DNA of 64,000 bases, taken from contig JAODTK010000334.1 in the NCBI GenBank assembly GCA_026419785.1, forward strand, positions 310,001-374,000. Reading direction: 5' to 3'. Each line of letters begins with the position of its first letter. The first letter of the stretch is position 1. This document shows, piece by piece, positions 1 to 64,000 of this stretch. The translations under genes were made by a program, and so were the position numbers. The DNA comes from Sclerodactyla briareus. Lineage: Eukaryota > Echinodermata > Holothuroidea > Dendrochirotida > Sclerodactylidae. The notes below the pieces were generated by a model. The model ran no database searches and had not been told where the DNA came from. It saw nothing but the letters and a program-made list of their open reading frames with translations.

Positions 1-125
1 CCAATCCTTGAGTTCTACATTCTAGTACACTTGAGAAGCTGGAAATTTTGAGAGAAAGTCTGAACGCCTTGCAATATCTTTGAATAAAATGAAACAAGTT
101 TTTTTTTGTTCCACTCCCTCTTCAG

Positions 126-307
126 GAAAATCTTACGGCAAAGCAGCCAGGTGGATGGATTCATCAGGAAAGGAGGTCTCTGTCTGGCGTGAGATGCTGA
201 AACACCCAAACCACTGGGTGGAGACCTTCATGACCCTCAGAGGGAACGTCGGAAAAAAAACCAAAAAAAATAACAGAGACGTAGGGTTTAGGCTGTCCTT
301 CTTGTAA
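126..307 (+). CDS. C-terminal exon of a synaptotagmin-like (C2B) protein, probable
   Basis: A polypyrimidine tract ending in 'ctcttcag' is followed by an open segment to a stop at 305-307. It contains 'GKSYGKAARWMDSSGKE', then 'WREMLKHPNHWVE' and 'MTLRGNVGKK'. The order 'YG..WMDS.G.E...W..M...P..WVE...LR' resembles the extreme C-terminus of SYTL/Slp family proteins just after the C2B domain; these are Rab27 effectors in vesicle docking. This is similarity by eye. Only the last exon lies in the window and the gene enters from the left. The basic tail after 'LRGN' may be the true end or slightly misread. A consensus AATAAA lies at 597-602. Another tandem-C2 protein is possible. Confidence 0.55.
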
Positions 308-2586
308 ACATGTGATAGCTGTCTAACACAGCCTGTCTCGCTCTCTGCATACTACAGGAACTAGGCAGATTGCTGCTGCTCCTTATAAAGGGGTGAAGGT
401 GTTGTCTCTTGAGAACACTACATCACACTGGTGGGCTTTTGAGTCATTGAACCATATCATATACTCCACCAGGATAGTAGAAGACCAAGCCGTTTTCGCG
501 TGGCTAACTTTTCAAGTAGTTCGCTGATCTCACTGTTCTCAACGTGGTTGGTCAAAGCAGTTGTCTGAATGTTGAAGAAGCAGCATGAGCAATACAAATA
601 AATTTAAAAAAAGCTCAGGGCTGCTGCTATAGGCTAACAGGCTCCACATTTGTCATGTGATATGTGCTCGGGCTATGAAGTGTTGGCTTTATACGGCCAT
701 CTTCATGATAGCAGATGTTAAAACATCTATGCCGTTATGCAAGTTAAAATCTCAAAAAATTCAATTTTGAGAGCCTTGTTGTCTCGTGTTTTGCCTGAGG
801 CAGTGACCCTACATCCAGTAGTAGTAAATAGGTTAAAGTGAATACAATATTCATTCTAATAGAACCTTGTGCTCTAGATCGAAGCCAGCCTGTTCCTTTT
901 GTCCGGCTCCGTGATTTCCTGACAGTCTTCGACAATCAGACATGAACCGATACCATGGAGCCCTGATTACATTGGATTGTATTGGTCTTGGGTACATTGC
1001 TGCCCCATTCCATTCTGCTGGTACAATGCACCCCCCCCCCCCACTCCATCATGGGGTGTCAACTTGACAACACCTGGTAGGCACACTAATCATCTGCCCT
1101 AATAAAAACATACATGCCCACATGTTACAAATAACATATTCACTTGGGCATGTAGCCTCCACTAGAATGAATGCATTGGTTGAAGTCAGCAGTGTTTTCA
1201 TAATCTGATATATAATCTGATATATAATCTGATATATTTTGAATGTTGGATAGAACAAAGAAGAGTTAATGCACTTTTTTGGGGGGCCGGTGGTGTTGTG
1301 TTGAGATGTGAAACCATCTCTGATGAGAGCTGCTCTTTGGAGGCTTGTGAGGATGATTGATTTGATTGTTACATGCATCTCGGTTTATATTATCATGATT
1401 TATTACCATTGTGCGTGCACTGTCCGTGTATATTATTATACTAGGCTAAATGGGTTTGTGTCTCCTCAGCACTCCTTTTGAACGTTCTTTGCAAGTGCCC
1501 GGGGCCGAATTTAGGAGAAATACGGCAAGTGCTAGATCACTTTTTAACTCGGTCTGAATTTGCCTGAATACGTACCGATCATTAGTGACTTGTCGAACCT
1601 ATAGAATGCAGTACACATTACAATACTTTTTCACACTATTGACAAATTATATCATTATGGGGCCTCCTAGTGGGAGTTGCCACAAGTGGCAATCTCTACT
1701 ATTACAAATTACTCCACTTGAATTCGGAACACTGAGCTGATCTGCCCCTCGATTTTCGTATTTATATATAAACTTACTTAGTATTAGGAGAAATGCATCC
1801 AAGGTTTTAGTGAAGTAGTTCTTGGAACCATATTCTATATATAAACTCCTATCCTGATGGTATTAGGATAAATGCATACAAGGTTCCTCGTAAAATATTC
1901 CCCCTCTACCTGTCAAATGTTGACAAACATAAGCTCACATCGGGTTTACTCATTTTGTTCTTGATGGACCAAAATTACTTCAATCCAGGTAATATCACTA
2001 TTCCTGCAGTTCTTTGTGAGTGTCACCAGTGTAGTATAGAAATGTCTGACTAGGTATACGTAATTTGTGCGGTGTGTTCCCACCTAATCTCACTGTAATT
2101 ATGTCTCATATAAAAAAGGATAACTTGGTTTGACAAGTTCGTCAGACAGCTCAGACAAGTGAAGTCTGAGGGTAGTGTACATAGGGAAGGAGACGATTTA
2201 TGAAAGGTGCTTCTTTGCATGATTGATTGATCGGAGTCATTAGGCAGATGATGTCTGTGAAGCTGCTGTTTTTTTTTGTTATATATAAGAAATGAGAAAA
2301 TCCATTTCTACATTGGGTATAGTTACGCTGTAATAAGGTAATTATATTCTAGATATATTTGAACGGTGGGAGTACAAGTTTGGTTTATTGGTATGATAGT
2401 TTGTATTTAAACTTTGCCTTAAAGGTCTAGTCGAGTAGGTAGTAACTATTGCTGATGAGCTGTTAGTAGTATATTTTTTGTATTTTTTAGAAAGTTCCTT
2501 CGTTCTTCCGCATGACTCTTGTTTCCTATTATTTGCATGTCTCATTCTGTGCTAGTATTTCTTTGTCCATTCTTCGCGAGTAGTCA
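308..2586. other. Intergenic / 3' UTR-proximal DNA
   Basis: No exon recognised. It contains a poly-C run at 1030-1042 and three consecutive 'ataatctgatat' units at about 1200-1238. Small open frames here show no domain, codon or splice support. Confidence 0.5.
597..602 (+). promoter_or_regulatory. Candidate polyadenylation signal AATAAA
   Basis: A consensus AATAAA lies about 290 bp downstream of the stop codon of the SYTL-like last exon, a plausible 3' UTR length. Support is positional only. Confidence 0.3.
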
Positions 2587-2845
2587 GGCTTCCACTATGC
2601 TCGTGTGTGATTGGCTGGTGAAATTCATTCCTATTCATGGACTGCTATTGTGCCTGTCGCTTGCTTTCTATATAATATTGTCTTCCTGTCATTTCATTCC
2701 ATGGGCCAAATATTTCCTGGTTTGTTATTCCTTCATGATCGGTCAGTACCTGATCATGTTTATGCATGCTTGGCTTCCACTTTGCTTGTGTGTGATTGGT
2801 TGGTATAATTCATTCCTATTCATGGACTGTGATGGTGGCTTCCAC
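2587..2845. repeat. Diverged direct duplication, 185-bp offset
   Basis: The segment beginning 'cttccactatgctcgtgtg' at about 2589 recurs near 2774 as 'cttccactttgcttgtgtg'. Both continue through a shared stretch 'attcattcctattcatgga'. The hydrophobic open frame across this block (2519-2965) has no recognisable domain and follows from T-rich sequence. Confidence 0.55.
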
Positions 2846-4380
2846 TTGTCTTTCCATCAGGCTGTCTTCCAGTCAATTCTTCCACACCTCAATAATTCTT
2901 CCAACCGAATCGTTCTGATCATGGTGTTTATATTACATTGCATGTACAGTCAAACATTCAACTAGATGAATTTCCCTTTTCTGCCGATTTAGTATTCAAG
3001 AGTTTTATTCACACTTAAAACATGACATGGTGAAATCTCATTCGTATATTTGATAATTGTCGGAAAGGTATTCATTATGATGACAATTAGTTACCTCCAA
3101 TATTGATAAAATCATTAGTCTCCTGTGTGAAACTCACTTAGAATAGGTGTGAGAATTAGGCAGCCTAGTAATATGCAATATATCATCTAGTTTCATATCA
3201 CTTCCACTGAGTTCCCTATGTGATGCTATTATTTGGTTATTGCTGGGTTATTGTTCAATACAACAGCATAGGAGGTTCGGGACCCTAAAATTTGGGGGGC
3301 AGAGTGTTTTGGAATGAGTTCGCTGTGCAATTGACCTGGCAATTGACCTTTTAAAACTTCTCTTACGTAGCTAAGATTCCTCGATATGGCCAGAACGTGC
3401 AATCACCTGGCATTCCCTCTTGAACTTCAGGTGTGGTGGCAGTCTTACTGAACCCCAGCAGTTATTGCCGTCATGAACAGAGAAAAGAACTTAAATACTC
3501 TTTGTTGGGAAATGTATATGGGACAGCCCCCACCCCACTTGCTGCATTCACTCTCAAGAATTATACAAAAATGCATGCATTTAATTCATTGCATGTGATG
3601 GGGTTGTTGCGATGGCCTTATTTTCATAAGAGGAAATGATCAATTCTTATCGTGATTCTCCTGTAGTAAAGTTGAGATAAGTGGCATAGCTTATATTTTT
3701 TCATGGCAGTTTCAATCATCTGTACATTTTTTCCTCCAAAAATCTATTGTTCATCTGATATAAACTATAGCAACGATATTTCAGTTTTGATATACCTTTG
3801 TAGGACGGAAGAACATTCGATTCAGATACATAATTGACAAGGAACTTATGTTAAATACACATGATTATATCACACAACAGAGTCATAGTTATGCTTTCAT
3901 CCACTTTGATTTACTCAGGAGTCAGGAAGCCTCCAAGAACTGGTCTGTCAACTTTAGCTGAACTGCCCCAACTGTTCACAGACCAATGGAAACAAGCTGT
4001 GTAGGCGACGCATACTACCCCGGATGTCCATGGAGTGATTGGAATAGACAGTGAAGAATCATTCAATGACAGCCCAGCACTGGACTGATCAACAATCACA
4101 CCTGGCCGAACTGCTTGCCTAAAAATCATAGCCCCTTAGTAGCAGTCAAATTAATGTGTTGCTGTCACTTCAATGACAAGTTGAACCTTTTTGATCAGCT
4201 TGATCAACTTTGAACGGACAGAATTCTCAAAATTTAGTTCGGCTATGCGACTACAACTTCATCATTTGACAGGATGTGTTGAGGTGTGGTGTCATTGGCA
4301 TCTTAGGTGAGTTGAAGAACCCTGGCCATGTGATAGTGAAGGATTCATCTCTCTGACATTGGTGGCACTGGGTATTGTTG
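2846..4380. other. Intergenic DNA, nothing recognised
   Basis: Both strands were read for DNAJB13 C-terminal exons and other coding signals. None was convincing. Confidence 0.45.
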
Positions 4381-4387
4381 GTTTTCG

Positions 4388-4595
4388 GTGATGTGTGGAT
4401 GTATTTCGTTATATATTATGAAGCTTCCTCTAGGTTTGTTTCTGACCACTGGGAGTACCTCTGTGCTAGTGAGTAATCCTTAAATCAATTTATGTGATTT
4501 CCTTCTTTTAGACATCTCAAAATTCAGGAGTTCAATGGCTATCTTCAGTGATGTGTGGATAACGGCTTTTGTTATATATTATAAAGCCCAAAGGC
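4388..4595. repeat. Direct duplication, 160-bp offset
   Basis: 'gtgatgtgtggat' followed by 'cgttatatattatgaagc' at 4388-4425 recurs at 4548-4588 with few differences. It looks like an old local duplication inside a dispersed repeat. Confidence 0.5.
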
Positions 4596-4789
4596 AGCAA
4601 TGCTAAGGCTGCCTCGGAAAGACACCAGGGTAGAAGACAAAATTCTGGCCATACCCCATAATGACAAAGGGCAATGGATGCTACCAGATAAACCAGAAGA
4701 ATAACAAGGTGATCGCCTCCAGTGTCTCGCCTGGTTGCGCGATCAGCGTTTTCATCAATTAGTCACCATGCAAACAATTACAAGGCATT

Positions 4790-5415
4790 CCGTGTGTCGC
4801 TTAAAGATTTAAAAGTTTTGTGAAATGTGACTGAAATTGCCTGAATTATGCAAATTTTAGCAATTTACCAAGTTTCACAAAAATCTGGCAAACTTCAAAG
4901 TTATGCATAAATTATGCAAATTAGACACGTTGAATGACCTCCAGTGACCCTGAATCCATGATAAAAAAAATTGGACTCAAGGTTCACCATACCCACCAGG
5001 TTTTCATGAAAATCCAAGCAACCTAAAGAGTTTGCATAAATTATGCAAATTAGGTATGTTGAATGACCTCCAATGACCCTGAATCTTTGTTAAAAAAAAA
5101 AATTATTCACCAAGTTTCGCATAAATTATGCAAATTGACGACTCACTTACCCGTATTTAATATTCAGTTCGTCTACCTTATATCCCATCCGCCTCATGTG
5201 TGAACCGAGTCCACCATAGCACCTACGGTTGATCCGTAATCTTGCTAACGAGCCTAAAACATAAATTACATAAAATTGGCTAATTACCTTAATTAGTGAC
5301 TTTTGAAAATTTTGTCGCAATTTCACTTACCGTTCGAAAGATATCCTGCTAAACGAGAAAATGTGACACACACACAGACACAAGCCATAGTGACCACTAG
5401 TCTCCTGAATTTCAT
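4790..5415. repeat. Dispersed repeat with internal tandem modules
   Basis: Modules carrying 'aaattatgcaaatta' plus 'tgaatgacctcca' plus 'tgaccctgaat' occur at about 4905-4965 and 5035-5090, roughly 126 bp apart, with a weaker third at 5108-5135. The block ends near a 'cacacacacagacaca' run. The 13.6-14.26 kb block has the same 'gacc...tgaccc' and CA-run style and may be related. Confidence 0.5.
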
Positions 5416-8400
5416 TCAGCGAGACAAAAATTGATCATTACAAGCATCTTGAGGTACACACCCCTACCCTAAGTTAACATGACAGAGGAGCGGTGTAACA
5501 GTTTCTCATGCAAGGTTCCAAGGCCTGTTCCCTGCTAGCATTATGCTTTTTTTCCCAGAGATGGCTGAACATGCAGTAGTGACTGACGGGTGAGTTCTTG
5601 GTCTCCTGGTTCTGCTGCGCCGCTTTCCCGGGTTCTGAGAGAGTGGTTTAGATCCTGAATTCACTAGTCGTCGTCGAATGGGGAGGTGAGTGGGTGGTTT
5701 CAGGAGCCGGTTGGACTGCCTACACCTTTGCCTCTACTAGTTGAAGAGCGAAAGGCATTTCGTCGCCGGTGCTCATCCACAATACCACCATCAGGGTTCA
5801 TTGCTAGAGTGGCTTCATGAACCTTAACAATCCAATCATGATGCGAGTCACTGTATGCTTTTGAAGTGAAATGACAGAGTCACTTGAGGGGGATTTGCTA
5901 TAGTGACTCGGATTAATTGGTTTCACAACTCTTATGAACACTGGAACAATTGTTGGTACAATCGATGAGAATTAAATAAATTTCAGGAGCGGTGGTTTGA
6001 ATAACACATTTTATTAAAATCAGATTGGATGTAGATACAAGAAGAAATTGTTATATTACATTACAATACCTAGATAATAGTTACCTATATTGCTGACGTG
6101 AGAAGTTCAATGAATACCACTGAACACAAGGTGTATATAACTTGCAGGGTCTCCCAGCTTGTGTGATTCCTTACAAAACTGCAACTTGTTCAAGAAGGAA
6201 GTGTACTGTTTTAGCCACAGCATGTGAGTTTGCAGTACATGATCCAGGATGACTGCAGGGCCCTCAGATACTAGAACCATGTACTCTACCCAGTTTCCCC
6301 CTCCCTCCCATTTGATGACATGAGGTCAACAGAGATAGTTGTATCCAGAAATGCTGTCAAGTGAGTGCATCAGACGCCCTCTATGAGCATTCATGAATCG
6401 ATGCGTTTGATTCCCCAAAGCTCCCTCTAATTTTAACTAGGGTCGCTGGCTTGTCCGAGCAGTGGGTCAAGTGGAATCTCCCCTTCCCTCCCATGGAGGC
6501 ATGTGTGGAAATGCAAATTGGCTCAGAAGTGGCTGTAAGTATAGCACATGGAACTGAACTGGCAGAACATAAACACAACGTTGCCAATATGGTAACCGAG
6601 GGTGGGGGGGTGTGGAGGAAAATAGTGGTCAGTGCAATTGGATGATTCACCATCCAGGGAGAGGGCAGCAATGCAAATGGTGCTCCAAGAGGTAGCTCAC
6701 TTATGCGGCATTACCAGTTTTTCATGGCTCCTTACATTCACTCTTCAAAACTGCCCCCGACTGAAGAGTGTGGTACCTCTACTTTACCGCCTTCCCCCCT
6801 TGTTGTTGAATATGTCAATGGACATATTCTCATATGTCAATGAGGCAAGAACCTGCTGCTTACTACTTGAGCCTCTGAGGCTGTCGAGTCATAATAATGA
6901 AGTGCACATCGAGTAAATGAAGTCAATGTTGTCCAAGATGGAACACATGCAAGTACAACATTCTTTGTTTAATCTAATATATCCCATGAAACACAGTGTT
7001 ATCTCCTACTTGAGTGCTCAGTTTCGAGTGCCCTCCCAAGAGATGATATGCGAGAGCATCCCTAAACAATGGAGGGCCTGTTTCCTCACTCAATACTCAA
7101 CACAGGGGCAGCAGCAGGGTTTTTGTTGGGATTCTGCGCAATATAATCTATGTGACGTATCTGTCAATCACTAATAGAGCATGGGCATCGAGACACAATC
7201 TCCGTATTTTGCAAGATCGCCAATCTACTGCTTCGTTGAACTTGGGCTCCGCTCACAAGCCCACCCATAGTGGGTGAATATTCAAATCGACAGTGGTTAA
7301 ATTGGATGGAAAAGTCCTACAAGCTGTATCAGCAAAGCAACGACGCGTATCCTGATATTCCCGGTATAGGGATGGGAAGGGCTGCTACGAGGGGGAAAAC
7401 ATCAAACACGAACGCGTTTGCAACACAGGCTACTCTTCACAAGGAACAAGAGTGTGCATGGTATAAAAAAGGGGCCGTTTTTTTCCATCATATGCAAAAG
7501 GTCGAGGTCTATTCGAGGAGGAGGAAACTCCATGCGCTAAGAAGCCTTACACAATACAAACACAACTGCTCCCATAGTAAAGTACAGTTCCAGATTCCAT
7601 TTTGCGTATATCTATTTTCCTCCAGCAATTGCAGTTATTTTACAGCCACATATTTTACATATTTTTTTTGTTCAGTCCTTTTTTTACCGAGCTACGACTA
7701 GAGGTCTATCTACAATGTGCTTCCTTCAGGGCCGTTTCTTCTCTGGTGTCAGTTGCCGTGGGAAATCTATATCAACCTAATGAGGAGGTCGCCACATGAT
7801 GCTGGCCGGTGCTGTGATATAGGATGCCCTTCGCATGGACAATCTTCTCATATCCAGGGCTGCGGAAACAGAACAAAAAACAATGGGAATAGTTGGCTAA
7901 TCCAGGATGATGTGAAGTCTTGAAAAATCGAAACTTCAAAAAACCCACCTAAAGTGGTAATGGAAAAGTATAATTCTTACCAGCACACGGAAAATTAAAT
8001 ACTGTGTTTCGCTCAAGCATTTGCACAATTGCAGATTATCCCAAGTAGTAGTGAATGCTTCCCTTCGGATCACATGAAAGGGCTTTTCTCAGTGCAAAGT
8101 GGCACTGGAATTATCGCCTAGTCATCAGTTTCAATGCATTGATAGTGGCGGAACATTATAACCGCAAACCTTTGTTTTGCTGGGAAAGTCGGGGTGAGGG
8201 GAGTATGGGGCTTGTCTTCGAAGGGAACCATGCCTAGGAGTGTATACCCGTAGTGGTTTGTGCACATTCATGACACATTTCTTCTCTTTATCCACCTAGG
8301 AAAAAAAAAAATATTCATAGTGTGGGCGGGGGCTCTAGTGTGGAGCTTGCTTGCTGTAAAGTCTGGCACCTGCTCCCAGAAGGAGAGGGTAATTCACCAT

Positions 8401-8480
8401 GCTGCTTCCAATTCCTGCCTTCTTGGCAATGGTAGGGCAACGGAGGGGGAAGGGGGGATATTTCAATCGACTGAGCTTCT
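5416..8480. other. Intergenic DNA without recognisable genes
   Basis: Several 60-143 codon open frames lie here (for example 7270-7701) but none has a recognisable domain, consistent splice sites or family similarity. Confidence 0.45.
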
Positions 8481-8487
8481 AGTCACA

Positions 8488-8720
8488 CTCGTGGATCGGA
8501 TTAGCTCAGTTTGGTGGCCTCAACGTCATCGAAAATTGGAGTTCAAATCCACAGACTGATCTGCTTGTCCCTGTTGTCCTTTGCCAAGCCACCATTCCAT
8601 GCACCCTCTTCACCAGGCTAGATGGGGACCTGTAGGACCTCGAAAGTACAATCAGCACTGTATTAGCTGCTTCTACAAACTGTCCGGTTAGTCAGGGTGG
8701 TTACCAGGTCTATGAACAGG
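8488..8720 (+). mobile_element. tRNA-derived SINE, degraded
   Basis: 'ggattagctcagtttgg' matches a pol III A box, and 'gagttcaaatcc' about 40 bp later matches a B box. The tRNA-unrelated body follows ('gggacctgtaggacctcg'). Mismatches and lack of a tRNA fold argue against a functional tRNA. Confidence 0.55.
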
Positions 8721-9127
8721 GTGAGTTCTGTGAAGTGTTTAAGCACTAAAGGCACCATACCATATCAGTACCCAGATTTAGGATAATATTAATATATATG
8801 GCTTATATGGTAGAACTCCATTAATTAAAAAAATCTTAATAGACTGGTCGCTTAAGAAACTTAATCCAGCTTTTCACCTGCCTGAGCGATTATCATACCA
8901 GAGCAACCTGGGCAAATCCTATGCACAAGTGCAGCAATTAAATAGATTTTTTTTCTTCAACAACTGAATGGTTCTCCACTGATTGGGAAAAATTCCTCCA
9001 AAAGGCACTTCAAGCACTGCAGTGATGAAAAGTGGCTGAATGTTATCAAGGATTCTGAGGGTGCGATATATACAACCCAATATAAACTGCTTTTGCAAGA
9101 TACATGTAAACTTCCATGCATGCTCAC
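8721..9127. other. Downstream flank or intron of DNAJB13
   Basis: This is the DNA immediately 3' (minus strand) of DNAJB13 exon 5. No further DNAJB13 exon is recognisable. Confidence 0.4.
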
Positions 9128-9432
9128 CTCACGATATCATTGATTGGAATGTTGACTCAGCCGTCCATCGAGGTTTTTGGCAACCATCCACTGGCACCCG
9201 TCAGTGCCTTGCCGAGCAGCACCTTTGCGACAAAAATTCAGATGTTTCCGTCTTTCTTAACCGAGGGTGGGGCTTGTCCCCGGTGATGAAGACAATATCT
9301 GCTGGGATGTTGTTCGGCCCCTGGTCCCCCTCCTTGGGGAATGTTATCCTGTACCTTCCCTCCAGCCACTCTGGACAGTGATGGTGAGATCTTGTCACGG
9401 ATGCTGGATGTGTGCCTGTCGTCATTCATCAC
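9128..9432 (-). CDS. DNAJB13: DNAJB13 exon 5 (C-terminal substrate-binding domain)
   Basis: The acceptor 'tacacacag' and donor 'gtgagc' (minus strand) bound this exon. It reads 'VMNDDRHTSSIRDKI', then in a shifted frame 'GTHPASV' and 'ITFPKEGDQGPN', 'NIPADIVFITGDKPHPRLRK', and in another frame 'NIPINDIVR' at the end. The mixture of frames with strong family similarity throughout indicates at least two small indels. Confidence 0.9.
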
Positions 9433-12400
9433 CTGTGTGTACAAGTCAAAACAGAAGAAGTCAATCAGGGAAAACAAATTTCAATAGAGCCTGATATTTG
9501 ATTTTGTTTTTCAATTGAGAACTTTGAGAGCCCTATATACAATTCCCATGACTGTATTCAAAAAATATATCTACAAAGAGTAACCATTGCCCTCATACCC
9601 GTCTGGATATTTCCTTTCGTTGTACCTCCGTGTAGATCTCCTCCAGGCTAAGTACTAGGTCCCTCTCGATGCAGGGGTCCTGGGTCTTACGACTCCTCCC
9701 CAGCAGACCTCCAAAACCCATGCTGAGGTCACCGTGGATGCCATCAAAAAATTCTAACCGGTTTATATGAAAGAATAAAAATTGTAGCAAATGTGAGAAA
9801 AGTGCACCCTCTATTTGAAAGGAAAAAAAATGCTAACGGTCAAGGGCTGAATTAGTAAAATTTGATATTAATTTCATTTGCAAAAAGCTGTTGTGAATAG
9901 ACAACCAATTAGCGTGGAGAAGACAGAATGTGGCCTTAATTCCATGGGAACTGGACAGCTCTCTGGTGTGTCCCTGGGCAAGACACTTATCTTCATCACT
10001 CGGCCCAGTCCAGGTGATAAACTGGACACCTGTGGGGTACCTGAGCACAACCAGAACATATTACTGCAATACAGGTCACTCATGATCAAGATAAAGTCCT
10101 CAACTGTAAGGAAGGGGAAGAAAGATGAACTACCAGTACACTAGAATAGTACAAACACTGTCTACCCATGCTTACCATTGAATGGATTATTACCACCAAG
10201 AAATCTCTGAACACTTTGTGGGGGTCACCATGGAAGGTATACCCGGGTAGCCAGGTCACATCTTCACCACTACCTGTCGGGACACCGTTCTTGAGGCCCT
10301 CCTCTCCAAACTGGTCATACACTGCTTTTTCTTTGGGCTGTGAAAACAATCGAGGATGACGTGCATAAAATGTAATGTATGCATACTAGCAACAGCAGGA
10401 GCGGATATAGCAGGAAGGGGGCCATATGTCTTGGACTTGTTGACTTGAACTACCTGCACACATAGGAAATGGCAGGTAATGCAGGTCCCCAATAGTCATT
10501 CCAGTTCTATTTTATGTTCAGAAGGTGAATAAATTGTCCGAGAAATTAAATTGATTGCTTTTAAGAACCAGTGAATACAATCAATTGCAAAATTGATAGT
10601 GGTATTGTCTGGTTATGGTACATAGGCATAACTTCTTTTCAGAGAGCCATGGAAATTTTAGTGTTGCTAGGGTTTTCGCCAGGGTATTAAAACCTCACAT
10701 TAGACCGGATATGTCAATATTATAGTGAATTTCTAATTTGACAACACACCAAGTGTACCCAAAATGCTTGTTTGGTAAGTGCATGGAGGCTAATGGAAGG
10801 CGGGATAAATGTCCCCCCTCCCCACTTTTTCTCGCATTGACTTAAAACATTCTCACACAATAAATCATTTGAGAATATGGCGATACCCCCTCACACACTT
10901 CAAGGGGCTGCTGAGGCTCATGGGTGAGTATAATATATAGAAGACTTGAAGACTGTGTGCGAGCTAGTCTTGTCCAAGACGCTTTGACTTTGTTTCTCTG
11001 CACCCCTTCATTTAAGCTCATCTTTCCACTGACTACACTATACAGTAAAGATACCGTGATCTGTGTCGATCGAATTGTTTTTCGACGGTCAGGTGAATAC
11101 GCATAGTCGCATAATCATCACGTATACGATTACTGGTGCTAATCAATGCACCACAGCGAGACTACAAAATCAATGCACAGACAGATCCAAATAATTAAAC
11201 TTGTGTATGTGAGTACTGGTCGGCTGTAGCATTTACAGTGCGCCAATGAGAAGGCATCATAGCAACATTTGGGAAGAAGATAAGGAGTCCACTGGATGTT
11301 CTAACGGTTACCTAGTCTTGTTCAAGACGCGATGAATCACTTACAGTAAACTTCGAAGGTTTATACGCTATAGATACTACTAGTACTACTCCCCCTACGG
11401 CCTGACGTGACCCGACATCGTAGTCTGTAAGACTGTAACGAGTTTTCCCCTACGGTAGTATGGAGAATACATAAGCGAGGTGATGACTGATCGCCTCAAT
11501 TCAGCTCCTTATCATAGCACTTTCAAACCAGTTATGTCGTCTCCATACCACCGTACCTGTCACTACACAGGGACGTTACAGGCAATTTAATTAACTCCGA
11601 TCTCTCCACGCGGCCTGCGGTATGTACTGCATGCTGGTGTTAATCAGTTTATATCATTGACAACGCTTAGAAATGACTGTGATTGGCCGCTTCAGATTGT
11701 AAAGCAGAACAAATGAGTTCAATTTAGACTGACTGTGAGACTACAACCACTGATGCATATATACAACACTGGGAGGTGGTGAATACGCAAAGCCAGGCGA
11801 TTGAAAGACACATTCGTCTAGACATTAGACTACGGTTTTACCATGTAGCAAAGGCCTTAATATTCATAGGAGCGTCTCTCACAATGACGTATTGGATCGT
11901 CCATATCATGAGATTTGTAGTAAATCTGACAGTATGAAAAGGTTTTATTGCTGAGGCATTTCATCACTGACATAGACCTAAGGAAACGAAGGGGCCACTA
12001 TTGGAATTTGGTGTTGCACATTGCATTGAGGAAAATAAGTACAATTGGGCCGCAAACAATGGACTAGGTGGTGGGTTCATTGGTCCAATGTTCACGACAG
12101 TTTCAACCTTTTGCAACCATGTTGTACTTCTTTGGGTCAACCAATGATAGGTACTAATGTTTTACGAAAGTCAATTGCATACAGATTTTGGTCAGCTATT
12201 GGGTCGAGATTGGGCACAACACAGGCACCTCGACCCACAAATTAGATTAACAGCAGGTTCAATTTCAATGATTTATCAAAATATAAATCTGTAAATTTGA
12301 GATGACAAAATTTACTGTAAAGGTTATCCCACTACACACTTTTGTCAACTTTATTCAGTGTTTTACTCACTATCACTCAGGACGTATATGCCCTCTGCAG

Positions 12401-14637
12401 CCCTGTTTAAATTTATCAGGCGCAATAGCTTCCTGATTTTGTCTGGGTGAAACTTCAGGCTAACTTTCTGTACTGGAAGAATTGCACAAGAACATCCCAT
12501 GTTGTAAACAAACATACACAACTGCCCAAGGCACTGACCAAAATTGTCAATCATTTTCAGTTGTCATCTATGGCAAACGACATGTCTCAAGTTTGCTCAC
12601 CGTCATGCTTAAACTCTAACAAGGTGTGGATGTTTATGACAGGCATCCTAATGATGATAGATACCCTCACTTATACATTCTAGGCTACCACTAGCAGAGT
12701 TGCACTGTGTTCACCTGACATGAGTATACTGCATCATTTTCTTCTCATTATCAATATACAATCCACCAAACACAATTAACCAGTATGTGTTCATCAATGA
12801 CCCATTAAAGTTTGTGTCTTCTTAGAATATGTTTTCTGGGCAGGCCTGAATAATTTATAGGAAAGTCATTTCACATGGACTCATCTGACGGACATTTATA
12901 AGAAAATGTGCACTCATCAAACAGCCACTCCTCCTGCAAGTGGAAGTAAAACCAAAAAGATGGAGGTTCCAATTCTGGTTTCTCTTGTAAGATGCGAGTC
13001 GCACATTCGTACCTTTTTGAAGATTAACCCTCTGACTCAGAATTGTGAACTTTATACTATCGTTATGTCTCTTCAAGCGCAGACAAGTAGGAAGAAACAT
13101 CAAACTAAGGATTTTCTATGCCAATATAATTGGGAACTGTGGAATTTGCGAGGGAACTTGATTACAAAATTGACACTTTCCAAGGAAGACTACTCCACAA
13201 TGTTCTCAACCTCAGATGGACCAATAACATTGGAACCAAACGTGATTCTATGATGTGACCGACCAAATCCCTCGGTCATCCATAGTGCCAACTAGGAGGT
13301 TGAGATTCCTCGCCATGTTGCAAGACCATGGAGACGGGGAGGGGGAGGTGGCTCAGAGAGGATTCTCTGGGGGGCATTGAGCATGCTGCTGGGCTGGTTT
13401 GGGAGACCCGTCGCTGCGTTGCTCGAAGGATCAGGTTGCAATTCAGGGACATTAACCTTAACAGTTTTGGGAAGCCGTGGCCTGCACTGGGCCTGCATAC
13501 AGAATCTTAATGCGTAGTGGAGGTGAATCGAATCGCGAAGCATGTCGGATAGACGAGACTCAACCTACTACGATCCACATTTCCATCATGATTATGAACC
13601 CTTTTGTTGAAACCAAAAGCAAAAGGCTTAGTGTTTCCTTGACTCTTTGACAACCCATAGCCAGGACACAAGAAAAATTGGGAGATTGTATCAAGCTCAT
13701 CATGGGAACATACGTCTGACAATTTCCACTTCTTCACCAACCAACAGTGGTTCCTATACTCTGATAAGATAGCTACCACTAATTTCAAAGATTTCCGACT
13801 TGGCCCCTGGTGAACCTCAAAACAATAGGGTTCATGTACTCATCATGGGGACACACATCCAAGTATGAGCTTCATCCTTCAGGTGGGGTTCAGTTATCGT
13901 GTTAACCAAGCCAAATGACTAAAATATGGACTTTCACACAATTTTAGATTTTTGATGACCAAAATTCACCCCCGACCTATACGCAAAACAAAAGTTCCTG
14001 TACTCCCCATAAGAAAGCGACACCACAAACTTCGAACCCAATCAGACCACCATTCTGGACTTCTCGTTCACACGGTTTTCAGACTTGGACTCTGGTGACC
14101 TTAGATGACCTCGACTGACCCAAACATAGGGTTCATTACCATGGACACACCTACCAATTATGAGCTTCATCCATCCAGTTGGGGTCGATTATCGTGTTAA
14201 CAATAGCCCGCGGCACATACATAATACATACACACACACACAGTCTACTGCATATATTCCTCTGTTCTCAAGGAATCAAAAATGTTCTGAAAGAGGAATA
14301 ATGAATTATGACTAGCGAACCTATATGGTTATCATGTACATGACCGGCGCACCCACCACCCTAGAGCATAGGGTATACTATAACAGTAATCAATAGCCTA
14401 CGGAAAATTTGCCACTAAAAATCCTGACTATTCAGACCTAAATCATTAATAGGAGGGCCTTGACCATTCTGTACTCAGTAGGCAAATCAGGTAAATGCAC
14501 GATTCTAATTTTAGAAATTGATGCACTCTCTGCAAACAGCAAATTCATCGACCGTGATTGTTACTTACGCCTCTGATACAGCAGCATCAACTGCCGAACG
14601 TTGTCAACCCATAATCGCATAATAGTCGCCAACCCAT
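9128..14637 (-). CDS. DNAJB13: DnaJ homolog subfamily B member 13, five exons, 3' end not found (locus span)
   Basis: Five minus-strand exons at 14569-14637, 12371-12467, 10176-10337, 9599-9753 and 9128-9432 reconstruct a type II J-domain co-chaperone. They give a start region 'DYYAIMG', the J-domain 'LKFHPDK' with the catalytic HPD triad, a G/F-type linker 'FGEEGLKNGVPTGSG', and substrate-binding CTD segments including 'KEGDQGPNNIPADIVFI'. DNAJB13 is an axonemal radial-spoke protein of motile cilia and sperm flagella. Introns have canonical splice sites. All five exons carry apparent single-base frameshifts relative to conserved residues, which I read as assembly indels because protein conservation is otherwise high. 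The expected final segment (about 50 residues after 'IPINDIV') was not found in 308-9127. The start codon faces CFAP47 head-to-head, 553 bp away. Confidence 0.92.
9599..9753 (-). CDS. DNAJB13: DNAJB13 exon 4
   Basis: It follows minus-strand acceptor 'ccggttag' and ends at donor 'gtatgagg'. It reads 'FFDGIHGDLSMGFGGLLGRS', 'KTQDPCIERDLVLSLEEIY', 'EVQRKEISRR'. These match the 'GGL.GR....QDP..ERDL.LSLE' block of DNAJB13. A small mismatch around 'TEVQRKE' may be another indel. Confidence 0.9.
9940..10060 (+). mobile_element. SINE body fragment in DNAJB13 intron
   Basis: 'tccctgggcaagacactta' followed by 'cccagtccaggtgataa' and 'ggtacctg' is the same tRNA-unrelated body as the SINE at 60.83 kb ('ccttgagcaaggtgcttta', 'tacccaggtgtaatgggtac'). 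No A/B box is visible here, so it is a truncated copy. Confidence 0.5.
10176..10337 (-). CDS. DNAJB13: DNAJB13 exon 3 (end of J-domain and linker)
   Basis: Minus-strand acceptor 'ttttcacag' and donor 'gtaagcatg' bound it. It reads 'PKEKAVYDQFGEEGLKNG', 'WLPGYTFHGDPHKVFRDF' and, after a one-base shift, 'GGNNPFN'. The family signature 'GY.FHG.P..VF..FFGG.NPF' is clear. Confidence 0.93.
10338..12370. other. DNAJB13 intron 2
   Basis: No additional exon seen. It holds one 16-bp inverted repeat (11451-11466 / 11540-11555, listed separately) and scattered small open frames without support. Confidence 0.5.
11451..11555. repeat. Short inverted repeat (16-bp arms, 1 mismatch)
   Basis: 'tacggtagtatggaga' at 11451-11466 is inversely matched by 'tctccataccaccgta' at 11540-11555. 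It could be a MITE-like or hairpin element; no target duplication is obvious. Confidence 0.4.
12371..12467 (-). CDS. DNAJB13: DNAJB13 exon 2 (J-domain with HPD motif)
   Basis: Acceptor 'ccagtacag' and donor 'gtgagt' (minus) bound it. It reads 'KVSLKFHPDK' with the HPD motif that stimulates Hsp70 ATPase. After frame changes 'EAIAPDKFKQ'-like sequence and 'AAEGIYVLSD' follow. This is helix II to helix IV of a J-domain. At least two apparent indels interrupt the frame. Confidence 0.9.
12468..13580. other. DNAJB13 intron 1, proximal part
   Basis: It contains a 115-codon open frame (12906-13253, +) and overlapping minus frames without domain or splice support. Nothing else recognised. Confidence 0.4.
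13581..14265. repeat. Dispersed repeat with internal duplicated modules and CA run
   Basis: 'atgagcttcatcc' plus 'gttatcgtgttaac'-like blocks occur at about 13866-13910 and 14160-14200, about 295 bp apart. Each is preceded by a 'gggttcat' and 'ggacacac' segment. The copy nearer the promoter ends in 'acacacacacacac' at about 14228. Confidence 0.5.
14569..14637 (-). CDS. DNAJB13: DNAJB13 exon 1 (start codon)
   Basis: ATG on the minus strand at 14637-14635, donor 'gtaagt' just after 14569. After one-base corrections it reads as Met-Gly, then 'DYYAIMG', then 'SAVDAAVSEA', matching the 'MG.DYY..LG..R.A..A.IK.A' start of DNAJB13. The exon is short (69 bp) and holds two or three apparent indels, so the assignment rests on position, the 'DYY' motif and the donor. 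Confidence 0.75.
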
Positions 14638-15190
14638 ATGCTCGTTTCTGAACTCTAGGATTATGGTAACTTTACACATATGACTCGACTGAAGTCTCGC
14701 CGCAACCGCGTACGGTCAGCTGAATTGCGTTTGTACGGGATCAGCGAACTCAAAAGCGAAGCACATATGAACAGGATGAAGCATCTGATATGTAAACAAT
14801 CGGCCTTAGCAACCAGGACGAGCAAACTTAATAATTTCCGAATGACGTTGCGCAGTTACATGTCTTTATAAGCTATTTTAATGAAAAGAAAACCTTAAAA
14901 TACTTCAAAATTTAAACAAAAAAACCAAATTGATATGCTTTCTCAAGAGCTTGTCAGTTTAGTACTCAATTGTGACTTTGCATAAATCCGTACGGCTGCT
15001 TCCCCGGCTACCGGCACACGGGACTCCGGCGCAAAGTACAAGACGTACGTCGAGAGTGAAGTGAGTGAAGTGACTGAAGTAGGTTGGTGAAAGAAGTCCT
15101 TGCCTTGTTTACTAAATTATTTTCAAGTCGAAAATCGTTGAACTGAAGAAATATATCTAGAGAGAGTCGTTTTACTACCCACCCGCCACG
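14638..15190. promoter_or_regulatory. Putative bidirectional promoter between DNAJB13 and CFAP47
   Basis: Only 553 bp separate the two divergent start codons. It contains forkhead-type motifs 'tgtaaaca' (14791-14798) and, inverted, 'tgtttac' (15106-15112). Beside the first lies an X-box-like 'tcggccttagcaac' (14800-14813) with a perfect AGCAAC right half and an imperfect left half. FOXJ1 (forkhead) and RFX (X-box) factors are the established regulators of motile-cilia genes. Motif presence is seen; function is inferred. Confidence 0.55.
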
Positions 15191-15338
15191 ATGGACGGGG
15201 ATATTAGTGGAGTCCGTAAATTCCTACGGTGATGAGTTTTATGATGCTGAGCAGTCACAATCCATGTTCCGAATTATCACTGTGCAGCATATCAGCTCAT
15301 TAGCAAACAAGTGAAGTTCAATGGTCCAGGGACTCACG
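15191..15338 (+). CDS. CFAP47: CFAP47 exon 1 (start codon)
   Basis: ATG at 15191 gives 'MDGDISGVRK'. After a one-base shift 'EFYDAEQSQSMFRI' follows, then 'TVQHISSL' and in a third frame 'SKQVKFNGPGTH' before donor 'gtatgt'. The order matches the CFAP47 N-terminus (acidic 'DG.I.GV', 'F.DAE', 'I.VQN.', 'K...F.GP'). I chose this ATG because similarity begins with it. Three apparent indels. Confidence 0.82.
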
Positions 15339-18300
15339 GTATGTATTCGGCTACTGTCTATCCACTATGTGGTCATTCGATCAATATGATGTGGGCCTAC
15401 GTGGGCTATGTTGTTCAAAGAATTAAGAATAAAGAATTTTCCAGAAAGCACAACTTTTAGGTTCTGATAGGCCAACATAATGAGTGTACTGTACTAGGAG
15501 GTCTCCCGATGTTCCACAGGGTTGATGTTCCCAGGGTTCGATGTTCCCAGGGTTTATGTTCCCAGGGTCCGTGTTCCCCGTTTTCGTTATATTTTTAAAG
15601 ACCCATGGAGGTTTTACGAGGTTCGGTGTTCCCAGGGTGCGATGTTCCCAGGGTCCGATGTTCCCAGGGTCCGATGTTCCTAGTTTTTTTATTTTTTTTT
15701 TTTTTTTATTTTTAATGACCCATGATTTACAAGGTTCGATGTTTCTGAGGTTCGATGTTCCCAGGTCCGATGGTCACAGGGTTCGAATGTTCCCCGTTTT
15801 TGGTTAATTAATGATCCATGAATTTAAAAGGTTCGATGTGCCAGGGGTCAATGTTCCCAGGGGATAATGGATCATTAAAAAATATAACAAAAACGGGGAA
15901 CATCGAACCATGGGACAATCGGACCATGGGAACGTCAGACCCTGGGAACATTGAACTTAGATTCATGAATCATAAAAAATATAACAGAAACAGGGAAATC
16001 GCGCACCCTGGGAACACGAAACCGGGGGGGAAACATTGACGTAGCCATACGGTGTGTTGGTGTTACTGTTAGGCCTAGCCTAGGTTAATTTATCATTCTG
16101 TTGATTCTAATAGTTGTGTCGACCAAGTTGATTGTTGATATTACAGTCATGTTCTTCATTCTTCTTGTGAACCAGTCTGTAATGAATGCAATGAAACGTT
16201 CTCCAAATGTGTCCTTTATATCTCTAACCTGTTTATTATGACTCTCCAATTTGCAGCACAAGCATGAAGAAACACAGGAAACACAACAGTTACCGTAACA
16301 GCCAGCTGGCTATTTTGGTGGACATGTCCGGACTATGTATAAAATCTGGAAGGGTCCAATTTGTTTTAAACTAACTATATAAGTGATTGTCATTTTTGAT
16401 GGCTTATTACAAACATTATGGACCAAATAATGATGATTTTGATGGCAGAGTTGCATTTATCAAGCTCGTTTTCCTCCATGACCAAATGACCTAGTGTGGC
16501 CGATCGAACATTGTTAGAGGTGATAAAAGATGTCTTGACCTGCAACAATGGAATATAAGATCCTGAGGTATCCTAAGGTAAATGTGTAGGAATCTTAGTT
16601 GATGGGAAAGGTCAAGGTGTCGAAGGTATTAACCGGGGCACGTATGCCACTGTTCCATTCTGGATGGATATATGTTGACCCAACTGAGTCGTAACAATGC
16701 TTAATGAACGAGAGAAATACATTGGCTATGAGGAAATGAGGTTCGAAGGTCATTAGCAGGGGCACAATAGAACATTGTTTGAAGCTGCTTTTGGCCTTGG
16801 GATCTTTAACCCAATAACATTGAACACACATATTGTGCATTGTCTTAGACATTGTGCGGTTTGAGCGAAAGGCACAGTGGTGATCTAGTTTGTGAGAAAA
16901 ATTGATTACATGATCCCTTTGTGAAACCCTGGTAACATGATATTCTCGAGATATGCTTGGTTAATCAAGGTGAAAATTGCTATGCAGCCCCATATGGGGA
17001 TTTTTTTTTTTGCAAGAAATTGGAAAATTGTGAAAGAATTGAATTTATATTATAGGCTTATGAACAGGATAACTCAACAGCTCAATCCAAACTCAATTGG
17101 TATGTGGGTTCCCCATAATGTGTACATGATCTCTTTTGTTTTAGGGTCAGGCTCAAAGGCCCTCGAGGTAATGTACAGAAACATAATAATAATAATACAC
17201 TCATTTATATAGCGCTGTGTTTAGGCCTCCTAGAGCTTGCCAGTGGCGCTTTACAAAACAAGAGAGATAGAGAGGGAAATACAAATAGACAATTAAGAGA
17301 AGCATAAAGAAAAAGGTAAGTCTCAATGAGCCTTTGGAATGCAACAATGTCTCTGTGGCAGATTAAGCAGTAGGAAGGGCATTTCGAAGCGAGGGGGTGG
17401 CAATGGTAAAAGCACAGTCTCCGGCGGAATGCTTTTTGGCTTTCTTTCTCTGAAGTAAGGAGCTGATGAAATGAGCGACTGCATACCAAAAACCTTGCGA
17501 ACATGATTATTTGATCCATAATGCATAATCCGATCAAGTTGGAATTAGTATGCAGTTTCTTAGGGGGGAGTACGGAGATCCCAATGATTGGGTATGGGTG
17601 GGAGAGTAAATAGTGGGTAAAAAATGGGCAAATTATGATAAATTGCATTTGGTCACCAAATATATCTCAACATTTTATGGCGAAGAAGAAAGTTCTGTGA
17701 TGTGATTCAGTGAGTTTATATTGGTGGGTTCTTCTAATTGTCCTTTCTTTTCTATAGATTTCAAGTTATTGTGGACAATCCAAGCAAGCCCATTGCTCCT
17801 GGTCTGGAGGTTAACGCGACAGTCGAGTTCTGCACGGACAAGAGTGAAAGACTGGCAGGACCGGATAATTCTGCAGGTAGATGAAGACGTCATTGAGATA
17901 CCGCTTTGTGCGTAAGTAGTCTTCCTTATGCCAATCCCCAATGCTAAATGTCTTCTCTTTTTCACAAATTGCATCTCTGTCCATATCTTTTTCCATACAT
18001 GTCAAAGTAAAGTGAACATGCAAGCGAAACATTACTTCCCCCTCCCTTCTCTACTACTACTGGTGTAGCTAGTGTTGGAATTGTGCTGAAAACCATGCAA
18101 CAAAGCCTTTGGGACTGAAATCTGGATTACAGCTTATACACATTATTGTTCACTAAAGGAAATATGAGTTTCTGTATTAACTTTTTAGAAATACTACCTC
18201 TCATGACTGTTGACTGTTAAGGTAGAGTATAGCAGTATCCACTGTCTCGGGTCTGCTACAGTCTTGGCTGGATTGATACAATTCAATTCAATTCAATTTA

Positions 18301-21300
18301 TTTCGTCTATACAAAAATACAATGGTACAGACAGGACACTAGAAAAACGAGTTTATAAACAAGTTTGATATTCGACTAGTGAAACCAGTGAAAACTAAAA
18401 ACAGAGAAGATACATGACAAGAAAGTGGATTACAAGGGATACAATTATAGGAGGAAGTATTGATCGTAAAGGTAAGCTTTGAGATTACGATTAAAGGTGC
18501 TAGTGTGGTAGACATCTTTATGACATTTGGTAAACCATCCATATCTTAACGCAGTAGTAGTTCAAAGTAATTTGCCATGTTTTCGAGTTGTGCGGCTTCT
18601 GAGAGAGAGCATTGTTCCTTGTGCGTGCGCAGCTTCGAAGGTCGCACAGGTTAATAAGGCGAGAAACTACAAGAGCAGATAATTATTTACATCCTGTACT
18701 GTAGTAACGAACAAATCTTTATAACAGAATATCGTAGACCTTAAGGGTGGTAAGATGGAATGAAGAGCATTCGTGGAGTACCCCCGAACGGTGTCTGTAA
18801 GTCTCAGTTTTCAAGACTCCTATTTTGAAGGACTTGTAACGGGCTTTCAGTAAGGTGGCGGAGGGCATGCCGTAATTTCTCTACAAACCCGTAAGGAGAT
18901 CCTGAACCATACAAAGGGAATGGTTAGCTGAAATAGCGCGCAGGAGTGAGCGAAGCTCTGATGCGAAAGAAAATCACCATTATACTTAAGCCCGATTCAT
19001 TGCAGAGAGCATCACTGGGTTTGCTTTAAGAATAACTTGGTCGTCGATGAACAGAACCTCAGTACTAACAACAGTCGTCTTATAAATACATATATCATTT
19101 AAGATGAAGTGCTAAGGACAGGTGTGAGTAACCTGTTGTTTGGTGGAAAAGTGGAGAAGTTGTGTTTTTCCCTAGAAAAAAAAAAAATTGCCCAAAGTCA
19201 TTGTTAGAGTCAAACCAGTTTTTAGCCTGACGAGAACATCAATGAGCTTTATAAACAAGGATTAGTGCAACTGCTGTCTGAACAAAAAAAAACATTTGTA
19301 TCATCAGGCGAAAAGTCTGATTGAATCCGAGGAACAAGAAAAACATTACTGAATCATTTACGTAAATAAGAATAACCAGCGGACCTAAAAAAGACCCCTG
19401 GGGCACACCCATAGTAACGAACGTTGGAACTTGACGAATAACATCCATTGACTCCCGTGCTTGTTTCCTATTAGTTAGTAGGTGAGATGACGCATAAGCC
19501 TACCACGAATACCGTCATGTACAATTTGGCAAAGAAGGATTTATGGTCAATATTGTCCCAAAACAAAAGCTTTCTAAGCTCAAGATAACGGCCCAAGACG
19601 CACTCGCCGTTGTCGAGATGAGTACTAATACAATTAACTGTTTCCACCAGAGCATGACCCGTGCTGTGCCCCTTATGAAAACCAAATTGGAAATCGAATA
19701 AAGTATTATTAATACTCAAGGAATACCTAGGCGTTTCTCGATTAACCTTTCCAATACTGTATTAAACAGCAAAAGACTGAAGGAAACAGTAATGTTCCGG
19801 AAGGCTTCGTCCCCCCTTCTGAAAGTGTGAATTACTTTGGCCTCCTTTAAGGCTTCGGGGTAAACAACGGTGGTTATAACAAGAATTAAATACATGCCAC
19901 AGGACTGGCGCAATTAGATGCGAGATGGACTTCATACTAGGGGGGGTGCCATCAACACCATGCGACTTATTATCTTTTTAAGAGCGTAATTTTCATACAA
20001 ATTCACTACAAGTGGTAGGAGTTAAGAACATAGTGTTAATAATAATAGTTCATGCATAAATTGAATTGGATCGTTATTACTCATGATATTATCACTGAGT
20101 TTTTTTACCAACTTTGAAAAAAAAGTCATTGAAGCATTTGCTATGTCACCGTCGTCAAACAATAGTATATGATGTAGTCAAGTTGTTAACATGAGTGGTG
20201 GAATACTTTACTGTCAGCAGATTGTGAAGGATAGGACCAACGTTTTCTGTGCAGAGTGTTGATAATCATGACTAATACGATTGGGATTATTGTGACTTTG
20301 AATCGCTTATTGTTTTGTTGAGGACAGATTGACTTTGACAATGAAGCTTTTCTTTCGGGAGTAGGGGTAGCAATAAACTTGCGGAACATGGTATTTTTTC
20401 CGGTTTAATCGAAGTTTTGATGCCGGCATAATCAAGGGCTTTTGCTTAGCCTTTTGACGGGACAACCTAACAGAACGAAAGTATTCGTCATGGGTGGCAA
20501 TAACCTTGGAAATGAATATGCTGTAAGCTTCGTTCGCATCAGCCGTACCATAGACACTTTCTGAGAAGTCAGTAGACTGAATGTGACCAATAAATTTATC
20601 AAAGTTATTAATGCTGTAAATTCGAACAAACGGTATGTTTTCTCAGCACCGTTAGTTGTAATGTTTCGACGGCAAAATTGACAATGATCACTAAGATCGC
20701 ATAATAAGTGGTCCAGCGATAATCTCTGAGCGTATTCAGTGTGCAACTTAACAAAATAGATAATCAGCGTACTAGAAGATTCATTTAACCTCGTGTAGGG
20801 TAATTACTGTGAAAAAAGATGGCATTTCATAGATTAACATCACTAGCAACAGTACTGCCTGTTTCCTATTTGCTCAGCTCAATGTTCAAGTCCCCACCAA
20901 AGATACAGGAACTACTCCCTGGGGATCGTATCGCTGCCTTTTCTAAGCATGGAAAAGTGAACATTTCCTTTAGGATTCCTATAGCAAACGATGATTTGCT
21001 ATCTTTGTGGTTTACATTTGACGTCTACCCATAGGTCCTCTACTTGGCTATTATTCATTGCAGTCTAAATAATGAATAATAATATTTTCTTCCTATACCT
21101 TTGACACACCAATTTTTTAACAAATAGCAACACCACGCATTTGGACTGCGGAGGTACAAGTTTCAAAAGAATAATCTTGGCAAATGTTTGCAACGAGTGT
21201 GGACCACATTTACCAATTTCAGAAGCATATGATAATCAAATTCCGTATTCAAAGACCTTCAAGAAAAGCAACAAATTCCTCAAGTGCTTGGGATGCTTCC

Positions 21301-24300
21301 GAATATTGAGTGAAGCACCGAAGGTCTTATGAAGGTGTTTTTCATATTTTTGAAAGAAACGTCACTATAATAACTACAATTGGAACTAAAACGTCCGTCG
21401 GATACATTGTTTCCCACACAAGATTATATAGATACTTTCAGAAGAGAAAGACCCTGTGCCACTGGTGTGTTTCCCACCAAGTAACAGCAACTGAATATCA
21501 TCATGAAACCGTTGAATACCACTATCAGAGGACAGTTCCGACCACCAATTCTGCTCCTCTGCTCCCCTGCAGCTACAGTCCTCAGCCTCTGCTGGAGCTG
21601 GAGGGGCCAGTTTGACTTTGGTGATGTCGTCAAGAACTCAGGTGTATCCCAAGGAGGTCACCGTTGTCACATGGGAGTCTTCCAGGGAGCTTCACCATTC
21701 ATAGCAGGGAAGGCTCCCATGACAATTCTTCCTACCAAGGGATTGTTTGAAACCAAACACAGCACAGAATATTAGGTATGTCTGCATTTTGTCATTTCGT
21801 GCCTCCCTTGTTAGCCATGTCAGTCGGTTAGCCATAATTTTGAGTAAAATGGACACTAATGATCCAGAACATGGCCTATACTGCAGCGTGCTTGAATTTC
21901 AAGGGTACATGCTACACATGGTCATGTGTTGCTATTCTATGCTTTATATCCGAGCATAAATTCTGTTTTAGTGAAACATGAGATATGGAATCTCCTGTTA
22001 CGAAAGAGATGAGAGGCACATGATCAGTTAACAGACGTGGTCCTCAAGTTGAATGAAATGCAATTTGTGAACCCATTGACCAACCACACATGCTACATTG
22101 GGATGGAATTCACATTGTTGTCGAGCGTAGCATTTTTTGTGTAGTCTTGCAGTAACTTGTGGCAGTGAATTAGTTTGCTGACAAAGTTCTCAACTAAAAG
22201 TATGCCTGCTTGAAAGTTGAAGCCGTTAGTATGCTCTTATACCACTGTGATGTGCTCTATCAGGCATATCTTTGCATAATGGCTCATCATGGTACCCATA
22301 ATGTAAGTGAGAACCATGTAACTAACTTGAGCACCATATTAATTTGATAATAAAAAAAACCAACAGTAATACCCAATTTATATAGCCTCCCTATATCAGT
22401 CATTGACCGATCTAGGGCGCTTTACAGCATATTACCTTGGTCATTATAACTGGTAGCATTTGGTCATTCCTGCAGGGCTGAAATTGAGGTTCCAGAATAG
22501 GAAGGCCAATCTTTCACTCTTTTCAAGGGCACATCATAAGTCTGTCAGGGCACCAAGGCCAAGCCATACAAATTGTATTGCATTGTGGAGTAGGAACCGA
22601 AGGCCGTATGGCTTACAGGAAGTAAATTTTGTGAGCACCATTGCCATTGCGAAATATTAACTAGTCTTATATAACGCGAACTCCAACAAAAGAGTTGTTC
22701 AATGTGCTTTACGGGTTCTGAGAGTGCAGTGGAAAACTTAGGACTGGGAAAAAAAGGAAGTTTTCGATGACGTCTGAAGATATCAATAGAGGTCGAAGGA
22801 CCTCAAATAACAGGAAGGGAGGTTCAATAAGCAGGGAACATAGTTTAATAAAGCTACGGTCACCATATGTTTTTGTCATTGACTACTATAATATCCCTAC
22901 TTCATGCTCTTAGGTTGAATTTGTTACGAACCATGCTGGGATTCTGGAAGAGAGGCTGAGTAGTATCAACATTGGTCTTAATTCACCATTCTGTAACCTT
23001 TGTCTTCTTTCTTGGTTATTTTGGGAGTATCAAACTTGGGACTGAACTTCCTGGTGGATCATTCATGAGAATGGATCCTTTCGTTATGTCTAGATGATGA
23101 ACTAGTGTAACCATGTGTGAGCACCTGTCCTGAGTCCCTGAAATCAGAATTGATGGCTTTGTGTGTATAACTCTTCTGGGTGTGCAGCACGCAATGGGCA
23201 GCATAATGCCTAAAAGAGTTTGTGCACATGCTACAGCGGCCGATGTTCATGTGATGTGGGTTGAGCGGGTTTTGCGGTTGGGGTTTGAATTGAGCTTTGG
23301 GAAAAATTCTGGAGTGGTAGGGGATGTTTCCGTGATGCAGAAGTGTGTTCAGTAGTTTGTCTGATGCTTTATTCGGACCCACAGGTCTCTGCTGACCAAG
23401 TGAGTAATTAGTATTTAATTTGGTTGCTAATGATTTATTTGCTGGCCAGTGAGATTCTTTAACCCTTTCGCTACGTATACGCCCGCTCCGGGCGTATAGC
23501 TTACCATCGGTTTTTACTGGGAAGACCCGCTCGGGCGTATGATACCTATTGGTTACGGAAAGGCCCAAGTTTTTTTAAGAAAACGATTGGTCAGTAATCG
23601 TGATCTGGAGTGTGATAGGCTTCAAGAATGAATAGTTTTTTTTATATAGCGCCCTCTAAGCATTATATTTGGTCTGTCATGGCGAGTACTTCGCGGAAAA
23701 CAAACAAGCATCATAATTCGGACTTTTCGTCAGCTGTTGGAACTCTCATCACAGATGTTGACAGTTTGCGATGAAGATATTGACCTTGGAGAAGATATCG
23801 AGGATGTTAAATATCACGGAGAATCTGATGAGTATGATTCTGAGGATAAAGTTCCTCTTTCCAGGGCCCCGCAGGGCCTAGGCATGGTGGCTAGGCCTCC
23901 TATTCCGTAACACACGTAGGCAATGGCGATGTACCTGCTGCTCTGTCTAGGGCTGCTGCCAGGCCTAACCTGGGAGTTTCTGTGTGTACCATACACGGCT
24001 GGACTACTATAGAGATGACTAGATGCACCAGAGAAGAAAAGAGGACAAGGCTAGTGTGTTTAATGATTGTATTTGTGCGTTCATCTCCATTTGAAAGTAT
24101 GGAAACATTGAATAACAATGAGTCCGATTGGAATACGTAATTAGCTGACTATGTTAATTAGTGTATGATATGCAAATTAGCTCAGTTCATTATAAACATC
24201 CCTCAAAACCTTTCTCTGGCCTTCCTAGATCATTCCGGTAAAAGACATGCCACCTGATGTATTCTAAGATGGGGAAAACCAGAGAGTTTTGAAAGTACTG

Positions 24301-27300
24301 AAATAATGCATTTTTGTCCAAATTGGCTCAGAATTTAAGGATGGGTCCCCTTCAGTAGCGAAAGGGTTAATGTTTTGATAATCATAAATTATAAATGAAC
24401 ACAGTTTGTATGCATGAGCATGGGAAAATCAAATGACATTACATCATTTTTATATTTATTACTTGTTTGTTGGATTCTTAGTGGCCTTTCTTGGCTCTTA
24501 GATTCTCGGGAAAGGTTAGGTTAACTCGCTGCCGAATTATTAACAGCATGCCAATGCACATAAATAACGATAATGCCCACACTATACTGAATTTACTTTG
24601 AGGGCTCAACACTAATCTTACTGATAATGCGGGATGTTGCATTTTCAGCCAGCATCAAGCCTCCAGATGACATGATTTTGTTATCAGTAACTATTATGGT
24701 ATACAAACCCCCTGTTCATAGACCAGTGGAAGATCAGGATGTCGTATCTCTCACATTCCATTTTGCACCAGAGTGACTTGGAGGGCCAGGAGTCAAACGG
24801 GGTGTCGAGATCAGGGCTGCCGTCGTGGACCAATCACTGCAGCTGCTCTCACCCAAAGACGGAGAGCCGATACACTGCATCAGGTTTGGCTGCACCTACT
24901 ATGGATCTGACAGGACAGAGCCAGTCATCCTCTTCAACAACAGTCCGCTGTGGTGAACTTCGTCACCGTCTTGAACGAAGAGGCTGAAGGAATGGGGGGG
25001 AGCAGTGGGGGAGTTTTTAGCTTCATTGACAGTTCGACTAGTATTAAGGACATATACTATATCATTTCAATTGAAGTTGATAGTTGATAGGCTATGGAAG
25101 TGCATTTACCTTTTTGGACCGAGTTGTGATTTTAGCGTCCTAAGAGAAGGACATTGAGTATCGGACAACAGTCAAAAATCAAAGTTTTGTCAAGCTTTTG
25201 GTTGTCTCTGACGATTAGACAACTGAAAAATCGAGCCCTTATTTGAATGTGGTGTTTTTTTTTTCTTTTCTCATATGCTTGTGTAGAATGCATTTCTGCT
25301 CTGATTAATTTTGGTCAGTTTACTGGTCCCCTGTAGGAATGGACACCTGAAAGAATTCAACAATTCTTCAAAGAATTGCAACTAATAACACACACAGGAA
25401 ATACACCGAATGGTACAGTAGGATGTGTGAAAGTATATTATAGATTGATCAACTTTCCAGAATGTTGAATTCAAACAAAGATTTCAAGTTTTCCTAGGCC
25501 GTCACATCAGTGACATCACAATTTAGGACCAGCCTAATTGCTCAGACACTTTTCCACACTGAAAGGTACTGATGCAGTGCGTAGCCCATGTATGGATCCA
25601 TATGCATTTTCATACTATCACGAGTTCACATAACAAGACCTTTCAAGAGAAATAAAGAATGAGAACACATGACCCTTTAACTTGAGTTTAGGCCACGCCC
25701 CAACAGATGAAGTCAGCCTGTAGGTAGCCTAACCTAGCCTAAATCATGTATTTGTGATACTACGTGGCTGGAGTGAAGTTTGGTGATGAAAAATTGGTGA
25801 AATTTCCTGAGACCTCTGATCCGTATTGAGGCCTATTTGAAATCTATCAATTTTACAGTAATACAAGATTTAGGAATCTTTCATTCGGCCATGTTTTGTA
25901 TAAGTTCTCCCTAGTAATCAGCCAATTTTGCAGGATGATAATTTCTCCCTTTGTCAGTTCCATGCAACTATTCCATTACCATGTTGCTATGGCAATATCA
26001 ATCCAGAAGGCAGTGTCCGCAGATCATGCAGGTGTCCGGGATTATGCAGGTATACTATACAGTGTGCCTTGAGCATAGTCTATCCGAATAATTTTATGCA
26101 TGTGCTGTTGCCAATGCTCTGATAAATGTGCATGTTCGTTTTCGTGCAGTGCACTGTCAGAATAGATAGGGTAACACATGAGTGTTAAACAGTGCCTTCA
26201 AGCTATAAGACTACCCTTACTTGCTGTGAAGGGTACTTTGCACATAGGTATGTCCTATGACCCAAGCTGACAAAAAGAGTATCTATGGGTCTTTTAACTA
26301 ATTTGCTTAGGAATTGTCATATTGTCTACATCAATGTTACTCAACCTGGAGTCCAAAACCCTCACCCTTAGGGGGTCCCTGAAGTTTTGAGCGGGTCTGA
26401 GCATACGAAGGTCTGTGTGAAAAATGGGCCCTCCAATAGCAAGAGGTTTATAAATTTTGCATCAGAACCCCTCAATATTGATAAAGATGAAAAGGAAAGT
26501 CCATTCCCTCTCCGGCAACTCTTTGTTCCTTCACACTTTCCGCTCATCACAAGGGATCTGTGGATAAAGAGAAGGTGGAGAACCTACAGTCTATATCATA
26601 TCAGTAATGATGTCAAAGTCTTCACAGCTATTGGTACCCACTGGTAGTCTTGTACCAATTGTGTGGTTGGCACAATTTGTGGAACGTCTGACTTCCAACC
26701 GGGAGACCAGAGTTTGAGTCCTGGTCGGGTCATACAAGACTTTCAAAATGATACCTGCTGCCTTCTCGCTGGGCGCTCACACAATGGATTGCTGCAGGGA
26801 TGAACGAGGGGTGGGCAATTTGCAAGTTATCATCTGCGTGTGATTACCCCATCCCTACATTACCTTTACCACCAAAGAGACTTACCTAGTGAGGGATCAC
26901 AGCTGACAGTGAGGGGTAGTATCCAGGTCTGCACCCTTGCTGGGCCCTGAATGGGTTCGATCCACTGTGCTCAGTGAGTAAACCATAAAAAAGGGGAAAT
27001 ACATGGTCAAGCAACTTCTGAAAGAAAGCATATGTTTTGATTGGAGACGTGCAGTATTACATCTTTGATGCAAAATTCCTGAATTATCTTGTATATTGTC
27101 CCCATTTGCATGACTTGAAAACATCTTTGTCTTTGTATTTTACCTCTAGGGAGCTGACCTCACCAAATCAACCATCCATACCATGGCCACCAAGGACATG
27201 CAAGTAGCAGCGAGGGACTGCTCCAACCCTCTCACCTCCCTCGTGACAGCCCTGCCCAGCCAGGGGGTCCTCCAGCCCAATGAGAGGGTCACTGTGTTCT

Positions 27301-30300
27301 TCAGGTTCAGCCCCCGGTACAAGCAGCAGCACCCAGGGGTGGAAGGGGACCTCTGTCCCCCCTCCCCGGCAGGACTATGCCTCTTCATGAACATCACCAC
27401 AGTGGGGAGCAGTAGTGGCACATGTGGAGAGAGTGGGGGGCAGGATATGGCAGGTGAGATCCTTGGAGCATCGGATGGTGTATTAGTGTATAGATATGGT
27501 TTGTGCGAAAGGAATTCACAGTATAAATTGCATTTATGCAACAGCAGTTTGAGTCCGCCAATATTTTGTGATTCCACCTAATTGGATATGATGGAACGGT
27601 TTTAGCTTGGACTGTTTTGTTGTGTTACTTGAACGAAGTTCGAAAGAAACTTACCGATCACTTGTTTATGCGTTGTGTGTCCCACTTTCGTGTTAGCAGG
27701 AGTTCTCCTGGAACGGTATATGACCCATTTCGATGAAATTTTGTTTGTAGTATCGTAGTAGGGTGAGCATGATCTGATTAGATTTTGGGCACAAGAGTCG
27801 CTTATTAAGTAGGGTAAGATCAGGTTGGTTGGAACAGGAATAGATGCAAATGGAATAACCACTGAAGCCCCTGTCATTCATTGATTTGTTACTAATTGTG
27901 TGATATGTGAAGAGAGCTAACTGTATTTTATTTCCTGAAAAAGTCTGTTAATGTTCGCTTGGGGTTTTATAACCTGTTTTCATGGTATTACAGTGTGTTG
28001 TAGTAAATTTAGATTGAGGTTGACCTGAAAACTGGATCCCATACAGACGAGCTAAGATGACTCAAAGATAGTCTTAGGCCATTTTTTATTAGTCTTGGTT
28101 GGACCACTTGTGGGGGCAATATTAGGCAGGGGTGGACTCCTAATAGAGTCAGATAGTGTGCTGATTCACCACCTGTTTTTTCCAAATTCCTGTTTGATTA
28201 AAAATGGCCCCTCCTTCACAATTGTCAGTGCATTCATAAATCCCACATGTGGTTTTCCTCTTCTTTTTTCTAGCATTTCAAAGTGGAGGTCTTTGCTCTG
28301 ACTGGGGACGCATTACCGTCATTTGAGTACTCCCTCAGACGAGCTTCCATTTTGACGAGTGCCCCCAGTCGGCGAGGCACGTGGACATGTTTGCTGGGCG
28401 ACGGTGAATAATGACTCCAGATCTTGCATGCGCTTTCGGTTAAGCCCATGGCACCAGTTGCAATCCACCCACCTTCGGGCAGACTCAAGCCTGGGGAGTC
28501 CCGCGATTTGATGATATCCTTCAAGCCCAACCAGTATGGGAACTTCCGACTGCTCCAGCAGATGGTGGTGTTAGGACCCGTAGCCACGCACAAGGGGGAT
28601 TGGCGTCACCCTCGACACGGTTTACAGGAGCCGATACACACCATGCACATCCTCCTGACGGGGCAGGGGGTTGCCACCTTCAGGAAAAAAAAGGAAACCC
28701 AAGTTTAATCCAGGTTTGAGGATTCTTTCTTCGTGTACAAGGCGTAAATCTCAGGGGTAATCTTGGCCATTTTTTTTTTGTCAACATTCTTTGAGGTATG
28801 AAAACAGAGTGGCTGCGTGTAGCAGTGCTTCTAAAGAAAGGGGGGTGCTTGTCTGGGTGCTGACGCCTCAGGTGTCTCCCTACGGCAGCTTCAAAGTTCT
28901 CTGCGCTGGTTATACTTGAGATCACAGAATATTCCAGGCCTTGGTATGAAGGAGTATTTAAAGAGTGCATGGTGCACAATGTAACTATAATTGTTAGAGC
29001 AACAGGTTCGGCTGAAGGTAGGAGAGGCTAAGGCTTTGTGTGAAGTAGTGATTTTTATGGAGGATTTCAATGCAGTGACCATGCATACCAATTTCGAAAA
29101 ATGGTTTATTCTCATTTGAAACTGCATGCTCCCTTGCAGTTTGGTAACCTAATAGAGGAACACCATTCAGGTTTTTCCTCCTAACTGGCAATGGTTCCCA
29201 GTTGAAAGTTTTTTAATGTCTGTTTCACCGAACGGTCTACGCCAAATCACACCATGTCATGAGACATGGAGCTCCTTCTGGTTACCTTTCCATTCCTTAT
29301 GTATATGATATAGCAACATAAACTCATTGATCTTTTCTCTCCAGGTATCACGCCGTTAGTGGTGGGGGGGAGGGGGCCATGTTTGTGGAGGTCAAGGTCG
29401 ATGAGATGAGGGCCTACCGCCCCGTGTAGCAGTCCTTGGAGCACCCAAGACCAAGACCTCCACACCATGAGAACAGCCAGCAGGTCCAAGGATGACCAGG
29501 CCCTCGGGCCTACCCCAACGACCGTGCCAGGAGTGTGCGACCCAGCTATAGGAGGGAACAGTACAAGTGAGTTTCATACATGAGCGATGGGATCAGAAGT
29601 TTGTGAGGGGTTCACAAACTCTAATAATCCTGACTCGCCATTAGTTTGGGGCAATGCGCACTGTCTCAAAATAATTTTTTTGGCAACCCTGATCCTAATC
29701 TCCAACCCTAACGAAGAATATAATTACTACAATACAATACCACTAGCAATGAGAAAACATCTTTGGAAGGAGTGGTTAATTCTGTTGATTCAGTTGAGCG
29801 TCCACTACTCTGACCCACCCTTCTCCCGGTTTGCACTGTTCTCTCGCCCCCCCCCCCTTCTAACACGCTTTTCAACATGTGGTTGCGACATTGGTATGGT
29901 AACTCAAACCCCAGTTAAGATTAGTTCCCATGTGGGCTGGGGGTTGTGAATGGACACCACGAGCATTTGTTGACAGTGATGGTTACTACGGGAGATTATC
30001 AGTTTTACATTTTGATGCTGAGACACATGCATGCTGATTGGTCAGGAAACATTATTTCATTGATAAACTTGTCGATTCAGCCCAAACTCTCTGTCAATGG
30101 TAAAGTGTTGTAGTACAGGGGTTCTCAATAAAGAGGGTACTGAAGTAATGCTGAGTGCTGCTTGTTAGAAGTCGCCTAGGCTGGTTGGGTCATGTCAATA
30201 GAATGGATGGAAGGATGATGGGGAGAATGGTGCGCAACTTTGAATGGTGGAATTAGTCTGCCAATGGGTCCTGGCCAGTAGCTAGTTCACCCAAAAATTG

Positions 30301-33300
30301 AGATATACAAATAACCTGTCGAGGGCAGTTGTTAACAACTGACGAGAATGGTGGGAGCTGGTGCATTACGATTGTAGTATGTGGCACTGGACAACAAGAG
30401 AATTCAGGAGGAAATAAAATCGAGCTGAAATAAAAATGCTCCCTCAGTGTCTGTTAAAGTTTCATTCAGCCTTATTTCACATCCTTCTTTCAGTCATGTA
30501 GGCTACCCATACTGTAGTAATCTATTGTATTGACTGTTATAAAAACTACAATTGAAAAAAAATCTATTGGAACGATCGTATTAGGTCAAAATTTGTACCT
30601 TCGTGGAATAGGTCCCTGTGGCGAAACAAATATATATATAATATTGGTGCTGTAATTTTGACTGAAATTCCTTCTTGTAGATGAGAAATCGAAAGATGCC
30701 TCATTTTCATATTGTTGATTCTCATTTCCTCGAATATTTTAAGGGCTGAATTAGGCTTTAAAAGATGCATGTCTATTGTTTTTGTGCTCCATCTGTTTTG
30801 GTGGTCGTATAGCCATTTATATATTAATTAATCATCAGTGCAAACCTGCTGTATTCTGGATATCATCCGCGTTCACTGCCACCTAAAATCCAGGACCCCT
30901 GTCTTTGCCAACCTCCCCTCTCCATAGAACCATATTCACTAAGACGGACAGACATACCTCTTCTATGAGACATACCTACTGACTATGAAGAAATGAAGAC
31001 AATACAGGACCACAAAGATAAAAAATTTACCAAAAAAGAGAAACTCACATGCAGGGAGTCAAGAGCCAAGAGATCTTGCAAGAACAGTCTAGGTAAGTCC
31101 ATCTGCAACAGTTTGGATAGCAGGCCTTTGATGTTGTAAGTGTTTCTCTCAGTTTTTACTGCGGTCAGTCACATGCAGAATTGATATACTGATTCGTGTT
31201 CATTTTTGTTCTTCATGTTTCATTTCTTAACCCGTATAAATATAGCATAATTATGAGAAGAAATACAAGTATCCACTAAAGCAAATAGAAACAAAAACCA
31301 GCCATAGAGAACAGAATGTTCAAAAGGTTGCACAAAAAAAAAGCATAAAACTATGAACTGGTGAAGTTATTATAAAAATCGAAACGAGGGTTCCAAATTG
31401 CTAAGTTGAATGTAATATTGGCCGCACGTTGGATGAAGAGTTCTTATGAGTTGAATGTCGATATTTTGGCAAGATATGACGATTCCCAAATTCCTGATTG
31501 ATGTTTCCAAATCTATAGTACTCAGTCTATCCTTTCAGAGTGTCCTAATCAAGGGCGCCGATTGTGTTGGCGATGGGGGGGATCGACCAGATGAATACTA
31601 TCTACAAGTGCCATCACTGTTTGGCGCGTAGCGTACCCAAAAAAATTCGGTTGACAGACCCCCGAGATTGCAGGAAACTGCAGTTCCCGTGCCTTATGAG
31701 ACCGTAAGCAGCATTCCTAAAATTGATGAAAATGTTATTTCAGGAAACGTTCTCCAAAACTTATCCGCCTTCAGGGAGTCCATTTCCAGTGTTGACTTGG
31801 GTGCTGTAGCATTTCAAAACACCATGCAAGTGATGTTACAGTCATGAAAAGAACAATGGATGCAATGGCAACACCAGTACGTGCATGCGAAGCGCGAGAT
31901 TTCGCAGAATCCATTTGACCAACGACAGCACTGAACCCTCTTTGACCTTTCACTAGATTATGCTCACGTTTTTTACTCAAAGATACAGCCTCCATTTTTC
32001 TCCTATTTGCGACCACAGGCGCATGGGGAGGGACATCTTCCAATCAGGACTATACAGGTGTGCCAAAAGTATAACACGAAGTAAAGCCGCAACTGTGTGC
32101 GAAGCGTAACAATTTTTTTTCAATTTTGGACATCCCATCGCTAAAGTCGGGCAATCTTGGATATAAACTTATCCCACATGAATCTTGAATCATGTCTTTA
32201 CACATGTTGTGGCATTCCCTGGTCGAATATTTGATGGCTATTTTATGGGCTTATTATGTGGCACCGCGCATGCACCCAACTTCAACAAGGGTTCGCCCCC
32301 ATAAAATTATCGCTAATACTCTAGTCAAATATTGCAAATAGCAATGCGTCACTAGACTTTTCATACGAGGGGGGGTTGTTCGGTGGGTTAGGTGTCGATT
32401 TCAACGCCTACATTTTTTTCGTGCGGCGCGAAACCCTTCTAAGCGGCAGCGCCACAAAGGCATGGCGCTGAGCGCAAAAGAAATTTTGCACAAGCCCCCC
32501 AGATGGCCGGAAATGACCTTCCTGGGATTTAGGCGGCTTGTACCAAGCTTCAAATTCGGGCATTTTGATCACAAATTCTGTACCGGTGAATTTTTCTAAC
32601 ATTTTTTCAGACCTCTGCATTATCGCTGCAAACCGCAGTTATCGGGAAATCGTTGAAACTCCAACAGTCTGATAGCCTAGGCTAAGGCAGTTCCAAGTCC
32701 CTCTTGGTCCCGAGGCAGAGGGAACGGACCGGAGGCTTGAATTGTTTAGTAATCAAAAAGAGGTTTTATTTCCAATGGTAATGAGACAGTTTGTTGTATT
32801 ATTCCCACTCACAAATATGTAGAAGTTAGGGAGCCATGAGCAGAAATTTCCCCCATAGCGTGTGCTGAGATGACGTGAAAGCAACGGGACAAAATCCACT
32901 ACTATTAGGGGGCGCAAACACAAATTTTGTTCACTTTTTGGTATTCGAGGCCAATTTTTCCCTTTTTTTTGTCACCCTTGCCGGCATGAATTCCAGCAAT
33001 ATTTGAGACTTAGCCTTTTCGCCACTGATTTGGAATCCTTTCTTATTACTTTTTGACAACGCAATTTTTGATTTTTTTTTTTTCGATGCCCCACCGTACG
33101 CCCTCATAGTGAGTGCAACCCCCACTTTAAACGAGTGGTCGCAACCAGAATACAAAATTTTTTAAAAATCACAGATCTCCGCCAATCTTATGCAAACGAT
33201 ATTGATGAAGGAGAACCCTTCTTTCATTGTAATTAAAACCAACCCGGAGTAAAACTTCGGGCCTTTTTTGTTTTGTTAAGGAACGTTCTTACAGGCACAT

Positions 33301-36300
33301 TCATATTTCCTGAACACATAATTCAACGTTCCATTGGTAATTTAGGTCATTATGCAGTTGTTTAAACACGGTTGCCAATGGAATATGTCAGATACAGTGT
33401 CAGCGAAATAGTAGTCGAGCTCAAATATTGGGGGAGGGGGACAAATGCATTGCAGTTCCCCCTCAACCAAAATCTTGGGGGATGCCATCCCCCATACGAT
33501 CGCGCCCCTTGGTCCTAATGTTCGGTCAAATGGAGAAATGTATTGCCTTTCTGCTGTATAGGCCACTGCAAGTGGAGTTCCATCTTCATTGGATCCAAAT
33601 TCACTGGTATTACTCAGGCTACATTAATGCTCTGACTGTCTAATGAAGCAGGCAGTTCTAGCTGATAATTAAAAAGCCCAGGTCTCGCTTATGCAATTCA
33701 AATTTCAGTTTAACTCTCAGCTGAAACACGCTGTGTTTATGCCAGTGTCCAGTAATCAGAACAATGTTTTTTTACCCTAGATTTCATCACCTTGTTGCAG
33801 TTTGCATATTGACTTTAAAGGTCAACCTTGTAATCAATGTTTCAACTTTATTGAAGGTTTGCAAACTGGGACCAGGACTTAACATGCTGGGTACTGGGGC
33901 ATGTCTATTATAAGAAAAAGGTGTATGTGGTCAGCTCAGATTCATATTTGCTGTTGTCATTTCATGTTCCCAGGGAGTTCACAGAGCTGAATAACAACAC
34001 TGATATTGGAATGAAGCCTGCTCTGGACTGAGACCACCCAAACTATCATCAAGAGAGGCCAACCTTACCTGAACTGTAAGCTTGCTGATGCTGCATATTT
34101 GCAGATTAGACATTTGAAAGTCTAATTTCTTCTTGCCAAGAATGATTGATGAGTGGAAGAGCCCCCCTGCAGATCTTTTGTTTGGTCTTAGAGTGATAAT
34201 GCCTTCAAGGACAGATTGACTTGGTTTTTTTCAGGAGTGTGTGCGAATTCTTTGCTTCCTGCTGTTTCTTCTTCTGTCTTCGCTTGTTGTGGTTTCAGGG
34301 GTGTTCATGAGGACTCAGTCCTACCTGACTCCTTTTCCGACTAAACTAAACTACATCAACTAAATTAGGACTAGACGCCCATCTCTTAATTCTATTAACA
34401 TGTTTGATATGTCTCTGGGTAAAATATATCCAACAGAGTAGAATTAAAGGCTAGTATTCCTTAATTTAAAGCTTCATGAGGTTACAAATATAACAAATGG
34501 GTTATCTCTTTGGAACCTTCTAAAATAAGAAGAGTTAGTCCTCGTGAAGCTACTGCTGTTGGTTATTGCCTTTCACAATTTTGTGAAATGTTGTTACTTT
34601 TCAGGATTCACAATAAGGACATGACAATGATGTCTTCTACTGCATTTACTGACTACTTCCCTTCAGTCCGTGGTAGGTGAATCACACAAACCCATGAAAA
34701 AATCTTGATACAGGGTCTCCAAAGCTCTGAAACAACCACCCCTGGATGTTAGGTCTGCTCTATCAGTCTGCATGTTCAAGAATCATCTAAAACACACCTT
34801 TTTTGACACAAACAGTTTACTGGATTTTTTTGGACATTTGGAAGTTTTTTTTCGCAAAGAGTGATTAATGAGTGAATAGCCCTCCCTGCAGATATTGTTT
34901 AGTGTTAATACCTTCAAGTAACAGTCCTGACTTGTTTTTCAGGAATTGTGGGAGAATTTCTTGTGTTCTGTGTCGCCAAAGGAATTCAAATTGTTCAGGG
35001 CCACTGACCATTTACTTGATTATTGCTCTGTAGAAATGTATCCATAATTTATAATATTAACAGTTTTAGAACTGTTACCATCAAGCCTGTATTACTAAAC
35101 AAAGAGGAGTAAGAAGTTATGCAATGTACCTTGTGTTGTACTTCTTTCACTAAAGATTTGCCTTGATTCACTTGAATCATTTGAATGAGTCCATAGGCTG
35201 CAGGTAATGGTTGTGCTCTTTCACTATTCCTGCATCAATACCCTCAGAGCATCATATTGAACTAATATCCTCAATTCTCTGTCACACAGCTCCAGTACCC
35301 CCCGAGAACACCAATCGGATGCTCAGACTCACAAGAATTCTGAGACAGAGAGAGAAGCAGGCCAGAGTCCGACCAGCAGCGGCGGACTTAAACGCCGTTC
35401 CCTATGACCGCTGCTGAGAAGGCAGACTGTAAGAGGAGACTTACCCCTGAGAGTTACATCAGATCATTATAGGTCATTGACCCAACACAACGGACATCAA
35501 CACAAAGAACCTTGTTTTGCTCCTGGTGCGTCCATGTCCTTGTTTGTTTTGAGACGGAAGCCGAGAACTTTTTTTTTTTTCTTTTGCCATTTAGTGTTTT
35601 GAAACGAAAGTGTTTGTTTTGGGTGTGTTGACTGTTTCATGTTTTGCGAAACAATTTATAAGCTTTTGCCAATGGCTGCTTAGCCATCATTCATATTTCA
35701 TTTCATTCATTTGCACATTACTTCAAAATTGCAGCACCCATGGAACTAGTTTGGAGTTCTGAAGCAGCTTTTCCAGTTTATTTTGGAGGCTGCTTTCTCG
35801 CTTTTGTGCTCTGTCGTGCATGGGTGATTGAACGGAACAGGAAACAAGTGTGAAACAAATTTGTTCAGCATTCCACGTTGTCTGTCATCCATGTGCACTG
35901 GACTTGAAGCTCTCTTGGTATGGTTTAAGATGTGTATATACCCTTGATCACCTACTGGTTTCTGTCCAGCATGTACGACCAACATTATATTTCTGGCAGT
36001 GCGCACCATTGACCACTCTGTATCACGGTCTCATGCAAGGACTTTTTTCAGGGTAGATTATTTTTCACAACCATTTAATGAGCCAGTTTGGAGTTACAGT
36101 TACAGATGATAATGAATTTTGTCAAAGTTCTGGGGGAATAACCGCAGTTTTGACGTTGAACGTACAGTGTGCGGCACGATCTTTCGAAACTTCACTATCC
36201 CCCTGCCGACAATTGAAATCCTGTCACAAAAACTTTACAGATTTCCCCCCTTACTATCACAATACCATCCTAAAACGTGGTTATTGGTTGTGTTTTTCAA

Positions 36301-39300
36301 ATAGTGTTACAGTTTTAAATAGGTGCCTACAATATTGCTATGGGGGATCTGACCGAATCTCGTCTAATCCCCTGAACTGTTCAGTGTGGCATGCGCATTT
36401 AGAACTACGACTGGCTTATTTGCAACTGTAATTATCACAATACATTGTATGTCTTCTTGGTTTGTAGCCACCGCCATTCTAGTCTGATCATTCACCAACA
36501 AAATCTGAATTTTAATCAGGGGTTTTTTGTGTCAATGGTGTGATTGGCCTCTTCCATCATTGGAAAAAAACACTCCGACTGGCTGAAATCGGGTCCGGGG
36601 CTTCCTAATGTATTAAATGTATAATTTTAAAAAAAAGCCGTAAGTCAAGTCATATTTACATGACTATGTACTTTTTAAGGCTGTTGTATATACAATATGA
36701 TCACTAATTGTTTGTTTTTCTTTCTCTTCTAATTCATTTTTCAACTTTTGCACTTTCTGCAGTGTTGGTTGAATGATGGTAGTGTAACAAAGGTATGTTT
36801 CAAATACAAAAGATGTGCTGGGCAGGTAGTGAATATAGTATGAGTAACGCGCTGACTTGCTCTAGCCATTGTGGTTGTTCCCTTGAAATGTCCTATTGTC
36901 TTTCTGTATTTCCTCCTCAATTGTCCTTTGTTGTTTAGTCAAGCCTCCGGTCGACTTTGGTGAGTGGTGGCCTCAGTCAAGCAGCACTCAGACCGTTTAA
37001 CAATTGTTTAACTGCCTTTACCATTATTTTCATGGTCGTTCATGAGGTAATATCTTTATCATAACTGCTCTGAACTTGGCTGCTACCATATCTCATCATG
37101 TGAACTTAGAAGTTAGCAAACTGCCACTTAATGTAGACAAAAATAGCATTGAACGTTTGTCTATTAATCAAAAATAGCAAGTTCAGTCTGCAAATGTTGG
37201 TCATTTTGATTTCTTTCTTCTATCAGAAGGCTCTAACATTCTTAAGATTTTGCTTTATGAAAGATGGGGGTCTGTCTCACAATATTCACGAATGACGTCA
37301 TCATTCTGTTCATGTGATCTCCTCCCAAGTAATCAATATTGTTTGATATTGAAACCATTATATTTTCACTATAATAGAGTCAATGCAAAATTTGTTCTAT
37401 ATACTGTGGGACGATTGTTTATCAAACAGACCTGTCCATTATTCGCCGGGTGTTGTGAGAAAGTTTTGCCTCTTGAATGGATGAATGTAACAAAGGGGTG
37501 AGACCAGAGAATAGTCTATTCGATTAGTTTTTAACTATTATGATTTAAGAGAGCATGATCTGATATCTCAATGCAAAATCAGTTCTGATTCACATTGGAA
37601 TGATGGAATTACTTTTGCCATAATGTCACACAAATGGTAGCATCAGTATTTGAAGGGGACTTTTCAACATGCCAAGGGAGTTGACCATTTTGCAAAACTA
37701 TCCCGTTCTTTTGTCACATTACTCGGTATTGTCTTGGAACACATGAAAGTAGCACAATGAGGCTGTATTTCGGGGTCTGTTACCATATACCATGTGATGT
37801 TTTTACCCATCATGGTATTACATCTATGCCAACCTTTGAAGACTAGGTAAGCATGGTCTCTTAGGCAAAATGCTTTTACCTTAGTTATCACTTTATAGTT
37901 TATTACTCAATTATCCTATATGACTATTGTTCACTGTTTTGTCCCCCATCAGATTGACTCCAAGGAGTTGAGACAAAGCAGTCCATTGTCTCAGGTCGTC
38001 CCACCAAACACAAAGGCTCAGCTGCCTCTTGTGTTTGAATCGAATACAAAGGGAAATTTCAAAGGTGACCTAATTGTTCAAGACGTTTTCATTCAATTTA
38101 TTAGCAAGTAGAATTTGCATGGGGAGGTTAAATAATAAGCTTTGTCACAGGTTCAGTAAGTTTGGCTTTGCCTATCTTGTGATACTAGATTTGATAACAT
38201 TTATGTGCTCTAACTAATTTATTTGGAAATATTCGGAGTGCAGACTGCAGAACAGTGCAGATATGACTATCGAAAGGTTGTGTTCAAATATGGAGGCTAC
38301 GTGACCATAGGAATATTCCCATTTTCAACTTCTGGATTGTAGTCCCTGTCTTCATTTTGACCTGTTTATCTACTATGAGATGAATTGAGTATGCATTGAT
38401 ATATCCAGGGTTCCCGCTGTCATGGAAAACCTGGAAAAGTCATGGAATTCATCAATAACAAAACCAGGCCTGGATAAGTTTTGAAATTCAGTGAAAAGTT
38501 GTTAAGTCATGGAAAGGTCATGGAAGTTTTATGGAGTGATGTTGTCACTTTCTCACAGCTGTTCGCTGTTGTTGCTTTGTCTCTTTTTTGGATGTTCAGT
38601 TGAGAATTCTTTGTGGGATTTCATAGAAAAGTCATGGGAATCCTTTATTTGGTCATGAAAAAGTCATGGAGAAGTCATGGGAAATGATTGCCCAGAATCT
38701 GCAAGAACCCTGTTTACATGCCAAGTGCCTCATTCTTCAAATGCATTACTTATTGAAGGGAATGATTCATTATTTGTATTATGTTGATCAATGTTATTCC
38801 CCTAGATATCTCCAGAGCATTTCATAGTGCCTTGAAATATCTGAACTTTGGACTAATAAAAGGTCAATAGTATTTAACCCTCAATTCACATATCTCCCAC
38901 AGCGAAGAGTGTTGTAGTCATTCAGTTTGTGAGGCACTCACACCTGCCATTAGAGCCTATAGCCAACTACAACGTTCGTTATTCATGGGTGATAATGTGT
39001 CTGGAAATGAACAATATTTCTTTCCACACAATATCACATTCATTCATAATTCTTCATTTCAGTGAACATGAATATTACAAAATATGGACATATCAGTAAT
39101 AAACAAACAAATATAAACTTGATAATAATCAAGCAAAATAGAAGTACACACTGAAAAGGAAGGAGACCAGGAAAAAAAAAGTTATGAATAACCTATACAA
39201 GGTCTGGCCACAGGCAAAGCCAAAGGATTTCCTATAAATTCCATTCCATTAAACATTGAACTAATTCAAAGATTTTTTGTGTGTGTTTCGTTCCTCACCA

Positions 39301-42300
39301 GGAATGTGACCTACACAGTCAACGGCCACCACAAGGACCACATCGTAGTCTGCGCCGATGTTGTCCGGGTTGCTCTCGAGCTCTCCTCGGAATCTATCCT
39401 CTTGGCCCCAACACCAGGCCTCCCTGCTGATGCAGGTAAAGTGGCAAGGCAGCAGGAAGGGGGTGGGATCAGTGGTGGGTGGTAGATGGGGTGGACTCGT
39501 TAGGTTTGGAAATTGGTATATACTTCTCAGACAGCATCAGAATTCTTTCAATTATGTTACTTGATTTTTGGTTATCCTCGATCAGCTAAGCGACTTTCCT
39601 TGGGAAAAGATTATTTCCTGAGTAGCCACTTCAGTGTTTTCCATTTTTACAACTGTGTGGACATCATTACCCCTCATTTCTTCAACTAAATGGTGCCTTT
39701 GTTTGTCCAGATATAACGTCTAGGTATAGGCATTTCAATAACTTGAATTTTTGAAGAAGGCTTCAACCTTAGGATAGTCAAATGTGAGGGAGGGGGAACA
39801 AGATTAAAATTATGAATGAAGTATGAATAATAATTAAGTTTTAAATTAAAATAATTAGTGTTATTTTGTTAGTTTCATTCTCTGGCAGATATGTCGCACA
39901 CAGAAAGAAAACAATAGCCTGTTGTCTGTTCAGAATATTTATTTTGAAATTGTCAATAATTCTCAATTCTTGTATGTGCCGTTCGTTTCCCAAGTAGTGA
40001 CAGATTTAGCTTGCTTTAAAACCAAATTTATACTGATTATGAGTAACCTGGTGTTAGTTGGAGAAGATGCTGATTGTCTGTTGATTCTGTTTCCTGTTAG
40101 GTCTGAGAGGTGTAGTGACGCTGAAGAACAAGAGGAACTACCCTGCCGAGTTTACCTGGCAGCCGATCCTGAGTGAGCGTGGGACAGCTTTCTCCATCAG
40201 ACCTGCAACAGGTAATATTCCTCAGCAGATCCAATTTCTGAAATGTTTGTAACTGTTTTTTGGAAACAAGATTATTGTGCCACATCATACGGTTCGATGG
40301 AACACATCAAAGTTGCTTTCATATTGGATTACATAATGGGATTATTTCTGGAGTGACATTAGCAGTCCTTTGGATGACATTTATCATAAATAGGAAGCGA
40401 AAACTACAGAACTACACATGAACCCAAAATTATTCATATTGCTAGGAAGTAAACTAAGAATCAATCACACTGACTGTACATGGTGTCATATAGTGTCTTT
40501 GTCCTGAAACTGCAACAAGTCTGTAGTTTTAGTTACCGAAAGAATTACAATTATTCTTATAGACACTGTCCCTAGGGTTCACTTTTATATTGGGAAAGGG
40601 CACATTAATGATATTTCACAGGCTTCAATCCATTATTCTTCGTGGGAACTGATGCGGGCTTCGTTCCTGTTCAGCTCAGCATGTGTAATCATCCAGATGA
40701 TAGCGGCATTTTATTGCTGTCATATGCGGGATTGAGGTGTTATGAAAGAATTTGACGTCTGCCAATTGTGCAACGTATTACAGATTGACCAGTATGGTCT
40801 AACTAATTTCAGTTGGATAAATACTTGCTGGGGGGGACCTGAGAATGTATATATGTTTTTTTTATTTTCTAATAACTAATTACTGCAAATTTAATTAATC
40901 AGCAACACTATGCAAATAAATGAGGTTGATCAATTTCATATCTTTACTTGTCATTAACGTTCATGTCCCCCACGTAGGGTTTTCGATGGCTTTCCAGTAC
41001 CTTGAATCGAGGTGGTATTCACCCCTCGTTCCAGTTCCACGCCCCTAGAAGGAGGGGGAGTTCCTTGTCCAGGTCAAACGGGGGCGAAACACTTTCGATC
41101 GACTGCGTTGCAGAGCTGATGTGAGTAGTCACAGCATACCCTATGGCTGTCAGCTATCTTGCAGCTGTATCAGCTCCTGTGTCGAGAGGAGTGGGTAAAC
41201 AAAAAACATAATTCCTATGAATATGTATGCAAACAAAATGCACTAGGTAGGCTGGCCTCACTCTTCCCTGTTATTGCAGTTTTGGATAAAAGCCTCCAGC
41301 TTGGATAAGCCTCTCTCATCAGTGACCACAGTATGGTTCCGCTGCCGATCTACCTTGGGACCTACTATCTTTGTTCCACACGCAATCAGTGGGCCCCAGC
41401 ATTTAGTTTTTCGGTGAAAGTAAGGGCTATTGCCCTTGATATCCTCTAAGGCCTTTGACCAGTGTTTGGCACGCCGGACCATCCTTGCCAAATTAAACTT
41501 ATTTGGTTTCAAGCCCCTTCTAACCTCTTTGACTGGACTGCAGTTTTTCTACCGGTCGCTTCTATCTTCTGTTAGGTTTATGGTGCTCTCTCCGAGACTC
41601 CGTATCAATGCTGGTGTTTTTCCCTCAAGGTTTGTTTTCTCTACTACACTTTTCTTCCTCATTTTTATATGTCTTCTTAATCTAAACTTCCTATTTTCCC
41701 TCATTTGCTGAGATTCTATCACTTCACCCTCTCTGTGCTTTCCTCGCCCCGAAGCGGAACGATTTTATCTACAACCGTTCGCTAGTTGCCACAGCTGAAC
41801 AATGATCTTCATTCTATTTTGACTGGGGCACTGCTAATCTGGGTTACCTCAACCAATCTAAAACTCAGAACTTGGCTGATTTCTGGTGGCGTGTATCTGA
41901 TGCACCAGCTATTTTCATGGCTGACCAGATCCTCCCTCAGTCTACTTCTCTTAATATCCTTGGTATGGAAATCAGCAACAACCTGTCCCTGGAACTCCCC
42001 ATAATATCAAGTCTATCGCTACTTAATTCTTCTAGAAAGTTGGGCTTCTTATTCCGCACAAGAATACTTCACCTCACAACAGCTAATTATGCTTTACAAA
42101 GCCCAAATTCGCTGCCTAATGGAATTGGTTGCCATATTTGGGGTGTAGCTTCGCCATCCTCTCTCACTGTCCTTGATCGTATCCATAGAAAGTCCATCCG
42201 TCTCATCACGATGATCATCGTACCTCCTCACTTGAATCTCTACCCATCGGGAGATCTGTATCATCTCTCTGCCTCCTTTAACGTTACTTTTATGGTCAAT

Positions 42301-45300
42301 GCTCTTTGAGCCTTGGGGATGATTGTTCCTCCTTTAACTCGAGGTACTGACATTACTCGCTCTTTCTTCTTCCAGCCAACCCGTTCGTTGCATCTTCCAC
42401 GTAATCGCACCGAACATATGCTCGCTCTTTTTCCGCATTCGCGTGCCTGGAATAGGCTTCCTCGGATGTTTTCCTCCTGATTTTGACCTCCAGCGGTTTT
42501 CAAGAGTAGAAGCAACAAGCTGGATCTCTCCTCTTTCTTTTAGTTCCTTGTGCTTGGGGTTGCCTTTTTGTTTAGGCGATTATGGTTCGCCCTTCCTCAT
42601 GTCACTTGTTTAAAAAAAAAAAAGAACAAAAAAAAAAAAAAGCTCGCTTAATAATATCAGAAATATCCTAATATTACAATGGGTGTTTTTTTTTGTCTTG
42701 TCGTCTACTATGAAAACACCAACTAGTGGTATCACTGCATAGGGGGCAACATGCACAAGCATTTGAATGAGACCTGATGATGAACCATCTCTATCATGTC
42801 AAAAAGGACTTGGTTTTGTGTTTGTTGTGGTTGAAAAGCCCATTGGTTACAATCTGGAGTCGTTCTTGGCCAAAATGACAATTCAGAACATCTGTGTAAA
42901 CACGAACGTTTCTATACTAGAGCCATTGGCTAATAATGATCTTGAGTGATGACTATTGTGCAACTCGAAAAAACTCCAGCGAAAAGCGAAATCAACCTTC
43001 TCTCTGCAGTGTAGGCAAGCCAAGCTGTTGAAGAAGGGCTGACACACTGGTTTGATCGATGATAGGCTTTGCGAAACAAAGCGAGCTACTTTACGCTGAA
43101 CCATTTCTAGTGTGTCATGTTAAAAGCTTTGTATGGATCCCTAACTGAGGAAAGACATAATACAAACAGGACGACAAGAGATTTATAGGCAGTAGTACTT
43201 TAGTTGTGATATTGATATTCAGTTGTGAAGATATCTACGAATAAATCCAAGAATTTGGAGGCCGATTTACAGAACAGGGAAATGACTTCTACACAAGAGA
43301 AATGCTGTTGATCAGTATTCAAGCAATTTCTGCCTATCCAACATATTTACCCACTGGAACTGGAGATTTAACTAGTGCACTAAATTTAGCTTGTAAGTAG
43401 CCTGTCCCTTCTGATATATACATGCTGGTCAGCATGATACTGACTTGAACACCAGGCTACCATAAAAAAGTCAACCGTTTCTAGATGCCCAATTCAGTTT
43501 TGTAATCCCTTTTCGTAACAGCATTTCTGTTTTGTTAGAAGTCATTACGTTTCGGGAAAATTATTGCGACTGTATTTATAACACCACAGGGAATAGCACT
43601 GAATTTTGAAATACCATATGGAGAACAGTATATAAACTCATATGTGTAAAGGATTGCCCAGTGTTGACACTTGTGGTACACTGCCATACATATGGGCATT
43701 AAACAAATGCGCAACTTTGGAAGCCCCCCAAAAAAACACAATTTTTCGAAAACTATGATTAGTAAGTTGACAGAAATTAGTTGCTCTTCATTCAAAAACA
43801 GTGCACAAATACTGAATGCTCTTTGACCTGGATTATTTTTTATTATTCACCTTTTTCGTCTCTGAGACCCATTTAACCGTTTTCCATTTTCTACTCCCAT
43901 TTCCGTGTGATTTGTCCATTCTCTGTGAGACCAAAAACTCTTGTCTTCAAATATATACCCTATATGCTCAGCTGGAAGTAGAAGTAGAATAACTTATTTG
44001 CCTGATTCATCTGTACCTAATACATTCTTAACGTTTACAGCATTATTATTCTGATTTGATCCTCCATCTAGCTCGGGCCCACTCAGGTGATGTTCATGGA
44101 GCGGAGGGTCTTGTTCGGCAGGTCCCTCTACACCTTACCACTACCAAGACAGCATTACTACACAACCACAGCCAGAACCATGCTTTTTTCCAGGTACAGC
44201 ATGTTACTTTTATTGTGAAAACTGTATGTTGCTGAAACAATGTTACTCATACAAATGTAATTGGCTTGTCATTCAGTGTAACTTGTACAGGGATTTTTCT
44301 GAGAAAGTGGTCTGGTCTTGGAGTTAACTGATCATCCTTTCAGACAATCACACCCCTAGCTTTGATATCATTACATACACATACTGGCTCTTCTTGGCAT
44401 TTATAGTTGCTCCACCTAGAATTTGTCTCCACAGCTTCTCTGCCATTCGAAGTTAGAGTAACAGAAACTGTAAGTTGTTGAAAACAGTGTTACTCATACA
44501 GATGTGATCGCTTGTTATCAGTGTTGGAACTCGCAACTAGAGATTTTTTCTCTCAAATAGTTACATGCATTGGCTTGCTATCGCCTCTCCGTTATTATGG
44601 TAGCTCAGTGGGTGAGACACAGACAGTACTGCAATTTGGCTACTCTTTACTGCGCAGTACTGTGACTGACTTACATACCAGCGTTTGCAACAATTCGCAA
44701 ATCAAGCGACCGACTGCAAATGTGTGCGGCACAATCAGAGCTGGGTGTCTGGGTATGCAACACATGCCGACCCTTTTGCGAGGAATGTGTTGAGATTTGT
44801 TTTTCAGCTAGTTTGCAGATCAGGCGCCAAAAACCTATACACAGGGTTGTTGGCACAAGCTGCCTGCATTGTACTGCGAATGTTTGCAGCAAGTTTGCTT
44901 GTTTGCAGCGATCTTTCTTCCCTACTGCACTTGTTTGGTAATGTTTGCAGAACCGTTCAGTTATGATGCTACATGGCGCCACACAGTATGAGTCTGTTTC
45001 AGTCCGCTGCATAGTTGCTAGAAGAAATGCGAAACATGCTCTGGTGAGCATAGGAGTGCATGGAGCAGCTAATGGGGTTAGCACAGTGTAATTGATTTAT
45101 CTACCTGACTGTCAGAAGACATCTGCAATGATCACAATTTTGTTCCTATTTACAGATTGTTGACCCTAACCCGTTCCTGGCCTGACGGTGTCACCCGTCC
45201 AGGTGTGGTGCCCATTCGGAGTGGACCACAGAGCTCCAAGTAAACTCACGCCCAGTGCAGTGATGAAGTTTGACACCCGGCTGGAGGTTGATATTAGGGG

Positions 45301-48300
45301 GTGGAGGATCATTGAGCTCAGGATGGGGGGCACTGTGGAACCGCCAGCAGTGGACATCGATGTGGTGGGTATTATTAACCATTGATGTGTGACCATGGTC
45401 AATTATAAATTAAACCCCCCCCCCAATTTTTTTTTTCTAGCCCATTGACATCCACAAATGAGTTATCACCACATTAAGACAATGATATCTAACATTTTAT
45501 ATTTACAACTTGATTCTTCAGTAAGTATTCAGTTCTCATGTTTTTGAATACATATATTAGGAGGCGGATTAGCTCAGTCGGTAGAGCTCTGACTTAAGAT
45601 CAATAGATTGCGAATTTGAATCCTATTGAAAGCCCAAGGTTTTTTTTCGCAGTGCTGTTAGACAAAGCATGTCTCCTCGAATGATCACACTACCCACATG
45701 TAAACTGACAGAGAGTCAGGAGGGTCATACTAAAGACTTTAACTGGTGTTGCACATTGTGTTCTGGGTAATGCCCTTGTCATTTCTATGATGCGCTCCGC
45801 TACCCTGACAAGGTGAGTCATTTTCCAACGGCAAGGTGACAACACTGATGCTGCTAGTCACTGAACTGAGGGGTTCAGTCATTGTTAGTCCGTTGTTCCC
45901 ATTTTGCACAGCAAGATATAATCTCAAGTCTGTTGAAAGTGACTGTGGTTGTGTCATTTTCCATGATGTGTCAGTCACAAGAATGACTGAGGGGTGGGTC
46001 ACTGTATACCCAGTCTGTTGACCCACCTTAGTGTAATGACTCACCTTGCCTGTGGTAGTAGGGCTGCGTCATGCAATTGACAAATGCACAAGCAGTAGAG
46101 AACACTCTACAACTGGAAAATGCAGTATACTATGGACCCTGCTAATTGAATCAGGAAGCTAGGAATTGAGCTTAGCACTGATCCCTACTCACAAGTAATA
46201 CATGTCAGTGCAGTTTTTATATTCAAATTTTGAATTTTCCTCACAAATTAGGAAACACAAAGAACAAGACACTTTGGAAATGACCTTCGTTTATCGACCA
46301 TAATTTATCCTTATTCAGCCATCGTTCCAGTTGGGTGGCGTCTACTGTGGTTCGACGGTCACCGTTCCATTCAAGATGGCTAACAAGGCTAGGACCAGGG
46401 CTAAGGTGGTCTTTGACCTCTCACGATACCAAGACTTCACCATGAAGTTTGATGCGGATGTGATGGAAGGTAACTTTTTACCATCTAAGTCAATGTTACC
46501 GAAAAGCTACCTCTGCAGGTTTTCAACTGCAATATATTGAGTGGTAGAACTTCACCACTTGAAGGTACTACCCCTCCTTTGGGCTGGGGGTTTACATGTC
46601 TTGATATGTCATCAAACATTACGACCTACTGTTTGATGGTAGTAGAATTCATTATCATTCAATATCATCGAACAAATGTCCTATTCATTCTGGTTTCTTC
46701 ATGTCATTCAAGTGCTATGTTCAAAAAAGCTTACATGTTTGATAAATGAGCCTAAGAGTAGAGAATGTGTTTTGGGCTGACATCTTACCAAGAAAAAAAC
46801 CCCAAACCCTGAGAAATCTTACGATGTAATCAAAAATTCACATCTGCACTCACCCATTCAGTTGGATAAGGGTTTATTATATGACGGTCCATAGCACTGT
46901 CAGTCTAAAAAACTTGCATAATTATCAATTCATGCATTGTGTTCTTGCTTTTCGGCTCTTGCGATGTTCTGAAGGATAGCAAGCAGTCATGATATGTACG
47001 CTTGTAAAATGTTGCATTCAAACTAAACCATGTGATATTCACTTCTGGAAAATTTGTTCTACTTCAGAATCTGAAGACTCCTCCAATCCAGGGGTGTTTC
47101 ATGCCACAATCCAGGTAGCTCCTCTCTTAAGAGCTGGCTCCAGTTCTCCCCCACGGAGGTGGCCTCCTACGACTTTGTCATCCCGGTCAGCATCAACCAG
47201 ACTGAAGCACCCACCCCTAGCCCCACCCCACTCCCACCCACACCAGCGCCCTCTCTCAGAGCTCCGGCACATCATCCTCGCCGAAAGCCGGTCATAGTTT
47301 CCGTGGCGACGCCCAAACGCCGGGTCGTGGCAACAGCTCTGACTGATATGTACGCTTGTAAAATGTTGCATTCAAACTAAACCATGTGATATTCACTTCT
47401 GGAAAATTTGTTCTACTTCAGAATCTGAAGACTCCTCCAATCCAGGGGTGTTTCATGCCACAATCCAGGGTAGCTCCTCTCTTAAGAGCTGGCTCCAGTT
47501 CTCCCCCACGGAGGTGGCCTCCTACGACTTTGTCATCCCGGTCAGCATCAACCAGACTGAAGCACCCACCCCTAGCCCCACCCCACTCCCACCCACACCA
47601 GCGCCCTCTCTCAGAGCATCCAGCACATCATCTCGCCGAAGCCGGTCATAGTTTCCGTGGCGACGCCCAAACGCCGGGTCGTGGCAACAGCTCTCCGCCA
47701 ATCCTTGGAGGTCTCCCATCATAGTCTGGAGTTTGCCCTCCCCTCTGGATATCTGGACCTAGGTCTGGCAGACAACAACGGGCAGTCCAAGGGGACCCTG
47801 TTCATCAATAACAGTGCCAAGACACTGGAGTGGTCCCTGGATACCCAGGGGTGCAGCCTGGCCATAGATGAGGGTGTCTTCCAGTTTGTCTCGTCCAATG
47901 GTGTACCCCACCTGTCACCGAGAGAAGGTGGTTCCAGTGTCTGTGATTCGCTCGAGCCAGGAGAAACCTACAACCTTGCCGTCAAATTCTGCCCCAGTAA
48001 GTCATGGCCGGCTCATGGGTTAGCTTGCCATTTTGCCAATGTTGGGAAACTATAGTAAGGCTTGGACCATCAGAAGCAGTCCAGGTTTGTTATCAGTTAA
48101 TAAGATAACAAGATCATGAGAATGTTGAGTTAATGAGTTAATGAGAATATTGACTGAGGTCATCACAGAGTTCATCCTCAAAACTGTAACCTCGCAGCTG
48201 GATGGAATGCATTCCCAATATTTCATGCTAGACTGGGCTGCAAATTGACCACGGAAATGAACACTGTGCATTTCCTCCCAGAAATTGTTGTTTCTTTCTG

Positions 48301-51300
48301 GGTCAGACTGGGATTGTCTGCTGATCTAATACTTACATCACGAAAATCATTCTAAGGTTGCAGGAGCAGTACGTGTTGCCACATTTCACTACGCAGAGGG
48401 TCAAACTTCACTTTTTGGCATCCGAAAGAGCCCTCACCCTACCCTCCATAAGAATCACCTCATTTTTGCTCAACTTACTTCCAAGTTTCTCTTTTCAAAG
48501 GCCCTTTTTTTTCTTCTTTTTTTCCAACATAGGTTGAATACTTTGTCACAATGCTCCCGATCAATTATACACATTTATAGAACTTCACAGCCCAACTACC
48601 CCACACATTACTCTATGAACAGCCATGAACAGCGCTGTTTGAAGAAGTGTTTTGAAAAGGGATATCTACATTGTTCTAGAATTTGTTGGACCGAGTTTTG
48701 TAAATTTCACTTTTCAAAATTTTCAGTTTTCCTTCACGAATCATACCAAGTCTGAATTTCACTACAAAGAGTAAAATTCCACTACGAGTGACAACGCTGA
48801 GAAGGAGTGACCATCACACCCATACTTAATGTTGTAATGTGCCGAATTATTGAATGGATGAAGATTCATTTTGTCTGCAAATTTTAGGTACTAACTTTTG
48901 GGGGACGCAAACTACTTCGGGGCACAAAACTTACAAGAGTATCGAACGAACCGACTGTGATTTCAAGGCTAGGGTATCAGATGTATAGTTATATAACTCC
49001 AGTGATATTGTTTCATACTCATAGTGACACCAGGAGAGTACAGTGCCAAAGTCCCTATCATACTGAATGGCAACAAGGAGAGGCCATACCAGTTATCTCT
49101 AGCTGTATGGGGTGCTGCACTCACCGAGCTGACCTTTGACCCCTTGGCTGTCGTGATGACCCCTGTTCCCCTGTCGACCTGCACCTCGACTGATCTGACC
49201 ATACAGGCTCATGGATTCACTAGGTGAGTCTCCATCACATTCTCACTGTAAAATTGATCCAATGGTAATGATCATAGCTCATTCTGTTTTGCCTGAAATA
49301 ATGATGCAAGAATAAAATGAAACAGAACACAAAAATTGGACAGGGTTAGTACATAGGTAACTATTCAATCAACTGAACTGCACTTCAAATCGAAAGAAAA
49401 CGATTGACCATAATGGTAGCGTCTAACCCTTCACCCTCATGACTTGGAACCCTCATGTTGGCGAACATCTTTCTGATTGCAATTCCCCCTCTCTCTCCCT
49501 CTTCCCAGGAATGTTACCATGTGGGCACCAGGGGCAATAAGCCCCTGAAGATGGTTTTTATGTGAGAGGAAGCAATAAGGTGGGGAAATCTTCAGACAGA
49601 CAGAATTTGTTGTGAAAAAACTGTATGAGTCTGAATGTTTGCAGTTCCCAGCATACCAGGAGAATTAGTACAAATTTTTTAATCAGGAAGGTGAGCGGTA
49701 ATTACAAATAACAGTGAGTGGAGGATCTTTAAAATATTGGGGGAGAGGGGGGGTGGGAGGGTGTTGTAATGGATGCCACCCCCATAAAAGATAGGAGTCA
49801 ATAGGCAATTTTCTAAGAATTTGGGGGCCTTGTCCTTCCTCCCAAGTACCTTTACATTTCTTCTTGTTATCTTCTCATAATGACAGCCGATCCGTGATCG
49901 ACATTGAAATTCCAGAAGTGGAGGCGAGTGATGGCAGTAGATTGACGGTCCTAGACGTCATGTTCCCTGAAGGACAGGTAGTGGACCCTCACCAGGACAA
50001 AGCAGACAGGGAGGACCGTCTCCTCCTGCTCTGCCAGATCAACTTTTCATCTCCCAAACCAGTCTCCTTCACAAAACATCTCAAGTTTATGGACAGGCAG
50101 TGGAAACAGGTACACCTCTCTATATGTCGATTAGTGACTGTGTTCAAAAGAGAGGATTATCATTATCACAACTGGGCATTAGTGTTCCATGTGCACATGT
50201 CTTATAATTTCCACTCATGAAATGGGGAGAAAATTAACTTGACTTCATGACTTATTCAAACAGGGGGGCATTCAATTGACTGAGTTGAAAACGTCCCCCC
50301 CCCCGGCGGTAGCACTCCCAAAATAACTTCAAGGAAATCTACTTGACTTCATGAGTTATTCACAATGTGGGTCATTCAATGGACTGAGTTGGAAATGTGG
50401 GAACAGTTCTACAATAACTTTACTGGAAGGCATTTCGCAAGTGGGAAATTTGTATTCCAATAATAACAAATTGAATGCTCGCTTTTCATCTGAACAGCCT
50501 AAAGTCACGGTGCGCTCATCCATCAAGTTCTACGGTGACTGTTCATTCGCCTCTGCTGCTCCTAAATTGGGGGCATACACTTCTGTCCGTCTGGGTCCGA
50601 CTGTAGCTACTTTCAAGTCCCGTCTTAAAACGTTTCTCTGCACTCGGCACTTTCTGTCAGATGAGCATCTTGTTTATGTCTTTGTTTTGTGTGTTTGATT
50701 AAAAGAACATGCATTCATGCGTGCGCTCCATTAGAATTTGTGTGCCAATTTCTTCTTGTCCCCCAGCTTTTCAATTCCAGTGACGGCCACGGCTGACAAC
50801 TGTCTCCTGACTGCCATCCCTTCGTGGCCCAGCACCGGATGGATTACCAGATAGTCACAGAGCAGGGGGGGAACCGAGAGGCACCAGTCAGAGTCCAAGG
50901 AGAGTCTCAATGGAGGCGGGGAGGCTGTCATCATGCCATTGGAGGTGTCTCCCAGACCACCCACACACAGCAGTAGTACCAGCTCTCGTTTCGGGTTACC
51001 TCGTCTACTTACGAGGACTCGGACACTCTGACAGGTGACTATGCACCTGTCAATTCTGGGACATTTCTGTGATCCGAGATTAGGTATCGTTTGGGTTCAG
51101 GAGAGTTACTAGTCCCATGCTAGTTTTCTTGTGTAAAAGGGCACTCAAAGAGAGGACTGGTGACAGTTTTATTAATTGAGCACTGTATGCAGTGGCTGTG
51201 AATGACATTTTTATCAGAGTAAACTAGAGTTGCTGTAACCACAAGACCACTCAGCGCATCAGCTCATTCACTACCAGGCATGGTTCTAGGGCCCCTTCTC

Positions 51301-54300
51301 CCAAAAATATATTACTGAAGCCCCTAAATTTTGTCCACGTAATGAATATAAATCAATAAAATCAAAATTGCTCTAAATAAGATTGAGATTTGGCAGCTGG
51401 TAAAGGCATTTCTGGGTGATTTGAATGTCGTTACCAGTTTCAGTTCAACTAGGCACTCTCACATGTTGGGGAAGAAAAAAAAAAAAAAAAACAAGCGAGA
51501 GTGCCCCCTCCCAATCTTATGATGAAGGTCAATATCCATATGTAGTGCCCATCTCTGGGAATCTTCCTGGATAATATAATAATATTACACATTTATATAG
51601 TCCATACCGCTGAGCTGCCCAAAGCTCATAACGCATGATATCCCGATCATAGTAACCAATTCTAGAGAGAGTATTTCATAGCAACTCAACTCAAAGCTGT
51701 GGAATAGTTTACCACAGTGTATTAGAAATGCTGTTTCTCTTGCCAAGTTCAAGAAGAAGCTCTTAAAGACTTATCTTTTTACGAATCCACAGAGTAGGTC
51801 TAATTTTTCATCTTCAGCTTGTTGTTTATATAGGTATATTTTTGTATTTGTCATAGTATATTCTTGGTATTTTTACAGCTGTTTTAGTATTTGGACATTG
51901 TACTAGATTTTAGGATTCACTTGCCGCTATCGTTTAATTCTCTATTATTTTTTCAAACGTTTTTTTCAATCTCTTATCGTTTTCTTCAATTTTTTGCAAT
52001 GTTTTCCTATAACTCATGATATTTCATGTTTTACTTTGTAAGCGCTTAGAGGCCTCTTGGGGCATTTCTGCGCTATATTAAGTGCCGTTTTATTATTATT
52101 ATTATTATATTATTATTATTATTAGCAGGGTCAGCTCATGTTTCTCACAGGTCCCCACTTATCTCCTGGGTCCGGTGTCATGCTCAAAGTCGCTCCAGGT
52201 TTATGGCATGTTGAACCTAAAATCTGTGATATATGGTGTGGAGCTCTGCCAATTAGGCACAAAAGTAATTGTGAGGGCATTCATCCTCCAAAGAATATGA
52301 CCTACTGAATCATGGGCTCTGAATAGGTATGATTGATTTGATTTGATTCTACGGGTTCATGGAGTCAAGTAAGGCTCAAGGAAGAACCCTGGTCGTAGTG
52401 ATGGTGGGTGAACCATTTCACGTCCTATCCAGAGAATCAGTGAACTCCAGGACCCAACCACTTTCTCAGAACCTGGAGGAACTCCAGGTTTTCAACATGA
52501 CTGCTCACAGTCGACCACAGGACTTGTTGCAAATATCCGTGAATAACCCCAGAAGGTACACTGCATCACAGCAGAACCATGGAGTGAACACGAAGACCTC
52601 GCTCATCGCAATTACGACTACAGCCACCTAGGGGAAAACGTCCGGTGACTGCTGGAATTCGAACCCAGAAATTTTGTTTGCCAAGCGTCACTGATGCCAC
52701 TCTGCCATTTCTCCACCCTACAAGTCTGTGACTTACCATTTTTAATCCCTCCCATCCAGTATCCACCTATCCGAGCACACCAAGGATGGCGCTGTCAACA
52801 GAGCAACCAGGGGTGTTGATTCCCAGGGTGACGTGCCGGTGGTAAGCCACCAGGTCCCTGGGGTCAGCGGTGTTCCCTGATGAGGAGACAGAGGAGGGTA
52901 TCTTCCACCAGGAGGTGCTAGCTGCGGTCCAGCGGTGGATAACCCTCCACGGCTGGCCTGGGGGACCATTCCCTGTACTGGTACCTGAAGGACTGAGGAG
53001 GTTAGTTCATTTGTCTCTTCATATTGAAATTAGAGAAAATTAGGTTTAAATTAGAGAAAAATTAGAGAACTGTGATCTATGGATGGTAAATGGTAGTGCA
53101 AATGTCTGAATAGATATACACCAGGAGTAGTTAAATTGCAGTTTTACAGGAGGTCCATAATATATTTGTCGAACCGATATAGTCTATTGGCCCGGTGATA
53201 ATGCTTGGAACCCAAAGGTGTGGGTTCGGATCCCAGAGGAGGGATATTGGTTTCTTCTCTAGGCAGGAAGAATCAAATCGGCTGCCAGGTAGTTTCAGTA
53301 ATCACAAAAGTTTGGTTGGGTGCAAATTCTGACTACTGGTATAATCACGCCACGTAATTCTGACTGCTGGTGCATCTCCGCCCACTCGGGATAGTACTGT
53401 GATTGGCACTAGGCAGGAAACTTCTTCCGGCACACAGCCCCGTCATCTGGACATGGGAAGCAGGTGGCTAGGGCTGAGGTGTTTCCGGATTTGGATCCTC
53501 CGCACCTAGGCACTGTTCACAGTGAGTGCCTCCAAACGCTAACGATAAATACAGTGTAAGCTTACTCAAGTTCCCCACAGGTCCCAAATTGGCCCCTGAG
53601 TGGAGATGAGCATAGAGATGCAGCAGAAAAGCTGATCTGTCGCCTGCAGGATTCAAACTCCCGATCTTCTAATCAGCATTCCGGAGCTCTAATTGATTGA
53701 GTTCATCCAATCTGTCATGGTTTGTTGGTCTCATTAGGCAATCGTTATATAGTGATATATTTATAAGGTGAGCTGTCTACTCTGATGAAAAGGCTGATTT
53801 GGGGATCTAAATCCAACTGGAGGTGCTCATTTCTATCTCTGGCTGATTTTAGAAGTTGGGGGGGGTGTTTAGTTGTTTTCCTGTTTCAGGTGGATAGTCA
53901 GCTGCCGCTCGTATTGAGTTGACTGAAAATGGATTATTTTCAAAATTTCATTCAGTGGTGTCTCCAAAGGTTCAGCAGCAGATGCTGCCCAGAACAAGAG
54001 CAGTAAGAGTCCAGCGACTAACAACCAGAAGAAGAGTTACACCAAGACCATCTATGAACCCTCCTTCCCACCTCAGTGGTAGGCTTGGGTCCGGATACCT
54101 GTCCACCAGGCCCGACCGTCGGGCCCCACTGAGAGGGTGAGGCAGCTCCACTGGCAGCATACAACCATGATGACATTCCTTAGGTGGGTACAACTGGTGG
54201 GTGTGTGGGTATCATTTTATCAGTGGTAGACCTGTCCCTTGGATACCTGTCAACCAGACCCTACCCTCGCACCCCACTGAGAGGGTGAGGCAGCTCCACT

Positions 54301-57300
54301 GGCAGCATACAACCATGATGACATTCCTTAGGTGGGTACAACTGGGTGTGTGGGTACCATTTCATAAGTGGTTGGTAGACCTGTCCCTGCGATAACCATC
54401 AACCAGGCCATTCCCTTGGACCCCACCGAGAGAGTGAAGCAGCTATACTGGCAGCATATAACCATGATGACATTCTTAGGTGGGTATAACCGTATAACTG
54501 GTGAGTGTGTGCGTACCATGTTATAAGGTGGTAGGAAATCTCTGGGATACTCATCAAACCATGCCCTACATTGTGCGCCACTGAGAGAGTGAAACAGCTG
54601 CGATGGTACATGGATCAAAACAGACTCAACCATAACTTCTTCGGTTGACCACAGATGTCCATTGACCTCTCTTGAAAGCAGTATGTATCATATACTTCTC
54701 ATAATGAACATACATAGGACCGGCTCTCAAAATGTCCACCCAGTACTCAAAGTCAATTCAAGCCTTCCCGCTCGGCACAATTTTCTTACCCTAACTGAAT
54801 AAAAAGGTCCTAGGAAAATTCAGAGGACCAAACAGAGCAACAGAAGGTATCTCAGGGGAATTTTGAGGATCAAAAATCTGGATCAAAATGCCACCATTTT
54901 GCATGTAGGCACCATTGAGATTTTCCCCTTATACCCCTCCACCAGGACGCACATCAATCACATATTACCTGGCTCTGAAAAACCCTGCATAGGACCTATC
55001 AAGTATTGCCTTAACATGTTTCATAGACCTTTCTGCAGATCTCCAACATGTGTCTTGTTCAGATCAATGCATCATGGAATTGAAGTGATGAAGAGTGCCA
55101 CCAAGTTTTGTCCATATTTGGTCATTTGATCCTTGTTCTATCCCAGTCTCAACCTCAACACTGCCATATAGGAGAATCTATGATCACATATCACAGGTAG
55201 TTGAGTAGTTCAATATAGTAATCCTCAGTACACCCCATTCCTCATGGGCCCAGGGGCCTTCTATAGCACACATCAAGCCTGAGTTCCTCTTTGAGCCTAA
55301 GGACTACCATCGATGGGTCATCCTCCAGCAGGGAGAGGAGAAGGAGGAGAAGGGACTAAAGGCCGATCCGAGCCTGACCTCCACGCTCTCAGCTGAGACG
55401 GAGGATACCCTGCTGGATGGCGCCCTCTTTGAACTGGTCTCCAAACGGGCCTGGACGGACCTCCTGCTGCAGACTTTGAAGGTACTTGAAGGATTTAAAC
55501 TGTTGTTTTATATTTGTATCGGTTGATAATGTAGTGTTTCTTGTATTCATGAATAATAATAATTTGTACAGTGTTTCATTCAATATTTGCTGTAGGGGTT
55601 TCACCTCTTATTTTCATATAGGTCTTGGTTCTTGCTAGACTGACCCCTAGGCAGTACAAGAACCTCCCTGCTCCCGGAGGTCAACCCCTCCGTCTATCAA
55701 CCCCGACCCTCTGTGTAGTAACATCTACTGTGTGGGGGAGAGGATACTGCTCTCCTGGCTAAACCATCACTATGAGGCTCAGAGGCATAGGATCTGGGAG
55801 AATGCAGAGAAAGGTGAGTTTTTGGAATCATTTTTCTTCACACTCTTTGAGCAATGGAATTATATGTTCACATACATCAACTTTAACTCCACCCAGGCCC
55901 TGTGAAATTATTCATTATGTAGGGAGAGGTGTCCTGGCCAACAGTCCATTTGATCCCCGTTCAGTTATGGAATGAACAATATGCAAAATATGAGCCTCTT
56001 CAATTTAATACCCCCCCCCTCCCCCCATTACCCTATCCCCTCCTTATCACAGATGTGATCCATTCTTCTCTGTCCAAAACCACCTGTGATGTGGGGCAAA
56101 GAATTCTTCCTGGAAAATTCTTCCTAACCTCGGGAATTTTCCTCCCCTACATGCTCCTTATATTGTCCGTTTCAGGGAGGACAGTGAGCAAGTACAATGT
56201 CTAAAAAAATTACATACAAAATTTCATAAAGCACATTTTACAGACATTTTGCAGAAATTTAACAATACTAAGTGTTCCATTCTTCCCTTCACCTGTATTG
56301 ATTATGTAGGGAGAGGTATCCTGGCCAACAATCTATTCAATTCTCATAGGCATGGAATGAACAATATGCAAAAAGTCTGAGCCTCTGCCAATACCCCCCC
56401 CCTCCCCCTTCCCCAATCACCATATCCCTTCCTTATCACAGATGTGTTCCATTCTTCCTATGACAGGTGTTACTGTTAACTCCCACCTTTAATGTTGAGC
56501 ATAGAATTTTTCCTAGAACTTTCTTTTCCTCCCTTCATGAATCCTTATTATGTTCTGTGTTAGTGAGGAGAGTGGCTAAGCAAGGAGCTCAGAAAGAAAA
56601 TCCTGTATACAATGTCTGATGAAATTACATGCAAGATTTGATACAGCACATTTACAGACATTTACACAAATTTAACATTGCTATTGTATCTTAACATTAG
56701 CTTCTTTGTTTTCAGGTGGGGTTCCTGCCTCCCGGTGGGTGGTCAACTTTGACTATGACCTTCTGGATGGTCTTGTCCTGGGGGCACTCTTGGCGGCCCA
56801 TGTACCCTTCCTCACCACCTCCCACCTGCTGGGTATGTACACCCAGCCCTCAACAGCAGAGCAGTGTCTCCACAATGCTCTCAAAGTGGTTACAGCGTTC
56901 AGGTCTATCGGCCTTGACTATGATATCCAGGTAAGCCTGATGAGTATGTTCTGTGAATTCTGTAGGTCATCTCTTCTGGGTATGTACACCCAGCCCTCAA
57001 CAGCAGAGCAGTGCCTCTACAATGCCCTCAAAGTAGTCACAGCCTTCAGATCTATCAGCCTCGACTATGATATCCAGGTAAGCCTGATGAGTATGTTCTG
57101 TGAATTCTGTAGGTCATCTCTTCTGGGTATGTACACCCAGCCCTCAACAGCAGAGCAGTGTCTCCACAATGCTCTCAAAGTGGTTACAGCGTTCAGGTCT
57201 ATCGGCCTTGACTATGATATCCAGGTAAGCCTGATGAGTATGTTCTGTGAATTCTGTAGGTCATCTCTTCTGGGTATGTACACCCAGCCCTCAACAGCAG

Positions 57301-60300
57301 AGCAGTGTCTCCACAATGCTCTCAAAGTGGTTACAGCGTTCAGGTCTATCGGCCTTGACTATGATATCCAGGTAAGCCTGATGAGTATGTTCTGTGAATT
57401 CTGTAGGTCATCTCTTCTGGGTATGTACACCCAGCCCTCAACAGCAGAGCAGTGTCTCCACAATGCTCTCAAAGTGGTTACAGCGTTCAGGTCTATCGGC
57501 CTTGACTATGATATCCAGGTAAGCCTGATGAGTATGTTCTGTGAATTCTGTAGGTCATCTCTTCTGGGTATGTACACCCAGCCCTCAACAGCAGAGCAGT
57601 GTCTCCACAATGCTCTCAAAGTGGTTACAGCGTTCAGGTCTATCGGCCTTGACTATGATATCCAGGTAAGCCTGATGAGTATGTTCTGTGAATTCTGTAG
57701 GTCATCTCTTCTGGGTATGTACACCCAGCCCTCAACAGCAGAGCAGTGTCTCCACAATGCTCTCAAAGTGGTTACAGCGTTCAGGTCTATCGGCCTTGAC
57801 TATGATATCCAGGTAAGCCTGATGAGTATGTTCTGTGAATTCTGTAGGTCATCTCTTCTGGGTATGTACACCCAGCCCTCAACAGCAGAGCAGTGTCTCC
57901 ACAATGCTCTCAAAGTGGTTACAGCGTTCAGGTCTATCGGCCTTGACTATGATATCCAGGTAAGCCTGATGAGTATGTTCTGTGAATTCTGTAGGTCATC
58001 TCTTCTGGGTATGTACACCCAGCCCTCAACAGCAGAGCAGTGCCTCTACAATGCCCTCAAAGTAGTCACAGCCTTCAGATCTATCAGCCTCGACTATGAT
58101 ATCCAGGTAAGCCTGATGAGTATGTTCTGTGAATTCTGTAGGTCATCTCTTCTGGGTATGTACACCCAGCCCTCAACAGCAGAGCAGTGTCTCCACAATG
58201 CTCTCAAAGTGGTTACAGCGTTCAGGTCTATCGGCCTTGACTATGATATCCAGGTAAGCCTGATGAGTATGTTCTGTGAATTCTGTAGGTCATCTCTTCT
58301 GGGTATGTACACCCAGCCCTCAACAGCAGAGCAGTGTCTCCACAATGCTCTCAAAGTGGTTACAGCGTTCAGGTCTATCGGCCTTGACTATGATATCCAG
58401 GTAAGCCTGATGAGTATGTTCTGTGAATTCTGTAGGTCATCTCTTCTGGGTATGTACACCCAGCCCTCAACAGCAGAGCAGTGTCTCCACAATGCTCTCA
58501 AAGTGGTTACAGCGTTCAGGTCTATCGGCCTTGACTATGATATCCAGGTAAGCCTGATGAGTATGTTCTGTGAATTCTGTAGGTCATCTCTTCTGGGTAT
58601 GTACACCCAGCCCTCAACAGCAGAGCAGTGTCTCCACAATGCTCTCAAAGTGGTTACAGCGTTCAGGTCTATCGGCCTTGACTATGATATCCAGGTAAGC
58701 CTGATGAGTATGTTCTGTGAATTCTGTAGGTCATCTCTTCTGGGTATGTACACCCAGCCCTCAACAGCAGAGCAGTGCCTCTACAATGCCCTCAAAGTAG
58801 TCACAGCCTTCAGATCTATCAGCCTCGACTATGATATCCAGGTAAGCCTGATGAGTATGTTCTGTGAATTCTGTAGGTCATCTCTTCTGGGTATGTACAC
58901 CCAGCCCTCAACAGCAGAGCAGTGTCTCCACAATGCTCTCAAAGTGGTTACAGCGTTCAGGTCTATCGGCCTTGACTATGATATCCAGGTAAGCCTGATG
59001 AGTATGTTCTGTGAATTCTGTAGGTCATCTCTTCTGGGTATGTACACCCAGCCCTCAACAGCAGAGCAGTGCCTCTACAATGCCCTCAAAGTAGTCACAG
59101 CCTTCAGATCTATCAGCCTCGACTATGATATCCAGGTAAGCCTGATGAGTATGTTCTGTGAATTCTGTAGGTCATCTCTTCTGGGTATGTACACCCAGCC
59201 CTCAACAGCAGAGCAGTGTCTCCACAATGCTCTCAAAGTGGTTACAGCGTTCAGGTCTATCGGCCTTGACTATGATATCCAGGTAAGCCTGATGAGTATG
59301 TTCTGTGAATTCTGTAGGTCATCTCTTCTGGGTATGTACACCCAGCCCTCAACAGCAGAGCAGTGTCTCCACAATGCTCTCAAAGTGGTTACAGCGTTCA
59401 GGTCTATCGGCCTTGACTATGATATCCAGGTAAGCCTGATGAGTATGTTCTGTGAATTCTGTAGGTCATCTCTTCTGGGTATGTACACCCAGCCCTCAAC
59501 AGCAGAGCAGTGTCTCCACAATGCTCTCAAAGTGGTTACAGCGTTCAGGTCTATCGGCCTTGACTATGATATCCAGGTAAGCCTGATGAGTATGTTCTGT
59601 GAATTCTGTAGGTCATCTCTTCTGGGTATGTACACCCAGCCCTCAACAGCAGAGCAGTGTCTCCACAATGCTCTCAAAGTGGTTACAGCGTTCAGGTCTA
59701 TCGGCCTTGACTATGATATCCAGGTAAGCCTGATGAGTATGTTCTGTGAATTCTGTAGGTCATCTCTTCTGGGTATGTACACCCAGCCCTCAACAGCAGA
59801 GCAGTGTCTCCACAATGCTCTCAAAATTTGGGAATATCTCCATAGGCCAACATGCTAGGACCTCCACATTTGGGGGGTGGGGTTTTTGATATATCCTCTT
59901 TCACCTCTGCTAGTTTAATGCAAATCCGATCCATGACCATTGACCTCTAACAGTTCATTGCCAGGGCAATCAACAAAATATGTCGAGCATTTACTATATC
60001 AGCCCAAGTTATGAGACTGAAAAATTGATGTTGCTTTTTCTCACAGATTCAGCTCAGCAATCAAAGCAGCAAGCCTTAGTGTACCACGCCATCGTGGCAG
60101 GGCAGGATGCCAGGGACTTTGTCCTCCCCAGGGGAGACACCATCACCATCCCACCAAAGAGCAAACAGGACCTCACGATAACCTTCACCAGCAGGTTCCT
60201 GAGACCGGCCCACGCCGTCCTGGTACTGGTTGGTAGGAGGGCTGGGGCCGCCACGGGGACGACTTCTCGTCTTTAATCTGAGGGCGCTCATCGATGACGT

Positions 60301-63300
60301 TCAGCCAGCGGTGAGTATCGTTAGTTTTGTTCTGTTTTTGTTCATCGTGTGATATATGTTCAAGACACATATTCTTACATGAATCTCTCTCAGTTGCTGG
60401 TACTAGGGCTTCATGTATTTTTCGATGTGATTGGATTGCACAGCTGCATCAACCTTATACTCATTTGGAGCGATTTGTATATTTAAAACAAGGTTGAACT
60501 CCTTGACGTCACTACAACCGTTTTTCACCTTTTGGGCTACCTGTTACTGAGATGCGGTTTTGGATCTGGAAGTACCTTAATTGATTGGTTTTGTCAAAAT
60601 GGCCTGAACAATTGGTTGGGAGGAGATTCACTGCTGCATCAGGAACTACTGGAGTCACTTTAATATGATGACATATCCATGAATATTTTGGGTTCTTGGT
60701 TAAACTTAATTTAACATCTGTCCCCTTCCCATTGCCATTTGTTCAATAAGAGGGGCACTTTCTCATATCTTGGTGTAGCCAGCCATGAGTATTCTTAAGG
60801 TTCAGCTGAAATCTGTGACCTTAGAGAGCATGGTGGCCTAATGGGTTAAGGCGTCGAGCTCGTAACCCAGTGGTTGTGGGTTCGAGTCCGCGTTGTACCC
60901 TTGAGCAAGGTGCTTTATCTCGATTGCTTCACTCTACCCAGGTGTAATGGGTACCCTGTTAGGTAACTATATTCGTGCGCTGTATGTGGCTGCACTTATG
61001 GGAAGTCCCGCAGGGGACATGATTAATGTGCATTAACGTTTCAGTGTGCCAGGTGTGAACAGCAGGGGTTGTGCACTATATAGTGTGGGTGTGAAAAGTT
61101 ACCAATGAGCAGGGGTAATGATTGAGATGTGGTTCCCACATGTGGCGCTGTAAAATCGAAATCATTATCATTATCATTATTACCTCATCCAACTCTTCTT
61201 CTCCTATACCAAATGACCTGAAGAGGACCCAGGAGCTCTCACTGTGCAAACAGCCGTGAATAATGTCCAAGCTACTTCAACCTTATCTTGTATCAAATCT
61301 TCCATTTGTAGCCTGCAACTCCTCACTGTCATACCTGTATCAAACACCGCCGGGTCTGTGATCTGAGATCTCTTTGATATTAGACATCTCCATGAATATT
61401 TTTAGTTCTTGGTGAGCTTGGTTTTTAAAACAACTGTACCCTTCCCAACTCTCTTCTCTCTCTTTCTCACACATCTTGGTTCCAAGGAGGGTTTGAATCT
61501 CCTAGAAATGACTGTGTCAGTTGGGCATTTACTACTTATAAAAGTGCTGTCATAGATCATGGGGAAGAACAGCTATTGGCAACCTCTCCCATTTTGGGAG
61601 TGAGGGGAAGGTGGGTGGTGGGTGGTGGAGGGGGGGGGTGGAGGGGAGGGGGGAGGGATGCACACCTCATGACTGTCCCGTGGGCCAAGATGATGAAGTA
61701 GATTTGATTAAAACAATAGGCGTATATTCATCAGGCCCTCTGCACCACGCAGGTCCTGAAAACTGGCCTCGTGGGCTGGAATCTATTCCACATATTCAAC
61801 TCACTCTATATTGGACCCTGCCCCAATGCACAATCCAGTATCTAGCAATAACACAAATCCGGGTAAGCCATCCCATCGCCTTTCTCATTTTGCCAGGCTT
61901 AGAGTCTAGTAATTGAGCGTCTTTAGCTAGTAAAATTTGTGGATTTTTTCACGATATATCAAGTTCAAGTCATGTAGAAGTTAACCATTAGGAGCATCTT
62001 TCTACAGACGTTGGTTCCTTGTGTGGCTTTTTTTTATCAAGCAGTTTCCTTTATGATCACAAGGATTTTTTAAGGATTTTATCTTGTTTTCTGCCTCCTG
62101 TTGCGTAGGTGCTTGTGGCAATGCTTAGGCTCTCATGTGCTGCTACACTCTGCCTCCGCCTGTCATTGACCTTCACACAGGCCCTAACCTCCCACTGTTG
62201 AGTTCCCCCACTCAGTTTCAGTTTGTGTTGTCTCCCATCCCCTCCTGCCCATCTTATCCTCCCTTCCTTGGGTTTTCCTCCCCTCCCTTCCCCTGTCTTT
62301 CCCTCCCTATTGCCCCCTGGCGGTCGGCTGTTCCGTTCGCATGGGCCGTGGAAAGTTTTCAAGCAGAATTCAGTCTAATATTTGCACTCTATTTACGCTT
62401 TGCTTGGGCGGCAGATGGCGAGACCTGGATTTTGTAGGCAGGATTCTGGCCATGAAATGCCCCTGCCTAGTGCAGAGCATGCATGGTTTATAGAATATCA
62501 AAATAATGAAAACAGTTATGGAGAGTCCGTCCCTCTCCTCTCTCTCTCCCACAGGGTTTGATCAAGAGTGAAAGCCCATGTTACCAGTTGGCTACACTAG
62601 ATGTCGAGGTCAGCAACCCATTCAAAGAGGCTGGCGATTTCAGGGTCGTGCTCACTGAGACGGCGTCCCTCAGCCGAAACACCAGCTTCCAGCACATCAT
62701 TGAAGGGGAGGGACCTGAAGAAAGTCAGGTCAAGGGTCGATCATGGGCGGAGGAAAGAGATGACCCCCACACCCTTTGAGCATGTGATGTCACTTCTGAT
62801 TCTGGAGGAAATCTGGACAGTAAGTCTACCAAGGGGTTTTAATTCTATAATTAATTACTTTGAACTAGTACTAGTAGCACTGGAGGTCCTCTACCCAGCT
62901 TTGCCAAAATATCACATTCTGCAGGCTACTGTGGTTCATCATCGAGGCATGAATGATTTTTTTTTTCTCCACTAAAATGACAGATCCCAGCATTGCACTT
63001 GGTTGTTTTAACGGAACTTAATATGCCATTTTCTTCCGAAAATTCTGAATCTTTCAAACAAAATGTAAATGGGATTAGTAACTTTAACTATATAGTTCCC
63101 CCTATCATTCGTTGACCTTTGTAGCAAATGAACTTGCCAGCTCTTACAGCCATCCCTCTCTGGTTTCTGTGATCATTGGTTCTTTGAAACCGAGCAAACA
63201 GTGCTAGTATTACAGGAAATGGGAGTTATATAGCAACTTAAACGCAGGAACCACATATAAAAGAACAATTGAAAATTTGGAAATTAGGCAACCAGTGAGC

Positions 63301-63741
63301 AAAAGAGGTTCAGGTCGTCCCATTTGTAGGTTAGATTGCAGTAGCACAGCTTCAACTAGATAGGCTTCCTTTTTGGATGGCTTAGAGAGAGTGTTCCGAA
63401 GACCCCTCTCAACAGAGCGTTACTATTTGAAGACCTCAGAATAAATCTCCGCATTCACATTTCCCTTTTCTGGCTTTTGCAGTATGTTCTTCCAGCCAAA
63501 TTACCTCCTTCTACCTCAACACCAAGACAGTACATCTGAGGTGGGCATCGGGAACCGTAACGGTGGACTTCCTACCATTCTACCTCGGCAAATTCACCTG
63601 TTCTGTCCTGATCGTCAGTGCAGGAAGTCGGGGAGTTTCTGTACAACCTCGAGGCAACCTCACTGCTCCCAGTACCTTCCCCCCTCCCATATGTGCCGAG
63701 CAAGCACAGCATGAGGATAAACACGGTACCCTCCGTCCAAG
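15191..63741 (+). CDS. CFAP47: Cilia- and flagella-associated protein 47, N-terminal through post-CH region (locus span, continues right)
   Basis: About 31 plus-strand exons with GT..AG boundaries follow the order of vertebrate CFAP47 (about 3,190 residues in human). The N-terminal 'DGDISGV' exon comes first, then a long series of ASH/MSP-like Ig folds ('VEFCTDKSE', 'FGCTYYGSDRTEPVILFNNS', 'ITVSP'-type strands). The CH domain ('RWVVNFDYDLLDGLVLGALL') follows, then post-CH ASH domains ('KSESPCYQL', 'FLPFYLGKFTCSVLIVS'). CFAP47 is needed for sperm flagella and motile cilia and is thought to sit at the central apparatus. Several exons are fully in frame, but most carry one to three single-base shifts with conserved protein on both sides. 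One expected CH exon is missing after the 147-bp array. The remaining C-terminal exons lie beyond the right edge. Confidence 0.95.
15509..16035. repeat. Self-complementary minisatellite (long imperfect hairpin)
   Basis: The left arm (15509-15785) has tandem 'gatgttcccagggtccg'-like units and two 'gttccccgttttcgttata'-like stretches. The right arm (about 15850-16035) carries the complementary sequence ('aacaaaaacggggaacatcg', 'ccatgggaacgtcag', 'accctgggaaca'). It lies in CFAP47 intron 1 and resembles a foldback/MITE-type element. Confidence 0.75.
16036..17184. other. CFAP47 intron 1, middle
   Basis: No exon, RNA gene or clear repeat recognised. Confidence 0.5.
17185..17650 (-). mobile_element. 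Non-LTR retrotransposon 3' fragment
   Basis: On the minus strand, shifted frames give 'CAFTIATPSL', an 'NALPTA'-type segment and 'LPFFF', the usual C-terminus of LINE ORF2 ('AP.LWNSLP....F...LKT.LF'). Then comes 'gcgctatataaatgagtg' and an (ATT)n tail at the low-coordinate end. It is a degraded, 5'-truncated copy. Confidence 0.65.
17758..17911 (+). CDS. CFAP47: CFAP47 exon 2
   Basis: Acceptor 'tttctatag', donor 'gtaagt'. It reads 'FQVIVDNPSKPIAPGLEVNA', 'TVEFCTDKSERLAG', then after a frameshift 'RIILQVDEDVIEIPLCA'. This is the first ASH-like domain ('KPIAPGLEV...VE', '..IPL'). Confidence 0.95.
18274..21400 (-). mobile_element. Nearly complete non-LTR retrotransposon ORF2 (endonuclease + RT), degraded
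   Basis: Minus-strand segments occur in correct order with many frameshifts. They are an N-terminal endonuclease-like 'FLEGLNTEFD' region (about 21.2-21.3 kb), 'CYRNPKGNVHF' (about 20.95 kb), 'LSDHCQF' (about 20.7 kb), RT 'FDFQFGFHKGHSTGHALVE' (about 19.65 kb), 'TMGVPQGSFLGPL' (about 19.4 kb) and C-terminal 'DGLPNVIKM' (about 18.53 kb). The 3' end is a short (TTGAA)n tail at 18274-18300. It is inactive and sits in CFAP47 intron 2, antisense to the gene. Clade (CR1/L2/Jockey-like) not resolved. Confidence 0.85.
21573..21775 (+). CDS. CFAP47: CFAP47 exon 3
   Basis: Acceptor 'ctcccctgcag', donor 'gtatgt'. Segments in shifting frames are 'YSPQPLLELEGPV', 'DFGDVVKNS', 'VYPKEVTVV', 'HGSLPGSFTI' and 'GKAPMTILPTKGLFETKHS'. 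Together they form an ASH domain ('FG.VV.NS....E....NHGS.PG.F'). About four small indels. Confidence 0.9.
21776..22913. other. CFAP47 intron 3
   Basis: It contains two short LINE/SINE-type tail fragments with 'atttatatagc...gcgctttaca' character (about 22360-22440 and 22660-22720). No exon seen. Confidence 0.45.
22914..22962 (+). CDS. CFAP47: CFAP47 exon 4 (short)
   Basis: Acceptor 'atgctcttag' precedes 'VEFVTNHAGILEER', which fits the strand after the exon 3 ASH segment. The donor at about 22963 ('gtatca') is weak, so the 3' boundary is uncertain. Confidence 0.65.
23463..24366 (+). mobile_element. Non-autonomous piggyBac-type DNA transposon with TTAA target sites
   Basis: Perfect 12-bp terminal inverted repeats CCCTTTCGCTAC (23463-23474) and GTAGCGAAAGGG (24355-24366) are each flanked by TTAA (23459-23462 and 24367-24370). 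That is the canonical piggyBac target duplication. A subterminal palindrome with 9-bp arms lies at 23477-23497 ('atacgcccg' / 'cgggcgtat'). The 904-bp element keeps only the N-terminal end of a transposase reading frame. Confidence 0.9.
23679..23910 (+). pseudogene. Truncated piggyBac-like transposase N-terminus
   Basis: ATG at 23679 gives 'MASTSRKTNKHHNSDFSS', ending in a stop at 23772-23774. One base out of frame the sequence continues as an acidic stretch 'DEDIDLGEDIEDVKYHGE', 'SDEYDSEDK'. Acidic serine/glutamate-rich N-termini are typical of piggyBac transposases. The DDD catalytic core and the Cys-rich C-terminal domain are absent. Confidence 0.6.
24371..24721. other. CFAP47 intron 4, distal part
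   Basis: No feature recognised between the piggyBac element and exon 5. Confidence 0.5.
24722..25000 (+). CDS. CFAP47: CFAP47 exon 5
   Basis: Acceptor 'ctgttcatag'. The conserved part reads 'GVEIRAAVVDQSLQLLSPKD', 'EPIHCIRFGCTYYGSDRTEP', 'VILFNNSP', then 'NFVTVLNEEAEGMG' after a shift. This is an ASH strand pattern ('I.FG..Y.G......V.L.NNSP'). A poly-G run at about 24996-25002 obscures the donor, so the end is approximate. Confidence 0.88.
25001..27149. other. CFAP47 intron 5
   Basis: It holds a SINE at 26645-26870 and an AT-rich remainder. A stretch at 26335-26640 resembles a dispersed repeat by eye but no termini were found. No further exon. Confidence 0.45.
26645..26870 (+). mobile_element. 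tRNA-derived SINE, degraded
   Basis: 'tgtggttggcacaatttgtgg' (A-box region) and 'gagtttgagtcctggtcgg' (B-box region) are separated by about 40 bp. A non-tRNA body 'gctgccttctcgctgggcg' follows. It lies in CFAP47 intron 5. Confidence 0.55.
27150..27453 (+). CDS. CFAP47: CFAP47 exon 6
   Basis: Acceptor 'ttacctctag', donor 'gtgaga'. It reads 'MATKDMQVAARDCSNPLTSL', 'ALPSQGVLQPNERVTVFFRF', 'SPRYKQQHPG', then via a shift 'RQDYA' and 'LFMNITTVGSSSGT'. The motif 'P.QG.L.P.E...V.F.FSP' is a classic ASH strand pair. One indel lies in the C-rich stretch near 27360. Confidence 0.95.
27454..28273. other. CFAP47 intron 6
   Basis: Nothing recognised. Confidence 0.5.
28274..28714 (+). CDS. CFAP47: CFAP47 exon 7
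   Basis: Acceptor 'ctttttttctag'-type. Segments are 'HFKVEVFALTGDALPSFE', a shifted 'TSFHFDECPQSARHVDMFAG', 'LGDGENNDSRSC' and then 'PMAPVAIHPPSGRLKPGES', 'LMISFKPNQYGNFRLLQQMV', 'VLGPVATHKG', 'ILLTGQGVAT'. Two ASH half-domains. The donor is uncertain (possibly 'gtttga' at 28715). Confidence 0.9.
28715..29344. other. CFAP47 intron 7
   Basis: No supported feature. Some AT-rich sequence near 28.9-29.2 kb could be old transposon but no diagnostic motif was found. Confidence 0.4.
29345..29566 (+). CDS. CFAP47: CFAP47 exon 8
   Basis: Acceptor 'tttctctccag', donor 'gtgagt'. It reads 'VEVKVDEMRAYRPV', then in other frames 'SKDDQ', 'YPNDRARSVRPSYRREQYK'. This fits the linker 'PNDRA.S.R......' of CFAP47. 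An in-frame stop after 'YRPV' is removed by a one-base shift. Confidence 0.82.
30140..30420 (+). mobile_element. LINE-like C-terminal fragment
   Basis: It reads 'RLGWVGHVNRMDGRMMGRMV', resembling the 'RL.W.GHV.RM' signature after the RT domain of some non-LTR elements. Short and degraded. Confidence 0.5.
30928..31092 (+). CDS. CFAP47: CFAP47 exon 9 (probable)
   Basis: Acceptor 'tctccatag', donor 'gtaagtcc'. The clean part reads 'DYEEMKTIQDHKDKKFTKKE', 'KLTCRESRAKRSCKNSL'. It is lysine-rich and helical, as expected for the charged linker after exon 8. The first 50 bp are frame-ambiguous. Assignment rests on position, splice sites and composition. Confidence 0.65.
31093..33973. other. CFAP47 intron 9
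   Basis: It includes repeat-like G/C-rich blocks at 31545-31690, 32330-32640 and 33410-33500. The last carries a palindrome with 8-bp arms at 33477-33493 ('gggggatg'/'catccccc'). These look like parts of dispersed elements. A 90-codon minus frame at 31771-32043 with one hydrophobic segment has no other support. Confidence 0.45.
33974..34075 (+). CDS. CFAP47: CFAP47 exon 10
   Basis: Acceptor 'gttcccag', donor 'gtaagc'. It reads 'EFTELNNNTDIGMKPALD', then after one base 'DHPNYHQERPTLPEL'. Hydrophilic linker consistent with the region between ASH clusters. One apparent indel. Confidence 0.72.
34100..34970 (+). mobile_element. Cluster of LINE ORF2 C-terminal stubs
   Basis: Three segments carry the conserved C-terminal LINE motif in different frames. 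They are 'MIDEWKSPPADLL' (about 34.15 kb), 'NNLPLDVRSALSV'-like followed by 'KNHLKTHLFDT' (about 34.73-34.81 kb) and 'VINEW.SLPADIV' (about 34.86-34.9 kb). Two of the stubs, about 715 bp apart, share flanking sequence, suggesting duplicate insertions of one family. Confidence 0.6.
34971..35289. other. CFAP47 intron 10, distal part
   Basis: Nothing recognised. Confidence 0.45.
35290..35472 (+). CDS. CFAP47: CFAP47 exon 11
   Basis: Acceptor 'gtcacacag', donor 'gtcatt' (weak). It reads 'PENTNRMLRLTRILRQREKQ', 'ARVRPAAADLNAVPYDRC', then one frame over 'EKADCKRRLTPESYIRSL'. The 'LTP..I...' end matches the strand that opens the next ASH domain in CFAP47. The stop after 'YDRC' is an apparent one-base indel. 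Confidence 0.82.
35473..36938. other. CFAP47 intron 11
   Basis: No exon. A 117-codon open frame (36078-36431) shows no domain. Confidence 0.45.
36939..37046 (+). CDS. CFAP47: CFAP47 exon 12
   Basis: Acceptor 'gttgtttag', donor 'gtaata'. It reads 'KPPVDFGEWWPQSSSTQTV', then shifted 'NNCLTAFTIIFMVVHE'. It fits an ASH start ('.DFG.V...S....LNI.N.L'). Confidence 0.78.
37047..37952. other. CFAP47 intron 12
   Basis: Nothing recognised. Confidence 0.5.
37953..38064 (+). CDS. CFAP47: CFAP47 exon 13 (intact frame)
   Basis: Acceptor 'tcccccatcag', donor 'gtgacc'. It reads without interruption 'IDSKELRQSSPLSQVVPPNT', 'KAQLPLVFESNTKGNFK', matching the ASH strands 'EL..S...S.V..P.......VF.S...G.F'. Confidence 0.93.
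38406..38712 (+). mobile_element. MITE-like element with CAGGGTTC termini
   Basis: It begins 'cagggttcccgc' and ends 'gcaagaaccctg', an imperfect 12-bp terminal inverted repeat starting CAGGG as in hAT-type elements. The body is built of repeated 'gtcatgga' units ('aaaagtcatggaattc', 'ggaaaggtcatggaag', 'gagaagtcatgggaa'). No clear target duplication was found. Confidence 0.7.
38713..39301. other. CFAP47 intron 13, distal part
   Basis: Nothing recognised. Confidence 0.45.
39302..39435 (+). CDS. CFAP47: CFAP47 exon 14 (intact frame)
   Basis: Acceptor 'ttcctcaccag', donor 'gtaaag'. It reads 'NVTYTVNGHHKDHIVVCADV', 'VRVALELSSESILLAPTPGL', 'PADAG'. It closes one ASH domain and opens the next ('L.LS.....L.P'). 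Confidence 0.93.
39436..40100. other. CFAP47 intron 14
   Basis: Nothing recognised. Confidence 0.5.
40101..40211 (+). CDS. CFAP47: CFAP47 exon 15 (intact frame)
   Basis: Acceptor 'tttcctgttag', donor 'gtaata'. It reads 'LRGVVTLKNKRNYPAEFTWQ', 'PILSERGTAFSIRPATG'. The pattern 'G.V.L.N......FTWQP.....G.AFSI.P' is highly specific for this part of CFAP47. Confidence 0.96.
40212..40977. other. CFAP47 intron 15
   Basis: Nothing recognised. Confidence 0.5.
40978..41120 (+). CDS. CFAP47: CFAP47 exon 16
   Basis: Acceptor 'cccccacgtag', donor 'gtgagt'. Conserved segments in three frames are 'VVFTPRSSSTPLEG', 'GEFLVQVKRG' and 'FDRLRCRAD'. They continue the exon 15 ASH domain ('G.V.....L.C.V.......P.EGEF...V..G....L.C.A'). 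Confidence 0.9.
41265..42645 (+). mobile_element. Non-LTR retrotransposon 3' half with poly-A tail, degraded
   Basis: It reads RT segments 'ISSKAFDQCLARRTILAKLN', 'LLTSLTGLQFFYRSL', 'VLSPRLRINAGVF', later 'LNILGMEISNNLSL', 'LNSSRKLGFLFRTRILHL', 'SSLTVLDRIHRKSIRLI'. C-terminal segments with 'LPRNRTEHMLALFPHSRAWN' follow, ending in poly-A runs at 42611-42641. The order RT palm, thumb, C-terminal 'W..LP' region is typical of CR1/Jockey-group LINEs. Frameshifts and stops make it inactive. It sits in CFAP47 intron 16, sense orientation. Confidence 0.85.
42660..43800 (-). mobile_element. Second LINE fragment, opposite strand, degraded
   Basis: Minus-strand segments are 'LGFIRRYLHN', 'RPVCIMSFLS' and 'LEMVQRKVARFVSQSLSS', the region after the RT catalytic core in many non-LTR elements ('LGFLRRN.....RP.LEYASSVWDP....IE.VQR.AARFV'). 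It is a different family from its plus-strand neighbour and is arranged tail-to-tail with it. Confidence 0.75.
43801..44071. other. CFAP47 intron 16, distal part
   Basis: Nothing recognised. Confidence 0.45.
44072..44193 (+). CDS. CFAP47: CFAP47 exon 17
   Basis: Acceptor 'ctccatctag', donor 'gtacag'. It reads 'LGPTQVMFMERRVLFG', then shifted 'VPLHLTTTKTALLHNHSQNH', 'AFFQ'. ASH pattern 'L....V......LFG..PL.L.T...A.L.N...NHA.F'. Confidence 0.92.
44194..45155. other. CFAP47 intron 17
   Basis: It contains a diverged direct duplication at about 44224-44285 and 44468-44530 ('tgttactcatacaaatgtaa' / 'tgttactcatacagatgtga'), 245 bp apart. A 137-codon minus frame (44671-45084) has no domain. The 'ttgcag'-rich stretch 44.68-44.96 kb was not identified. 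Confidence 0.45.
45156..45364 (+). CDS. CFAP47: CFAP47 exon 18
   Basis: Acceptor 'cctatttacag', donor 'gtgggt'. It reads 'IVDPNPF', 'LTVSPVQ', 'LTPSAVMKFDTRLEVDIRGW', 'RIIELRMGGTVEPPAVDIDV'. The second half is uninterrupted and very close to CFAP47 ('KFDTR..V.IR....I.LR.GG.VE...V.I'). The first half has about three indels. Confidence 0.95.
45562..45640 (+). mobile_element. tRNA-derived SINE head
   Basis: 'ggcggattagctcagtcgg' followed by 'tagagctctgacttaagatc' and 'gaatttgaatcc' gives tRNA-like A and B boxes and an anticodon-arm-like region. The B box is degenerate and arm pairing is poor, so this is a SINE relic in CFAP47 intron 18 and not a tRNA gene. Confidence 0.6.
45809..46048. mobile_element. 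Short element with perfect 14-bp terminal inverted repeats
   Basis: CAAGGTGAGTCATT (45809-45822) is exactly inverted as AATGACTCACCTTG (46035-46048), enclosing 240 bp. The interior repeats 'gtcactgaactgagggg' and 'gactgaggggtgggtca'-like stretches. Size and termini fit a MITE; the superfamily is not determinable. Confidence 0.6.
46319..46469 (+). CDS. CFAP47: CFAP47 exon 19 (intact frame)
   Basis: Acceptor 'tccttattcag', donor 'gtaact'. It reads 'PSFQLGGVYCGSTVTVPFKM', 'ANKARTRAKVVFDLSRYQDF', 'TMKFDADVME'. ASH motif 'G..Y.G......P....NK...RA.V.FDL....DF.M'. Confidence 0.96.
46470..46989. other. CFAP47 intron 19
   Basis: Nothing recognised. Confidence 0.5.
46990..47697 (+). repeat. 354-bp direct tandem duplication of an intron end plus exon 20 start
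   Basis: 46990-47343 and 47344-47697 are near-identical. Both start 'tgatatgtacgcttgtaaaa' and end 'gtcgtggcaacagctct'. Differences cluster in the last third as one-base indels and a few substitutions ('gagctccggcac' / 'gagcatccagcac'; 'catcctcgccgaaagc' / 'catctcgccgaagc'), plus a one-base indel at 'ccaggtagc' / 'ccagggtagc'. Confidence 0.9.
47068..47343 (+). pseudogene. Duplicated partial copy of CFAP47 exon 20
   Basis: It has the same acceptor 'ttctacttcag' as the downstream copy and reads 'VASYDFVIPVSINQTEAPTP' in one frame. It stops abruptly at the 354-bp duplication boundary, without a donor. It is redundant with 47422-47697. Confidence 0.8.
47422..47996 (+). CDS. CFAP47: CFAP47 exon 20
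   Basis: Acceptor 'ttctacttcag', donor 'gtaagt'. It reads 'LKSWLQFSPTEVASYDFVIP', a proline-rich linker, 'HIISPKPVIVSVATPKRRVV', 'ATALRQSLEVSHHSLEFALP', 'SGYLDLGLADNNGQSKGTLF', 'INNSAKTLEWSLDTQ' and 'LEPGETYNLAVKFCPS'. It spans the end of one ASH domain, a Pro/Thr-rich hinge and a whole further ASH domain. One shift lies near 47615-47640. Confidence 0.95.
47997..49024. other. CFAP47 intron 20
   Basis: Nothing recognised. Confidence 0.5.
49025..49223 (+). CDS. CFAP47: CFAP47 exon 21 (intact frame)
   Basis: Acceptor 'catactcatag', donor 'gtgagt'. It reads 'TPGEYSAKVPIILNGNKERP', 'YQLSLAVWGAALTELTFDPL', 'AVVMTPVPLSTCTSTDLTIQ', 'AHGFTR'. Signature 'PG.Y.A..P..LN.N...P...L...G.......FDP.....TPVPL'. 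Confidence 0.96.
49224..49886. other. CFAP47 intron 21
   Basis: Nothing recognised apart from a G-rich stretch at about 49738-49762. Confidence 0.45.
49887..50109 (+). CDS. CFAP47: CFAP47 exon 22 (intact frame)
   Basis: Acceptor 'ataatgacag', donor 'gtacac'. It reads 'SVIDIEIPEVEASDGSRLTV', 'LDVMFPEGQVVDPHQDKADR', 'EDRLLLLCQINFSSPKPVSF', 'TKHLKFMDRQWKQ'. ASH pattern '.V.FPEG.........L...I.F.S.KP.SF...L.F.D'. Confidence 0.96.
50410..50730 (+). mobile_element. LINE ORF2 C-terminal stub
   Basis: It reads 'KFYGDCSFASAAPKLG', 'SVRLGPTVATFKSRLKTFLC' and 'RHFLSDE', matching the universal '..G...F..AAP.LWN.LP..VR...TV..FKS.LKT.LF' end of non-LTR ORF2. It lies in CFAP47 intron 22, sense orientation. 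Confidence 0.7.
50767..51034 (+). CDS. CFAP47: CFAP47 exon 23
   Basis: Acceptor 'cttgtcccccag', donor 'gtgact'. It reads 'FSIPVTATADNCLLTAIP', then shifted 'GGGEAVIMPLEVSPRPPTHS', 'SSTSSRFGLPR'. The opening 'FS.PVTATA.NC.LT..P' is diagnostic; the Ser/Pro-rich tail is a linker. Confidence 0.93.
51580..52130 (+). mobile_element. LINE 3' end with (TTA)n tail
   Basis: It reads shifted 'RNAVSLAKFKKKLLKTYLF' (about 51.72-51.78 kb), then a 3' UTR ending 'taagcgcttagaggcctctt', 'gcgctatattaag' and (TTA)n to about 52124. The 5' neighbour at about 51590-51640 is an inverted-type tail fragment ('acatttatatagtcc'). Confidence 0.65.
52131..52759. other. CFAP47 intron 23, distal part
   Basis: It holds a minus-strand SINE at 52560-52720. 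The preceding 52.35-52.55 kb stretch was examined as a possible exon and not accepted. Confidence 0.4.
52560..52720 (-). mobile_element. tRNA-derived SINE (minus strand)
   Basis: On the minus strand 'tggcagagtggcatcag' (A box) and 'gggttcgaattcc' (B box) lie about 45 bp apart, with a non-tRNA body after 'gtcaccgg'. Leu/Ser-tRNA-like head without a good cloverleaf. Confidence 0.6.
52760..53000 (+). CDS. CFAP47: CFAP47 exon 24
   Basis: Acceptor 'cctcccatccag', donor 'gttagt'. The clear part is 'FPDEETEEGIFHQEVLAAVQ', 'RWITLHGWPGGPFPVLVPEG'. It matches the '.LFP........E.VL.A...W..L.GWP.GP......P' block upstream of the CH domain. The first third is frame-uncertain. Confidence 0.92.
53183..53425 (+). 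mobile_element. tRNA-derived SINE
   Basis: 'ttggcccggtgataatgc' and 'gtgtgggttcggatcccag' (near-perfect B box), then a 240-bp body. CFAP47 intron 24. Confidence 0.6.
53480..53705 (-). mobile_element. tRNA-derived SINE (minus strand)
   Basis: The minus strand shows 'tcaattagagctccgg' and 'gggagtttgaatcctgc' (B box), then a body with 'gggacctgtggggaac', which resembles the 8.49-kb SINE body. Confidence 0.55.
53956..54183 (+). CDS. CFAP47: CFAP47 exon 25
   Basis: Acceptor 'tttcattcag', donor 'gtgggt'. Segments are 'KGSAADAAQNKSSKSP', 'KSYTKTIYEPSFPPQW' and 'PTERVRQLHWQHTTMMTFLR'. They match '..KTIYD.L.HLSG', '..R..QLH.QH...L.FL' of CFAP47. About three indels. Its 3' end is repeated downstream (see the tandem array). 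Confidence 0.9.
54090..54640 (+). repeat. Four-copy tandem array of the exon 25 3' end, period about 148-155 bp
   Basis: 'gagagggtgaggcagctcc' plus the following 40 bp and the donor begin at 54131, 54279, 54428 and 54583 (spacings 148, 149, 155). Copies 1 and 2 are nearly identical, 3 has moderate and 4 strong divergence. Only the first is needed for the gene; the rest lie in intron 25. Confidence 0.9.
54641..55253. other. CFAP47 intron 25, distal part
   Basis: Nothing recognised. Confidence 0.45.
55254..55481 (+). CDS. CFAP47: CFAP47 exon 26 (intact frame)
   Basis: Acceptor 'catgggcccag', donor 'gtactt'. An uninterrupted 76 codons read 'GPSIAHIKPEFLFEPKDYHR', 'WVILQQGEEKEEKGLKADPS', 'LTSTLSAETEDTLLDGALFE', 'LVSKRAWTDLLLQTLK'. 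Signature '.PEFL.EP.DY.RW' plus 'F...SKRAWTD..LQ'. It has no ATG, so ORF listings that require one miss it. Confidence 0.97.
55622..55813 (+). CDS. CFAP47: CFAP47 exon 27
   Basis: Acceptor 'ttttcatatag', donor 'gtgagt'. It reads 'VLVLARLTPRQYKNLPAPGG', then shifted 'IYCVGERILLSWLNHHYEAQ', 'RHRIWENAEK'. It opens the CH domain ('SN.Y...E..LL.W.N..YE..R..IW'). Confidence 0.94.
55915..56690. repeat. Intronic tandem duplication, about 390-bp unit
   Basis: 55918-56300 and 56308-56690 align throughout. Both show 'gtagggagaggt.tcctgg', 'tggaatgaacaatatgcaaa', a C-rich run, 'cttatcacagatgtg.tcca' and a closing 'aaatttaaca' segment. Divergence is clearly above that of the 147-bp array, so it is older. 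Confidence 0.8.
56716..56930 (+). CDS. CFAP47: CFAP47 exon 28 (first part of CH domain; founder of the 147-bp array)
   Basis: Acceptor 'ttgttttcag', donor 'gtaagc'. An intact frame reads 'GVPASRWVVNFDYDLLDGLV', 'LGALLAAHVPFLTTSHLLGM', 'YTQPSTAEQCLHNALKVVTA', 'FRSIGLDYDIQ'. It matches 'P..RW.VNFD.DL.DGLV......A..PFL...HF..MYT.P...EQ.LHN......' of CFAP47. The calponin-homology fold classically binds actin or tubulin. Confidence 0.97.
56829..59825 (+). repeat. 147-bp x about 20.4 tandem array of exon 28 end plus intron start
   Basis: 'gggtatgtacaccc' occurs at 56831 and every 147 bp to 59771, giving 21 starts with no length change. Each full unit holds 102 bp of exon 28, the donor, 45 bp of downstream intron-like sequence, then re-entry into the exon at 'ctgggtatg'. 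All units stay in the exon frame, forming an open reading frame from 56706 to 59858 (49 codons per unit: 35 exon-derived plus 14 reading 'VSLMSMFCEFCRSS'). Two variants occur; units 2, 9, 14 and 16 are type B. The last unit ends mid-exon at 59825. An in-frame protein expansion, cryptic alternative exons or an assembly artefact are all possible. Confidence 0.95.
59826..60046. other. Sequence after the array; expected CH exon absent
   Basis: The frame leaves the repeat at 'ctctcaaa' and reaches a stop at 59856-59858. The exon expected here ('DPNP...' to '...LP.Y.PK', second half of the CH domain and the strand before exon 30) is not recognisable. Exon 30 begins at 60047. Confidence 0.7.
60047..60310 (+). 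CDS. CFAP47: CFAP47 exon 30 (post-CH ASH domain; exon 29 not found)
   Basis: Acceptor 'ttttctcacag', donor 'gtgagt'. It reads 'IQLSNQSSKP', then shifted 'LVYHAIVAGQDARDFVLPRG', 'DTITIPPKSKQDLTITFTSR', 'FLRPAHAVLVLVGRRAGAAT' and shifted 'LVFNLRALIDDVQPA'. Signature 'L.N.SSK.LVY.A...G.DA.DF.LP.GD...I.P.......FTSRFLRPA.A.L'. Two indels. Confidence 0.97.
60826..61185 (+). mobile_element. tRNA-derived SINE, nearly full length, (ATCATT)n tail
   Basis: A box 'tggcctaatgggttaaggcg' and perfect B box 'ggttcgagtcc' lie about 40 bp apart. The body contains 'ccttgagcaaggtgcttta' and 'tacccaggtgtaatgggtac', ending with 'atcattatcattatcatta'. It is the best-preserved SINE in the window and the reference for the 9.95-kb fragment. 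Confidence 0.8.
61186..62554. other. CFAP47 intron 30, distal part
   Basis: It includes a G-rich run (61608-61660) and the first copy of a pyrimidine-rich repeat (62205-62319). Exons 30 and 31 join directly by family comparison, so no exon is expected here. Confidence 0.55.
62205..62319 (+). repeat. Pyrimidine-rich direct repeat, copy 1
   Basis: It contains 'ctcccatcccctcctgccc', 'atcttatcctcccttccttg' and 'ctccctattgccccctg'. The same sequence recurs at 63883-64000 with only a few indels and substitutions. Confidence 0.85.
62555..62819 (+). CDS. CFAP47: CFAP47 exon 31
   Basis: Acceptor 'tctctcccacag', donor 'gtaagt'. It reads 'GLIKSESPCYQLATLDVEVS', 'NPFKEAGDFRVVLTETASLS', 'RNTSFQHIIEGEGPEE'. 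Signature 'I..ESPCYQ.....V.NPF..AGDF.V.L.E'. The linker at the end carries a stop at 62776-62778 removed by a shift. Confidence 0.96.
62820..63482. other. CFAP47 intron 31
   Basis: Nothing recognised. Confidence 0.5.
63483..63741 (+). CDS. CFAP47: CFAP47 exon 32
   Basis: Acceptor 'tggcttttgcag', donor 'gtaggt'. Segments in different frames are 'FYLNTKTVHLRWASGTVTV'-like, 'DFLPFYLGKFTCSVLIVSA', 'VGEFLYNLEATSLLPVPSPL', 'PYVPSKHSMRINTVPSVQG'. ASH signature '.LPF.L....C..L.......GEFLY..EA....P.P'. At least two indels. Confidence 0.95.
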
Positions 63742-63882
63742 GTAGGTCATGGATTGTCCAGGTGCAGTCCTCAAAACAATTGACTGTAGTCCAAATTCTC
63801 CAAATTTTGTGTGCATGATATGCAGGAAATTATAAATGAACTAAATTAGCAATGATTTTTTGAATGCCTTTTGAGTTAGGCT

Positions 63883-64000
63883 CCCCCACTCAGTTTTCGG
63901 TCAGTTTGTGTGGTCTCCCATCCCCTCCTGCCCATCTTATCCTCCCTTCCTTGGGTTTCTCCCGCTCCCTCCCCTGTCTTTCCCTCCCTATTGCCCCCTG
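63883..64000 (+). repeat. Pyrimidine-rich direct repeat, copy 2 (cut by window edge)
   Basis: Second copy of the 62205-62319 repeat, 1.68 kb downstream in CFAP47 intron 32. It runs off the window. Confidence 0.85.

Follow-up and report, generated by a model that had tools for sequence, protein, structure and literature searches.

The window analysed here is a stretch of 64,000 nucleotides from Sclerodactyla briareus (contig JAODTK010000334.1, positions 310,001 to 374,000 of the forward strand), and it contains exons of the gene CFAP47. The joined translations of these exons match the CFAP47 chain of PDB 9ijj, presumably that of mouse, with an E value of 4.9e-77. The best of the 94 homologs found by protein search is P0001, a protein of Apostichopus japonicus that shows 75% identity over all aligned exons and whose matches run in order along the window, in keeping with colinearity of CFAP47 over several exons. 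One exon, which encodes part of a CH domain, leads into a long tandem array. The array and its surroundings contain the following features.

56716-56930, plus strand: CFAP47 exon encoding part of the CH domain, with acceptor and donor seen (exon 28 of the preliminary description)
56829-59825, plus strand: tandem array in CFAP47, with 20 complete 147-bp units and a 57-bp partial unit
56931-56975, plus strand: intronic 45 nt of unit 1, beginning with the native donor GTAAGC
56976-57122, plus strand: first B unit, unlike A at 9 sites, 7 of which are third codon positions
59724-59729, plus strand: last of the 20 identical donors, in the same phase as the others
59826-60046, plus strand: gap of 221 nt between the array and the next recognised exon, without a match to residues 1032-1076 of P0001
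59856-59858, plus strand: stop codon closing the read-through frame, 10 codons past the array
60047-60310, plus strand: next recognised CFAP47 exon (exon 30 of the preliminary description), with two frameshifts and phase 0, its 3' end placed by eye

The exon numbers 28 and 30 are those of the preliminary description. Several other repeats are present in the window. A tandem duplicate of about 387 bp (68.5% identity) lies at 55909-56683, in the intron that immediately precedes the repeated exon, a minisatellite of GATGTTCCCAGGGT-like units, part of it inverted, occupies 15507-16027, and a direct repeat of about 120 bp (92% identity) is found at 62204-62319 and 63882-64000, 1.6 kb apart. Open reading frames at 19239-19761 on the minus strand resemble pieces of a retrotransposon reverse transcriptase.

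Tandem Repeats Finder, run on the window, reports a period of 147, 20.4 copies and 0% indels at 56829-59825, which bears out the period, the zero length variation and the position given in the preliminary description; the amplification called 21-fold there amounts to 20 full units plus a partial one. Each unit consists of the last 102 nt of the CFAP47 exon and the first 45 nt past its donor, and the earlier assignment of the gene and of these unit boundaries agrees with the CFAP47 alignments. Only two unit types occur, A (16 units) and B (four units, numbers 2, 9, 14 and 16), arranged in the order ABAAAAAABAAAABABAAAA and followed by the 57-bp partial A. Within each type all units are letter-identical, and the 9 sites at which B differs from A all lie within unit positions 39-87. 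The array spans 2,997 nt without a homopolymer run of four or more. A Blast search of the unit against the window (E up to 1e-3) found no places beyond the 21 in the array. The order of the units is unique in words of length k = 1,100 and is not unique at k = 900; it could therefore have been established only with reads considerably longer than a kilobase.

The exon at 56716-56930, whose last 102 nt form the exonic part of unit 1, aligns with P0001 at 90% identity over 72 codons with no frameshift. Alignments to the solved CFAP47 chain stop at the exon end, 56930, with at most one residue beyond it. The array units begin 113 nt inside the exon (56829 compared with 56716); the native acceptor and the 5' part of the exon are absent from them, and they are not whole exons with an acceptor and a donor in each copy, as tandem exon duplication would have it. 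A CAG/GTAAGC donor is found at 20 of 20 complete units, from 56931 to 59724, with a spacing of 147 and in one phase; a donor had been ascribed to every unit, which holds for the complete units and not for the partial 21st, where it is missing. The 35-nt segment with a possible acceptor that had been pointed out, GTAAGC...TGTAG, is present, with TGTAG 35 nt after the donors. The array thus has the layout of a dual-specific splice-site array of the UBC type, with the same AG/GT site in each complete unit and a spacing that is a multiple of 3. The reading frame is open across 56676-59858, through all units. A frame read through the whole array meets the stop at 59856, ahead of the next exon, and could be rejoined only by splicing from an internal donor. 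The repeats are accordingly not continuous in frame with the remainder of the protein.

The exon end is common among relatives. In 36 of 52 related exon-sized predicted proteins it is followed by V (a GT), which is taken to mean that these proteins read on into an intron in this position, and 16 of the 52 continue into the next coding stretch at the exon end. The junction between one unit and the next was found in none of eight related proteins with a 1,047-residue query, of which each matches 7-8%, or about one copy, and in none of 52 related fragments with a two-unit query, as judged on at most 26 residues after the main match. These searches covered proteins of 0.55-1.75 times the query length, and the 1,047-residue query was scored against the 7,993 candidates that share most words with it. 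The true coding expansion listed as one option in the preliminary description lacks support, given the stop at 59856, the conserved exon end (36/52) and a junction seen in no protein found. Plain coding expansion is not supported, since the read-through frame is stopped, the native exon end lies at the first donor and the junction is absent.

A true but variable coding expansion, in which alternative in-phase donors would add 0-19 half-CH units of 49 residues to CFAP47, is very unlikely in our estimate. Such an expansion would account for the open frame, for 20 identical donors in phase with one another and with a next recognised exon of phase 0, and for a B type that has diverged mainly at silent sites; polyubiquitin offers a precedent in which splicing varies the number of monomers (PMC10809524). 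It is opposed by the missing junction (0/8 proteins, 0/52 fragments), the stop that ends full read-through and the doubtful copy number, and half CH domains in tandem would be unlikely to fold.

The doubt about copy number comes from the base errors of the assembly, for which two further features of the window are informative.

46990-47694, plus strand: 354-bp tandem duplicate over another CFAP47 exon, a local yardstick of indel noise
9149-12461, minus strand: pieces of DNAJB13, matching chain 8wzb_B with an E value of 2.9e-50

A frameshift-aware alignment of P0001 with the window contains 22 frameshifts and one in-frame stop, itself between two frameshifts, over 1,328 codons. When the first copy of the duplicated exon and one doubtful exon overhang are dropped from the count, 20 frameshifts are left over 3,648 nt of CFAP47 exons, a rate of 5.5 per kb; a few of them sit close to exon ends and may stem from the alignment. 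The noise is uneven: 6 of 17 exon stretches, the repeated exon among them, are without a frameshift, and 10 of 15 tiles of 147 nt from the CFAP47 exons have at least one. The array has 0 indels in 2,997 nt against 16.4 frameshifts expected at the mean rate (Poisson P 7e-8), and among 200,000 samples redrawn from whole exon stretches, each totalling at least 2,850 nt, the lowest had 3 frameshifts. The array therefore differs from its flanks in base errors, as is expected of an assembly artefact.

Pseudogene decay was considered as a cause of the frameshifts and rejected, with one stop against 22 frameshifts and with DNAJB13 likewise noisy. About five within-exon frame changes were counted in DNAJB13 pieces chosen by eye, three of them clear and two in weakly aligned pieces; one 135-nt exon piece has no internal frame change. 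Because DNAJB13, an unrelated gene, also switches frame within exons, the frameshifts are attributed to assembly noise and not to decay of CFAP47. The two copies of the 354-bp duplicate, which could be a true duplication or assembly stutter, differ by four single-base indels and one substitution, so equal sequence does not carry equal errors and the noise is not fixed by the local sequence. No run longer than 3 lies within five bases of 19 of the 20 frameshift sites, and the lack of homopolymers is probably a weak explanation of the error-free array.

Since the array is free of errors amid indel-rich CFAP47 exons, its units probably do not represent independent calls. The zero length variation, which had made the array striking, is better evidence of this lack of independence. 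The error-free units may be copies of one or two consensus pieces, or the pooling of reads over units may have levelled out their errors; with pooling, the number of copies could be about right. A recent true expansion would give identical copies too. On the argument from base quality, the copy number is not one to trust.

A second irregularity is seen at the right edge of the array. In P0001 the repeated exon is followed by residues 1032-1076 (45 residues), with the boundary at 1076 defined by the start of the next recognised exon of the window. Permissive tblastn found no match to these residues in the window: the best match of a core piece has an E value of 0.66 and lies elsewhere, and a longer piece matches well only where the next exon begins. 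A complete CH-domain coding sequence is not found in the window. The idea that the intronic 45 nt derive from the missing exon (VSLMSMFC against VSLLMLC in P0001) was weighed by eye and set aside: GTAAGC is always translated as VS, and the match with the solved chain ends at the donor. The next exon is more likely to have been lost by assembly at the edge of the repeat than to be truly absent from the animal.

If the array and the loss of the exon were both real, the window would hold a disrupted allele or copy of CFAP47 with up to 19 extra donors against the native one. This agrees with the next exon being unmatched in the window and with the identity of 20 of 20 donors, and the exons on either side of the gap are both of phase 0, so that skipping the missing exon would preserve the frame. 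The base errors, though, are not those of decay, with a single stop to 22 frameshifts and DNAJB13 equally affected, and deletions at the edge are expected where repeats are misassembled; a disrupted allele is accordingly judged quite unlikely.

The perfection of the copies and the missing exon also bear on the assembly loop that the preliminary description had listed as an option. In its purest form there would be no tandem copy in the genome, and the assembler or a gap filler would have looped one exon, with alleles or paralogs mixed in as A and B. The two unit types without private differences are what one cycle with a single A/B branch in the graph would produce, and an error-free array amid noisy surroundings and the lost exon at its edge point the same way. 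Such a loop requires the junction of unit end and unit start in at least some reads, and an older array shows that duplications of this kind occur in CFAP47. We regard an artefact without any underlying duplication as rather unlikely. The excess of copies looks like a product of assembly, with a small real duplication probably beneath it.

That older array lies over another exon of the same gene.

54073-54599, plus strand: older, decayed array over another CFAP47 exon, with a unit of about 148 bp in four copies

Its unit comprises an exon end, the donor and some intron, the same design as in the 147-bp array, and relative to the reference copy at 54220-54367 the other copies are 88, 79 and 73% identical, with indels. 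Among the differences between A and B, 7/9 occupy the third position of a codon, where one third would be expected (P 0.008), and B seems to have diverged as coding sequence. This divergence would fit an old copy, and also an allele or a paralog that the assembler had mixed in. The mostly silent differences of B and the presence of the older array in the gene together make a real, smaller tandem duplication likely. The preliminary description mentions neither this older array nor the stop at 59856, the lack of the next exon or the two exact unit types.

The two arrays both begin directly after TCCCACCT (at 54066 and 56820), an 8-mer with four occurrences in the window that was spotted post hoc and is a lead only. 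In the related fragment P0103, EMYMQPAT stands just after the same donor and echoes EMYTQPAT of the exon segment. The score of this echo was reached in 2 of 5,000 shuffles, with 50 tails tested; an independent duplication of this exon end in P0103 is possible, and the likeness is suggestive only. Taken with the older array, the echo would fit an exon end that has been duplicated independently elsewhere, and the array could then be real and young, its 20 identical in-phase 5' splice sites letting the choice of donor set the number of half-CH repeats. We give this reading very little chance. If it were true, a ladder of donors would have grown from a duplication-prone exon end in an animal ciliary gene.

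The explanation that we favour, and hold to be moderately probable, is a real tandem duplication whose copy number was inflated by the assembler and whose copies are intronic, leaving the protein unchanged. A segment over the end of the CFAP47 exon and the first 45 nt of the intron would have undergone tandem duplication, so that the genome would have two or more copies, one of the diverged B type. The assembly would then have turned this duplication into 20.4 letter-perfect copies, with loss of the next exon at the right edge of the array. The native acceptor and the first donor would define the exon, with the later donors as decoys, and the copies, if present in the animal, would leave with the intron by splicing. 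In this account the number of copies would be the assembler's, the duplication beneath it real and the first donor the one used. Use of the first donor, with intronic copies, is the simplest reading of the anatomy, and intronic copies are favoured because the exon end is common to relatives and the read-through frame meets a stop.

The array serves mostly as a caution, as it shows how sequence alone can expose a striking, uniform coding array that deserves no trust, once its indel rate is set beside that of neighbouring exons. A real duplication would add to the older array of CFAP47 a young instance in which the end of an exon was copied along with the donor; duplications of this kind are proposed raw material for new introns and variable repeats. 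Among the CFAP47 papers listed, those on tandem repeats included, no title or abstract opening mentions such an array. A literature search on partial exon duplication in tandem with a donor returned one paper, on Lynch syndrome testing.

Several known systems resemble the array in part. Assembly errors at tandem repeats are treated in passages mostly concerned with collapse (PMC6868369). As in those repeat regions, the assembled copy number in CFAP47 is untrustworthy; unlike in collapse, too many and too perfect copies are suspected, together with a deletion at the edge. Where tandem duplication has produced mutually exclusive exons (PMC9013439), exonic sequence is likewise duplicated locally, whereas the CFAP47 copies are without the 5' part of the exon and its acceptor and are not whole exons. 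In the RdRp gene of potato an intron was gained by tandem duplication across an exon-intron boundary (PMC4974935), and the duplicated segment in CFAP47 similarly spans such a boundary and brings a splice site along. The potato segment covers an intron-exon boundary, was duplicated once and has a demonstrated new intron; the CFAP47 array covers an exon-intron boundary and is written in many copies, with no new intron shown. Human UBC and VCX3A carry tandem arrays of dual-specific splice sites, and the number of polyubiquitin monomers is variable through splicing (PMC10809524). The CFAP47 array is like these in having a splice site in each in-frame unit, by which whole units could be removed or kept without a change of frame. 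It differs from them in that its units are half a domain over an exon-intron boundary, and not whole coding monomers, and in being known from sequence alone.
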